Source of the DNA: Brassica napus
Taxonomy: Eukaryota; Streptophyta; Magnoliopsida; Brassicales; Brassicaceae
NCBI RefSeq assembly: GCF_020379485.1
Contig: NC_063447.1
Location: 54,425,452-54,489,451, forward strand
DNA: 64,000 bases
Direction: 5' to 3'
Numbering within the stretch: the first letter of the stretch is position 1; every line of letters starts with the position of its first letter. Shown here one piece after another: positions 1 through 64,000 of this stretch. Below the pieces are notes generated by a model. It worked only from the letters and a program-made list of their open reading frames with translations, ran no database searches and was not told the origin of the DNA. Position numbers and translations under genes: made by a program.

Positions 1-108
1 ATACACTAAGTTGAAAATTCAATTTTTGAACATTTTCATTTATGCATTAGTTTAATATATATATTATTCATTTAATGAATTTATTATGGCACTTAAATGT
101 GGGAGGAT

Positions 109-510
109 TGTTATATATTTAAATGAATATGTGTAATGTTTCATGTGAACCATTAATAATTGCAACTATATTAATATAACATTGCCACCATTGATGATTG
201 CTTGGTGAATAACCATATTGACAATTGTAACATTTGGTGATTAACTATTGTAACTCTTTACTAACCATTGTAACTTTTCATTAACCTTTGCGACTTTTGG
301 ATTAATCATTGCAACCGTTGGTTGCAATTGTTCACTCTCTATGCGAGGAGGCTTAGTAATTTGCAAATGAAATAGAAAAACAAGAAACTAGTTGTTAATC
401 AGAGAGATAGAAAGTTTCATTGTACAAAGATCATCAAAGATCTTTGAAGAAACACATATAAACAATAAAACTCTTTCTGTCTTATCGTATAAAGAGATTT
501 TGTGTTTACA
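109..510 (+). repeat. Copia 3' LTR, unit A
   Basis: The segment begins TGTTATATATTT directly after a purine-rich tract (GTGGGAGGATTG, 100-110, sharing its last bases with the LTR start) and ends at GTGTTTACA. It matches 45289-45690 almost exactly and the diverged 5' LTR at 41466-41896. Bases 1-108 are the 3' untranslated end of the same Copia family, whose body lies outside the window. Confidence 0.75.
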
Positions 511-599
511 TTATAGAACAAGAGATTTTGTGTTTATATCATAGCCTTGAACAAGAGTGAGATTTTGTGTTTATATTATATCATATAAAGAGTGAGACC

Positions 600-785
600 T
601 TAGGCAGAGTTTAGTAGGCTTAAGGAGCCGAGGCTGGGTGATAATATTTTCTTCACACTGATCTCCGTTAGATTATAGAAACGGGATAACGTAACAGATT
701 CTTGGAGTAGTTTGAGCTTGAGAAACTCCATATTCAACATAAGCTCCCTCTCATGAAGATCCTCCACTTGATGACAGAGCTCCAA
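600..785 (-). pseudogene. Coiled-coil exon fragment, copy 1
   Basis: The minus strand encodes a charged, leucine-rich stretch starting MELCHQVEDLHERELMLNME and running to about ISVKK, which looks like one exon of a coiled-coil protein. It faintly recalls the coiled coil of CHUP1-family proteins, but I cannot name it. The same core occurs at 1988-2203 and 45780-45965. The copies diverge after ISVKK because of a one-base length change in a T run, so the frame beyond that point is not conserved and the true exon probably ends there. It sits about 90 bp downstream of a Copia LTR. It may be a captured host fragment. Confidence 0.35.
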
Positions 786-934
786 GATTAGATAGGAAAG
801 AGAAGAAGCATTAAGAAAATAAGATAATTAAAAGTATATTGGTTTGTTTTCTGTTAAAAGAAGACGAGAATGTTAGCAAAAGAACATAAAAGAAGAGGTT
901 TGGTAGATGTTTTGTCACAGAAAATGTATCTTTT

Positions 935-1041
935 CTGGCCTGTGGGAAAGCAGCAGAAGCGGCGGATCAGGGCTGGCCTGTGGGAAAGCAGCAGAAGCGG
1001 CAGATCAGGGCTGGCCTGTGGGAAAGCAGCAGAAGCGGCGG
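935..1041 (+). repeat. 38-bp minisatellite, three units
   Basis: A GC-rich 38-bp unit beginning CTGGCCTGTGGGAAAGCAGC repeats at 935, 973 and 1011; the last is partial. The equivalent positions in the other copies hold one unit (2353) and two units (46115). A run of about 20 A follows at 1052. Confidence 0.9.
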
Positions 1042-1411
1042 GGTAGAACGCAAAAAAAAAAAAAAAAAAAAATTATCTAATTTTTAAAGCTTAATTTTTT
1101 TCATTATTTAATTGTTTCTCAGAATAATCTAATCGACTGTTCAATAGTATCTAATTATATTCTCTAATTTAGTGATGTTTTCCAGTTTTTCTAGATTTAA
1201 TTTATTCTAGGCATAAAGATTTATATACCGACAATAGTAATAATTGAAATCATTGCTTTGCTTGTTTTAGTTATCAAAAGTATCTTTTTCATAATTATGG
1301 AAAAGAATCATGTGTCTACATTTACTAATTAAGAGAGAGAGAGTAAAAATAAATCATGTTGACTAAGAATAAACTTATATTTTAATTTCAAATAGTTGTC
1401 CCAATGGTGTC

Positions 1412-1560
1412 TGTAGTAGCGAGGGGGGTTAAGGTAGTGGTGGTGGTCTGAACCTCTTGAAATCCCCATTGCGTAAAGGAAAAGACCTGTAGCGGGAGGT
1501 TCGGGTACAAAAACTTGGTGCACTTCGAAGGTGTTGTCAACCCTTAGCATATGGAGTATA
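1412..1560 (-). pseudogene. Truncated second exon of the unknown two-exon gene
   Basis: This matches exon 2 of the gene at 3773-4245 (residues from about ILHMLRVDNTFEVHQ to NPPRYYR). It is cut at 1560, where the sequence jumps into a Copia LTR interior. The left boundary at about 1411 is identical to the one at 46555 in unit B, so this is the remnant of a complete gene copy such as the one in unit B. The junction at 1560/1561 is the breakpoint of a tandem duplication. Confidence 0.75.
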
Positions 1561-2752
1561 TAATTAATGATTGCTTGGTGAATAACCATATTGACAATTG
1601 TAACATTTGGTGATTAACCATCGTAACTCTTTACTAACCATTGTAACTTTTCATTAACCTTTGCGACTTTTAGATTAATCATTTCAACAGTTGGTTGCAA
1701 TTGTTCACTCTCTTTGCGAGGAGGCTTAGTAATTTGCAAATGAAATAGAAAAACAAGAAACTAGTTGTTAATCAGAGAGATAGAAAGTTTCATTGTTCAA
1801 AGATTATCAAAGATCTTTGAAGAAACACATATAAACAATAAAGCTCTTTCTATTTTTCTTGTATCATAGTTTAGAACAAGAGTGAGACTTTGATTGTCTT
1901 ATCGTATAAAGAGATTTTGTGTTTACATTATGGAACAAGAGATTTTATGTTTATATCATAGCCTTGAACAAGAGTGAGATTTTGTGTTTATATTATATCA
2001 TATAAAGAGTGAGACCTTAGGCCGAGTTTAGTAGGCTTAAGGAGCCGAGGCTGGGTGATAATATTTTTCTTCACACTGATCTCCGTTAGATTATAGAAAC
2101 GGGATAACGTAGCAGATTCTTGGAGTAGTTTGAGCCTGAGAAACTCCATATTCAACATAAGCTCCCTCTCATGAAGATCCTCCACTTGATGACAGAGCTC
2201 CAAGATTAGATAGGAAAGAGAAGAAGCATTAAGAAAATAAGATAATTAAAAGTATATTGGTTTGTTTTCTGTTAAAAGAAGACGAGAATGTTAGCAAAAG
2301 AACATAAAAGAAGAGGTTTGGTAGATGTTTTGTCACAGAAAATGTATCTTTTCTGGCCTGTGGGAAAGCAGCAGAAGCGGCGGGGTAGAACGCAAAAAAA
2401 AAAAAAAAAAAATTATCTAATTTTTAAAGCTTAATTTTTTTCATTATTTAATTGTTTCTCAGAATAATCTAATCGACTGTTTAATAGTATCTAATTATAT
2501 TCTCTAATTTAGTGATGTTTTCCAGTTTTTCTAGATTTAATTTATTCTAGGCATAAAGATTTATATACCGACAATAGTAATAATTGAAATCATTGCTTTG
2601 CTTGTTTTAGTTATCAAAAGTATCTTTTTCCTAATTATGGAAAAGAATCATGTGTCTACATTTACTAATTAAGAGAGAGAGAGAGTAAAAATAAATCATG
2701 TTGACTAAGAATAAACTTATATTTTAATTTCAAATAGTTGTCCCAATGGTGT
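1561..2752 (+). repeat. Tandem second copy of the LTR/coiled-coil/minisatellite block
   Basis: It aligns to about 190-1411. It keeps an LTR stretch of about 55 bp (around 1843-1895) that copy 1 and unit B lack but the 5' LTR at 41466 has, so it is not a simple copy of the neighbouring block. Its LTR part ends at GTTTACA (1927) and its minisatellite has a single unit. Confidence 0.85.
1988..2203 (-). pseudogene. Coiled-coil exon fragment, copy 2
   Basis: This is the same core as at 600-785, with a few substitutions (for example K to R after MEFL). One extra T shifts the frame after ISVKK, so the tail reads differently. No start context or splice partner can be assigned, and its identity is unknown. 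Confidence 0.35.
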
Positions 2753-3770
2753 GACCATTGGATGACCTCTCGCAACCTTCGATTTAAATTTTCCACAAAC
2801 CTCAGAGAAACAAAAAATAATCAAGAAGGATCTCAAACATGAAAAGTGAAGAACAATATCCAGCTACTTTTTGTTACAAATATTATTGAAAATATCACAC
2901 AAAGGTAATTCATTATTGCAATTTTTTTTTAAAGAGAATTTTCAAGCAGAAACCAACCTGGCTATAGGAGGAGTTGCACCACCGGTTGAATTGGGTTGGC
3001 CGGTGCTGGCTCCTCTTCAAATGCGTTATCCTCATCCTCTTGGAGGTAATGAAGCAAAAACCGTGGATCGCCGTTTATCAAGTAGCGCCTGCAGACCACG
3101 GTTTCAAATGGAACATGTTCCGGATGAGCCGCCACTCTGCGACGGTGCCTCATCACCACGACTGCAGCTCCAAACTAGCAAAAGAAAAGACAACATGTTA
3201 CGCAGAGATGAACAAAGAAATAGGATGATATTCATAAGAAAAGTGTTAATAAACCCTCTTTATAAAATACTACTCGTGATCTCTTTACTTCACGTTTAAC
3301 TGAAGGATGCTCAGAGATCTCTATTATGAATTTATCAAGTAGTTTGACTTTCTTCAAGGAACCATCAGCTTTTATGGTTGAAACCGGTTCAGACCAAAGA
3401 TAGAGTGATGCAAATACTTCCACACTGTTCTGTAGCTGCCACACCAAGGTCATCTCAATTCCTTTGTATCACGCTTACCCATTGCTCCTTCAGTTCTATT
3501 AGATAGAACATCATCTCGCACATGGTGGCTTGTCTAAATCCGAATTAACCCCAGCAGCACCACATCACATCAGTAACCTGATAAACCCTCTCTCTAATTC
3601 TCACCCATCTTATATACTACTCATGACTAGGTTAAAAAGACATTTGACTAAGCCCAATCCATTGATCTCTTTGCTTCTATAAATGGGGTCTCGTATCACA
3701 ACAGTTAAGAACTTCAATTCCAATGTTTAAAGTTAAAGAAACTTTGAAGAGAAAAACCTGAACTTGCTGT
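2753..3770. other. Segment found only in unit A, with possible host exons
   Basis: This kilobase has no counterpart in unit B, where flanking sequence is joined directly at 46555/46556. On the minus strand two stretches look coding: one from about 3450 to 3232 and one from about 3185 to 2962. On the plus strand a TATAAATGG box lies at about 3677. The segment may hold the downstream exons of the gene at 3773-4245, lost in the other copies. Confidence 0.5.
2962..3185 (-). CDS. Possible last exon of an unknown protein
   Basis: After a possible TAG acceptor, the minus strand stays open for about 75 codons: a basic stretch (MRHRRRVAAHPEHVPFETV), then an acidic stretch (YLQEDEDNAFEEEP), a proline-containing tail and a stop. 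The composition is protein-like and unlike the AT-rich surroundings. I do not recognise the family. It lies on the same strand as, and downstream of, the gene at 3773-4245 and could belong to it, but no intron can be proven. Confidence 0.3.
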
Positions 3771-3772
3771 CT

Positions 3773-4245
3773 GTAGTAGCGAGGGGGGTTAAGGTAGTGG
3801 TGGTGGTCTGAACCTCTTGAAATCCCCATTGCGTAAAGGAAAAGACCTGTAGCGGGAGGTTCGGGTACAAAAACTTGGTGCACTTCGAAGGTGTTGTCAA
3901 CCCTTAGCATATGGAGTATCTGAGTTGTAGAGAGGGTGTTGTTAACTGAATGTTGCACGATATCCGCTGCAAATATAACAGTATGAGACTCGGGATGTGA
4001 TACCAAACAACAATTTAGTGAATAAACATGGTTGATTTAGAAATTGAAAGAAAAAAAAGACACCTGTGATAGCGGCTATGTTTTCGTTTGCAACGGCAGC
4101 TCCCATAGCACCACCGGCAGCTCCCACAGCACCACCGGCCACCGGATTGACAATAATGGTAAAACCATTGCCAGGTGGAATCGTTACTCTGGCTCCTCCA
4201 CCGACCAACAAAACCACATGTCCCAGGAAGAACATTAACTTCCAT
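3773..4245 (-). CDS. Unknown two-exon gene with Gly/Ala-rich N terminus, unit A (start frame damaged)
   Basis: Exon 1 is about 4245-4064 and exon 2 begins at 3966, with a 97-bp GT-AG intron (acceptor TTTGCAG). The spliced frame reads through exon 1 ENIAAIT into exon 2 ADIVQHSVNNTLSTTQ and on to PRYYR; the 3' end is unclear. Exon 1 has the motif IPPGNGFTIIVNP followed by a GAVGAAGG-type repeat. Compared with the copy at 13381, an 11-bp deletion near the start puts the upstream ATG (MEVNVLPG) out of frame. An in-frame ATG at 4235 (MFFLGHVV) could replace it. No catalytic motif or membrane segment is evident and I do not know its function. The N-terminal motif resembles that of the cyclophilins in this window. 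Confidence 0.6.
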
Positions 4246-5100
4246 GATTTTGGATTTTTAGGGAGAGAGACTTCGGAATTAGGGTTCTAAAGTTAGAAAT
4301 GGGAAAGTGAAACGCAGATTGCTTTATTTTCCTCTGCACGCGCATAAAACGCTGTTAGGGCCGCTTCTTTTTTTTTTTTTTAAAACAAGTAGAAATAAAA
4401 TAAAATAAACTATATTTTGGCCCCACTTTTGAAATGCGGGGTTTCTTGATTTTTTTTTAAAAAATTGATATAAATTAATATTTTGAGATTGTACAGTATT
4501 ATGTCTCTGTATTATTTTGAAGCAAATAAATTATTTAAAATTATATAATTTATAAATTAATTCATTTGAGGTTTTGTATATACATTTTTATGTAACGTTT
4601 TCTTAGGTCTAGACTTTTTATTTTTGATCCAAAAAATTAACAAATTCCGACGTAAAAATATAGATTTGGTTTAGATCCTGGTCCATGGCAGAGTACCTAT
4701 TGGATATTTTTTTGACCCGTATATCTTGGTTCAGGCTGGGATCCGATTGGATACTCAAAATGCCTATAATATTGTGTGTATATTAAGTATTTTAGATATA
4801 TTTTTGGCATTACATATATTCATTTAAACTTCAGATTAAGATTTTCAGTTATACTTTTGAGTTTCAGTTAAAATTTTTTAAAATATATATTTCAAATATT
4901 TGGATGAACTTTTGGGTATTTTTTGTTTTATTGAATCAAATTTCGAGTAAAATCTAGAATATTTTGGAGATTTAAATATGTTGGATATTTGTTTGAGTGT
5001 CTAGGTAATTTCATATTTTTGGGTACTTCAGAATTTTCCTGGTTCTAAATACCAAACCAATTCGGACCTGCTATGTATCAAAAAAAATTACAACTGTTTT
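4246..5100. other. Upstream region of the unknown gene, ending at CACTA insertion site 1
   Basis: A short 5' leader with a (GA)n stretch and an AACCCTAA box on the minus strand is followed by AT-rich DNA present three times (also 13382-14236 and 47050-47910). At 4410-4441 CTAT plus an imperfect CCCC/GGGG hairpin looks like a decayed Helitron 3' end. The interior resembles the non-coding DNA of other Helitrons here. The left flank reads ACTGTTTT immediately before CACTA. Confidence 0.55.
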
Positions 5101-5560
5101 CACTACAAGAAAACATAATCTTAACGAGGGCGGTTTTCCTCGTTATTTCGTCGTAAAAGAGGCTTTACGACGAATTAGCGAGGAAACGCGTTTGCTCGTT
5201 ACACGTTCGTCGTAACACATATTTCCTCGCTAATTCGTCGTAACTTAGCGAGGAATATATTTCGTCGTAAAGACGAAGTAGAACGATTCGTCGTAAAGAC
5301 GTCGCTACAATTCCTCGTAAGGACGTCGCTACTATTCCTCGTAAATAACTCGAAAACAGTTCCTCGTAATCTACATGTAAATACCTTGAAAGATTTTCCT
5401 CGCAAAATACACGTAACAACCACGAAATGAGTTCCTCGTAAAATAGTCGTAAATATTTCCTCGTTATTTCCTCGTAAATAATTCCTCGTAAAATACTCGT
5501 AAACAGTTTCTCGACATTTCCTCGTAAGATTTCCACGTAAAGAGGTCGTACTTTAGCTAC
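5101..5560 (+). repeat. CACTA 1 terminal and subterminal repeats
   Basis: After the terminal CACTACAAGAAAAC comes about 430 bp dense in short motifs of the type TCGTCGTAAA, TTCCTCGTAA and TACGACGA in both orientations. A perfect 11-bp palindromic pair lies at 5147-5157 and 5164-5174. Subterminal arrays like this are the binding sites of the accessory transposase protein in CACTA elements. The open frames across this array are repeat artefacts. Confidence 0.85.
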
Positions 5561-5730
5561 GAATTTACTTCATTTTTATTATTTTACACAATTTTAAACT
5601 ATAATTAAAAAATAATTAAAATTATTTAATTTAATAATAAATTAAAATTCAAAATAAAAATAAATTCATATGAAAATATTTTATAAATAAATAAGTTTTG
5701 AATTTATATAATACAACAACAAAAAAAAAA

Positions 5731-7597
5731 CTAAGGGTCGTTCATCGCCCGGTAGAATTCATCACTCCTCCTCGAAACATCCGCCTCGTTATGTACGTCG
5801 TCGGATGACTCGCCATGAATGGGATGTTGTTGTCGCATGTTCCTCAACATGGACTCCCATTCCGGATTTGTGGCCGCAATAACGTCCAAGAAGCCCTCGA
5901 CTCCACCCATACGAGATTTTGTCGCGGTCAACTCGTTACGCAGCTGAGCGGACTCTCTACGCAGCTCCGTGACCTCATCATCCCGTCGCTGACCATAAGA
6001 CGATGTCGCTCTCGGAACATCATTGACGGAACCAATACCCAACGTCCGTCCCTTTTTTTAGGGACAACCTTAAAAACAAAAAATAAATATTGTAAGTAAA
6101 TATTTAAAGTTAAATTAAATGAATAATTAAAAATTAATTTTTTTGAAAATTTACCTCCTCGTAAATCTTATCCACTTCAAGTGTGGATAAGGTGACGGGT
6201 AATCCGTCGGTAGACTGCTGGGTCAGCTGAGTCTGGCGGTCTTCAACCCGAGCAACTACGTCGTTGTAGATTTGCTCGGACTTGCCATCTACAAATACGC
6301 CCGCCTTGTTGTTGTGGGTCCTCTCGTAAAGTTCCATAAGAGACGGGAGATGTCCCGTCTCTTTGGCCTAAAAAAACAGTTAAGAAAGTTAGAATAAATT
6401 AATATAATTATTAAAAAATTATTTAATAAAATATTTAATTACCATTTCCAAACGGACACCGGCGTGGGGTTTTTGGCCCGTAGTGTGAAGCATCGGCCCG
6501 TTCCCGTGCTCATCGACCGTGTTACGGGAGTTAGAGCAAGCCTGGGCGATTCTAATCGAATCAGGAAGGCGCCAATAACGGATGAGGCCATCCCACACGT
6601 CCGTGGTGAGCTCAGCGGGTTTGCCACGCTCATACCCCTTCACGATCCAGTCACCCTTCCAGTTGGAGACCGTGTCCAACAAGCGAACTTTCGCTTTCGC
6701 GTTAAACTTCTTCCTCACCCTCTCAGTGATCCCCAAAGCCCAATTATATTTTTGCTGTTGGAAAAAATAAATTAACAATTAGTTTTTTAGAAAGTATATA
6801 TATAAATCATGAAAAAATTAAAATATATATAATTAATTAATAGAAACTTACAGCGTAAATTTTGAACCACGTCTTTCTGACGTAGTGAGGCGTCTTACTC
6901 CAGTTTGGATGTGGCATGGAGAAGTAACCCTTGATCGTGTCGGTTACGTCCGATGCAAGACATCCGTCAACCCCCCACCTGGAAAAACAAATTTAAAATT
7001 TAAATTATTTTTTAATGTTATAAAAGATATTTAAATGAATTAAAAAAATTAATGCAACATACCACAACGTTCCGTCCGGTCGTTCTGGGTCGATGACTGG
7101 TAAACCTTCTCTGCCTGGCAGACTGAGAATGTCCTCTACCGTGTACTGCGAGTAAGGAGCACTCGGAGGCACCATCAGATCAGGATGAATATCAGCGACC
7201 ATCGTAGGTGCCATCGGAGGAGGCACAGGAGGAGGCATCGGAGGAGGCACATGAGGAGCCGATGGTGCACTAGAAGAAGTAGACCCAGAGACTCTCTGAG
7301 TGTACTGAGTCTCGGGGACAGTCTCCTGGCCCGAAGAACTGGGAGCGGAAGAAGAGGCCGGGTCTAAACGACTACCCGGCTCACCGAAGATCTCTCTATA
7401 ATGGGCAGTAAGTCTTCCTTTTCGAACCTGGGAAAAAAAATGAAATTTTTGAAATTAACATCAACAATATATTTTCCAACATTATCCACCTAATCAACAC
7501 TAAATAACATAAAATCCGCAAACCTATCTAAATTCCCTATACGAACCACCTAATCTATCCTAAACTAACCAAATTAGAGAGGAATCAGGCTTACCAT
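5731..7597 (-). CDS. CACTA accessory transposase protein (Transposase_24 type), frameshifted
   Basis: Six exons are predicted from GT-AG sites: 7597-7595 (ATG only), 7427-7063, 6978-6852, 6754-6443, 6367-6155 and 6068-5731. In order the protein has a Pro/Met-rich N terminus, the block VHPD-like [19 protein letters not shown], a core with [15 protein letters not shown] and [12 protein letters not shown], the segment [19 protein letters not shown], and a C-terminal coiled coil ([18 protein letters not shown]). The core matches plant Ptta/En/Spm proteins thought to bind subterminal repeats. The first five exons sum to whole codons. The last is 338 nt and reads correctly only after restoring one base in an A run near 6053, where element 2 has AAAAAGAAGGG. 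This copy is therefore probably disabled. Confidence 0.8.
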
Positions 7598-7661
7598 TGC
7601 TGCGAAATGGAGAGGAAGTAGAGAGGAAGTAGAGAGGAAAGAAAGAGTGAGCGGTCGGGTG

Positions 7662-7670
7662 TATATATAA
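7662..7670 (-). promoter_or_regulatory. TATA box of the CACTA 1 accessory gene
   Basis: TTATATATA reads on the minus strand 65 nt upstream of the predicted ATG (7597). A purine-rich plus strand (GAGAGGAAG repeats) covers the leader. Copies of the subterminal motif (TCGTCGTAAA, TTTACGACGA) lie just upstream at 7680-7830, so the accessory protein may regulate its own promoter. Confidence 0.6.
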
Positions 7671-7915
7671 GATTACATATCGTCGCAAATTCGTCGTAAA
7701 TTTACGACGAAATAGCGAGCAGTTACAAAGGCCCGTGTTTTTTTTTACGAGGAAATGGCGAGGAATCACAAAGGTCCGTGTTTTTCTTTACGTGGACTTT
7801 ACGACGATTTTGCTTACGTGGAATTAACGTGATTTATGTTTAAGTCTTTTTACGTGGTCTTTACGACGATTTCATCCTACGTGGAATTAACGAGTGTTAT
7901 GTTTAAATCCCTAGA

Positions 7916-8690
7916 ACCCCAAACCCGAAACCCCAAACCCCAAACCCCAAACCCGAAACCCCAACCCCGAAACCCGAAACCTGAAACCCCAAACCCCAGA
8001 TTCCTTATTTTCTACTTCATATATTCCAAACCCCCATCTTTAATTTTCTACTTCATATATTCCAAACCCCAAACCCGAAACCCGAAACCCCAAACCTGAA
8101 ACCTGAAACCCCAAACCCCATATTCCTTATTTTCTACTTCATATATTCCAAACCCCCATCTTTAATTTTCTACTTCATATATTCCAAACCCCAAACCCGA
8201 AACCCGAAACCCCAAACCCGAAACCCAAAACCCCAACCCCGAAACCCGAAACCCGAAACCCGAAACCCCAAACCCAAAACCCGAAACTCGAAACCCGAAA
8301 CCCGAAACCCCAAACCCGAAACCCGAAACTCGAAACCCGAAACCCGAAACCCAAAACCCGAAACCTGAAACCCCAAACCCGAAACCCGAAACTCGAAACC
8401 CCAAACCCGAAACCCCAACCCCGAAACCCGAAACCTCAAACCCGAAACCCCAAACCCGAAACCCGAAACCCCAAACCCGAAACCCGAAACCCAAACCCCC
8501 ATCTTTAATTTTCTACTTCATATATTCCAAACCCCCATCTTTAATTTTCTACTTCATATATCCCTAGAACCCCAAACCCGAAACCTGAAACCCGAAACCC
8601 CATACCCCAAACCCGAAACCTGAAACCCGAAACCCGAAACCCCAAACCCCATATTCCTTATTTTCTACTTCATATATTCCAAACCCCCAT
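7916..8690. repeat. Telomere-like 7-bp satellite, block 1
   Basis: Units AAACCCC, AAACCCG, AAACCTG and AAACTCG repeat with a 7-bp period, interrupted by copies of a spacer containing TTTCTACTTCATATATTCC. The plant telomere unit is AAACCCT, so this array has the same length and phase with the T replaced. Long open frames here on both strands encode only GFGFRVS-type dipeptide patterns and are artefacts of the repeat. Confidence 0.9.
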
Positions 8691-8739
8691 ATTTAATTTT
8701 CTACTTCATATATTCCAAACCTCATATTTAATTTTAGGT

Positions 8740-8890
8740 TTCGTCGTTATTTCCTCGTTGTCTTACGTGGTTTTTACGACGATTTAATCCTACGTGGACT
8801 TTTTGATGATTTCACCTGCGTGGACTTTACGACGATTTCATCCTACGTGGACTTTACGACGATTTGTGCTTACGTGGAATTAACGAGTGT
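8740..8890. repeat. Internal CACTA subterminal-type repeats
   Basis: Repeats of the type TACGTGGACTTTACGACGATTT separate two satellite blocks. Related motifs recur at 7680-7900, 9060-9160 and 9410-9570, between the two transposase genes rather than at a terminus. Confidence 0.75.
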
Positions 8891-8909
8891 TATGTTTAAA
8901 TCCCTAGAA

Positions 8910-9050
8910 TCAGAAACCCGAAACCCGAAACCCCAAACCCCAAACCCCATACCCTAAACCCGAAACCCCAAACCCGAAACCCGAAACCCCAAACCCGAAA
9001 CCCCAAACCCGAAACCCGAAACCCGAAACCCCAACCCCCAAACCCCATAC
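8910..9050. repeat. Telomere-like 7-bp satellite, block 2
   Basis: This is the same AAACCCC/AAACCCG array as block 1. It includes one exact plant-telomere step, CCCTAAACCC, at about 8952. It is bounded on both sides by subterminal-type repeats. Confidence 0.85.
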
Positions 9051-9165
9051 AAAGGTCCGTGTTTTTTTTACGAGGAAATTGCGAGGAATCACAAAGGCCC
9101 GTGTTTTTTAATACGAGGTATTAACGATGATTTAGCTTACGTGGAATTAACGAGGCTTGCTTTCC

Positions 9166-9175
9166 TATAAATATA
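9166..9175 (+). promoter_or_regulatory. TATA box upstream of the hairpin locus
   Basis: TATAAATATA sits on the plus strand, opposite to the element's two genes. It is followed after about 30 bp by a CA-rich start-site-like stretch (CCCTCATTCTCAAACCACAC) and about 108 bp later by the hairpin. The motif is seen; promoter activity is inferred. Confidence 0.5.
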
Positions 9176-9273
9176 CCCACAACCCTCATTCTCAAACCAC
9201 ACACAAACTCTCAAATTACACCCTATCTGAAATCACATTCCTTAGTAAAATCCTATTCAAATTATAAATATTT

Positions 9274-9391
9274 GAAAAAAATAGGAAAAGGATAAGATAT
9301 TAGAATTCATGTGGGCGAGACTTACGTATTATAATTGCTGGAAGTCTTGCCACATGTTATTCTGGTATTTTGATCCTTTTCCCTTTTTTTC
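9274..9391 (+). ncRNA. Long imperfect hairpin resembling a MIRNA precursor
   Basis: The arms 9274-9323 and 9342-9391 pair over about 48 positions around an 18-nt loop. I count one mismatch and a few one-base bulges; the other differences are G-U pairs in the plus-strand RNA (for example opposite 9295, 9299 and 9300). The loop-proximal part pairs CATGTGGGCGAGACTT with AAGTCTTGCCACATG. An upstream TATA box at 9166 is at a fitting distance. I do not recognise a known miRNA in either arm. A decayed inverted repeat that makes siRNAs is the main alternative. Confidence 0.5.
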
Positions 9392-9584
9392 TAGTTTTTA
9401 CACTACGAGGTATTTACGACGATTTCTGCTTACGTGGAATTAACGAGTGTTTTGTTTAAATCCTTTTACGTGGTATTTACGACGATTTCATCCTACGTGG
9501 TATTTACGATGATTTCATCCTACGAGGAATTTACGACGATTTGTGCTTACGTGGAATTAACGAGGTTATGTTTAAATCCCTAGA

Positions 9585-9760
9585 ATCCGAAACCCGAAAC
9601 CCGAAACCCCAAACCCGAAACCCCAAACCCCAACCCCCAAACCCAAAACCCAAAACCCGAAACCCCAAACCCGAAACCCGAAACGAGTGTTATGTTTAAA
9701 TCCCTGAATCCAAAACCTGAAACCCGAAACCCCAAACCCCAAACCCCATATTCCTTATTT
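9585..9760. repeat. Telomere-like 7-bp satellite, block 3
   Basis: This is a third, more degenerate AAACCCC/AAACCCG stretch. It is split at about 9685-9707 by a subterminal fragment (GAGTGTTATGTTTAAATCCC), which also precedes blocks 1 and 2, so the satellite and that fragment were duplicated together. Confidence 0.8.
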
Positions 9761-9823
9761 TCTACTTCATATATTCCAAACCCCATCTTTATTTCCATTC
9801 CAAACCACAATTCCCACATTTGC

Positions 9824-9922
9824 TTATTCATAAAACATACTCCCACATTACCTTATTCATAAAACAAACCCCACATTATCTTATTCATAAAACAAACTCC
9901 CTCATCTTATTCATAAAACAAA
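9824..9922. repeat. Tandem repeat of about 28 bp, four units
   Basis: CTTATTCATAAAACAAAC followed by a CCCACATTA-like tail repeats four times, shortening toward the transposase stop codon at 9927. It would lie in the 3' untranslated region of that gene. Confidence 0.85.
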
Positions 9923-9926
9923 TACA

Positions 9927-12900
9927 TCAATCGGATACATCGACATTCTCGTCATCACTGGAAACATCATCATTTTCATTAAACTCGTCTTCAACAGCTT
10001 CGTCTGTGGCATCATCGGTAAGATCTTCGTACTCGTGATTATGCGGATCAATGAGAAGGATGTCATCAATTTCTTGTTCAGGTTCCTCGACTTCATTTAT
10101 CTGTTCTTCTTGCAAAGGTGGTTCTTCTCCACTGATGATTCGTCCTCGAGGTGTAACTTTGATCACTGCTAACCAATTTATACCTGAATCTCTCATCCGA
10201 GGGTATGGAAGGAAGCTAACTTGGTCTGCTTGTGAAGCTAAGATGAAAGGCTTGAATTTGTTGTACCTTCGTCCACCGTTGACATCAACTACACCGAATT
10301 TGTTAGACCGAACACCTCTGTTGACGACGGGGTCGAACCATTCACATTTGAAGAGGACGCATTTCAGCTTCAGTATCCCTGGAAATTCGACTTCAATAAT
10401 CTCCGTCAAGATCCCGTAGAAATCTGTTTCCCCTTTCACACATATTCCATAGTTACTGGTCGCCCGCTGTCTACCATAGTCATATGTATGAAAAGTATAG
10501 CCCCGTGTGAAATACATCTGTGATGTGATGACCTTTACAAGTGGAGATTGAATTACTTCGTGTAACCACTTAGGATAATCTGCATCGTCGTCGTCATAAT
10601 CAACCTGCACAAATAAAGAGAATGTTAATGAAATACAGATAATGTATGAAAAAAAGTTTTAGTTAATACCTGATTCCGCAACCACTTAATGAAGTGTTGA
10701 TCTTTCCTTTTGTCTACGTCACTTGTGGATATACCAGGAAATGTTTCTTCGACTTGAGAAACAAATAGGCTGTAAAATCACATTTTATAGGAATGAATCT
10801 CTCGCAATTATACAATTATTTATAGTTATATGTGTTTCGAAGTGTCAATATATGTTACCTTTCAAAATAACGCATCAATGGATCTTCGCAATTGAGTAGA
10901 ATATAGGTGTGTGCACTATGAGCGTCTTCTTCACTCGACCACCAAACCTCTTTACACTTCCCACCGAGTCGCCCAATCTGGCTAAAGATGTCTGGAACAC
11001 CAGCAACGGCATATGTTGGCGCAACACCACCATCATCATATCTTCTTGGAGCTCTTCTCCGTGTACGTACTTTTGACGCAAAGTAGTACGATGTGAAGTG
11101 AGAAACTTCTTCCGTCAAACTTCCAGCAATTATAGAACCTTCAACTTTGGCGAGGTTCTTTGCTTTTCCCTTCAAATATTTCATGGCTCGCTCATACTGA
11201 TACATCCATCCGTAATGTACAGGTCCACGAAGCAATGCCTCATATGGGAGGTGGACAGCTAGATGCTCCATGACGTCAAAAAATCCGGGAGGAAATATCT
11301 TCTCCAAGTTGCACAATAAGATGGGAATGTTCTCCTGAAGCTGTTCCACAACTTCTTCTTTAAGAGTGCGTGTATTCAGATCCCTGAAAAATGCTCCAAT
11401 GCCTTTTATATTCAAAAAAAAAATTAAACACATTGTTAGTCATATATTATTTTGTAAATTATTGTGATATAATACACTACGTACCTGCAAGTGCTTCATG
11501 TACGTTTGTTGGAAGTAGCTCCGCAAATGCAAAGGGCAGTAGTCGTTGCATAAATACATGACAATCATGACTCTTCATCCCGGAGAACTTTTGACCCTTT
11601 TCAACACATCTAGAGAGATTCGAAACATACCCATCGGGGAACTTCACTTCTGATGCCACCCAGTTGAACAACACCGACTTTTTTTCTGAAGATAATCTGA
11701 ATATCGGAACGGGAACTTGTCCATTGCTTTTAATATGTAACTCGCTTCTTGAGCAAATATCCGGCAAGTCCAACCTCGATTTTATGTTGTCTTTTGTCTT
11801 CCCTGGGACATTCAATATTGTATTCATGATGTTCTCAAAGAAATTCTTCTCTATATGCATCACATCGAGGTTGTGGCGCAGAAGAAGATCCTTCCAATAT
11901 GGCAACTCCCAAAATATACTCTTCTTGTGCCAGTTGTGATGAACACCGTAAGAATCTGGCATATTACGAGGGACATGCCAATTACCACCCCAACGAACTG
12001 TTTCGTTAGCTCCGTAGTAGTCGATTTGCGCTTCAATTTGTTCTCCAGTTAGATATGGAGGAGGAGTGTCTCTCACAACCCTTTTGTGCCTAAACAAATT
12101 CTTGTTTCTTCGGTAAGGATGGCCAATGGGAAGAAATCGACGGTGACAATCAAACCAACTTGTCTTCCTACCATTCTTCAGTTGAAACGCATCTGTCGTT
12201 CCATTACAATATGGACAAGCTAATCTCCCATGTGTAGTCCATCCAGACAACATCCCATAGGCAGGGAAATCACTTATGGTCCACAAAAGCATCGCTCGCA
12301 TCGTAAAATTCGTCTTCGTTGAACAGTCATACGTCCTCACCCCTGTTGACCACAAATCCTTCAACTCTTTTATCAGTGGTTGTAGGAAAACATCCAGGGA
12401 CCTTTTTGGATGGTTCGGACCAGGTATTAATATGGTCAAGAATAGTAACTCCCGTTGCATGCACATCTCCGGTGGCAGGTTGTATGGAGTAAGAAAGACT
12501 GGCCACAATGAATATTGTCTCCCTGACATTCCGAACGGACTAAATCCATCTGTGCATAATCCGAGATACACATTCCGGATATTGCTAGCGAAATCTGGAT
12601 GTACTTTGTTGAAATGTTTCCAGGCTCTTGCATCTGATGGATGAGTCATCTCACCATCCGTCTGAGTATGCTCGGCATGCCATCTCATCTTTCCAGCAGT
12701 CTGCTCTGATTGATACAATCTTTTCAATCTGTCTGTAATTGGTAGGTACCACATCCTTTGGTACGGTACTCTATTACGTCCCCGTCCTTGCGGCTTGAAT
12801 CGTGGCTTCTTGCAGAATCGACATTCTTCTAGCTTCTCATCATCTCCCCAATAGATCATGCAGTTGTCGATGCAAACATCTATCATCTCCGAAGGCAACC

Positions 12901-13381
12901 CAAGGCTATAAACCAGTTTCTGAATCTCATAATAAGAATCAGCAGACACATTGTCTTCCGGCAAATACTCTTTAAACAAGTCCGCCCATTCGTTCATGCA
13001 ACTTTCAGGTAGATTGTGATCAGTTTTAATATTCATCATTCTAGCAGCTAACGACAATTTAGAGAGACCTTCTCTACAACCACTGTAAAGTGGTTGATTC
13101 GCCGCGCTTAACATTTCGTAAAACTTTTTTGCATCTATATTAGGTTCTTCATCTCCATCATGAGCTACGAATGCATCAGCTACCATATCATGAACCCTAT
13201 CATAATCTACGTTTGCAACGGCAGCTCCCATAGCACCACCGGCAGCTCCCACAGCACCACCGGCCACCGGATTGACAATAATGGTAAAACCATTGCCAGG
13301 TGGAATCGTTACTCTGGCTCCTCCACCGACCAACAAAACCACATGTCCTACGCCTGCTCCAGGAAGAACATTAACTTCCAT
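9927..13381 (-). CDS. CACTA tnp2-type transposase fused in frame to a host N-terminal exon
   Basis: Four exons (13381-11485, 11402-10859, 10769-10670, 10604-9927) with GT-AG borders total 3219 nt, an uninterrupted frame of 1072 residues. Residues 1-57 are host exon 1 of the unknown gene (MEVNVLPGAGVGHV to AAVAN). From residue 58 the protein is tnp2: two CxxC pairs (about 170-190), GLCTDGFSPFG (274-284), FPAYGMLSGW, and HNLDVMHIEKNFFENIMNT near residue 500 (Transposase_21 domain). A DUF4218-like region follows (HLAVHLPYEALLRGPVHYGW), then a DUF4216-like C terminus (YGILTEIIEVEFPG, LFKCEWFDPV) and an acidic tail. The usual N-terminal transposase-associated domain is missing, replaced by host sequence. 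The gene would use the host exon's duplicated upstream region as promoter. Catalytic competence is unknown. Confidence 0.88.
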
Positions 13382-14236
13382 GATTTTGGATTTTTAGGGA
13401 GAGAGACTTCGGAATTAGGGTTCTAAAGTTAGAAATGGGAAAGTGAAACGCAGATTGCTTTATTTTCCTCTGCACGCGCATAAAACGCTGTTAGGGCCGC
13501 TTCTTTTTTTTTTTTTTAAAACAAGTAGAAATAAAATAAAATAAACTATATTTTGGCCCCACTTTTGAAATGCGGGGTTTCTTGATTTTTTTTAAAAAAA
13601 TTGATATAAATTAATATTTTGAGATTGTACAGTATTATGTCTCTGTATTATTTTGAAGCAAATAAATTATTTAAAATTATATAATTTATAAATTAATTCA
13701 TTTGAGGTTTTGTATATACATTTTTATGTAACGTTTTCTTAGGTCTAGACTTTTTATTTTTGATCCAAAAATTTAACAAATTCCGACGTAAAAATATAGA
13801 TTTGGTTTAGATCCTGGTCCATGGCAGAGTACCTATTGGATATTTTTTTGACCCGTATATCTTGGTTCAGGCTGGGATCCGATTGGATACTCAAAATGCC
13901 TATAATATTGTGTGTATATTAAGTATTTTAGATATATTTTTGGCATTACATATATTCATTTAAACTTCAGATTAAGATTTTCAGTTATACTTTTGAGTTT
14001 CAGTTAAAATTTTTTAAAATATATATTTCAAATATTCGGATGAACTTTTGGGTATTTTTTGTTTTATTGAATCAAATTTCGAGTAAAATCTAGAATATTT
14101 TGGAGATTTAAATATGTTGGATATTTGTTTGAGTGTTTAGGTAATTTCATATTTTTGGGTACTTCAGAATTTTCCTGGTCCTAAATACCAAACCAATTCG
14201 GACCTGCTATGTATCAAAAAAAATTACAACTGTTTT
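13210..14236. repeat. Second copy of the CACTA 1 left flank (host exon 1 and upstream region)
   Basis: These 1027 bp match 4085-5100 (1016 bp); the 11-bp difference is the deletion in exon 1 of the left copy. It begins inside host exon 1, at GCAAACG on the coding strand, and ends at TGTTTT, exactly where CACTA 1 inserted in the left copy. At several sites it agrees with unit B against the left copy (for example GTGTTTAGG and CTGGTCCTAAAT). An AACCCTAA box (13415-13422) lies about 35 bp upstream of the start codon. Confidence 0.93.
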
Positions 14237-15620
14237 ACAGATATTTGAATTAAGCCAACAGATACTACATGGTATCATCATTTATACTCATCTGAGGAGT
14301 TTCTAATCTTCGGATTGTAAAGACACAAGAGATACATAAAGTTAAAACCCATTACTATGTGAATTCTGTACAAAAATATTTTAAAATGAGAAATAATTAA
14401 TTCAAACTGTCATTTTTAGTTGTATTAATTATTATGCTTAGGTTTGTGGTTTTAAGTTTGCTAACAAAAATTAAATCTCTATTTTGAATATCAAATATAT
14501 TAAAATTTTATAATTGGAGTAAATTTCAACATAAACTGTAAATAATATATTGAAAAAAAGATTTAACCAGAGTATTAAAAAAAATTAAAGACCAGAATAG
14601 AAACTTATAATTAAATAATGCTCACTTAATTACATCTATTCTATTTAAATAATATAACTTTATACATTTGTAAATATTAAAGGCTGCGGTTTTAGAAAAC
14701 ATTTATACCATGTTCAGACAACAACATGTACTACCTATAATCTTAGCAAATGTTTATGGTTTATGAGAAGTTGTAATGTTTATTAGATCCCTTTTAAATA
14801 TATATATATATAAGATTTTTTAGTATTCAATTCTGCTGGTTTTATTTTGCAGTATTTTTTCAGTAAAATCATAGGTAATTTAACATATTAAATTTGAATC
14901 TTCTGGTTTTTAAGTTTTCAAGGACTCTAACCTACGTGCTACGTTAGAGACACATTGTGTTTGCACATTTCCTTTGAATCATTGATAATTACTATTCAAG
15001 TGGTACAGTTTAAATACCTTCACTATAATTAGTTCACAGTTGAGATAAGTTTGCAGCGTTGACCATTCCACAGGCAAGAATAAATATGTGGAAAAGTGTT
15101 TTTGAAAGTCTATCAAAAATTAATTAATCATGTTAAAATTGTAGATATGTTTGGAGATTTGAAAATATTGTTGGAAGATTTATCACATGATAAATTTATA
15201 ATAATACAGTTTAAGATAATAAATGTTGTTAGGCATAAAAATAAAAATGGCAAAGCAAATCAAAGACAAAATTTTAGGAGGACTTATTTTTATAGTATAG
15301 ATTAATAATAATGTTGTATAGTTAAAAAAATATAAGGTAAGATCAACATATTGTTAGTCAAATAAAATGGTATAACAACCTTGTTTAAGTATATTTTTTA
15401 AAATATTTCTCTTTTAATAGTATAATAACTAAGAATATTTGCATGTTTTGGAAATAGGGGCTAAAGTTTTAGAAAGTTCGACCAAATTTTGGCAGTTTCA
15501 TTTTTAACTTTGATCCTAATTTTTTAGTCAAAATTTCATTTCTCACTTTTTTGTCAACTATCTATCTTTTTTTTTTTTTTTTTGTTCAAGTCAACTATCT
15601 ATCTACTATACCAAGTTCTG
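14237..15620. other. AT-rich intergenic DNA, no gene seen
   Basis: The same stretch occurs at 47918-49302. It has a TA microsatellite (14801-14813, longer in unit B) and scattered short frames with no family resemblance. I see no gene, tRNA or clear element terminus. Confidence 0.6.
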
Positions 15621-15639
15621 GTCAAACAAACCTATTCAC

Positions 15640-17245
15640 TGGATAGTATCTTTGTATGTCCATGTCTGATCTAACCATATTTGTATGTAGGAGGCTTTCT
15701 GCGTCTTCCCTCTCCACTGGTTGGATCAGCCATGTTCGAACTGCTTCCTTCATTGTCACCACCTTTGTTTTCTTGTTCTGTCTCAGTTTCTTTTGCTTCT
15801 TCAGTATCAGCTTCCTCATTCCATGTAAGTTTATTTGACTCACCTCCAGATTCATTTTTCCATTCCCATTCTTCATCTTCCTCAAACACCACATCTCTAC
15901 TAATGATGATTTTGCCTCTCATTGGATCGTATAGCTGGTACGCTTTAGATTCTTTATTCAATCCAAAACCACACATTTGATGCTCTTGTCATCTAGATTC
16001 TTTCGCTTCTCTTTAGGTATGTGTGTGTGCGCTAACCTCCCGAACAGTTTGAAGTTAGACACAAGAGGTCTAGTCCTACTCCATGCTTCTTCTAGCGTCA
16101 TTCCTTCCACTGCTGCAGCGGGACTTCGATCCAGAACATGAACACACCACATAGTTTCTTCTGGCCAGAAGATCTTTGGAACTTTCTTTCCACTCAGCAC
16201 GCTCCTAACCATGTTCAGTATGCTTCTGTTCTTCCTCTTTGCTATCCCATTTTGTTGGGGTGTGTAAGCTGAAGTGAGCTGTCTTTGAATTCCATAGCCA
16301 TCACACAACTCCTTGAACTCACTTGAGTTGTATTCTCCCCCTCTGTCTGATCTCAAGCACTTGATCAGAGCATGTCTCTCTCTCCACCAGCGCCTTAAAC
16401 TTCTTAAATGCATCGAGAGCTTGAGATTTTTCTGAAAGAAAATCAACCCAACACTTTCTTGAGAAGTCATCTATGAAAGTGATGATGTACCTCATTTCAC
16501 TACTGGATTCTGGAGTTATTGGCCCACAAAGGTCCGAGTGAACAAGCTGGAGGATTTGTGAAGGTCTATAATTGCTCCTTTTTGGAATGATCTCTCTCTG
16601 CTGCTTCCCTGTTATGCAATCCTTGCACAGCTTGGTAGGTGCTGTCAACTGTGGTAACCCTCTGACCATGTTTCCAGGCTTCAGTGTTTTCAATCCACTG
16701 CAACTCAAGTGCCCATACCGACAATGCCACAGGTGAGTTGTGTCTTCTGACGATGCCTTGAAGCAGAGAGGTTCTTGAGCCATCATCCTTGCATTGATAA
16801 CAAACATCCTATTGATTGTCATGGCAGAATTCAAGATCAGACCGTTCTCTCTATGGCATAGCCCACACTCTTGATCTTGAATGAGCACTGCGATCCCCTT
16901 TTCCACTAGCTAACCCACACTGATAAGATTGTTCTTGAGCTCCGGGATGTAGTACACACTCGTGATTATGTGTGAAACGCCTTCAATCTCCAACCTAACA
17001 TTTCCTTTCCCCACTACTGCCATCTTTAAGTTGTCTCCCAACTTCAGTGAATACTTGTAACTCTCATCTAGATCACTGAACCATTGTCTTTCTCCTGTCA
17101 TGTGGTTGTTGCACCCGGAGTCAAGAAACCAAATCTGATCTGAGTTTTTGATTTCTTCTCGCGCCATCAAAACCATGTTCTCGATACCCAGTACCCACAC
17201 ATATATTACATACATTTTTTTATTTTTTGAAAAATATATTACCAA
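15640..17245 (-). pseudogene. Copia pol fragment: protease and integrase, reverse transcriptase absent
   Basis: In order on the minus strand are an aspartic-protease active site (WFLDSGCNNHMTG), a GAG-pre-integrase domain (WHCRYGHLS, CKDCITGKQ), and an integrase core with HSDLCGPI, FIDDFSRKCWVDFL and DRGGEYNSSEF, followed by the YTPQQNGIAKRKNR block. A linker up to PPTYKYG ends it. An in-frame stop at about 16907 separates protease from pre-integrase, and a frameshift near 16330 splits the integrase. Gag, reverse transcriptase and RNase H are missing on both sides, and no LTR is visible. It is a dead fragment carried identically in unit B. Confidence 0.93.
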
Positions 17246-17464
17246 CAGTTATATATATATACATATATTAACAAATATTCCTTCTTTTTGGGTTTATATC
17301 ATGTTCAACGTCTCTGACTTCTTCATTTTCAGAACATGAATGCATGTGGCAGATGTGGAAGGAAAATCACCTTAGGTGCTTAGTGATCTGAGAGCAATGC
17401 ATTGCTTCTAAATTCGGTTATCAGCCATTAAACATCCCCACACCTCCACTAAACCTCTGAATAA

Positions 17465-18463
17465 CTTTGTGTTTCAGTTTGTGTGAGAAGTAGTAGATGA
17501 CCTGCCTTGATATTAGAGTTTCTCCCGGATGGAATACCAAAAAACAATATGTTCCATCATGGTGAGTAGCATATCTAGAAGGCACAGAGAAAAAAATGGA
17601 GCAGACTGACCAAATATTAAAATAAAATATTGAATTGTTTCGGCTGACAAAAATTCATTTCTAGAAAAGGTACATAAAGAGCATCAAAAAATTCATGTAT
17701 TATCAAAACCTCACTGCCTTAACCATCCATGGACTGGTTCCAGGGCATGCACCACATAACCTCTATGGACATAACCCAGTGCCTGTCAAAGCATGTTGTT
17801 GTCTTGGTTGGTTCACAGAAATAACGGAAAGAGAGATAAACTACTCATTTCATGACTGTGCAAGAACTACGCCAAAGAAGCTAAGAGATATTATCAAGTA
17901 AGAAGAAATAAGTACCTGATGGCCAAGACAAATGCCTAGAATTGGAATATCAAGAAATTCAAGCAAAAGGCGAAAACATATTCCTACAGGGCCAGAGCCA
18001 TGTTCAAGATGAGACAAACACATGTGGGTCAACAAAGGGACATAAAGCAAAAACTCAATTAAAACTAGGCTGGTGATTATATCAGCTGGACACATGGGAG
18101 AACCAGGTCCAGGCAATATGACAATAGTATCAGAAGCAGTGTCTTCATAGAAGTAACAGTAAGACGTCCACTCACAGTTCCAAATAACCACCGGAGGCAC
18201 TACACCGGATACAAACATAAGTTGAAAAACACACAGGCCGGATACAAACATAAGTTGAAAAACACACAGGATCTATGTATAGAGAGTGACAAAGAGAAGG
18301 ATAATAAGGTACCTCCATTGATAGTACTGAGTGCCTGATGTATATTGAATGTGTAACTATCGTAATTATCAATCAACAAAGTCCTCACAAAGCCAAGCCT
18401 TCTCACAGACTCTCTTCTCGGTAGACTCTTGTTAGCAATGGACGAATCTTCCAAGTGCCCTGG
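17465..18463 (-). pseudogene. Aminodeoxychorismate synthase pseudogene, 5' exons
   Basis: The minus strand carries the start of a plant folate-pathway aminodeoxychorismate synthase (glutamine amidotransferase part) with exon order kept. Exon 1 has [28 protein letters not shown]. The next has [15 protein letters not shown] and [18 protein letters not shown]. The third has [14 protein letters not shown], containing the nucleophile cysteine motif. A fourth (17805-17735) reads ALGYVHRGYVVHALEPVHG, and a frame-disturbed fifth lies near 17560-17465. Retained introns show DNA-level copying, not retroposition. The rest of the amidotransferase and the whole PabB-like half are missing, so it cannot make a working enzyme. 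Confidence 0.88.
18205..18270. repeat. 33-bp direct duplication in a pseudogene intron
   Basis: Two exact adjacent copies of a 33-bp unit beginning CCGGATACAAACATAAG lie between exons 1 and 2 of the aminodeoxychorismate synthase pseudogene. Unit B has the same duplication (51887-51952), so it predates the segmental duplication. Confidence 0.95.
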
Positions 18464-18469
18464 CACAAT

Positions 18470-18688
18470 ATGTCTCGAGCTTACTTGCCAAACCTAACAC
18501 TCCAGCTGATCCACCATGACTCTCCCCATCCTCCACTCTACAACCCTCTCGGCACCGTCTCCGACGTTCTCAATTCCGCTTTCTTCTGTTCAATCTCCTG
18601 TTCCCATCTTTACTCAAACAAAACCGATCTCAAGTGCGGTCCAGTCTCTAACGGCAACAAATACTCGGTACTCGACCAACAGCCTTAA
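18470..18688 (+). pseudogene. CDR1-like aspartyl protease fragment, propeptide region
   Basis: The plus strand reads [20 protein letters not shown], then TVSDVLNSAFFCSIS and TDLKCGPVSNG, and stops. This matches the propeptide that opens plant CDR1/nepenthesin-type aspartyl proteases (consensus LIHRDSP.SP.YNP...R...A). The R of HRDSP is H here. The fragment stops before the first catalytic DTGS. It directly abuts the aminodeoxychorismate synthase fragment in the opposite orientation, so the two host pieces were joined end to end. Confidence 0.72.
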
Positions 18689-19119
18689 AATCGTTGAAAA
18701 TAAAAGTGTGTTAGCCATTCTTATGATTTTTTGTTTTATTGAATCAGATTTCGAGTAAAATCAAGAATATTTTTGGGGATTTAAATATGTTTAGGATATT
18801 TGTCTTAGTGTCGGCTCTAGTTACTTTAGTTTAGGCAAACGGAACATGAGAACAAGAATCTCTTAGAAATCAACGACTAATGTTTCCAAATTCTAATAAG
18901 AATATCTTTAAGGAAAACATGATAAAACAGAATTTTTTTAATATGTTTCTGCAATAGCAAACAACATGATAAACTGATGATGGTTGTTATCATTATTCAA
19001 TGGTAGCCAATCTAAATTCAAGAAAAAGATAAAAACAAGAGTAACAAAATTAAAAACACACCAAACATCAAAAAGACACAAGCAAGCAACCATTGTAGTT
19101 GAAAATATCTCTGTCCGAT

Positions 19120-19776
19120 CTATGAAATCTGACCGCAGTCGATCACGACGGGCCTGGAAAGCTTGTCCCTACGAGGTTCGTGTGATATGATCCTGACCAC
19201 ATCCAATCCTTCAACAACTTGGCCGAAGACGACGTGTACATCGTCGAGTTCCCAGTTCTCGGTCAAGGAGATCAAAAACTGAGATTGGTTGGTGTCAGGA
19301 CCACCGTTGTTCATGGAGAGGATACCCGGACCGGTGTGCTTTTTGATGAAGTTCTCATCCTCGAAAAAACCTCCGGCGTAGATTGATTCGCCTCCGCATC
19401 CTTTCCTTTCGTCAGTGAAATCTCCTCCGCCAATCATATAATCGGGGCACATATGGTGGATGATTGATCCTTTGTAATGGAGTGGCTTACCCTTCTTCCC
19501 CATGCCTTTCTCGCCTGTACAGAGGGCGCGGAAATTCTCTGCCGTCCGTGGGGTCGTGTCGGCAAAGAGCTCCATCACGATCCGACCAACAGCTTTGCCG
19601 CGCACCGCCATATCAAAGAAAACCTTTGGGTTAGCCTTTCCTGGAGAGCATTCTAGGGACTTTTGAGAGGACGGATTCGTACATAGATTACCAGCTGCAG
19701 CAGAGTTTGGGTTAATGCTAATGTTAAGTCCTTCACCAGCCGGAATGTTTATGTTGATGGTAAATCCACCGGCCAT
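19120..19776 (-). CDS. Cyclophilin-like protein, 218 aa, single N-terminal repeat (unit A, first copy)
   Basis: One exon encodes an N-terminal extension (residues 1-50) with one [18 protein letters not shown] repeat, then a complete cyclophilin domain (about 51-217): [70 protein letters not shown] and a C-terminal VIDCGQIS. Cyclophilins are peptidyl-prolyl isomerases. Against human CypA as I recall it, R55 corresponds to H108, Q63 to G116, A101 to N156, F113 to L168 and W121 to E176, while M61 and H126 are kept. Isomerase activity and cyclosporin binding are therefore doubtful. No signal peptide or transmembrane segment is evident. The frame is intact in all four paralogs, which suggests a maintained protein. 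Confidence 0.9.
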
Positions 19777-19891
19777 TCTCTGAGTTTGGATCTAAGGAAT
19801 TTTATAGGTTTCCTGGGAGGAGTTATCGAGAGAGAGAGAACATATAGTTCCAATGAAAATAAATAGTAAAGTGAAGGAAGATCGTCGGCCG

Positions 19892-19900
19892 TTATATATA
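19892..19900 (-). promoter_or_regulatory. TATA box of the first cyclophilin gene
   Basis: TATATATAA reads on the minus strand about 115 bp upstream of the ATG. The leader between them has a GA-repeat tract (about 19829-19840). The paralog at 28627 has an altered sequence at this site. Confidence 0.65.
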
Positions 19901-20321
19901 GATTTTTTTAACTGTATTTTAGGTTAACTGTGGTTAAATCGAATCTCACTAGCGTTAAATCTAATATGACTGCTTCTATTTTGAAAATATTTACTGGACC
20001 ATGTCACTCCTTTTTTTTAAACTTTTATGCTTTTTTTAATTATTAAAATATATTATCGATTCTCTATACTATATCTGCGAAGTGATTTTGCCATCATTTC
20101 TACAATAAATTTCACAAAACAAATATGACATGGCTACTGAAATTGATGACATGGCTTCCGGAAAAATATGACATGGATAATTTCATTTAATGTTGATTTA
20201 TATTTTTGGCAAACTTGTTAGAATATCGTAATAATTCATATATTACATTTAATATTAATATTTCTTTTTGGTAAATTTTTTTAAAATATGATAATAGCTC
20301 ATACATCATCTATAAAATAAA

Positions 20322-20360
20322 CTAGTTTTTGACCAGCCTTAGAAAGCACGGGCTTTGGAT
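20322..20360 (-). mobile_element. Helitron 3' end
   Basis: CTAG at 20322-20325 follows AA and is followed by TTTTTGACCAGCC and a degenerate hairpin (arms around GCC...GGGC). In plant Helitrons the 3' end is a short hairpin followed by CTRR, here read on the minus strand. The same end recurs at 54004 and, better preserved (GACCCGCC), at 62068. The 5' end was not located, so the element's length is unknown. Confidence 0.6.
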
Positions 20361-20786
20361 TATAGATAAAGTTTGATATGAATTAGTATTTTGGGATTGT
20401 TGTACATTACTATGTTACAAAATGGTATTATATCGAGAAGAGAATATGTTTAAAATTATATGACTTATGAATTAATTTATTTGAGATTTTGTATATACAT
20501 TTTTATATAACTCTCTCTCTCAAGCCTAGGCATTTATTCAAATAAAAAAAAAACTGATCGGATCCAGGTCCAAGATAATGTATATATTGGGTATTTTTCG
20601 GACCAACATATCTTGCTTTAGTACGGATCCTACTCAAGACTCGGATACCCAAAGTACATGAAATGTTTTGAGTATATTAGTATATTTGAGTATTTCGAAT
20701 ATATTTTTGGTATTATAGATATTCTTTTTTTGTTTGTTTTGGGTTTGAGTTTTCAGTTTTACTTTCAGGTTTCAGGTAACAAAAAC

Positions 20787-20850
20787 GAGCTCCACTCGGG
20801 TTGAACTCATGTAAAGTGGAGTGACGCTTCAGTACCACTGGACTAGGGAT
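20787..20850 (-). repeat. tRNA-like SINE head, copy 1
   Basis: On the minus strand TAGTCCAGTGG fits the Pol III A box (TRGYNNAGTGG), and 38 bp further AGTTCAACCCG fits most of the B box. The module ends at GAGCTC. Near-identical modules occur at 27221, 30899, 54469 and 62678, in different flanking DNA. No poly(A) tail or target duplication was identified. Confidence 0.45.
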
Positions 20851-20879
20851 GTTGTCATGGGTAAAATAACTCTATCCGG

Positions 20880-22391
20880 CCCGAACCCGAATCAAACCCG
20901 CCCAAAAATACCTTAAACTAGAAAACCCGAAAAAAATTCGGTATCATTAGGGTAACCCACGAAAAACCGGTAGAATTTTAGGTTTACCCGCGGGTACTTG
21001 AATTTTTTTGTCAATAATCTTTTTTCTAAAGTTTTTCTGCTTATTCAATCAAACTTAACATGTTAGCTTTATATAAAAAAAATGGGTTTGTCAACAATCT
21101 TTTTGTTTGTTGTTGATATGAGTTATTTGAACTAAGCCATGTAAACAAACATCCACGCACTTACTAAGATTAATCAAAAAAAAAATCAAACAAAAATTAA
21201 GAAAAATAAAAATAGAGCGAAAAGATATGGTTCAATTCCAAGAAACGTGGTAAACAGAATATTCAATCCAAGATTCTCGGCGAATCCACTTCTCCGAACA
21301 AAAGATAAGACATTAAGTAAAACGTCATCGTTTAAACTAACAATACATTTTTTTAAAAAAAATGCCATAGGGTTCCCGAAACCAAGAAGGTAAAACCCGA
21401 TCGGATAATTTATAAACCAAGAACCACCCAAAATAAACCCGCGAAATTTGGAAACTAAACATACGGGTTTTGGGTTTTAGATTTTAATAGGGCTTAGGGT
21501 ACCCTATGGATTTTTACCCATTATTAACATTCCTACACTGGACCATCAGAAATTATTAGAAATATTTTCTTCAAACATTAAATAACCTAAACTATTAGAT
21601 ATTCAACCTAATCTCTGATTAATCCCCAAATTTTCCATTTGTAAAAATGTTTGTTGATTCCAATCGACAAACCTCAATTTTGTTTTAAAAAAATTATTAA
21701 GAAGAATAAGAGAAAAAGCTTTACAGGATATTATAATAAAAAATTTAAATATTTTTTTCCGAAGAATATGAATATTTGATACCTTAATAAAACTAGATTT
21801 ATATTAAATAACTTTTATTATAGATTGTATAAGAATCTACAATTTTATGAATTATCAATACAATTAAAACAAAAATTTTTTTATCTACTAACGAATAGCC
21901 TAGGTTAAACCATTACATTTAACTACATTTCCTATTATTTAAATTAAATCTAACTTAATTATTATTAAATATACGTATTGCCTAAAATTGAGGAATTAAT
22001 TATATAATCAATTATTTTTGAAACTTTTTTTTATCAACAATTATTTATTTTTGAAACTAATTAATTCAATTTATATGAACACTAAATATAAGTATCTAAT
22101 CTTTACGGGTTTTGCATGATATACTAGAATGTTAAATACTAAAATTTAAGTAACTAATCTTTACAGGTGTATTAAATAGTATATGCCAAATTCAGTTATT
22201 TAGTTATCAGAAAATGGTGGCTCTATTAGGACTAAAATCGATTTTACTATTGTGCTTAATAATTTGATAGGATAAGGCATATATTTAATATATAGTTAAT
22301 TTAAGTAGAAATTACTGAGATTCAAATAAATGTAATGGTCTAATTATAAATTTTTGTAAGTAGATGTTTAATGTTTTTGCTTTAATACAAC
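20880..22391. other. Repeated intergenic spacer, no gene
   Basis: AT-rich DNA also found at 54560-56073 and 62762-64000, with parts at 27280-27740 and 32940-33468. It has a patch of CCCGAA/CCCGCC-type dispersed repeat near 20880. The short frame at 21186-21431 is conserved only because the DNA is duplicated, and it frameshifts in the third copy. Confidence 0.6.
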
Positions 22392-24440
22392 CCACCTTTT
22401 GTAAGAACTAGGGCAGGCGGGTTAAAAAATAATATAAATTACTTAAGATGCTTAATTTATTTTTAACTGAAATTAAAATTAATTTTAACGTTTTTTATTA
22501 AATTTTTTATTAAAACATTTTATCTATTTATTTGACTATTTAATTTAAAAGTGTAAATTTATTAATTAATGAAAGTTTTATTGAAATTATTATTTTGTTT
22601 TTAAATGTTTTTTTAATTTAACTATTGTAATAGTTAAAATTAATTTTAAAAATTGGTCGATGAGTTTAGGGAAGTTATAAGTAATAACTAATAAGTATTG
22701 AGAAGTTTAGACTACATAAAAATTCAAAAATGATCATTACTATTTAAAATATTATAGATGTTTGTGCGACTTTTAAAATATATATAGATGATGTTTGAAA
22801 ATAAAATAAATCACATAATCTAAGTAAGTCATGATTAGAATTTTAAAAATAAATGGCACTTGGCAATTAGTATAGTATAATTCTTACACTTTACTATATA
22901 TAATTAACTCATTATATATTAATTAATAATTTTTATTATATATTCTGATTTCATTTAAAATATATTATTTATGTATAACATGCTAAAGTATTTTTATTAT
23001 AATTTTGGATTATATAATATTTATTCAATCAGATTTATTCTTTTAAATAAGAAGTTTTTAAACTTAAAAGATTGGAAAGTAAATTATTTACTATATTATT
23101 TTAATAATTTATTTTAAATATATGATCAATTGTTAAATGAAAATGAGTAATTGTTTTTTAATTTATTCACATATATATTAAATTATTAAAAAATGAAAAA
23201 CATTTGATTATTTTTTCAAATCAATATATATATTTTTAATTATGTAAAATAAAAGATTATAATGTTATGGTATACACGGGGAGGATGATGACATTCATAA
23301 AGCTATTTTTAAACATAATATGATTTTTAAATACTTAAATTATAATTATATTTGTAGAATTGAATTTGTTAGTTGTTAGAAGTGATGAAAATTGTTTTTC
23401 TTTATAAAGACTATGGATCGTTACCCGCGCCAAGGCGCAGAGTTTTTGCATTTTAATCTATTTTTGTCTCTTACTTACTAATCTAGCATTCAGTTTTTCA
23501 ATGCATTTTATCTTCACCATCTCCTCTTGTCTTGTTTACATTTGTTTTCACGTTCTGTCGTTTGATTTGTCTTAGTTTTGGCTTGTGTAATAACTTAACC
23601 CTGCTCATTCTTCTTTCATTCTTTATTGATTGATATTTTTATCTCGCATAGCTCTGTGTTGCCACTAATTTGCTCGAATCATTTTTCTTCATCTGCTTCG
23701 TATTCTTTTCATATTCATTAACTATTGTCTCCAATCTCTTTAAATCCTACATGTTCTTTTGTTTATTAAATCAAATATTAAATATTGTTGAAACTGTTTA
23801 TTTATTCTAATAAATCCTTACGATTATAACTAAGATGATATGGATAAAAGACTGATTATAATTTAGTTGAAATTAAAGTCTAAAGTAGAAGTTATTAAAC
23901 TTGCAATCCTTCTTTTTGTCATCCAAAATAGCTTTAGTCAAATCAATTATATTGATTTATAAAACCCATAAGCTATTTCAATCCCAAACAATAAAAAACA
24001 GGCGCATTTGTTATTGACGCTGCGGCGGGATTCCTTTACTATAAACATAACTGTTTGTCACAACTGTTAATAAACCCAAATGTGTTTACAAAAGCTACAC
24101 ATATAAGAGTTTCATACTCATTTCTCTTTCTCTAGTCATCTCTTATGTTAGTAGCTATCATAATACAATCATCAAACAAATGACGTATCTCTTGGTTCCA
24201 TAAAAAATATGCAAAATGACTGTTTTTTGCAGACTCCATGATCACTGAGTATTATAAATATCAAACTCTGTCTATGGTCTATTTATATGTTGAGAAAATG
24301 TCTCGAAATGTAGCCTCCAAATAATGATTTCCAGGTCAACACACTGCATGTGAACCTCCACAATGGGATCATCGGATCTGCAGATACCGCTACATGTCGA
24401 GTCGAACATAGCTACACATATGTTCCCTGCTTGTGCCTTT
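22392..24440. other. AT-rich spacer unique to unit A
   Basis: No gene recognised. At 23411-23438 a CTATGGATCG stretch followed by a perfect GCGCC/GGCGC hairpin could be another Helitron end (CTAT instead of CTAG). A minus-strand frame at 24272-24472 (containing [19 protein letters not shown]) may be an exon remnant, but I cannot assign it. Confidence 0.5.
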
Positions 24441-27220
24441 CTATTTTGAAAATATTTACAGAACCATGTCATTCCTTTTTTAAAAAACTTTTATGCCTTT
24501 TTAATTTTTAAAATATATTATCCATAACCTTTAAATCTAACTACAATTTATTTTAAAATTTCTTTTCTTTTCCCTTTCTTTCGGATCAAGCTAATTAAAA
24601 ACACTCACATTTTTGTTGGCTCTATCAACAACACTCACATTTTTTTTTTTGCTAAGTAACACTTGCGTTTCAATATAAAAAACGTTTATTGTACAATCGC
24701 TGTCACATATTGGATACTGCATTTTTCAACATTTAAACTATACATTATTATACACATCAGTGTTTCAACCATGTTCCAAAACCTGTTCTTCGCGGCCGAT
24801 TAAATCCCGGCGAGACTCTATTCGACGGTTGGCCAAGGCGATTTTATCATATGCAGTCACACTATCGGTTACGACAATTGTTTCTTTTTATGTTTTGAGA
24901 GTATAAAACGAGATAATAGATGATATATATTATGAGTTAAAACATAAAAAAAGATGTAATTTCGATGAATTACGTGAAAATATCTTTATTACCGCTATGG
25001 AAGTGCAGTAGTGATCGTAAGATCTGGAGAAAATTATTAGGTATGACGAAGCGAATTGACCATGTTACCCTACATTAAAAGGAAAAAAAAATATCTTAAA
25101 ATGGAACAAAACCGAGCTCAGTAGCGTTAAATCTAATATGACTACTTCTATTTTGAAAATATTTACTGAACCATTTCACTCCTTTTTTAAAAACTTTTAT
25201 GCTTTTTTTAATTATTAAAATATATTATCGATAACCTTTAAATCTAACTACAATTTATTTTAAATTTTCATTTCTTTTCCCTTCTTTTCGGATCAAGCTA
25301 ATTAAAATTACTCACATTTTTGTTGGCTCTATCAACAACACTCACGTTTTTTTTTTTGCTAAGTAACACTTGCGTTTCAATATAAAAAACGTTTATTGTA
25401 CAATCGCTGTCACATACTGGACAATGCATTTTTCAACATTTAAAATATACATTATATACACATCAGTGTTTCAACCATGTTCCAAAACGTGTTCTTGGCG
25501 GCCGATTAAATCCCGGCGAGACTCTATTCGACGGTTGGCCAAGGCGATTTTATCATATGCAGTCACACTATCGGTTACGACACTTGTTTCTTTTTATGTT
25601 TTGAGAGTATAAAACGAGATATTAGATGATATATATTATGAGTTAAAACATAAAAAGATATAATTTCGATGAATTACGTGAAAATATCTTTATTACCGCT
25701 ATGGAAGTGCAGTAGAGATTGTAAGATCTGGAGAAAATTATTAGGTATGACGAAGCGAATTGACCATGTTACCCTACATTAAAAGGGAAAAAAAATCTTA
25801 AAATGGAACAAAAACGAGCTCACTAGCGTTAAATCTAATATGACTGCTTCTATTTTGAAAATATTTACTGAACCTTGTCACTCATTTTTTTTAAAACTTT
25901 TATGCTTTTTTAATTATTAAAATATATTATCGATAACCTTTAAATCTAACTGCAATTTATTTTAAATTTTCATTTCTTTTCCCTTCCTTTTGGATCAAGC
26001 TAATTAAAATTACTCACATTTTTGTTGGCTCTATCAACAACACTCACGTTTTTTTTTTTTTGCTAAGTAACACTTGCGTTTCAATATAAAAAACGTTTAT
26101 TGTACAATCGCTGTCATATATTGGATACTGCATTTTTCAACATTTAAAATATACATTATTATACACATCAGTGTTTCAACCATGTTCCAAAACGTGTTCT
26201 TGGCGGCCGATTAAATCCCGGCGAGACTCTATTCGACGGTTGGCCAAGGCGATTTTATCATATGCAGTCACACTATCGGTTACGACAATTGTTTTTTTTT
26301 TATGTTTTGAGAGTATAAAACGAGATATTAAATGATATATATTATGAGTTAAAACATAAAAAGATGTAATTTCGATGAATTACGTGAAAATATCTTTATT
26401 ACCGCTATGGAAGTGCAGTAGAGATCGTAAGATCTGGAGAAAATTATTAGGGATGACAAAGCGAATTGACCATGTTACCCTACATTAAAAGGAAAAAAAA
26501 TCTTAAATTGGAACAAAAACGAGCTCACTAGCGTTAAATCTAATATGACTGCTTCTATTTTGAAAATATTTACTGAACCATGTCACTCCTTTTTTTTAAT
26601 ACTTTTATACTTTTTTTTAATTATTAAAATATATTATCGATAACCTTTAAATCTAACTGCAATTTATTTTGAATTTTCATTTCTTTTCCTTTCCTTTCGG
26701 ATCAAGCTAATTAAAAACACTCACATTTTTGTTGGCTCTATCAACAACACTCACGTTTTTTTTTTCCTAAGTAACATTTGCGTTTCAATATAAAAAACGT
26801 TTATTGTACAATCGCTGTCACATATTGGATAATGCATTTTTCAACATTTAAAATATACATTATTATACACATCAGAGTTTCAACCATGTTCCAAAACGGG
26901 TTCTTGGCGGCCGATTAAATCCCGGCAAAACTCTATTCGACGGTTGGCCAAGGCGATTTTATCATATGCAGTCACACTATCGGTTACGAGAATTGTTTCT
27001 TTTTAAGTTTTGAGAGTATAAAACGAGATATTTGATGATATATTTTGAGTTAAAACATAAAAAATGTAATTTTGATAAATTACGTGAAAATATCTTTATT
27101 ACCGCTATGGAAGTGCAGTAGATATTGTAAGATCTAGAGAAAATTATTAGGGATGACGAAGCGAATTGACCATTTTACCCTACATTAAAAGGAAAAAAAA
27201 TCTTAAGATAGAACAAAAAA
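24441..27220. repeat. Tandem array of a 705-bp unit, four copies
   Basis: The landmark CTATTTTGAAAATATTTAC occurs at 24441, 25148, 25850 and 26555, spacings of 707, 702 and 705 bp. Each unit carries a more GC-rich core (GGCGGCCGATTAAATCCC, GACGGTTGGCCAAGGCG), a tract with GTAAGATCTGGAGAAAATT, and GAGCTCACTAGCGTT at its border. The last unit runs into a tRNA-like module at 27221. Single or partial units occur at 29584-30900, 32599-32925, 60352-60660 and 62476-62677. No coding potential is conserved. A weak match to the core near 41145 suggests a dispersed family. Confidence 0.92.
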
Positions 27221-27279
27221 GAGCTCCGCTCGGGTTGAACTCAGGTAAAGTGGAGTGACGCTTCAGTACCACTGGACCA
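27221..27279 (-). repeat. tRNA-like SINE head, copy 2
   Basis: Same A-box/B-box-like module as at 20787, at the end of the 705-bp array. The DNA beyond it resumes the spacer otherwise found at 21545. Confidence 0.45.
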
Positions 27280-28600
27280 TCAGAAACTTTTGGAAATATT
27301 CTCTTCAAACGTTAAATAACCTAAACTATTATAATTTTTTTTAAAAAATAATAACTAATTTCTGATTAATCCCTAAATTTTTCATTTGTAGAAATGTTTG
27401 TGGATTCCAGTCGACAAACCTCACAATGTTTTTTTTAAAAAAGTCAGTAAGAAGAATAAGAGAAAAAGCTTTACAGGAAATTATAGTAAAAAATATAAAT
27501 ATTTTTTATCCGAAGAAATACAAATATTTGATATCTTAATAAAACTAGATTTCTGTTAAATAAATTTAATTATAAATTGTAGAAGAAGCTATAATTTTAT
27601 GAATTATCAATACAATTAAAACATTAACAATTTTTATCTACTTACAAACAGTCTAGTTTGAACCATTACATTTAACTACAATTCCTATTATTTACAATTA
27701 AATCTAACTTAATTATTATTAAATATACACATTGTCTAAAATATACAAAAGATCAAAAGAAGTAATGAGAGATGCATTGAATGAAAAAATCGTTAGAGAA
27801 GTGGAGACGACGCTTGGATTAAGAGAAGTAAATTATCAACTATTTGGGAAATTAATTTATTGATTAATTAAAATGATTCAATTAAAAATGTTAGATAACT
27901 TATTTTAGATTTTATGCATATAAACATTCAGATATTTTCGGACAATTTCGGGTGGTTCAAATGCTTTTTAATAAAAAAAATTCAAAAACTTTTGGATACT
28001 TTTAATAGAGTTTTGAAGTGTACAGATATATATATATATAGATATATGTGTATATAAAATTAACATAATTTTTTTTTATGAATTTGGATATTCATTTGAT
28101 TTTCTGTTCGGTTTAGCTTTGATTATTTTGGATATAGAAATATAATAAACATTCAGATATTTAGGGTTTTGGTTTAGTTCCGGTTTAGAGTATTTCAGAT
28201 TCATTTGGGTTTGGGTCTTGGATTCTGTTTTTTTCCTAGACCTATTACGGACTATAATATCTATCATCAGCATATGGCAGCCAAACATATACTTTGTCTT
28301 AGTGTCGGCTCTAGTTACTTTAGTTTAGGCAGGCAAACGGAACATGAGAACAAGAATCTCTTAGAAATCAACGAGTAATGTTTCCAAATTCTAATAAGAA
28401 TATCTTTATGGAAAACATGATAAAACAGAATTTTTTTAATATGTTTCTGCAATAGCAAACAACATGATAAACTGATGATGGTTGTTATCATTATTCAATG
28501 GTAGCCAATCTAAATTCAAGAAAAAGATAAAAAAAACAAGAGTAACAAAATTAAAAACGCACCAAACATCAAAAGGACACAAAGCAAGCAAGCAACCATT
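27280..28600. other. Spacer with partial repeat copies, no gene
   Basis: 27280-27740 matches 21545-22000. The rest is AT-rich, with a TA microsatellite at about 28027-28041. From about 28165 it matches 58971 onward, and from 28285 it repeats the 3' flank of the first cyclophilin gene. Confidence 0.6.
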
Positions 28601-28626
28601 GTAGTTGGAAAATATCTCTGTCCGAT

Positions 28627-29373
28627 CTATTTAATCTGACCGCAGTCGATCACGACGGGCTTGGAAAACTTGTCCTTAAGAGGTTCGTGTGATATGATCC
28701 TGACCACATCCAATCCTTCAACAACTTGGCCGAAGACGACGTGTAGATCGTCGAGTTCCCAGTTCTCGGTCAAGGAGATCAAAAACTGAGATTGGTTGGT
28801 GTCAGGACCATTGTTGTTCATGGAGAGGATACCCGGACCGGTGTGCTTTTTGATGAAGTTCTCATCCTCGAAAAAACCTCCGGCGTAGATTGATTCGCCT
28901 CCGTATCCTTTCCTTTCGTAAGTGAAATCTCCTCCGCCAATGATATAATCGGGGCACATATGGTGGATGATTGATCCTTTGTAATGAAGTGGCTTACCCT
29001 TCTTCCCCATGCCTTTCTCGCCTGTACAGAGGGCGCGGAAATTCTCTGCCGTCCGTGGGGTCGTGTCGGCAAAGAGCTCCATCACGATCCGACCAACAGC
29101 TTTGCCGCGCACCGCCATATCAAAGAAAACCTTTGGGTTAGCCTTTCCTGGAGAGCATTCTAGGGGCTTTTGAGAGGACGGATTCGTACATAGATTACCA
29201 GCTGGTGCAGAGTTTGGGTTAATGCTAATGTTAAGTCCTTCACCAGCCGGAGGTTGAATTCGGCCGGAGGCAGCCCCTACCCCGGATCCCGCTGGCGCAG
29301 AGTTTGGGTTAATGCTAATGGTAAATCCTTCACCAGCCGGAATGTTTATGTTGATGGTAAATCCACCGGCCAT
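28627..29373 (-). CDS. Cyclophilin-like protein, 248 aa, doubled N-terminal repeat (unit A, second copy)
   Basis: The cyclophilin domain is nearly identical to the 218-aa paralog at 19120 and has the same replaced active-site positions. The N-terminal extension carries two repeats, [19 protein letters not shown] and [19 protein letters not shown], separated by a linker ([11 protein letters not shown]). The 218-aa form looks like a fusion of the first half of one repeat to the second half of the other. The single-exon frame ends CGQIK. The upstream TATA box of the first paralog is changed here to TACAAATA. The spacer upstream carries a Helitron and a 705-bp unit. Confidence 0.9.
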
Positions 29374-29497
29374 TCTCTGAGTTTGGATCTAAGAAATTTT
29401 ATAGGTTTCCTGGGGCTGGGAGGAGTTATCGAGAGAGAGAGACAACATATAGTAGTTCCAATGAAAATAAATAGTAAAGTGAAGGAAGATCGTCGGC

Positions 29498-29509
29498 CGT
29501 ATTTGTAGA
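29498..29509 (-). promoter_or_regulatory. Altered TATA site of the second cyclophilin gene
   Basis: Where the first paralog reads CTATATATAACGG on the minus strand, this one reads CTACAAATACGG. The leader is otherwise nearly the same, so core-promoter strength probably differs between the paralogs. The copy at 60268 has the same altered form. Confidence 0.55.
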
Positions 29510-29656
29510 TTTTTTAAACTGTATTTTTAGGTTAACTGTGGTTAAATCTAATCCCACTAGCGTTAAATATAATATGACTGCTTCTATTTTGAAAATATTT
29601 ACAGAACCATGTCACTCCTTTTTTAAAAAACTTTTATGTTTTTTTAATTATTAAAA

Positions 29657-30298
29657 CTAGAGTTTATCCAGCACATAGTGCGGGTATATTTTCATTTTAT
29701 AAATATTTAATTTTAATATTATTATATAAATTTAAATATACAATTTATATTTTAGTGTTTAGTATTTTATAACTTTTTAATTTTATTGTTTAAGTTTCTT
29801 ATTACTTTATTAATATAGGGGTTTGTTTTATACATTTTACCTTTTTTTATTACGTTTTCGAGTTTTCATAATTTGAAATCATCAAATAAAAAATATTCTT
29901 CAACATATGATTTTTGAAATTATATAGCTGTAGAAATAAATTTTTAACATATGTTAATAACTTCATTTGTATAAAACAAATCTGACATGATTAACAAATT
30001 TGAACCCATTTTAGTGGTAGATGATAATTTATTTAAATGAAAGCATTATATTATTTAATTACGAGATTAATTAAACAAATATTAAATAAAAATTATTTAA
30101 AAATTTAGTAGGATTTTGTTAGATTTTTCTCAACAGATTTTGTTATAACTGAAAATAAAATTCAAATCTATAGTTAAAATTAATTTATTATTAATATTCC
30201 TATTAATTATTATATCATATTATGTGATTAATGAAATGGTCCTAGTAGACTTCTAAATAGTAGATAAAAATGGTACACTTCTCTTTTAATAGAGAAGA
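29657..30298 (-). mobile_element. Non-autonomous Helitron, 642 bp, complete
   Basis: Read on the minus strand it begins TCTTCTCTATTAAAAGAGAAG and ends in a GCAC/GTGC hairpin (29671-29681) followed by CTAG. It lies between A and T of ...TTAAAA/TATATTATCC. Empty sites with that sequence occur in related repeats, for example near 24510. No Rep-helicase is present. Confidence 0.85.
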
Positions 30299-30898
30299 TA
30301 TATTATCCATAACCTTTAAATCTAACTGCAATTTATTTTAAAATTTCTTTTCTTTTCCCTTTCTTTCGGATCAAGCTAATTAAAAACACTCACATTTTTG
30401 TTGGCTTCTATCAACAACACTCACATTTTTTTTTTTTGCCAAGTAACACTTGCCTTTCACTATAAAAAAACGTTTATTGTACAATCGCTGTCACATATTG
30501 GATACTGCATTTTTCAACATTTAAACTATACATTATCATACACATCAGTGTTTCAACCATGTTTCAAAACGGGTTCTTGGCGGCCGATTAAATCCCAGCG
30601 AAACTTATTCGACGGTTGGCCAAGGCGATTTTATCATATGCAGTCACACTATCGGTTACGAGAATTGTTTCTTTTTAAGTTTTGAGAGTATAAAACGAGA
30701 TATTAGATGATATATATTATGAGTTAAAACATAAAAAAAGATGTAATTTCGATGAATTACGTGAAAATATCTTTATTACCGCTATGGAAGTGCAGTAGAG
30801 ATCGTAAGATCTGGAGAAAATTATTAGGGATGACGAAGCGAATTACCATGTTACTCTACATTAAAAGGAAAAAAAAAATCTTAAAATGGAACAAAAAC
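30299..30898. repeat. Dispersed copy of the 705-bp unit
   Basis: Together with 29584-29656 this is one full unit of the array family, interrupted by the 642-bp Helitron. It ends at a tRNA-like module at 30899. Open frames inside it are not conserved among the copies. Confidence 0.85.
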
Positions 30899-30960
30899 GA
30901 GCTCCACTCGGGTTGAACTCAGGTAAAGTGGAGTGACGCTTCAGTACCACTGGACTAGGG
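30899..30960 (-). repeat. tRNA-like SINE head, copy 3
   Basis: Same module as at 20787, including GACTAGGGATATTGTCATGGG after the A box. The flank on the A-box side then jumps to a second, truncated 705-bp unit at about 30983. Confidence 0.45.
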
Positions 30961-31176
30961 ATATTGTCATGGGTAAAATAACTTTTCTTTTCCCTTCCTT
31001 TCGGATGAAGCTAATTAAAAACACTCACATTTTTGTTGGCTCTATCAACAACACTCACGTTTTTGTTTTTGTTTTTTTCTTTCTTAAGTAACACTTGCGT
31101 TTCAATATAAAAAACGTTTATTGTACAATCGCTGTCACATATTGGATACATCATTTTTCAACATTTCAACTATACA

Positions 31177-32598
31177 CTAGATTTTGATCCGCGCTTGTAA
31201 AGCGCAGATTTTTTAGATTATATTATAATACAAAGTTTTATTATATCAAAAATATAATTTTTAACAGTTATATAATCTACGAATTAGTTTATTTGAAATT
31301 TTATATGTACAATTTTACGTAAGTTTATTTTTAGGCATGATAATTATATCCGGATAAAAAAAACAAACCGAACCGACCCGAAAATATAAGTGTAGTTAGG
31401 TCCAGAGAAGATAACCTATTGAGTTTTTTTTGGACCCGCATGTCTTTGTTTGAGTCCGGATCCTACCCTAGATCTGATCATAAATATGTTGTGTTTATTA
31501 GGTATATTTGGATATTTCAAATATATTTCCTGTAATATGGACATTTTTTTTAAGTTTTTGGTTTACGATTATAGTTTTTGATTTCAGGTAAATTTTCAAA
31601 TTAAAAAATTGCGTATTTTTCATTTCATCATCTCAGACTTTGAATAAGATTTTGAATTTTTAGGTATTTGAATTTTTTGGAGTATTTGTTTGGAGTTTCG
31701 AATATTTTTCAAGTTTTTTAGATATTTTGATTTTTTTAAGATCCTAAATACCCGAACATATGTAGATCCATTACGTCCATATCAAGTCCAACAACCTTTT
31801 GATATAAATTTTTTAACGTTATTGTACAAAAACATGGTTGATGAAAGATTTTTCTGAGTAAATGTATCATAAGGAATAATATTAGGATATGTTAAAAATA
31901 TTTAAAATTTTGTATGGTTAGAATGACTAATGGTATCACCAAAAAAAAATAGTTATACATAACTCCAACAACTTTTTTATATTAGATTTTTTAAGGCTAT
32001 TTCTCCTTTAATAATATTGATTCGTTTTTAAGTGAAAAGTATAAAAAAATATAATATCTAAACCAATAATTTTCAAAATCGTGAATAATCAATACTGATA
32101 TCGTGAAGTCGGGTTAACTTTAAGAGAATCAATGAATTTCTACATTTTTGTGAAGGTAACATGAATATTCAGAAAACTCATTTTTAGATATGAAAATATC
32201 TATCAAACCTTAGACGGTTGAAAGTTTACTATATGATATGAGATTTTAGTGGGAAAGTTTATATATTATATGATTACTTTATTATAAAAGAAAGAGGAAG
32301 TTAGAATGTACACATATATGTTGTGTAACTTCTCTTGCTTTAAATCATATATTATATGATAAAAGTGATAATATAAAACATTAGTTTCAATGATTTTACG
32401 ATTAAAAATCAAAATGGTAAATATAGTAATAGTAGTGAATAAATAAAAAAATTGAATAAATTATTGTTAGAGAAATATATGGTAACATATTGTTAGTCTA
32501 AATTTAAGGTAATACCAAAAAATAATGAAATAAATGAAAAGGTTCAAACAATTTTTAAAGTAGATTTATTAAAACTTCTTCCTTTTTAATAGTATTGA
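31177..32598 (-). mobile_element. Non-autonomous Helitron, 1422 bp, complete
   Basis: On the minus strand it starts TCAATACTATTAAAAAGG and ends in a perfect GCGCTT/AAGCGC hairpin, then CTAG (31177-31180). The flanks rejoin as CTATACA/TTATTATACACAT, which is the uninterrupted sequence of the 705-bp unit (for example at 24740). It carries no genes. A truncated relative lies at 60668-61607. Confidence 0.88.
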
Positions 32599-33468
32599 TT
32601 ATTATACACATTAGTGTTTCAACCATGTTCCAAAACGTGTTCTTTGTGGCCGATTAAATCCCGGCGAGACTCTATTCGACGGTTGGCCAAAGCGATCTTG
32701 TCATATGCAGTCACACTATTGGTTACGACAATTGTTTCTTTTTGAGTTTTGAGAGTATAAAACGATATATTAGATGATATATTATGAGTTAAAACATAAA
32801 AAGATGTAATTTCGATGAATTACGTGAAAATATCTTTATTACCGCTATAGAAATTACAGTAGACATCGTAAAATTTAGAGAAAATTATTAGGGATGACGA
32901 AGCGAATTGACCATGTTACCCTACATGAAAAGAAATATTTTTTTCGAAGAAGAAATACGAATATTTGATATCTTAACAAAAACTAGATTTATATTAAATA
33001 AATTTAATTATAGATTGTATAAGAAGCTACAATTTTATGAATTATCAATACAATTAAAATATAAACAATTTTTATCTACTTACAAATAGTCTAGGTTGAA
33101 CCATTCCATTTAACTACATTTCCTATTATTTACAATTAAATCTAACTTATTCTTATTAAATATACATATTTCCTAAAATTAAGGAATTAATTAAATAATC
33201 AATTATTTTTGAAACTAATTAATTCAATTCATATGAATACTAAAATATAAGTAACTAATATTTACGGGTTTTTCATGATATACTAGAATGTTAAATACTA
33301 AAATTTAAGTAACTAATCTTTTCAGGTGTATTAAATAGTATATGCCAAATTCAGTTATGTAGTTATCAGAAAATGGTGGTCTATTAGGACTAAAATCAAT
33401 TTTACTATTGTGCTTAATAATTTGATAGGATAAGGTATATATTAATATATATCTAATTTAAGTAGAAA
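32599..33468. other. 705-bp unit remainder and spacer copy, no gene
   Basis: 32599-32925 continues the 705-bp unit. 32940-33468 matches the spacer at 21766-22311. No gene is seen. Confidence 0.6.
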
Positions 33469-34722
33469 CTAGACTTTAACCCGTGCATCCGCCCGGGTGT
33501 TTTTTGGTTTGTAATGTCAAATATTTATTATTGTTTAGCAATTTGTTATATTTGTATATGTGTGAATAATTTGTGATCTTGATAATAGTGTATTCTATGT
33601 TGATTAAAAATGAAAGTGGATATTTAGTGGTAATTACATAGTTATGGATGTTGTTTACATCATTGGTTTTTTTGTATATATAAGTATAAAACCAATTAGA
33701 AAATATTATTATGTTTTTATTCATTAAACTGTATTGGAAAATTAATTGTAAAGTGTGATTAGCAAGTTACATATTCTATAGAAAGAAAACTGTTTCAAAA
33801 AGATCAATTTTTTACATTTTTAATCCATGTTTTATTAACTAACTAGATTTGGACCGTGCGTTACAACAACGGGATTGTGATATTTTAATGATAAAGAATA
33901 TTTCAAAAAATCATTTTGTTATAGTTTTAAGATTGTTTTTCCATATGCTATGTAAGATTTATTTATAATTAAGATTCGTTTTGACACATAAGTTTCAGTT
34001 AATATTGGTTTTTATAATCATTGTGCATAGACGATATATCATCTTTGCACTTAGAGTTAGAAAAAACATTCATACCTAAACAAAATTGGAAGTTACATCA
34101 GCCAAGAAAACTATTTATTTCAATTATTATATACTAAACCAATAAGTAAATTTTATCTTATTTTTTCCATGTTACACATATTCCGGTTTAATATGTTCTA
34201 GTACATTAAAAGTACTACGTTATGCTATAGTTCGAGTTTTTATTGTTAATTCAGTTAGATGTTGGAACTTGATTAAACAATATTGTTTATTAATATATAA
34301 ATCATTTATGCATATATTGAGATCAGTATGATGCTTGCACTGCTCGACATTCCGGTTTACTTATGTTTTCGTTAATTAAATTTCGAGGTTATGCAATAGT
34401 GCTAATTTTTAATGTTAATTCAATTTAGATGTAGCACTTGATTAAACAATATTGGTTTACTAATATATATAACCCAGTTTATGCATAACTGAGATTGTAG
34501 TGCCACGAAAGATCAAACCCATTTATGGTTTGATAAATAGAAAAAAATGAAATTATTGTGTAATCAAATCTTAATGGCCTTGTTATTCGGTTTTGTAAAA
34601 TGGCATGAAAGCCTAACAATATAATAGTTAAGTTGTAGAGATAATATCAGTGGTAAATGTTGTAAATACTAAGATGAAGTAAGGACAATTTTTTATTTGT
34701 ACTTTAGTTTTAATAGATTAGA
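33469..34722 (-). mobile_element. Helitron, 1254 bp, with a second Helitron 3' end inside
   Basis: CTAG at 33469 is preceded by AAA and followed by an ACCCG/CGGGT hairpin (33479-33498). The far end reads TCTAATCTATTAAAAC on the minus strand from 34722, a typical Helitron start. The empty site is AGTAGAAA/TTACTGAG at 22311/22312. A second CTAG with a weaker CCGT/ACGG hairpin at 33843 suggests a nested or end-to-end insertion; its own 5' end was not found. Confidence 0.7.
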
Positions 34723-35076
34723 TAATTGAAATTCAAATAATGTAATGGTCTATTATAAATTTTATAAGTAGATTTTAAATGCTTTTGCTTTAATACAACC
34801 CACCTTTTGTAAGAATGGGTCAATAATTTAATTAGTTTTAAAATATAATTATATATATATATATATATATCCAATGTGTAACAAAATATAAACTAAATAT
34901 AATATAAACATAAAACATGACTAAAATCAATAAATTTAAATGTCTAAAATGATGAGATTAACTTTTAAATTAAAATAAACAAAAAAAATCAAATCTTTTT
35001 ATAACATGTGAACAACAAAAGTATATATAAAACTAGTATATCTTTTTGTAAATAGAAATTACTAAATTATAATAGA
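34723..35076. other. AT-rich spacer, no gene
   Basis: It contains a TA microsatellite (about 34849-34870) and nothing else recognised. Confidence 0.6.
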
Positions 35077-37028
35077 CGTATACGAGTCATTGATGTTCAA
35101 ATCTATTTATCTTTTAGTACGCATCCTCTCAAATATTGATCCATACAAGGTAAAAAGTTAGTTTGACAAATATCTGTATAGCTAACTTTTGTAAAATTGG
35201 AACATCATATTCATAATATATCCACATTTATCTAAACATTAATGAATATATTAGGATACTTAAATATAGCAACTTAAGTCAAATTGGATTACATATAGGA
35301 TCACATGTCGGTTTAACCGGTAGCTGGTTCCAACGTTTAATCGGTTTTTGCGGGTTTTGTAAGATTTTTAAATAACGAGTTTTTCTTGACCTAACCAGAT
35401 TACATATCGGATCACCAAGTTTGCCAGGTTAACCAGTGGTCCGGATCCGGGTTAGATGTCAAAACACTAAATATAACGCTTCATTTGTAATATTTAAACT
35501 AGATTTCCACCCGCACAACCGTGCGGGTATATATTTTCATATTTATATATATAGATATTTGTTTTACATAATTATTATATATTTTTAATGTTACTCATAT
35601 ATTTAAATGTTTGTATAATTATGCCAAATATAATAATTTTATAGTTTTCATGTTAAATTAAAATCATCACATATATATGTTGCTTATTATATATTGTCTT
35701 ATTGAATTTGCGTTTAATTACTAAACTAAAATTTTTAATGCATGAAACAACATATATGAAAACAATTTTGTATTTAATTTATTATAATCATGATCCGTAA
35801 TTCAAATCACTAGATTTTTTTAGTAAATTTTTAATGTTTATTAATTTTATATAATAAATTACTGTATATTAAAGTTTAAGATAAGTTAATTTTTATACAT
35901 GTTTATAGTTTACAAATATTAACCCGTTCTACCAACATATTATATTTTTAGCATAAATATTTTATATTTATGAAAATAAAATATGTTAACTTATCAATTT
36001 AAAATAAATTTATCATATTTTTTTCAATATAACATTTTTATTTTAAAATGATAGATATTATTATAAAATTGATAAAATAGGATATAATTTTATTCTTTTA
36101 GTAACATTTCATTACTAATTACAAAATTAGTTGAAAATATTTATATTCAATTTATGACAATTAAGATCTTATTATAATCTTTTTCAAGAGATTTGTTAGA
36201 ATTTTTTTTTTAAAATTAAAAGATAATATGATTAAAGTAGTTAAAAATATTATGTATATTAGAATTAGTGATATACATTTAATATAAAATTTAAATGATG
36301 GTCCAAATAAAAATATCACTCATCAAAAATAATGATTTTTATTTTATTAGAAAACAAATTTGAAAAAAATAAAATAAAAATAAATATTTATTTCTAACAA
36401 AATATTTAAAAATTATTAGTAAATGTATTTGTGAAATTAATTAATTTCATTTTATTTAAATTTTCGTTTATAAACCAAAACTATATTCAATTTTAATTTC
36501 TAATTATATTTTATGATAATTTAAATTAAAACTAACTAATTTTTGAAAGTAAATTTAAAAAGATTCTAAGAAGATTTTAAAAAGATTTTGTTAGAACATT
36601 TTAAATATATTCATTTGTATTTCAAATAAAAAGATAAAAATATTAAAAGATATAATAATGAACTTATGTAAAATATGATATTTTCTAGGAATGGTCCAAA
36701 CTAAAAAAAATCACTCATGAAAAGAAGTCATGACTTCTGTTTTAATATATAAGATGTAGATACACAATTCCTCTTAGTCGAGAGACTGGCGTTCCTCGAG
36801 AACAGAACCAGACAGACTAGCAACGCATTCACAGACCCTCCTCCGCTCAGCCCCTCCTATGGGTCCGCTGATTGCTGCCTGGGATTCCTCCTTCCCCGCC
36901 TTACTACTGACTTAAAAATATATATTGATATTAAAGCCCATAAAAGAAAAGTGCAAGAGAATACAGTGAGGTCCACATTAACCCAAATGTTTACAAAAGA
37001 TCAATACAATATAATATGCTTGACATTT
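35077..37028. repeat. Left flank of CACTA 2, interrupted by a Helitron
   Basis: 35077-35498 plus 36756-37028 (695 bp) match 40433-41130 (698 bp). The right copy lacks the Helitron. The last part has a plus-strand stretch with a protein-like look (around TRQTSNAFTDPP), but its frame is broken near the start and I cannot assign it. Confidence 0.9.
35499..36755 (-). mobile_element. Non-autonomous Helitron, 1257 bp, complete, with precise empty site
   Basis: On the minus strand it begins TCTTATATATTAAAACAGAAG and ends in a perfect 8-bp hairpin, ACCCGCAC/GTGCGGGT (35509-35528), then CTAG (35499-35502). It sits between A and T in TTTAAA/TGTAGATAC. The duplicated flank at 40851-40860 shows the same sequence uninterrupted. 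It has no coding content. Confidence 0.95.
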
Positions 37029-37410
37029 CACTACAAGAAAACATATTTTTTACGAGGGCAGTATTCGAGGCTAATTCGTCGTAAACGGGGTGTTACGACG
37101 AATTAACCTCGAAAAACGTTTTGTTGTTAAACGTCCGTCGTGACGGAGGTTTCACGACGGACGTTTCGTCGTAAAGGTATTGTTACGTTTACGATGAAAT
37201 AAATTCCTCGTAAAGCAAAAGGAAAGGTTTCATCGTAAACGACATGTAACGCTTCATGGTAAAGCCCACGTAATGCTTTTGATGTAGCACACGTAAACGA
37301 ATTCGTTGTAAAGCCCACGTAAACGTTTCGATGTAAAACCCTCGTAAAAGTTTCGATGTTAATCACTCGTAAACTTTCGATGTAAACTCCATGTAATGTT
37401 TACAAGGAGT
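37029..37410 (+). repeat. CACTA 2 terminal and subterminal repeats
   Basis: After the terminal motif comes a perfect 13-bp palindromic pair (37072-37084 and 37093-37105, TAATTCGTCGTAA and its complement). Repeats of the type CTCGTAAA, CACGTAA and TCGATGTAAA follow. The first palindrome lies at nearly the same distance from the end as in CACTA 1. Confidence 0.85.
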
Positions 37411-37559
37411 TTACAATGATTCTTATTATATTATATATAATAAATTTATATTTATATTAAATATTCGAAATTTAGAATATTTTAAATTTTAAAACGAAAT
37501 ATGAAAATGAAAAACATATTTTAAAAAAGTATTTAAAAGTCATACAATAATATTTAAAT

Positions 37560-39204
37560 TCATAATACAAACCGAAATATAAAAAAACTACATATTTTCG
37601 AAGTAGTCGGTGGGGTTGCTCGCTGTTGACGGTTTGGATCAGACTCTTCGGGATCCCGTACTGGCAACCCAAGAGCGGCTCGTCTCTCACTCAACATTCT
37701 CTGCATAGTCGGGTTTCCCACCGCCATCACATCTAGCAGATCCTCAAAAGATTCTAAACGAACCTGCTGGATATCCATTCGAGCTTTCATCTGAGAATTC
37801 TCTTCATCCCGTCTCGAAGTGTATGACGAAGTTGCCCTTGCAACTTCGTTAACAGAGCCAATGCCGACTGTCCGTCCCTTCTTTTTAGAAGCCACCTATT
37901 AAATTAAAACATATATTAATATAGTTAATTATGTTAAAATATTAAAATTAATGTAAACAAAAATTTTAAGTTGTACCTCTTCGAAGATTTTGTCGACCTC
38001 TTCGGTGGTCAATGTGACGGATAATCCATCGGGAGACTGCTGGGTTAGTTGCATCTTCTGTTCTTCAATCTGAGCAGCCACTGCATGGAAGGGTTTCTCA
38101 GATGCAGAATCCAAAAAAACTCCATTGGATGTGGCGAGTCATCTTGAATAGCTCAGACAGAGATGGTAAGACTCCCGTCTTCTCTAACTACACAAAAAAA
38201 ATATATTAAAATCTAAATTAATTAAAAATTTTAAAATAAATATTAAAAACAAAACTTACAGCTTCTACACGGATTCCTGCATGAGGTTTTTGTACGGTTC
38301 TGTGAACCATGGGCAAATGACCATTTTTATCCTTCGTTCTTCGAGAAGCAGAGCACGAATTGGCCTTATCGAAGAGGGTAGCTTCCAATAGGCGATGTGG
38401 CCATCCCACACATCCGTCGTGAGTTCAGTGGGCTTTTCCTCATACCTGTAGATCTCCCACTTGTCCTTCCAATCGGAGAGAGTGTTGCAAAGGCGGGTCT
38501 TTGCCTTTGCAATGAATTCCCTCTTCACCCTCTCGGTGATTCCCAAAGACCAACGCCACTTTTGCTGAAACATAAAAAATTTGAAGAAATTACAATTAAT
38601 AATAAATATTTAAAAATAAAAAGTAATATTTAAAAGTGAAAATTTAATTAAATTTAAAAATCTTACCGCAAAACATTTAAAACAAGTGGTCTTAACGTGA
38701 TCTGGTGTCATGCTCCAGTTCAGATATGCGCCATCGTAGTAACCCTTCATCGTCTCTGAAACGCTCCGGCTAACACGGTTGTTAGCCCCAAACCTGAAAC
38801 AAAAAACAATTTAATTGTTAGAAAATAAAAATAATTTAAATTTTAATGTAATAAAAATTAATAACTTACCAAAAATTTTCTGGCGGTCTATCAGGGTCTA
38901 GAACTTCCAAACCCTCCTGTCCAGGATGGACAAGCAAATCCTCCTCCGTATATCTCGCGTTTGGTGCATATGAAGGCATACGCAAGTCTGGATGAACTGC
39001 ACTTGCTGGGGCAGGCTGAGGTGCAGCCGCTGGAGGAGGAGGTGGAGGCTTCTGCGGTGGAGGAGGAGGACTCCAAGAAACTCTCTGAGAAGTCTGAGAG
39101 TCTAGAACTGCATCGGAAGATGATGGACCGGAAGAAGATGCTCCGGAACTATCGCCAAGCAACTGAGAATAAGTAGGTGCTGCTGGTTTCCTCCTAGGAG
39201 CCAT
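37560..39204 (-). pseudogene. CACTA accessory protein (Transposase_24 type), broken copy
   Basis: Predicted exons are 39204-38870 (Pro-rich, then VHPDLRMPSYAPNARYTEEDL), 38793-38667, 38564-38260, 38187-37977 and 37895-37560. Landmarks match element 1: [50 protein letters not shown] and KKKGRTVGIGSVNEVARATS. Exon 3 is 305 nt against 312 and exon 4 is 211 against 213, so both are frameshifted. Exon 5 keeps the A-run sequence that element 1 has lost. Confidence 0.85.
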
Positions 39205-39426
39205 CTAAAAAAAAATTAAAATAAATTTAATCAATTACGATATAATTAAAATATTATTCTGTCACCTAACTAATCACCTAAACTATTATTCCGTCACCTA
39301 ACTAATCACCTAAACTAATTACATAACTAACCACCTAAACTAACTAACTAAAAAAAAAGAGAGAGAGGGGTTTACCTTAGAGGGAAAGAGCAAAGGAGTT
39401 TGGGGCCTCGATCTGCGGCGTCTCAA

Positions 39427-39432
39427 TATATA
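39427..39432 (-). promoter_or_regulatory. TATA box of the CACTA 2 accessory gene
   Basis: TATATA reads on the minus strand about 220 bp upstream of the ATG at 39204. Subterminal-type motifs (TTCGTCGTAAAC, TTACGACGAAGTTA) lie immediately upstream, as in element 1. Confidence 0.5.
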
Positions 39433-39900
39433 GAGAAAGGCATTCGTCGTAAACTCCACGTAATGTTACGACGAAGTTATCAGACCCGTGTTTTTTCATT
39501 TACGATGAAGTTACCAGGCGTGTCTTTTTTCATTTATGACAAAATTACGAGGAATCGATTTAGGACGAAGTTACCAGGCTTGTCTTGTTTCATTTACGAC
39601 GAAGTTACCAGTCCCGTGTTATTTTTACAAGGACTTTACTACGCTTAACCCTAAACCCCGAGAATGAATTCCCTAAACCCCAAAGTCACATATCATCTTA
39701 CATCATCATCTTCTTCTTTACTTTTTCATACTCTTTCTCCAACTTAAACCCTAAAACTCCAAATAATTTTTTAAAATCTAAAGAAATACATATTATGTAA
39801 AACAACATTTGTTGCACATACATTAAAATGATATAAAAACAATATTTCCTTCAACAAACATTACAATAGAGAAATACAACATTTGTTACATATATTACAT

Positions 39901-39969
39901 CACTCTAAATCGTTTTCGTTCTCATCAATATTACATCACTCTAAATCGTTTTCGTTCTCATCAATATCA
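39901..39969. repeat. 36-bp tandem duplication at the transposase 3' end
   Basis: CACTCTAAATCGTTTTCG recurs at 39901 and 39937, repeating the stop-codon region of the transposase fragment. Confidence 0.85.
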
Positions 39970-40432
39970 GTACAATCATCATCGTCGCTTCCCTCAAACT
40001 CGTCTGCACGTGCTTCATCTGTCGCATCTTCGGGAAGATCATCATATTGAAAGTTTTCCAGGTCGATCAATAGGATTTCATCAGTTTGTTGTTCAGGTAC
40101 CTAAACTTCAGTGATAGCGTCTTCTTCTTGAAAAGGCGGTTATTCTCCAGCGACAATGCGTCCATGAGGTGTAATTTTGATAGCAGTTAACCAGTTTATC
40201 CCGGAAGTTCGAAAGCGAGGATAAGGAAGGAAGCTAACTTGGTCGCCTTGTGAAGCTAAAATGAAAGGATCAAATTTGTTGTATCTTCTCCCAAAATTGA
40301 CATCCACAACACCAAATTTGTTTTACCGAATCCCTCGGTTCACAACAGGATCGAACCATTCACATTTGAAGAGGACGCATTTTAGCTTAAATAACCCCAG
40401 AAATTCCACTTCAATAATCTCATGTAAGATCC
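39936..40432 (-). pseudogene. tnp2 transposase C-terminal fragment (DUF4216-like region)
   Basis: It aligns to the last exon of the element 1 transposase (LKCVLFKCEWFDPVVNRG, KFGVVDVN, SFLPYPR, INWL, acidic tail). There are at least three in-frame stops, near 40321, 40141 and 40106. All upstream domains are absent because the element is cut at 40433-40436. Confidence 0.88.
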
Positions 40433-41130
40433 CGTATACGAGTCATTGATGCTCAAATCTATTTATCTTTTTAGTATGCATCCTCTCAATATTGATCCAT
40501 ACAAGATAAAAAATCAGTTTGACAAAATATCTGTATAGCTAACTTTTGAAAAATTGGAACATCATATTCATAATATATCCACATCTATCTAAACATTAAT
40601 GAATATATTAGGATAATTTAAATATAGCAATTTAAGTGAAATTGGATTACATATTGGACCACATTTCGGTTTAACCGGTAGCTGGTTCCAGCGTTTAAGC
40701 GGTTTTTGCGGGTTTTGTTAGATTTTTAAATAACTAGTTTTTCTTGACCTAACCAGATTACATATTGGATCACCGGGTTTGCCGGTTTAACCATTGGTCC
40801 GGCTCCAGGTTAGATTTCAAAACACTAAATATAACGCATCATTTGTAACATTTAAATGTAGATACACAATCCCTCTCAGTTGAGAGACAGGCGTTCCTCG
40901 AGAACATGACCAGACAGACTAGCAACACATTCACAGACCCTCCTCTGCTCCGCCCCTCCTATGGGTCTGTGGATTGCTGCCTGGGGTTCCTCCTTCCCCG
41001 CCTTACTACTGACTTAAAAATATATATTGATATTAAATCCCATAAAAGCAAAGTGCAAGAGAATACAGTGAGGTCCACATTAACCCAGATGTTCATAAAA
41101 GATTAATACAACATAATATGTTTGACACTT
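40433..41130. repeat. Second copy of the CACTA 2 left flank
   Basis: It matches 35077-37028 without the Helitron and ends at TTTGACACTT, the pre-insertion site of CACTA 2. The two copies differ at many bases, so the duplication is not very recent or came from a diverged template. Confidence 0.9.
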
Positions 41131-41465
41131 GTATTATCCTTTGTTCAAAAACGCGGTCTGTGTGCCCGATTAAGCAGCCACCAAAGTGAATCTCACTGTT
41201 CCTTCTTAAGATCTATTTTATATATTCTTTAAACTATATAAAAGTCCTAAATTTACGTCCGATTAATCCTTTTATAATCTCCTATTAATTGATTTGGCGC
41301 TAGGCCCTACCGACCGCACGAGTTACGTCTAGCATAATTACAAATAAGGTTGTATGTAATATGGGAACGTATGGAGCACGTGGCAGAACAGATCTCTGCT
41401 TCACAATTTTTTTGTCTCCGTCTGCAGTCGACGATGTTCAACCACTGTCTTCATCATCTTGCAGT
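41131..41465. other. Spacer between the CACTA 2 flank and the Copia 5' LTR
   Basis: It holds a patch (GATTAAGCAGCC, GGCGCTAGGCCCTACC) that resembles the core of the 705-bp unit. No gene is seen. Confidence 0.4.
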
Positions 41466-41896
41466 TGCTATATATTTAAGTGAATATGTGTAATGTTTCA
41501 TATGATCCATTGTAATTGTTTGTATGAAAAATTGCAACTATATCAATATTGCATTGCTACTATTGATGATTGTAATATTTGGTGATTAACTATATTGATA
41601 ATTGTTTTGATGATTAACTATTGTAACGCTTTACTAACCATTGCAACTCTTGATTAACCTTTACAATTCTTGGTCTATCCATTGCAAATATTATTTGAAC
41701 CACTTCATTCTCTATATAAGGATAGAAAAACAAGAAACTAGTTGTTAGTAAGAGAGAGAGATACAAAAAGTCATAGTCAAAGATCTTTGAAGAAACACAT
41801 ATAAACACTAAAGTTTTTATGTTTCTCTTGTACATTAGCATAAAACAAGAGTGAGACTTTGATTGTCTTATCATACAAAGGGATTTCGTATTTACA
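41466..41896 (+). repeat. Copia 5' LTR
   Basis: It starts TGCTATATATTTAAG and ends GTATTTACA, and is clearly diverged from the 3' LTRs at 45289 and 109. That divergence marks an old insertion, or a 5' LTR from another family member. No standard primer-binding site was recognised just downstream. Confidence 0.7.
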
Positions 41897-42559
41897 CAAT
41901 ACTTGGAATATGGTCGAAATACTCTTTAAGGAAAGTGACCTCGTGCGTGATTCATTCATTATCCAAATAATAATTCACAACTTTTCGGGTTTCAACCCAA
42001 TTAAATTTTGGTGAGAAGCTGTGCTAACAGCTTGCTATTTATTAAATAGAGTTCCTAAGAGAAAAAAAAATAGAGGTCCTAATAAAAGGAACAAACTTAC
42101 CCCTTATGAATTTTAGTATAAGAACAAAAAACAAAGTTGAACTATCTTCGAGTTTGGGGATGTACAGCTGTCATAAGGCTACTCTAACCCAAGATTAGAA
42201 CCTTGCGAGAAAGAAGGATTGATTTCTTTTTTTTATTATTATATATGCAGATAATTCCAAGGCTTATAGGTTTTATGTAATATAACATAATAATTCAATA
42301 TCTGTACATACTGTAATTGAATAAAGAGATGTAATATTTGATGAAAACTGTTTTTTTTTATCTATACATATACCAAAGGATTTGGTTCCAAATTCAAGTG
42401 AAGCTAATAAAGGAGACGAAACATTTGTTCCTCCTAAAATTCACATGTGCTTCGTAGGAGCAAGCAAGGAAGGATAGAAAAAATCATTTGGTCTTGATTT
42501 TCAAATATATTTAGTTGAGGGATCAAGAAATGAGATTGTTTCTGACACTCATATTGTTA

Positions 42560-44763
42560 TCATATTGATAATGATCCCATAATTTATAATGTGGTTATGA
42601 ACTCTCAAGATATTGCTTTTCGGAAAGAAGCAATAAATGATGACTGCCAAAATAGAGAGAAGAGTTTCGTTTATTGAATGGCTAAACCTAAGAGATAAGA
42701 CTAAGGAAACAAGATAACTTTCATAACAAGATATGGAATATTTCCAATATAGTTGACTATATCGTAATACTCCCCCTCAAGTTGGAGCGTGGAGGTCACA
42801 AACGACTAACTTGCCTAGTAGATATGTAAACTGTTGTCTTCCAAGTGCTTTGGTGAGTAGATCGGCACGCTGCTCAGTTGTCCTGACATGTGATGTAGCA
42901 ACGGTTCCGCTTTTTATCTCATCGCGAATAAAATGACAATCCTTTTCGATATGCTTGGTACGTTCGTGAAACACAAGATTTGCTGCTATGTGTAGAGCTG
43001 ATTTGCTATCACAAATAAGTTTCATAGGATCGTGATGACTGATGCCAATCGATTCAAGTAGCTCTTTTATCCAGAGAAGTTCTTGAACTGCAGCTGTCAT
43101 GGATCTATATTCAGCTTCTGCAGAGGAAAGAGAGATGCGATCTTGTTTCTTTGTTTTCCACGACACTACAGAGTCCCCTAGAAGGACGACATAGCTGCTG
43201 AGAGAGCGTCGAGTTCTTGGACAAGCACCCCAATCAGAATCACAATAAGCTGTTACGCGGAGGTCAGAGGTTGACGAGCGTAAAATGCCTTGTCATATGA
43301 AATAATACTTGGATCTTGTCAGATCTCCCACTCAGTTGCAAGCTTTAGGCTGCAAATGAATATTCAAAAGAAAGATGAAAGTTGATGGAACCATAGACAA
43401 GTTTAAATCTTGATTGGTTATTCAAAGCTATAAACAAAGTGAAGGTATTACTTATTTTGATACATATGCTCCAGGTGCTAGGATCAATTCTATAAGATTA
43501 TTTATAGCTTTGGCAGCAATTATTAACCTTGTGATTCACCTAATGGATGTTAAGACAGCATTCTTAAATGGTATTCTGGAAGAAGAGGTGGATATGAAGC
43601 AACCTGGAGATTTTATTATGTCTGGAAATGAGCATACGGTGTGTAAGTTGATCAAGTCATTGTATGGGCTAAAGCCAGCACCTAAGCAGTGGCATCAAAA
43701 GTTTTATGAGGTTGCTTATCTAGTGGTTTCAATTCAAACCAATCGGATAAGTGTTTATATAGAAAATTTGATGAAATCAGTAACAGAGTAAGCACTTGCT
43801 TATATGACTTGCTTATATGTTACATGTTGATCTTTGGTACTTGTATTAGACAAGTAGAGCATACAAAAGATTTTTTGTAATCAATTTTTTCAATGAAAGA
43901 CATAGGGGAGCCAGATGTGATTCTTGGAATTAGAATCAAACATGGAAAGAAAGAACTATCTCTAACACAATCTCATTACATTGAGAATTTTTTAAAAAAA
44001 TTCAATTTTGAGAATTGTTCTCCAATGAGCACTCCCATAGATGCGAGTGTGAAGGGTATGCCTAATACATGACAAGCAGTATCACAACTCTAGTATTCAC
44101 AAGTGATTGACTGTTTAATGTATGTCATGGCGAGCACTAGACCATATGTAGCTTATAATGTAGGGAGGTTGGTAGATTCACTAGTAATCGTAGTACTCAA
44201 CATTAGCAAGCTTTAAAAAAAGGTGCTCAAGTATTTGAAAGGAACAATTAATTATGGTTTGTCATATGTCGGATTTCCTTCGGCGCTAGAAGGATATTCA
44301 GACTCAAGTTGGATTACCAACACCGAAGATCATTCTTCTACAAGCGGTCAGGTGTTTTTTTTTTCTTGGGGGATGTGCCATTTCATGGGATTCTAAGAAG
44401 CAAACTTGCATTACAAGTTCGACTATTGACTTAGAAATCGTAGCATTAGTACCTGTTGGCAGAGAGGCAGAATGGCTAAGAAACTTTGTGTACGGGATTC
44501 CACTATGCCTGAAACCAGTATCACCAATTTCTATCCATTGTGATATTCAAGCTACCTTGGCTAAGGCCTCTAGCCAAGTGTATAATGGTAAGTCTAGACA
44601 CATGGACATTAGACATAGAAAATTACATGAGCTGATCACTCACGAGGTGATTACAGTAGAGTTTGTTCGGTCTCAACAAAATATAGCTGATCGTTTGACG
44701 AAAGGATTAGCTATGAACTTAGTAATTATTTCGGTTAAGGGGATGGGTTTGAAGTCAATTTGA
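42560..44763 (+). pseudogene. Copia reverse transcriptase and RNase H remnant
   Basis: Plus-strand landmarks in order: NSQDIAFRKEAINDD (42596), then after the nested insert KMKVDGTIDKFKS, FDTYAPGARINSIRLFIALA, MDVKTAFLNG, CKLIKSLYGLKPAPKQWHQK, SMKDIGEPDVILGI, GYSDSSW, STSGQVFF, and an RNase H tail with SISIHCD-like and YNGKSRHMDIRHRK, ending LKSI at 44763. Multiple stops and frameshifts interrupt it, and the YVDD active-site region is damaged. It is the C-terminal half of a pol gene. Confidence 0.9.
42650..43290 (-). mobile_element. Fragment of a second Copia element nested in the first
   Basis: The minus strand encodes an RNase H domain (SWKTKKQDRISLSSAEAEYR, LICDSKSALHIA, HIEKDCHFIRDEI, RADLLTKALG) preceded by DWGACPRTRRSLS. 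It is followed by a polypurine tract (CTTGAGGGGGAG) and the start of an LTR that runs to about 42650. It interrupts the host Copia between its NDD and TW(I/E)L codons. A 5' LTR and the rest of pol are absent. Confidence 0.88.
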
Positions 44764-45288
44764 AAATGTTGATTTGGGGATATCCAACTTCCCTCTATAC
44801 GAAGTTAGAAGCTGAATTCAATGTGGAAAGCCTACACTTAAAGATTGAAGCATTGTTTTAATCATCCCAAGGAATGTGTTTGGACCTGCAAGAAAGGGAT
44901 ATGTTGAAATTTTGTTCTTAATAAATACTTTGAAAAAGTGCATTTGCAGATGAATAACTAAAAGTATTTACTTATATGAGTGTGAAGTGATGCCGCTTCA
45001 GTAAGCTAGGATTTGGCTTTGTATGCGCTCATTATGGATAGGGACACATGTCTTATAATAGCGTTAAGTGTAACACTTAGAGTAGTATGGAAACACGTGT
45101 GTGTTATCTTCATGTGCCCAAAATTGGTTAAGGGATTCAATATATAGGACATCGTGATTTTTGGGCATTTGAAATGTGTAATACACTAAGTTGAAAATTC
45201 AATTTTTGAACATTTTCATTTATGCATTAGTTTAATATATATATTATTCATTTAATGAATTTATTATGGCACTTAAATGTGGGAGGAT

Positions 45289-45690
45289 TGTTATATATTT
45301 AAATGAATATGTGTAATGTTTCATGTGAACCATTAATAATTGCAACTATATTAATATAACATTGCCACCATTGATGATTGCTTGGTGAATAACCATATTG
45401 ACAATTGTAACATTTGGTGATTAACTATTGTAACTCTTTACTAACCATTGTAACTTTTCATTAACCTTTGCGATTTTTGGATTAATCATTGCAACCGTTG
45501 GTTGCAATTGTTCACTCTCTATGCGAGGAGGCTTAGTAATTTGCAAATGAAATAGAAAAACAAGAAACTAGTTGTTAATCAGAGAGATAGAAAGTTTCAT
45601 TGTTCAAAGATCATCAAAGATCTTTGAAGAAACACATATAAACAATAAAACTCTTTCTGTCTTATCGTATAAAGAGATTTTGTGTTTACA
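45289..45690 (+). repeat. Copia 3' LTR, unit B
   Basis: Nearly identical to 109-510; both start TGTTATATATTTAAATG and end TTTACA. Both lack the stretch of about 55 bp kept at 1843-1895. Confidence 0.75.
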
Positions 45691-45779
45691 TTATAGAACA
45701 AGAGATTTTGTGTTTATATCATAGCCTTGAACAAGAGTGAGATTTTGTGTTTATATTATATCATATAAAGAGTGAGACC

Positions 45780-45965
45780 TTAGGCAGAGTTTAGTAGGCT
45801 TAAGGAGCCGAGGCTGGGTGGTAATATTTTCTTCACACTGATCTCCGTTAGATTATAGAAACGGGATAACGTAACAGATTCTTAGAGTAGTTTGAGCTTG
45901 AGAAACTCCATATTCAACATAAGTTCCCTCTCATGAAGATCCTCCACTTGATGACAGAGCTCCAA
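45780..45965 (-). pseudogene. Coiled-coil exon fragment, copy 3
   Basis: Same core as at 600-785, with several base changes; an in-frame stop replaces the W/R region near 45884 (TTAGAGTAG against TTGGAGTAG on the plus strand). Identity unknown. Confidence 0.35.
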
Positions 45966-46114
45966 GATTAGATAGGAAAGAGAAGAAGCATTAAGAAAAT
46001 AAGATAATTAAAAGTATATTGGTTTGTTTTCTGTTAAAAGAAGACGAGAATGTTAGCAAAAGAACATAAAAGAAGAGGTTTGGTAGATGTTTTGTCACAG
46101 AAAATGTATCTTTT

Positions 46115-46182
46115 CTGGCCTGTGGGAAAGCAGCAGAAGCGGCGGATCAGGGCTGGCCTGTGGGAAAGCAGCAGAAGCGGCG
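46115..46182 (+). repeat. 38-bp minisatellite, two units
   Basis: Same unit as at 935; two copies here, the second partial, followed by an A run of about 22 bases. Confidence 0.9.
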
Positions 46183-46555
46183 GGGTAGAACGCAAAAAAA
46201 AAAAAAAAAAAAAAATTATCTAATTTTTAAAGCTTAATTTTTTTCATTATTTAATTGTTTCTCAGAATAATCTAATCGACTGTTCAATAGTATCTAATTA
46301 TATTCTCTAATTTAGTGATGTTTTCCAGTTTTTCTAGATTTAATTTATTCTAGGCATAAAGATTTATATACCGACAATAGTAATAATTGAAATCATTGCT
46401 TTGCTTGTTTTAGTTATCAAAAGTATCTTTTTCATAATTATGGAAAAGAATCATGTGTCTACATTTACTAATTAAGAGAGAGAGAGTAAAAATAAATCAT
46501 GTTGACTAAGAATAAACTTATATTTTAATTTCAAATAGTTGTCCCAATGGTGTCT

Positions 46556-47049
46556 GTAGTAGCGAGGGGGGTTAAGGTAGTGGTGGTGGTCTGAACCTCT
46601 TGAAATCCCCATTGCGTAAAGGAAAAGACCTGTAGCGGGAGGTTCGGGTACAAAAACTTGGTGCACTTCGAAGGTGTTGTCAACCCTTAGCATATGGAGT
46701 ATCTGAGTTGTAGAGAGGGTGTTGTTAACTGAATGTTGCACGATATCCGCTGCAAATATAACAGTATGAGACTCGGGATGTGATACCAAACAACAATTTA
46801 GTGAATAAACATGGTTGATTTAGAAATTGAAAGAAAAAAAAGACACCTGTGATAGCGGCTATGTTTTCGTTTGCAACGGCAGCTCCCATAGCACCACCGG
46901 CAGCTCCCACAGCACCACCGGCAGCTCCCACAGCACCACCGGCCACCGGATTGACAATAATGGTAAAACCATTACCCGGGGGAATCGTTACTCTGGCTCC
47001 TCCACCGACCAACAAAACCACATGTCCCAGGAAGAACATTAACTTCCAT
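46556..47049 (-). CDS. Unknown two-exon gene with Gly/Ala-rich N terminus, unit B (start frame damaged)
   Basis: Exon 1 is about 47049-46847 and exon 2 begins at 46749, with the same splice sites as the unit A copy. It shares the 11-bp deletion that puts the MEVNVLPG start out of frame, leaving an in-frame ATG at 47039. It has one extra 21-bp unit in the Gly/Ala repeat (GAVGAAG three times instead of twice). Exon 2 runs into unrelated DNA at 46555, so its C terminus is not native. It probably does not make the original protein. Confidence 0.55.
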
Positions 47050-47917
47050 GATTTTGGATTTTTAGGGAGAGAGACTTCGGAATTAGGGTTCTAAAGTTAG
47101 AAATGGGAAAGTGAAACGCAGATTGCTTTATTTTCCTCTGCACGCGCATAAAACGCTGTTAGGGCCGCTTCTTCTTTTTTTTTTAAAAAACAAGTAGAAA
47201 TAAAATAAAATAAACTATATTTTGGCCCCACTTTTGAAATGCGGGGTTTCTTGAATTTTTTTAAAAATTTGATATAAATTAATATTTTGAGATTGTACAG
47301 TATTATGTCTCTGTATTATTTTGAAGCAAATAAATTATTTAAAATTATATAATTTATGAATTAATTCATTTGAGGTTTTGTATATACATTTTTATGTAAC
47401 GTTTTCTTAGGTCTAGACTTTTTATTTTTGATCCAAAAATTTAACAAAATCCGACATAAAAATATAGATTTGGTTTAGATCCTGGTCCATGGCAAAGTAC
47501 TTATTGGATATTTTTTTGACCCGTATATCTTGGTTCAGGCTGGGATCCGATTGGATACTCAAAATGCCTATAATATTGTGTGTATATTAAGCATTTTAGA
47601 TATATTTTTGGCATTACATATATTCATTTAAACTTCAGATTCATATTTTCAGTTATACTTTTGAGTTTCTGTTAAAATTTTTTAAAATATATATTTCAAA
47701 TATTTGGATGAACTTTTGGGTATTTTTTGTTTTATTGAATCAAATTTCGAGTAAAATCTAGAATATTTTTGGGGATTTAAATATGCTGGATATTTGTTTG
47801 AGTGTTTAGGTAATTTCATATTTTTGGATACTTCAGAATTTTCCTGGTCCTAAATACCAAACCAATTCGGACCTGCTATGTATAAAAAAAAATTACAACT
47901 GAGGAGTTTTACAGATA

Positions 47918-49302
47918 TTTGAATTAAGCCAACAGATACTACATGGTATCATCATTTATACTCATCTGAGGAGTTTCTAATCTTCGGATTGTAAAGACAC
48001 AAGAGATACATAAAGTTAAAACCCATTACTATGTGAATTCTGTACAAAAATATTTTAAAATGAGAAATAATTAATTCAAACTGTCATTTTTAGTTGTATT
48101 AATTATTATGCTTAGGTTTTTGGTTTTAAGTTTGCTAACAAAAATTAAATCTCTATTTTGAATATCAAATATATTAAAATTTTATAATTGGAGTAAATTT
48201 CAACATAAACTGTAAATAATATATTGAAAAAAAGATTTAACCAGAGTATTAAAAAAATTTAAAGACCAGAATAGAAACTTATAATTAAATAATGCTCACT
48301 TAATTACATCTATTCTATTTAAATAATATAACTTTATACATTTGTAAATATTAAAGGCTGCGGTTTTAGAAAACATTTATACCATGTTCAGACAACAACA
48401 TGTACTACCTATAATCTTAGCAAATGTTTATGGTTTATGAGAAGTTGTAATGTTTATTAGATCCCTTTTAAATATATATATATATATATATATAAGATTT
48501 TTTAGTATTCAATTCTGCTGGTTTTATTTTGCAGTATTTTTTCAGTAAAATCATAGGTAATTTAACATATTAAATTTGAATCTTCTGGTTTTTAAGTTTT
48601 CAAGGACTCTAACCTACGTGCTACGTTAGAGACACATTGTGTTTGCACATTTCCTTTGAATCATTGATAATTACTATTCAAGTGGTACAGTTTAAATACC
48701 TTCACTATAATTAGTTCACAGTTGAGATAAGTTTGCAGCGTTGACCATTCCACAGGCAAGAATAAATATGTGGAAAAGTGTTTTTGAAAGTCTATCAAAA
48801 ATTAATTAATCATGTTAAAATTGTAGATATGTTTGGAGATTTGAAAATATTGTTGGAAGATTTATCACATGATAAATTTATAATAATACAGTTTAAGATA
48901 ATAAATGTTGTTAGGCATAAAAATAAAAATGGCAAAGCAAATCAAAGACAAAATTTTAGGAGGACTTATTTTTATAGTATAGATTAATAATAATGTTGTA
49001 TAGTTAAAAAAATATAAGGTAAGATCAACATATTGTTAGTCAAATAAAATGGTATAACAACCTTGTTTAAGTATATTTTTTAAAATATTTCTCTTTTAAT
49101 AGTATAATAACTAAGAATATTTGCATGTTTTGGAAATAGGGGCTAAAGTTTTAGAAAGTTCGACCAAATTTTGGCAGTTTCATTTTTAACTTTGATCCTA
49201 ATTTTCTAGTCAAAATTTCATTTCTCACTTTTTTGTCAACTATCTATCTTTTTTTTTTTTTTTTTGTTCAAGTCAACTATCTATCTACTATACCAAGTTC
49301 TG
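47918..49302. other. AT-rich intergenic DNA, unit B copy
   Basis: Counterpart of 14237-15620. The TA microsatellite is longer here (about 48474-48494). No gene is seen. Confidence 0.6.
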
Positions 49303-49321
49303 GTCAAACAAACCTATTCAC

Positions 49322-50927
49322 TGGATAGTATCTTTGTATGTCCATGTCTGATCTAACCATATTTGTATGTAGGAGGCTTTCTGCGTCTTCCCTCTCCACT
49401 GGTTGGATCAGCCATGTTCGAACTGCTTCCTTCATTGTCACCACCTTTGTTTTCTTGTTCTGTCTCAGTTTCTTTTGCTTCTTCAGTATCAGCTTCCTCA
49501 TTCCATGTAAGTTTATTTGACTCACCTCCAGATTCATTTTTCCATTCCCATTCTTCATCTTCCTCAAACACCACATCTCTACTAATGATGATTTTGCCTC
49601 TCATTGGATCGTATAGCTGGTACGCTTTAGATTCTTTATTCAATCCAAAACCACACATTTGATGCTCTTGTCATCTAGATTCTTTCGCTTCTCTTTAGGT
49701 ATGTGTGTGTGCGCTAACCTCCCGAACAGTCTGAAGTTAGACACAAGAGGTCTAGTCCTACTCCATGCTTCTTCTAGCGTCATTCCTTCCACTGCTGCAG
49801 CGGGACTTCGATCCAGAACATGAACACACCACATAGTTTCTTCTGGCCAGAAGATCTTTGGAACTTTCTTTCCACTCAGCACGCTCCTAACCATGTTCAG
49901 TATGCTTCTGTTCTTCCTCTTTGCTATCCCATTTTGTTGGGGTGTGTAAGCTGAAGTGAGCTGTCTTTGAATTCCATAGCCATCACACAACTCCTTGAAC
50001 TCACTTGAGTTGTATTCTCCCCCTCTGTCTGATCTCAAGCACTTGATCAGAGCATGTCTCTCTCTCCACCAGCGCCTTAAACTTCTTAAATGCATCGAGA
50101 GCTTGAGATTTTTCTGAAAGAAAATCAACCCAACACTTTCTTGAGAAGTCATCTATGAAAGTGATGATGTACCTCATTTCACTACTGGATTCTGGAGTTA
50201 TTGGCCCACAAAGGTCCGAGTGAACAAGCTGGAGGATTTGTGAAGGTCTATAATTGCTCCTTTTTGGAATGATCTCTCTCTGCTGCTTCCCTGTTATGCA
50301 ATCCTTGCACAGCTTGGTAGGTGCTGTCAACTGTGGTAACCCTCTGACCATGTTTCCAGGCTTCAGTGTTTTCAATCCACTGCAACTCAAGTGCCCATAC
50401 CGACAATGCCACAGGTGAGTTGTGTCTTCTGACGATGCCTTGAAGCAGATAGGTTCTTGAGCCATCATCCTTGCATTGATAACAAACATCCTATTGATTG
50501 TCATGGCAGAATTCAAGATCAGACCCTTCTCTCTATGGCATAGCCCACACTCTTGATCTTGAATGAGCACTGCGATCCCCTTTTCCACTAGCTAACCCAC
50601 ACTGATAAGATTGTTCTTGAGCTCCGGGATGTAGTACACACTCGTGATTATGTGTGAAACGCCTTCAATCTCCAACCTAACATTTCCTTTCCCCACTACT
50701 GCCATCTTTAAGTTGTCTCCCAACTTCAGTGAATACTTGTAACTCTCATCTAGATCACTGAACCATTGTCTTTCTCCTGTCATGTGGTTGTTGCACCCGG
50801 AGTCAAGAAACCAAATCTGATCTGAGTTTTTGATTTCTTCTCGCGCCATCAAAACCATGTTCTCGATACCCAGTACCCACACATATATTACATACATTTT
50901 TTTATTTTTTGAAAAATATATTACCAA
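49322..50927 (-). pseudogene. Copia pol fragment, unit B copy
   Basis: Same protease/pre-integrase/integrase fragment as at 15640-17245, with the same internal stop and frameshift and only a few amino-acid differences (for example N to K in CHREKGL, L to I in QEPICF, K to R in SNFRLFG). The shared lesions show that it decayed before the duplication. Confidence 0.93.
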
Positions 50928-51146
50928 CAGTTATATATATATACATATATTAACAAATATTCCTTCTTTTTGGGTTTATATCATGTTCAACGTCTCTGAC
51001 TTCTTCATTTTCAGAACATGAATGCATGTGGCAGATGTGGAAGGAAAATCACCTTAGGTGCTTAGTGATCTGAGAGCAATGCATTGCTTCTAAATTCGGT
51101 TATCAGCCATTAAACATCCCCACACCTCCACTAAACCTCTGAATAA

Positions 51147-52145
51147 CTTTGTGTTTCAGTTTGTGTGAGAAGTAGTAGATGACCTGCCTTGATATTAGAG
51201 TTTCTCCCGGATGGAATACCAAAAAACAATATGTTCCATCATGGTGAGTAGCATATCTAGAAGGCACAGAGAAAAAAATGGAGCAGACTGACCAAATATT
51301 AAAATAAAATATTGAATTGTTTCGGCTGACAAAAATTCATTTCTAGAAAAGGTACATAAAGAGCATCAAAAAAATCATGTATTATCAAAACCTCACTGCC
51401 TTAACCATCCATGGACTGGTTCCAGGGCATGCACCACATAACCTCTATGGACATAACCCAGTGCCTGTCAAAGCATGTTGTTGTCTTGGTTGGTTCACAG
51501 AAATAACGGAAAGAGAGATAAACTACTCATTTCATGACTGTGCAAGAACTACGCCAAAGAAGCTAAGAGATATTATCAAGTAAGAAGAAATAAGTACCTG
51601 ATGGCCAAGACAAATGCCTAGAATTGGAATATCAAGAAATTCAAGCAAAAGGCGAAGACATATTCCTACAGGGCCAGAGCCATGTTCAAGATGAGACAAA
51701 CACATGTGGGTCAACAAAGGGACATAAAGCAAAAACTCAATTAAAACTAGGCTGGTGATTATATCAGCTGGACACATGGGAGAACCAGGTCCAGGCAATA
51801 TGACAATAGTATCAGAAGCAGTGTCTTCATAGAAGTAACAGTAAGACGTCCACTCACAGTTCCAAATAACCACCGGAGGCACTACACCGGATACAAACAT
51901 AAGTTGAAAAACACACAGGCCGGATACAAACATAAGTTGAAAAACACACAGGATCTATGTATAGAGAGTGACAAAGAGAAGGATAATAAGGTACCTCCAT
52001 TGATAGTACTGAGTGCCTGATGTATATTGAATGTGTAACTATCGTAATTATCAATCAACAAAGTCCTCACAAAGCCAAGCCTTCTCACAGACTCTCTTCT
52101 CGGTAGACTCTTGTTAGCAATGGACGAATCTTCCAAGTGCCCTGG
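51147..52145 (-). pseudogene. Aminodeoxychorismate synthase pseudogene, unit B copy
   Basis: Same truncated exons and 33-bp intron duplication as at 17465-18463, with one visible residue change (GICLRLLL instead of GICFRLLL). In this codon unit B keeps what I recall as the ancestral residue. Confidence 0.88.
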
Positions 52146-52151
52146 CACAAT

Positions 52152-52370
52152 ATGTCTCGAGCTTACTTGCCAAACCTAACACTCCAGCTGATCCACCATG
52201 ACTCTCCCCATCCTCCACTCTACAACCCTCTCGGCACCGTCTCCGACGTTCTCAATTCCGCTTTCTTCTGTTCAATCTCCTGTTCCCGTCTTTACTCAAA
52301 CAAAACCGATCTCAAGTGCGGTCCAGTCTCTAACGGCAACAAATACTCGGTACTCGACCAACAGCCTTAA
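52152..52370 (+). pseudogene. CDR1-like aspartyl protease fragment, unit B copy
   Basis: Identical layout to 18470-18688, with one visible change (SCSRLYS instead of SCSHLYS). Truncated before any catalytic motif. Confidence 0.72.
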
Positions 52371-52801
52371 AATCGTTGAAAATAAAAGTGTGTTAGCCAT
52401 TCTTATGATTTTTTGTTTTATTGAATCAGATTTCGAGTAAAATCAAGAATATTTTTGGGGATTTAAATATGTTTAGGATATTTGTCTTAGTGTCGGCTCT
52501 AGTTACTTTAGTTTAGGCAAACGGAACATGAGAACAAGAATCTCTTAGAAATCAACGACTAATGTTTCCAAATTCTAATAAGAATATCTTTAAGGAAAAC
52601 ATGATAAAACAGAATTTTTTTAATATGTTTCTGCAATAGCAAACAACATGATAAACTGATGATGGTTGTTATCATTATTCAATGGTAGCCAATCTGAATT
52701 CAAGAAAAAGATAAAAACAAGAGTAACAAAATTAAAAACGCACCAAACATCAAAAAGACACAAGCAAGCAACCATTGTAGTTGAAAATATCTCTGTCCGA
52801 T

Positions 52802-53458
52802 CTATGAAATCTGACCGCAGTCGATCACGACGGGCCTGGAAAGCTTGTCCCTACGAGGTTCGTGTGATATGATCCTGACCACATCCAATCCTTCAACAAC
52901 TTGGCCGAAGACGACGTGTACATCGTCGAGTTCCCAGTTCTCGGTCAAGGAGATCAAAAACTGAGATTGGTTGGTGTCAGGACCACCGTTGTTCATGGAG
53001 AGGATACCCGGACCGGTGTGCTTTTTGATGAAGTTCTCATCCTCGAAAAAACCTCCGGCGTAGATTGATTCGCCTCCGCATCCTTTCCTTTCGTCAGTGA
53101 AATCTCCTCCGCCAATCATATAATCGGGGCACATATGGTGGATGATTGATCCTTTGTAATGGAGTGGCTTACCCTTCTTCCCCATGCCTTTCTCGCCTGT
53201 ACAGAGGGCGCGGAAATTCTCTGCCGTCCGTGGGGTCGTGTCGGCAAAGAGCTCCATCACGATCCGACCAACAGCTTTGCCGCGCACCGCCATATCAAAG
53301 AAAACCTTTGGGTTAGCCTTTCCTGGAGAGCATTCTAGGGACTTTTGAGGGGACGGATTCGTACATAGATTACCAGCTGCAGCAGAGTTTGGGTTAATGC
53401 TAATGTTAAGTCCTTCACCAGCCGGAATGTTTATGTTGATGGTAAATCCACCGGCCAT
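52802..53458 (-). CDS. Cyclophilin-like protein, 218 aa (unit B, first copy)
   Basis: It differs from the 19120 copy by a single residue in the N-terminal linker (NPSPQKS against NPSSQKS). Domain layout, single INIPAGEG repeat, replaced active-site positions and promoter are the same. With so few changes the two copies could be true duplicates or the two haplotypes of one locus placed in tandem by an assembly. Confidence 0.9.
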
Positions 53459-53573
53459 TCTCTGAGTTTGGATCTAAGGAATTTTATAGGTTTCCTGGGA
53501 GGAGTTATCGAGAGAGAGAGAACATATAGTTCCAATGAAAATAAATAGTAAAGTGAAGGAAGATCGTCGGCCG

Positions 53574-53582
53574 TTATATATA
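53574..53582 (-). promoter_or_regulatory. TATA box of the unit B first cyclophilin gene
   Basis: Same TATATATAA site as at 19892, about 115 bp upstream of the ATG, with the same GA-tract leader. Confidence 0.65.
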
Positions 53583-54003
53583 GATTTTTTTAACTGTATT
53601 TTAGGTTAACTGTGGTTAAATCGAATCTCACTAGCGTTAAATCTAATATGACTGCTTCTATTTTGAAAATATTTACTGGACCATGTCACTCCTTTTTTTT
53701 AAACTTTTATGCTTTTTTTAATTATTAAAATATATTATCGATTCTCTATACTATATCTGCGAAGTGATTTTGCCATCATTTCTACAATAAATTTCACAAA
53801 ACAAATATGACATGGCTACTGAAATTGATGACATGGCTTCCGGAAAAATATGACATGGATAATTTCATTTAATGTTGATTTATATTTTTGGCAAACTTGT
53901 TAGAATATCGTAATAATTCATATATTACATTTAATATTAATATTTCTTTTTGGTAAATTTTTTTAAAATATGATAATAGCTCATACATCATCTATAAAAT
54001 AAA

Positions 54004-54042
54004 CTAGTTTTTGACCAGCCTTAGAAAGCACGGGCTTTGGAT
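54004..54042 (-). mobile_element. Helitron 3' end, unit B copy
   Basis: Exact counterpart of 20322-20360: CTAG followed by the degenerate GCC/GGGC hairpin, read on the minus strand. The 5' end was not identified. Confidence 0.6.
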
Positions 54043-54468
54043 TATAGATAAAGTTTGATATGAATTAGTATTTTGGGATTGTTGTACATTACTATGTTAC
54101 AAAATGGTATTATATCGAGAAGAGAATATGTTTAAAATTATATGACTTATGAATTAATTTATTTGAGATTTTGTATATACATTTTTATATAACTCTCTCT
54201 CTCAAGCCTAGGCATTTATTCAAATAAAAAAAAAACTGATCGGATCCAGGTCCAAGATAATGTATATATTGGGTATTTTTCGGACCAACATATCTTGCTT
54301 TAGTACGGATCCTACTCAAGACTCGGATACCCAAAGTACATGAAATGTTTTGAGTATATTAGTATATTTGAGTATTTCGAATATATTTTTGGTATTATAG
54401 ATATTCTTTTTTTGTTTGTTTTGGGTTTGAGTTTTCAGTTTTACTTTCAGGTTTCAGGTAACAAAAAC

Positions 54469-54530
54469 GAGCTCCACTCGGGTTGAACTCATGTAAAGTG
54501 GAGTGACGCTTCAGTACCACTGGACTAGGG
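54469..54530 (-). repeat. tRNA-like SINE head, copy 4
   Basis: Counterpart of 20787-20850, with the same A-box- and B-box-like segments. Confidence 0.45.
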
Positions 54531-56074
54531 ATGTTGTCATGGGTAAAATAACTCTATCCGGCCCGAACCCGAATCAAACCCGCCCAAAAATACCTTAAAC
54601 TAGAAAACCCGAAAAAAATTCGGTATCATTAGGGTAACCCACGAAAAACCGGTAGAATTTTAGGTTTACCCGCGGGTACTTGAATTTTTTTGTCAATAAT
54701 CTTTTTTCTAAAGTTTTTCTGCTTATTCAATCAAACTTAACATGTTAGCTTTATATAAAAAAAATGGGTTTGTCAACAATCTTTTTGTTTGTTGTTGATA
54801 TGAGTTATTTGAACTAAGCCATGTAAACAAACATCCACGCACTTACTAAGATTAATCAAAAAAAAAATCAAACAAAAATTAAGAAAAATAAAAATAGAGC
54901 GAAAAGATATGGTTCAATTCCAAGAAACGTGGTAAACAGAATATTCAATCCAAGATTCTCGGCGAATCCACTTCTCCGAACAAAAGATAAGACATTAAGT
55001 AAAACGTCATCGTTTAAACTAACAATACATTTTTTTTTAAAAAATGCCATAGGGTTCCCGAAACCAAGAAGGTAAAACCCGATCGGATAATTTATAAACC
55101 AAGAACCACCCAAAATAAACCCGCAAAATTTGGAAACTGAACATACGGGTTTTGGGTTTTAGATTTTAATAGGGCTTAGGGTACCCTATGGATTTTTACC
55201 CATTATTAACATTCCTACACTGGACCATCAGAAATTATTAGAAATATTTTCTTCAAACATTAAATAACCTAAACTATTAGATATTCAACCTAATCTCTGA
55301 TTAATCCCCAAATTTTCCATTTGTAAAAATGTTTGTTGATTCCAATCGACAAACCTCAATTTTGTTTTAAAAAAATTATTAAGAAGAATAAGAGAAAAAG
55401 CTTTACAGGATATTATAATAAAAAATTTAAATATTTTTTTCCGAAGAATATGAATATTTGATACCTTAATAAAACTAGATTTATATTAAATAACTTTTAT
55501 TATAGATTGTATAAGAATCTACAATTTTATGAATTATCAATACAATTAAAACAAAATTTTTTTTATCTACTAACGAATAGCCTAGGTTAAACCATTACAT
55601 TTAACTACATTTCCTATTATTTAAATTAAATCTAACTTAATTATTATTAAATATACGTATTGCCTAAAATTGAGGAATTAATTAAATAATCAATTATTTT
55701 TGAAACTTTTTTTTATTAACAATTATTTATTTTTGAAACTAATTAATTCAATTTATATGAACACTAAATATAAGTATCTAATCTTTACGGGTTTTGCATG
55801 ATATACTAGAATGTTAAATACTAAAATTTAAGTAACTAATCTTTAGAGGTGTATTAAATAGTATATGCCAAATTCAGTTATTTAGTTATCAGAAAATGGT
55901 GGCTCTATTAGGACTAAAATCGATTTTACTATTGTGCTTAATAATTTGATAGGATAAGGCATATATTTAATATATAGTTAATTTAAGTAGAAATTACTGA
56001 GATTCAAATAAATGTAATGGTCTAATTATAAATTTTTGTAAGTAGATGTTTAATGTTTTTGCTTTAATACAACA

Positions 56075-56249
56075 TGTCATGAATATTATGGTGATGCCAT
56101 TATGGCAAGTCTTAAATATATTTGTTCTCCAAGCTTTACTTGTTCTCCAAGTGGTTTCGTCCACAAGCTATTGTAATCCTATATAAAGGACTCATTACTC
56201 ATGGAATAATACACATCAATTCCCATTTCTCTCTTCTCTACTTATAACA
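56075..56249 (+). repeat. Copia 5' LTR with TATA box
   Basis: TG...CA borders, 175 bp, with TATATAAAG at 56180-56188. The left flank is the exact point where units A and B diverge (56073). Confidence 0.65.
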
Positions 56250-58240
56250 CGTTATCAGCACGAAGCTCTAGCGATCTTGAGTTAATAGGGTATAAACCTT
56301 TATTTTGATATATTTTTAGTTTATGTTGAATCTTTCTTCAAATCAAGCTTATTATCAGTTCATGGTTTGTAAGAGTGGATTCATAGTTCATACGACATAC
56401 TTAATTGATTGAGTTTATAAGTTCTTAGTCGACCATATTGATTCGACCTTGTTTCAAGGAATGAAAATCATTGTATCTGATGAGATCATATCGACGTTAT
56501 AAGCTAAACTCAATCTCGCTAATTATGTTTGAATACACTTGAGTAATTGCTTCATTACGGCTGCAATTTGTCATCATACGCTATTGTTCTTACATATGGA
56601 TTCATATTATTGTTATTTTATATAGTTGCGTATAGTCATAACCAATAGCTATCTTAAATATTTTTATTGAATATAGCTGCATATTCATATCGTTTGTTTT
56701 TACTTGACACCATGATTATTTCTCAACCTTTTGCATATAATTTAAGAAAAAAAAGCATATTGTTCGATGTTCTAAATGCTTAACATGTGGTATGTCATCG
56801 AGTCATATGTTTGATGGTTTAATTTTATGGCTGCATCCCATATTATTATTAGACTTTTTACGTTTGAAACCATACGGCTGCATATTTTTATCAACATTGT
56901 TATTAGCTTTTATTAGTATTGTTATTTAAAACCTTAGCCACATAGCAAAATCTTAAAAACCCTAGTTGTGAGTATGCTAAACCCTAAGCGTTTCGTCTTG
57001 CTTTCGTTGAGACTATATCTCGTGAGTGTGCTAAACCCACCTCTTTGTTTGATGAGAATCGAATATTTTATGCTCTTAAAAGCCATATGATTTAGTATAT
57101 GTATTCTGGTTGCTAAGAGTAGTACGTGGTTGAATTGGTTTATTCTTTTTTTCAAACTGGTTAAAAAAAATGATTGAGTTATCGAGTCATTGTTAAATAC
57201 CAATTTATCTATAGTTCTTTGATATTATATATATATTTAGATATTTGTTAGTAAATTATGAATCACTAGTAGTCTTGGTATAGACTCAATTTTGAAATCA
57301 AATTGATTGTTACTAACATAATAGCCATATTTATATGAGCAAATTTTAAGTATTTCAGGATTATTTAATCTTTGTAAAAGTGAAGATACAATGTGAGATG
57401 TCGAGAAACATGAAAAGTTGGAACCCATAAAAGATAAGTATTTTCTTATTTTCCATGCTTTATATAAAAGGCTGAGTAAAGTATGATTAGATAAAGTAAT
57501 TTGCATAAAAGTTGGTATGAAGATCATATTTCATTACCATTTTATATATGGGGGTTTTAAGTTTAAGGCTTGATTTTAAAATATGTATAAGTTTTGGAAA
57601 ACAATCCAAAGAAAGATATTATCACCAGAATGTGATTATCTATAGCTCATTATATTTATGCATCTAAAGATTACAAGACATGAAGTCTGTAAATAAAGTT
57701 CAACTATGTTGGATGTTAAGTTTAAAAGCAAAATTTCTCGAAGAAATTTTTAATGATGCACCTATATTGAAAAATATTATTTTTCACAGGTAATGTTGTC
57801 CAGCAGACACATGATTGAGAAAAGAAATTAAAGAAGATTATACTTATATCTTGTCTCCTTGAGACTGAGAAATTTAATAAGCTATTGATGTTAGATGATA
57901 AATCACGTCTAGTTGATTATGATCATTTTCCTGAAGAGAATATGACATTTTATATTGAGAAAGAAAATCAACATAAATAGTATTGGTCAAGAAAGTGGAC
58001 ATAAAAATGGTTATAGACGTGAATATGGATAAGGTTAAGATCCAAATAGTTTCTTTATGGAACTTATATTTTCACTTGAAGTTGAGAAAATAAACATGGT
58101 AATAAAGAAGAGATATGATTCATTCATCGAAAGATGAAAGAAAATTTTTGTGAGTACAATACAAGCTAATAAAAAGCTTAGAGTGTTCAAGAAGAGGATA
58201 TATGAATACTCCAGAAGAGTACATAGTATTATTGCACATA

Positions 58241-58300
58241 GAATGCAATTTAAATTCCCTAGGAATGCAATTTAAATTCCCTAGGAATGCAATTTAAAGT
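58241..58300. repeat. 22-bp tandem repeat, about 2.7 units
   Basis: GAATGCAATTTAAATTCCCT plus AG repeats at 58241, 58263 and 58285, inside the decayed Copia-like element. Confidence 0.9.
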
Positions 58301-59409
58301 TCTTAAGGTATTGTATTCTTATAAGTCTCAAAAATTTAGAAGGATCTAAGAAAGAATACATAATCCATGTATGGTATGTTGTTGATTCAAAAATGAGATT
58401 CATTCGAGATTGATAAACCTGTAGTATTATCATCTCGAGGGGAAGAGTTAAAGAAGCTCACATTTTATGATAAGTGAAACATCCATAAGGTTATGTTTGC
58501 ACTAAAACTAAGTTTGATGAATCATTCTCAAAGTAAATCTCTCGGATTTTGAGACACTTATGTTGAAACAATAAGCAAAAGAAATGCTATATACATTTCA
58601 AATCATAAATATTTATCAAGGCAGTATAAGTATTTTAGAAAAAGTATTTATAGCCTCTTATATATTGTACTATACAAAGATTAGTGTAATGAAGATAAAT
58701 ATATAGTAAACCAGAAGTTTACAAAATATGTAGCATGAACCAGTCGTGAGTGTTTGAAAAAATACGAGGATTTGAGAATGTTTGAAAAAGCCGCAAACGC
58801 AGTCGTGAGTGAATGTTGAATTTTCTATCATGTGTTTTGTTGTTTGAAACATGGTTGTGTTTTTATTTATCCTGCAAACTATATAGCTCACAGGGAAAGA
58901 GTTTGTACTTTGAATTTTTATTATTAATAAAGCTATGATAAGATTCTGGCAGGTCAAAATGATGTTATCTAATTCGGGTTTAGTTCGGGTTTCAGATATT
59001 TCAGATTTATTTGGGTTTGGGTCTTGGATTCGGTTTTTTTCCTAGACCTATTACGGACTATAATATCTATCATCTGCATATGGGAGGCAATCATACATAC
59101 ACTTTGTCTTAGGCAAACGGAACATGAGAACAAGAATCTCTTAGAAATCAATGACTTAATGTTTCCAAATTCTAATAAGAATATCTTAAAGGAAAACATG
59201 ATAAAACAGAATTTTTTTAAATATGTTTCTGCAATAGCAAACAACATGATAAACTGATGATGGTTGTAATCATTATTCAATGGTAGCCAATCTAAATTTC
59301 AAGAAAAAAGATAAAAAAACAAGAGTAACAAAATTAAAAACGCACCAAGCATCAAAAGGACACAGAGCAAGCAAGCAACCATTGTAGTTGGAAAATATCT
59401 CTGTCAGAT

Positions 59410-60147
59410 CTATTTAATCTGACCGCAGTCGATCACGACGGGCTTGGAAAACTTGTCCTTAAGAGGTTCGTGTGATATGATCCTGACCACATCCAATCCT
59501 TCAACAACTTGGCCGAAGACGACGTGTACATCGTCGAGTTCCCAGTTCTCGGTCAAGGAGATCAAAAACTGAGATTGGTTGGTGTCAGGACCATTGTTGT
59601 TCATGGAGAGGATACCCGGACCGGTGTGCTTTTTGGTGAAGTTCTCATCCTCGAAAAAACCTCCGGCGTAGATTGATTCGCCTCCGTATCCTTTCCTTTC
59701 GTAAGTGAAATCTCCTCCGCCAATGATATAATCGGGGCACATATGGTGGATGATTGATCCTTTGTAATGAAGTGGCTTACCCTTCTTCCCCATGCCTTTC
59801 TCGCCTGTACAGAGGGCGCGGAAATTCTCTGCCGTCCGTGGGGTCGTGTCGGCAAAGAGCTCCATCACGATCCGACCAACAGCTTTGCCGCGCACCGCCA
59901 TATCAAAGAAAACCTTAGGGTTAGCCTTTCCTGGAGAGCATTCTAGGGGCTTTTGAGAGGACGGATTCGTACATAGATTACCAGCTGGTGCAGAGTTTGG
60001 GTTAATACTAATGTTAAGTCCTTCACCAGCCGGAGGTTGAATTCGGCCAAAGGCAGCCCCTACCGCTGCAGCAGAGTTTGGGTTAATGCTAATGGTAAAT
60101 CCTTCACCAGCCGGAATGTTTATGTTGATGGTAAATCCACCGGCCAT
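59410..60147 (-). CDS. Cyclophilin-like protein, 245 aa, doubled N-terminal repeat (unit B, second copy)
   Basis: Counterpart of the 248-aa gene at 28627. The two N-terminal repeats are kept, but the linker is shorter ([13 protein letters not shown] in place of [16 protein letters not shown]). The isomerase domain differs at only a few positions (for example ENFTKK, DDVHVV). The frame is intact, ending CGQIK, and the CypA R55 and W121 positions are again H and E. The TATA site upstream is the altered form. Confidence 0.9.
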
Positions 60148-60667
60148 TCTCGGAGTTTGGATCTAAGGAATTTTATAGGTTTCCTGGGGCTGGGAGGAGT
60201 TATCGAGAGAGAGAGAACATATAGTTCCAATGAAAATAAATAGTCAAGTGAAGGAAGATCGTCGGCCGTATTTGTAGATTTTTTAAACAGTATTTTAGGT
60301 TAACTGTGGTTAAATCGAATCCCACTAGCGTTAAATCTAATCTGACTGCTTCTATTTTGAAAATATTTACAGAACCGTGTCACTCCTTTTTTAGAAAACT
60401 TTTATGCTTTTTTAATTATTAAAATATATCAACGATAACCTTTAAATCTAACTGCAATTTATTTTAAAATTTCTTTTCTTTTCCCTTTCTTTCGGATCAA
60501 GCTAATTAAAAACACTCACATTTTTGTTAGCTCTATCAACAACACTCACGTTTTTGTTTTTGTTTTTTTCTTTCTTAAGTAACAGTTGCGTTTCAATATA
60601 AAAAATGTTTATTGTACAATCACTGTCACATATTGGATACATCATTTTTCAACATTTAAACTATATA
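60148..60667. other. Upstream region of the fourth cyclophilin gene and partial 705-bp unit
   Basis: The leader has a GA tract and the altered TATA site (60268-60278). A 705-bp unit starts at about 60352 without the 642-bp Helitron present in unit A. It is joined at about 60555 to the copy seen at 31040, consistent with recombination between two units. Confidence 0.6.
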
Positions 60668-61607
60668 CTAGATTTTGATCCGCGCTTGGAAAGCGCAGAT
60701 TTTTTGGATTATATTATAATACAAAGTTTTATTATATCAAAAATATAATTTTTAACAGTTATATAATCTACGAATTAGTTTATTTGAGATTTTATATGTA
60801 CAATTTTACGTAAGTTTGTTTTAGGCATGATAATTATATCCGGATAAAAAAGCAAACCGAACCGACCCAAAAATATAAGTGTAGTTCAGGTCCAGAGAAG
60901 ATAACCTATTGAGTTTTTTTTGGACCCGCATGTCTTTGTTTGAGTCCGGATCCTACTCTAGATCCGATCATAAATATGTTGTGTTTATTAGGTATATTTG
61001 GATATTTCAAATATATTTCCTGTAATATGGGCATTTTTTTAAGTTTTTGATTTACGATTATAGTTTTTGATTTCAGGTAAATTTTCAAATTAAAATAAAA
61101 ATTGCGTATTTTTCATTTCATCGTCTCAGACTTTGAATAAGATTTTGAATTTTTAGGTATTTGATTTTTTTTGGGTATTTGTTTGGAGTTTCAAATATTT
61201 TTCAGGTTTTTTAGATATTTTAATTTTTTTAAGATCCTAAATACCCGAACATATGTGGACCCATTACGTCCATATCAAGTCCAACAACCTTTTGATATAG
61301 ATTTTTAACGTTTTTGTACAAAAACATGGTTGATGAAAGATTTTTCTGAGTAAATGTATCATAAGGAATAATATTAGGATATGTTAAAAATATTTAAAGT
61401 TTTGTATGGTTAGAATGATTAATGGTATTACAAAAAAAAATAGTTATACATGACTCTAACAACTTGTTTATATTAGATTTTGTAAGTCTATTTCTCTTTT
61501 AATAGTATTGATTCGTTTTTAAGTGAAAAGTATAAAAAAATATAATATCTAAACCAATAATTTTCAAAATCGTGAATAATCAATATTGATATCGTGAAGT
61601 CGGGTTA
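60668..61607 (-). mobile_element. Truncated Helitron related to 31177-32598
   Basis: CTAG (60668-60671) and a GCGCTT/AAGCGC hairpin mark its 3' end on the minus strand. Sequence matches 31177-32118, then breaks at GAAGTCGGGTTAA into a copy of the first cyclophilin promoter region, so its 5' end is lost. Confidence 0.75.
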
Positions 61608-62475
61608 AATAGTAAAGTGAAGGAAGATCTTCGGCCGTTATATATATATTTTTAAACTGTATTTTAGGTTAACTGTGGTTAAATCGAATCTCACGAGCGT
61701 TAAATCTAATATGACTGCTTCTATTTTGAAAATATTTACTGGACCTTGTCACTCCTTTTTTAAAAAAACTTTTATGCTTTTTTAATTATTAAAATATATT
61801 ATCGATTCCCTAGACTATATTTGTGAAGTGATTTTGCCATCATTTCTACAATCAGTTTCACTAAACAAATATGACATGACTACTGAAATTGATGACATGG
61901 CTTCCGGAAAAATATGACATGGATAATTTTATTTAATGTTGATTTATATTTTTGGCAAACTTATTAGAATATGGTAATAATTCATATATTACATTTATTT
62001 TTAATATTTCTTTTCGGTAAACTTTTTTTAAATATGGTAATAGCTCATACATCATCTATAAAATAAACTAGATTTTGACCCGCCTTAGAAAGCACGGGCT
62101 TTGGATTATAGATAAAGTTTGATATGAATTTGTATTTTGGGATTGTTATACATTACTATGTTACAAAATCGTATTATATCGAGAAGAGAATCTGTTTAAA
62201 ATTATATAACTCTCTCTTAAGCCTAGGCATTTATTCAAATAAAAAAACTGATCGGATCCGGGTCCAAGGAAATGTATTTATTGGGTATTTTTCGGACCAA
62301 CATATCTTGCTTTAGTACGGATCCTACTCAAGACTCGGATACCCAAAGTACATGAAATGTTTTGAGTATATTAGTATATTTGAGTATTTCGAATATATTT
62401 TTGGTATTATAGAAATTCTTTTTTTTGTTTGTTTTGGGTTTGATTTTTCAGTTATACTTTCAGGTTTCACGTAAA
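61608..62475. repeat. Third copy of the first cyclophilin gene's upstream DNA, without the gene
   Basis: It starts in the leader (AGTAAAGTGAAGGAAGATC) and includes the TATA stretch (now TATATATATTTT), then spacer matching 19905-20790. It includes a better-preserved Helitron 3' end at 62068 (GACCCGCC...GCACGGGC). No cyclophilin coding sequence remains. Confidence 0.85.
62068..62106 (-). mobile_element. Helitron 3' end, third copy
   Basis: CTAG at 62068-62071 followed by ATTTTGACCCGCC and a CCCG/CGGG hairpin. It is the least decayed of the three copies of this end. Confidence 0.65.
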
Positions 62476-62740
62476 ATTATATATTAGATGATATATATTA
62501 TGAGTTAAAACATAAAAAAAGATGTAATTTCGATGAATTATGTGAAAATATCTTTATTACCGCTATGGAAGTGCAGTAGAGATCGTAAGATCTGGAGAAA
62601 ATTATTAGGGATGACGAAGCGAATTACCATGTTACCCTACATTAAAAGGAAAAAAAATCTTAAAATGGAACAAAAACGACCTCCACTCGGGTTGAACTCA
62701 GGTAAAGTGGAGTGACGCTTCAGTACCACTGGACTAGGGA
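62476..62740. repeat. End of a 705-bp unit with tRNA-like module, copy 5
   Basis: 62476-62677 matches the last third of the array unit. The tRNA-like module follows at 62678-62740 (minus strand), with GACCTC in place of GAGCTC. Confidence 0.7.
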
Positions 62741-62759
62741 TATTGTCATGGGTAAAATA

Positions 62760-64000
62760 ACTCTATCCGGCACAAACCCGAATCAAACCCGCCCAAAAAT
62801 ACCGTAAACTAGAAAACCCGAAAAATTCAGTATCATTAGGGTAACCCACGAAAAACCGGTAGAATTTTAGGTTTACCCGCGAGTACTCGAATCTTTTTTG
62901 TCAATAATCTTTTTTCTAAAGTTTTTCTGCTTATTCAATCAAACTTAACATGTTAGCTTTATATAAAAAAAATGGGTTTGTCAACAATCTTTTTGTTTGT
63001 TGTTGATATGAGTTATTTGAACTAAGCCATGTAAACAAACATCCACGCACTTACTAAGATTAATCAAAAAAAAATCAAACAAAAATTAAGAAAAATAAAA
63101 ATAGAGCGAAAAGATATGGTTCAATTCCAAGAAACGTGGTAAACAGAATATCCAATCCAAGATTCTCGGCGAATCCACTTCTCCGAGCAAAAGATAAGAC
63201 ATTAAGTAAAACGCCATCGTTAAACTAACAATACATTTTTTAAAAAAATGCCATAGGGTTCCCGAAACCAAGAAGGTAAAACCCGATCGGATAATTTATA
63301 AACCAAGAACCACCCAAAATAAACCCGCAAAATTTGGAAACTGAACATACAGGTTTTGGGTTTTAGATTTTAATAGGGCTTAGGGTACACTATGGATTTT
63401 TACCCATTATTAACATTCCTACACTGGACCATCAGAAATTATTAGAAATATTTTCTTCAAACACTATTAGAATTTTTTTTAAATATTCAAACCTAATCTC
63501 TGATTAATCCCCAAATTTTCCATTTGTAAAAATGTTCGTGGATTCCCATCGACAAACCTCAATTTTGTTTTAAAAAAATTAGTAAGAAGAATAAGAGAAA
63601 AAGCTTTACAGGATATTATAATAAAAAATTTAAATATTTTTTCCGAAGAATACGAATATTTGATACCTTAATAAAACTAGGTTTATATTAAATAACTTTT
63701 ATTATAGATTGTATAAGAATCTACAATTTTATGAATTATCAATACAATTAAAACAAATTTTTTTTTATCTACTTACAAATAGCCTAGGTTAAACCATTAC
63801 ATTTAACTACATTTCCTATTATTTAAATTAAATCTAACTTAATTATTATTAAATATACATATTGCCTAAAATTGAGGAATTAATTAAATAATCAATTATT
63901 TTTGAAACTTTTTTTTATCAACAATTATTTATTTTTGAAACTAGTTAATTCAATTTATATGAACACTAAATATAAGTATCTAATCTTTACGGGTTTTGCA
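62760..64000. repeat. Third copy of the repeated spacer, running off the window
   Basis: Matches 20870-22110 and 54552-55790 with more differences than those two show between themselves. No gene. The frame seen at 21186 is shifted here. Confidence 0.85.

Follow-up and report, generated by a model that had tools for sequence, protein, structure and literature searches.

A host coding sequence and a CACTA transposase form one open reading frame at 9927..13381 of a 64,000-nucleotide stretch of the Brassica napus genome (C348:54425452-54489451; hereafter the window). The fusion very probably originated by insertion of a CACTA element upstream of one tandem copy of the host gene, followed by a deletion and a chance in-frame join, and on this evidence it is not a domesticated gene. 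It is apparently a young rearrangement within a young, high-copy CACTA family, as judged from sequence comparisons with relatives of the element and of the host exon. The genome searched contains 997,428,009 bases and presumably represents the cultivar Da-Ae. According to its description (PMC10085753), the Da-Ae assembly used PacBio subreads with a mean length of about 11.2 kb together with Canu, Pilon and Hi-C. The features of the window are given in Table 1.

Table 1. Coordinates of the fusion gene, the CACTA element and the three copies (A, B and C) of the host exon in the window
Feature	Position	Strand	Details
Fusion gene model, 1072 aa	9927..13381	(-)	Exons 13381-11485, 11402-10859, 10769-10670, 10604-9927
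5'-truncated CACTA element, 8110 bp	5101..13210	(-)	Compared with 20 relatives
Surviving 3' terminal inverted repeat, TTTTCTTGTAGTG	5101..5113	(-)	
Second element gene, Transposase_24 (PF03004)	5731..7597	(-)	Limits approximate; last exon has a frame break
Host/element junction	13210..13211	(-)	G at 13210 common to both sides (1-bp microhomology)
Host copy A, upstream region and 5' leader	13382..14236	(-)	Common to copies B and C; A-B and three-way alignment
Host copy A, exon 1, first 57 codons (MEVNVLPGAGVGHVV...AAVAN)	13211..13381	(-)	Remaining exon and gene missing
Host copy B, upstream region	4246..5100	(-)	Begins at the element end; A-B and three-way alignment
Host copy B, exon 1	4064..4245	(-)	Carries the 11-bp deletion; second ATG, in frame, at 4235
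Host copy C, exon 1	46847..47049	(-)	Carries the deletion of copy B and, in addition, a 21-bp repeat unit; second ATG at 47039

Spliced translation upheld the gene structure proposed in the sequence-only reading, namely four exons with GT-AG borders and 57 host codons in frame with a tnp2 transposase, joined at 13210. The exons total 3219 nt, or 1073 codons including the stop, the only stop is the terminal one, and all three introns have GT-AG borders. Residues 1-57 are host-derived and the sequence from 13210 onward is that of the CACTA element. The predicted fusion protein contains Transposase_21 (PF02992; residues 242-453, E 2.3e-79), DUF4218 (residues 642-753) and DUF4216 (residues 920-986). 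A Pfam search of the fusion protein detected no Transpos_assoc domain (PF13963), which complete relatives carry, in agreement with the proposal that a host N terminus had replaced the usual N-terminal domain. The host upstream region accompanies the fusion, as had also been proposed, and is common to copies A, B and C.

The junction lies inside an exon on both sides. The letters at the join are GCAAACGAAAACATAG in host copy B, GAGATGGTAGATT in the relatives of the element and GCAAACGTAGATT in the window. Base 13210 is compatible with either parent, which leaves 13211/13210 and 13210/13209 as the two positions of the join. The fusion junction was found at one place in the 997-Mb genome when up to three mismatches were allowed. 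One breakpoint is within host exon 1 and the other within the first exon of the transposase, and no splice site is present at the join. In copies B and C, host exon 1 extends 22 nt further and ends in GAAAACATAGCCGCTATCACAG followed by GT. Because the host exon of copy A is cut before this point, the arrangement, earlier described as an exon joined to a transposase, is not an exon-to-exon join. An exon-exon join and retroposition were both rejected, as both breakpoints are intra-exonic and three introns are retained. Fusions between host genes and transposases usually arise via splicing or through an intron, whereas here the join is inside exons on both sides.

The transposase part belongs to an abundant family. 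Forty places were scored out of 1337 candidates, and the 311 bp from 13210 onward had 99-100% identity to the 39 other scored places, 20 of which were examined as relatives. A 42-mer at the junction base matched 1,117 places in the genome with at most one mismatch, indicating a high-copy family, and a longer 54-mer matched 911 places with at most three mismatches; as the two thresholds differ, 1,117 minus 911 is not the count of truncated copies. Among the matches listed, four places that appeared only under the 42-mer were picked by eye, and none was 5'-truncated; all four were complete at this end and differed by point changes or slightly in length. Both terminal inverted repeats (TIRs, CACTACAAGAAAA), beginning CACTA, were present within a 10-kb stretch in 17 of the 20 relatives, and 16 of these 17 had equal 3-bp target duplications. 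One complete-looking relative (L031) had flanking triplets that differ (ATA vs. GCC), as after recombination or loss of a flank.

Comparison with these relatives defined what the fusion copy has lost. In 19 of 20 relatives a 5' TIR precedes the base corresponding to 13210 by 813-866 bp, and in all 20 an in-frame ATG precedes that base by 381 nt. The 127 codons that are lost encode Transpos_assoc (PF13963, E 2.9e-22 in the one relative whose sequence was tested). The fusion copy lacks the 5' 813-866 bp, including the 5' terminus, the 5' TIR, the start codon and these 127 codons, and is not a two-termini element; it has the 3' CACTA TIR only, which is flanked by AAA, the 5' flank having been lost. 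The locus should not move as a CACTA element because one terminus is missing. With CACTA (En/Spm; PF02992, PF13960, PF13952, PF03004) elements it shares the 3' TIR, the tnp2 gene and the second gene, while the 5' end, 5' TIR, start and PF13963 are present in the relatives but not in the fusion copy. The break in the second gene involves a homopolymer whose length is unlike that in 18 of 19 relatives that could be read at this position, and it could also be a sequencing error. The full transposase frame (1142 aa) was uninterrupted in 11 of the 20 relatives; eight were broken, and one (L014) was unspliceable, with an internal loss. A telomere-like, degenerate GGGTTTC/GGGTTTG minisatellite at 7850-9740 separates the two element genes, and this middle part of the element aligns piecemeal with the relatives, whose lengths vary.

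The host exon has three occurrences in the window (A at 13381, B at 4245 and C at 47049), and a distant relative is present on C294. The host gene encodes an uncharacterised Brassica protein with relatives in B. napus (P0002, LOC125585252; P0003), B. oleracea (P0005) and B. cretica (P0006), and no Pfam family scored above its cut-off. The normal gene of copy B runs on into two more exons. Alignment bore out the three host exon copies of the sequence-only reading and the 11-bp deletion common to two of them (B and C). The statement that only copy A has an undamaged start was correct for the first ATG, which B and C have out of frame; 10 nt further on, however, both have a second ATG that is in the host frame and gives MFFLGHVVLLVGGG.... 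The B. napus protein record P0003 (MFFLGHVV...) begins as the second ATG of B and C would, so these copies are not simply frame-dead. The 57 residues of copy A are identical to the start of the B. cretica protein P0006, and the distant copy L012 reads MQVTLVPEVQAHLVFLEGGG in one frame, with P0007 and P0008 beginning likewise. Both L012 and P0006 support the undeleted form of copy A as the likely ancestral one. The exon-1 variant of P0002 has two GGAMGAA units; one DNA spelling of this variant had no exact match in the genome, its only near matches, with 1-2 mismatches, being A, B and C.

Copies A and B are the closest pair. Their identity was 98.4% over 1027 columns (4085-5100 vs. 13210-14236), with about 4 differences in about 1,000 sites of the upstream region. 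In gap-free columns of the three-way alignment, 22 sites single out C, three single out B and five single out A, and four of the five singling out A lie past the junction. A and B are sisters by substitutions, yet the 11-bp deletion is common to B and C (4064-4245, 13211-13381 and 46847-47049); this discordance probably reflects gene conversion or an old polymorphism within the array. The A and C units (13216-22391 and 46895-56073) share 9.19 kb at 99.24%, and their promoter-proximal 1 kb is more diverged (the 22 sites at which C differs from A and B). Copy C has a few additional bases (CTCCT) beside the CACTA insertion site (about 47895-47905 vs. 14230-14240). Four tandem repeats of about 705 bp are present at 24439-27277, with more copies near 30-33 kb and 60-62 kb.

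The homology between A and B stops exactly at the 3' end of the element. Copy A has the uninterrupted empty site CTGTAAAACAG, and copy B has TAGTG followed by AAAACAG. The 3' end of the element abuts the upstream DNA of B and the site is empty in A, which places the element upstream of B; the AAA after the TIR is consistent with duplication of a 3-bp target within the CTGTAAAACAG site of copy A. Taken together, the terminus, the flank and the empty site suggest that a young CACTA element probably entered a local tandem array by cut-and-paste, about 855 bp upstream of host copy B. A deletion then would have removed the rest of copy A through the first 813-866 bp of the element, with one endpoint inside exon 1 of A and the other inside the transposase's first exon, and would have been healed by end joining with 1-base microhomology. 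Both boundaries are seen in the window; the deleted stretch is not visible, so its content, the end joining and a single deletion rather than several steps are what we infer. The two frames matched by a 1-in-3 chance, which put a host leader, a host start codon and 57 host codons in front of a tnp2 frame that is complete except for its own 5' end, start and N-terminal domain. Any transcription would come from the promoter of copy A, and silencing with the rest of the family would be the most likely fate. The fusion appears very young, with 8-19 mismatches over the gene when compared with each of 19 relatives.

The open frame needs no selection. When two open frames meet, an in-frame join is expected about once in three. 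Relative to 19 relatives (L014 excluded), the fusion copy has five private coding substitutions, three replacement and two silent, and the expectation for this frame without selection is 3.8:1. About 5% of random changes in the fusion frame create a stop, so that after five changes the frame would remain open in about 77% of cases. The 11 intact frames among the 20 relatives, the 3:2 private changes, the 77% and the 1-in-3 join do not call for selection. Four of the five private substitutions are C>T or G>A, a bias that would fit methylated, silenced DNA, though the changes are few. In pairwise comparisons with the 19 relatives there were 3-7 replacement and 1-9 silent codons, and the ratio was below 3.8:1 in all but one or two pairs. 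Since the private changes do not show this silent excess, it may be read as constraint in the past of the family and not after the join, with the five private changes being few.

Protein searches for the fusion elsewhere gave no second example among the matches listed. Residues 1-58 of the fusion protein matched none of 454 candidates, proteins of about 590-1876 aa, at E <= 0.001. The host 57 residues were matched by none of the best 120 of 944 matches (7,986 candidates scored). The best match to the first 500 residues, P0010, aligned from residue 58, and whole-query alignments of 22 of the 120 listed matches started at residues 17-50 without matching the host 57 residues. The protein set was clustered at 90% identity, and clustering or scoring limits could hide a fusion, which would make this absence weak evidence. 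The literature search returned no description of this fusion in the titles or opening abstract lines of the matches listed.

The sequence-only reading had offered two options, a chance in-frame fusion or an early step toward domestication, and the former is the better of the two. A nascent host-transposase fusion gene, driven by the promoter of copy A and already entering use by the plant, seems very improbable, even though the 1073-codon frame is open, the host leader, start and splice sites are retained, one terminus is lost and pairwise codon differences are silent-rich beyond chance, the last being family history. The relatives are equally intact, the second gene is broken, the element is truncated, the fusion is very young and no fusion protein was found in the clustered set, so this option received no support; the 3:2 private changes also speak against it, weakly. 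For selection on the frame, the five private substitutions are uninformative. Host promoter control of the transposase is structurally possible from the arrangement of leader and start. That the transposase, immobilised and with a swapped N terminus, might be expressed from the host promoter and act in trans on its relatives or repress them has a very small chance of being correct.

The fusion join is most likely real. The junction was seen in one assembly and sits between two kinds of repeats, which would favor a chimeric join of copy A to a CACTA copy during assembly, and the PacBio subreads from which the assembly was probably made averaged about 11.2 kb in the part of the description consulted (PMC10085753). 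The P0002 record is on a contig of 62,924,550 bp, 2,264 bp more than C348, and with the one spelling tried the genome gave no exact match to the exon-1 variant of this protein. Homology at the join is a single base, however, and an overlap assembly would presumably need a chimeric read; in addition, the other end of the element exits via a proper TIR into the adjoining tandem copy. An artefact is accordingly unlikely. Simple insertion into exon 1 of A was rejected, the 3' flank belonging to copy B. A partial element might have landed straight in exon 1 of A by abortive transposition or gap repair, with the DNA between A and B lost separately, and the 5' truncation alone would fit abortive repair; nonetheless, the 3' flank is B upstream DNA at about -855 and not the remainder of A exon 1, so that a second loss is needed, and such a landing is extremely improbable.

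Host-transposase fusion proteins such as CSB-PiggyBac and SETMAR are conserved or functional. In the portions of the reports consulted, CSB-PiggyBac (PMC2268245) and SETMAR (PMC8327481) resemble the present case in having a host N terminus and a transposase in one frame and differ in being conserved or functional proteins, whereas the fusion described here is very young and known from sequence. FHY3/FAR1, DAYSLEEPER and MUSTANG likewise have a transposase frame without a complete TIR pair, and they are derived from MULE or hAT elements and are generally single-copy, as described in the part of the source covered (PMC2528002); the fusion, in contrast, retains one TIR and belongs to a family whose 42-mer occurs at 1,117 places.

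The locus illustrates how a chimeric frame can arise when a deletion links one copy of a tandemly repeated gene to a transposon lying upstream of the following copy. Intactness of the frame is no sign of use, as 11 of the 20 family members examined are equally intact. If transcribed, the fusion would be a very young case in which to test whether promoter capture precedes silencing, and, if the trans-acting reading were true, it would allow the beginning of transposase capture to be observed in a crop plant.
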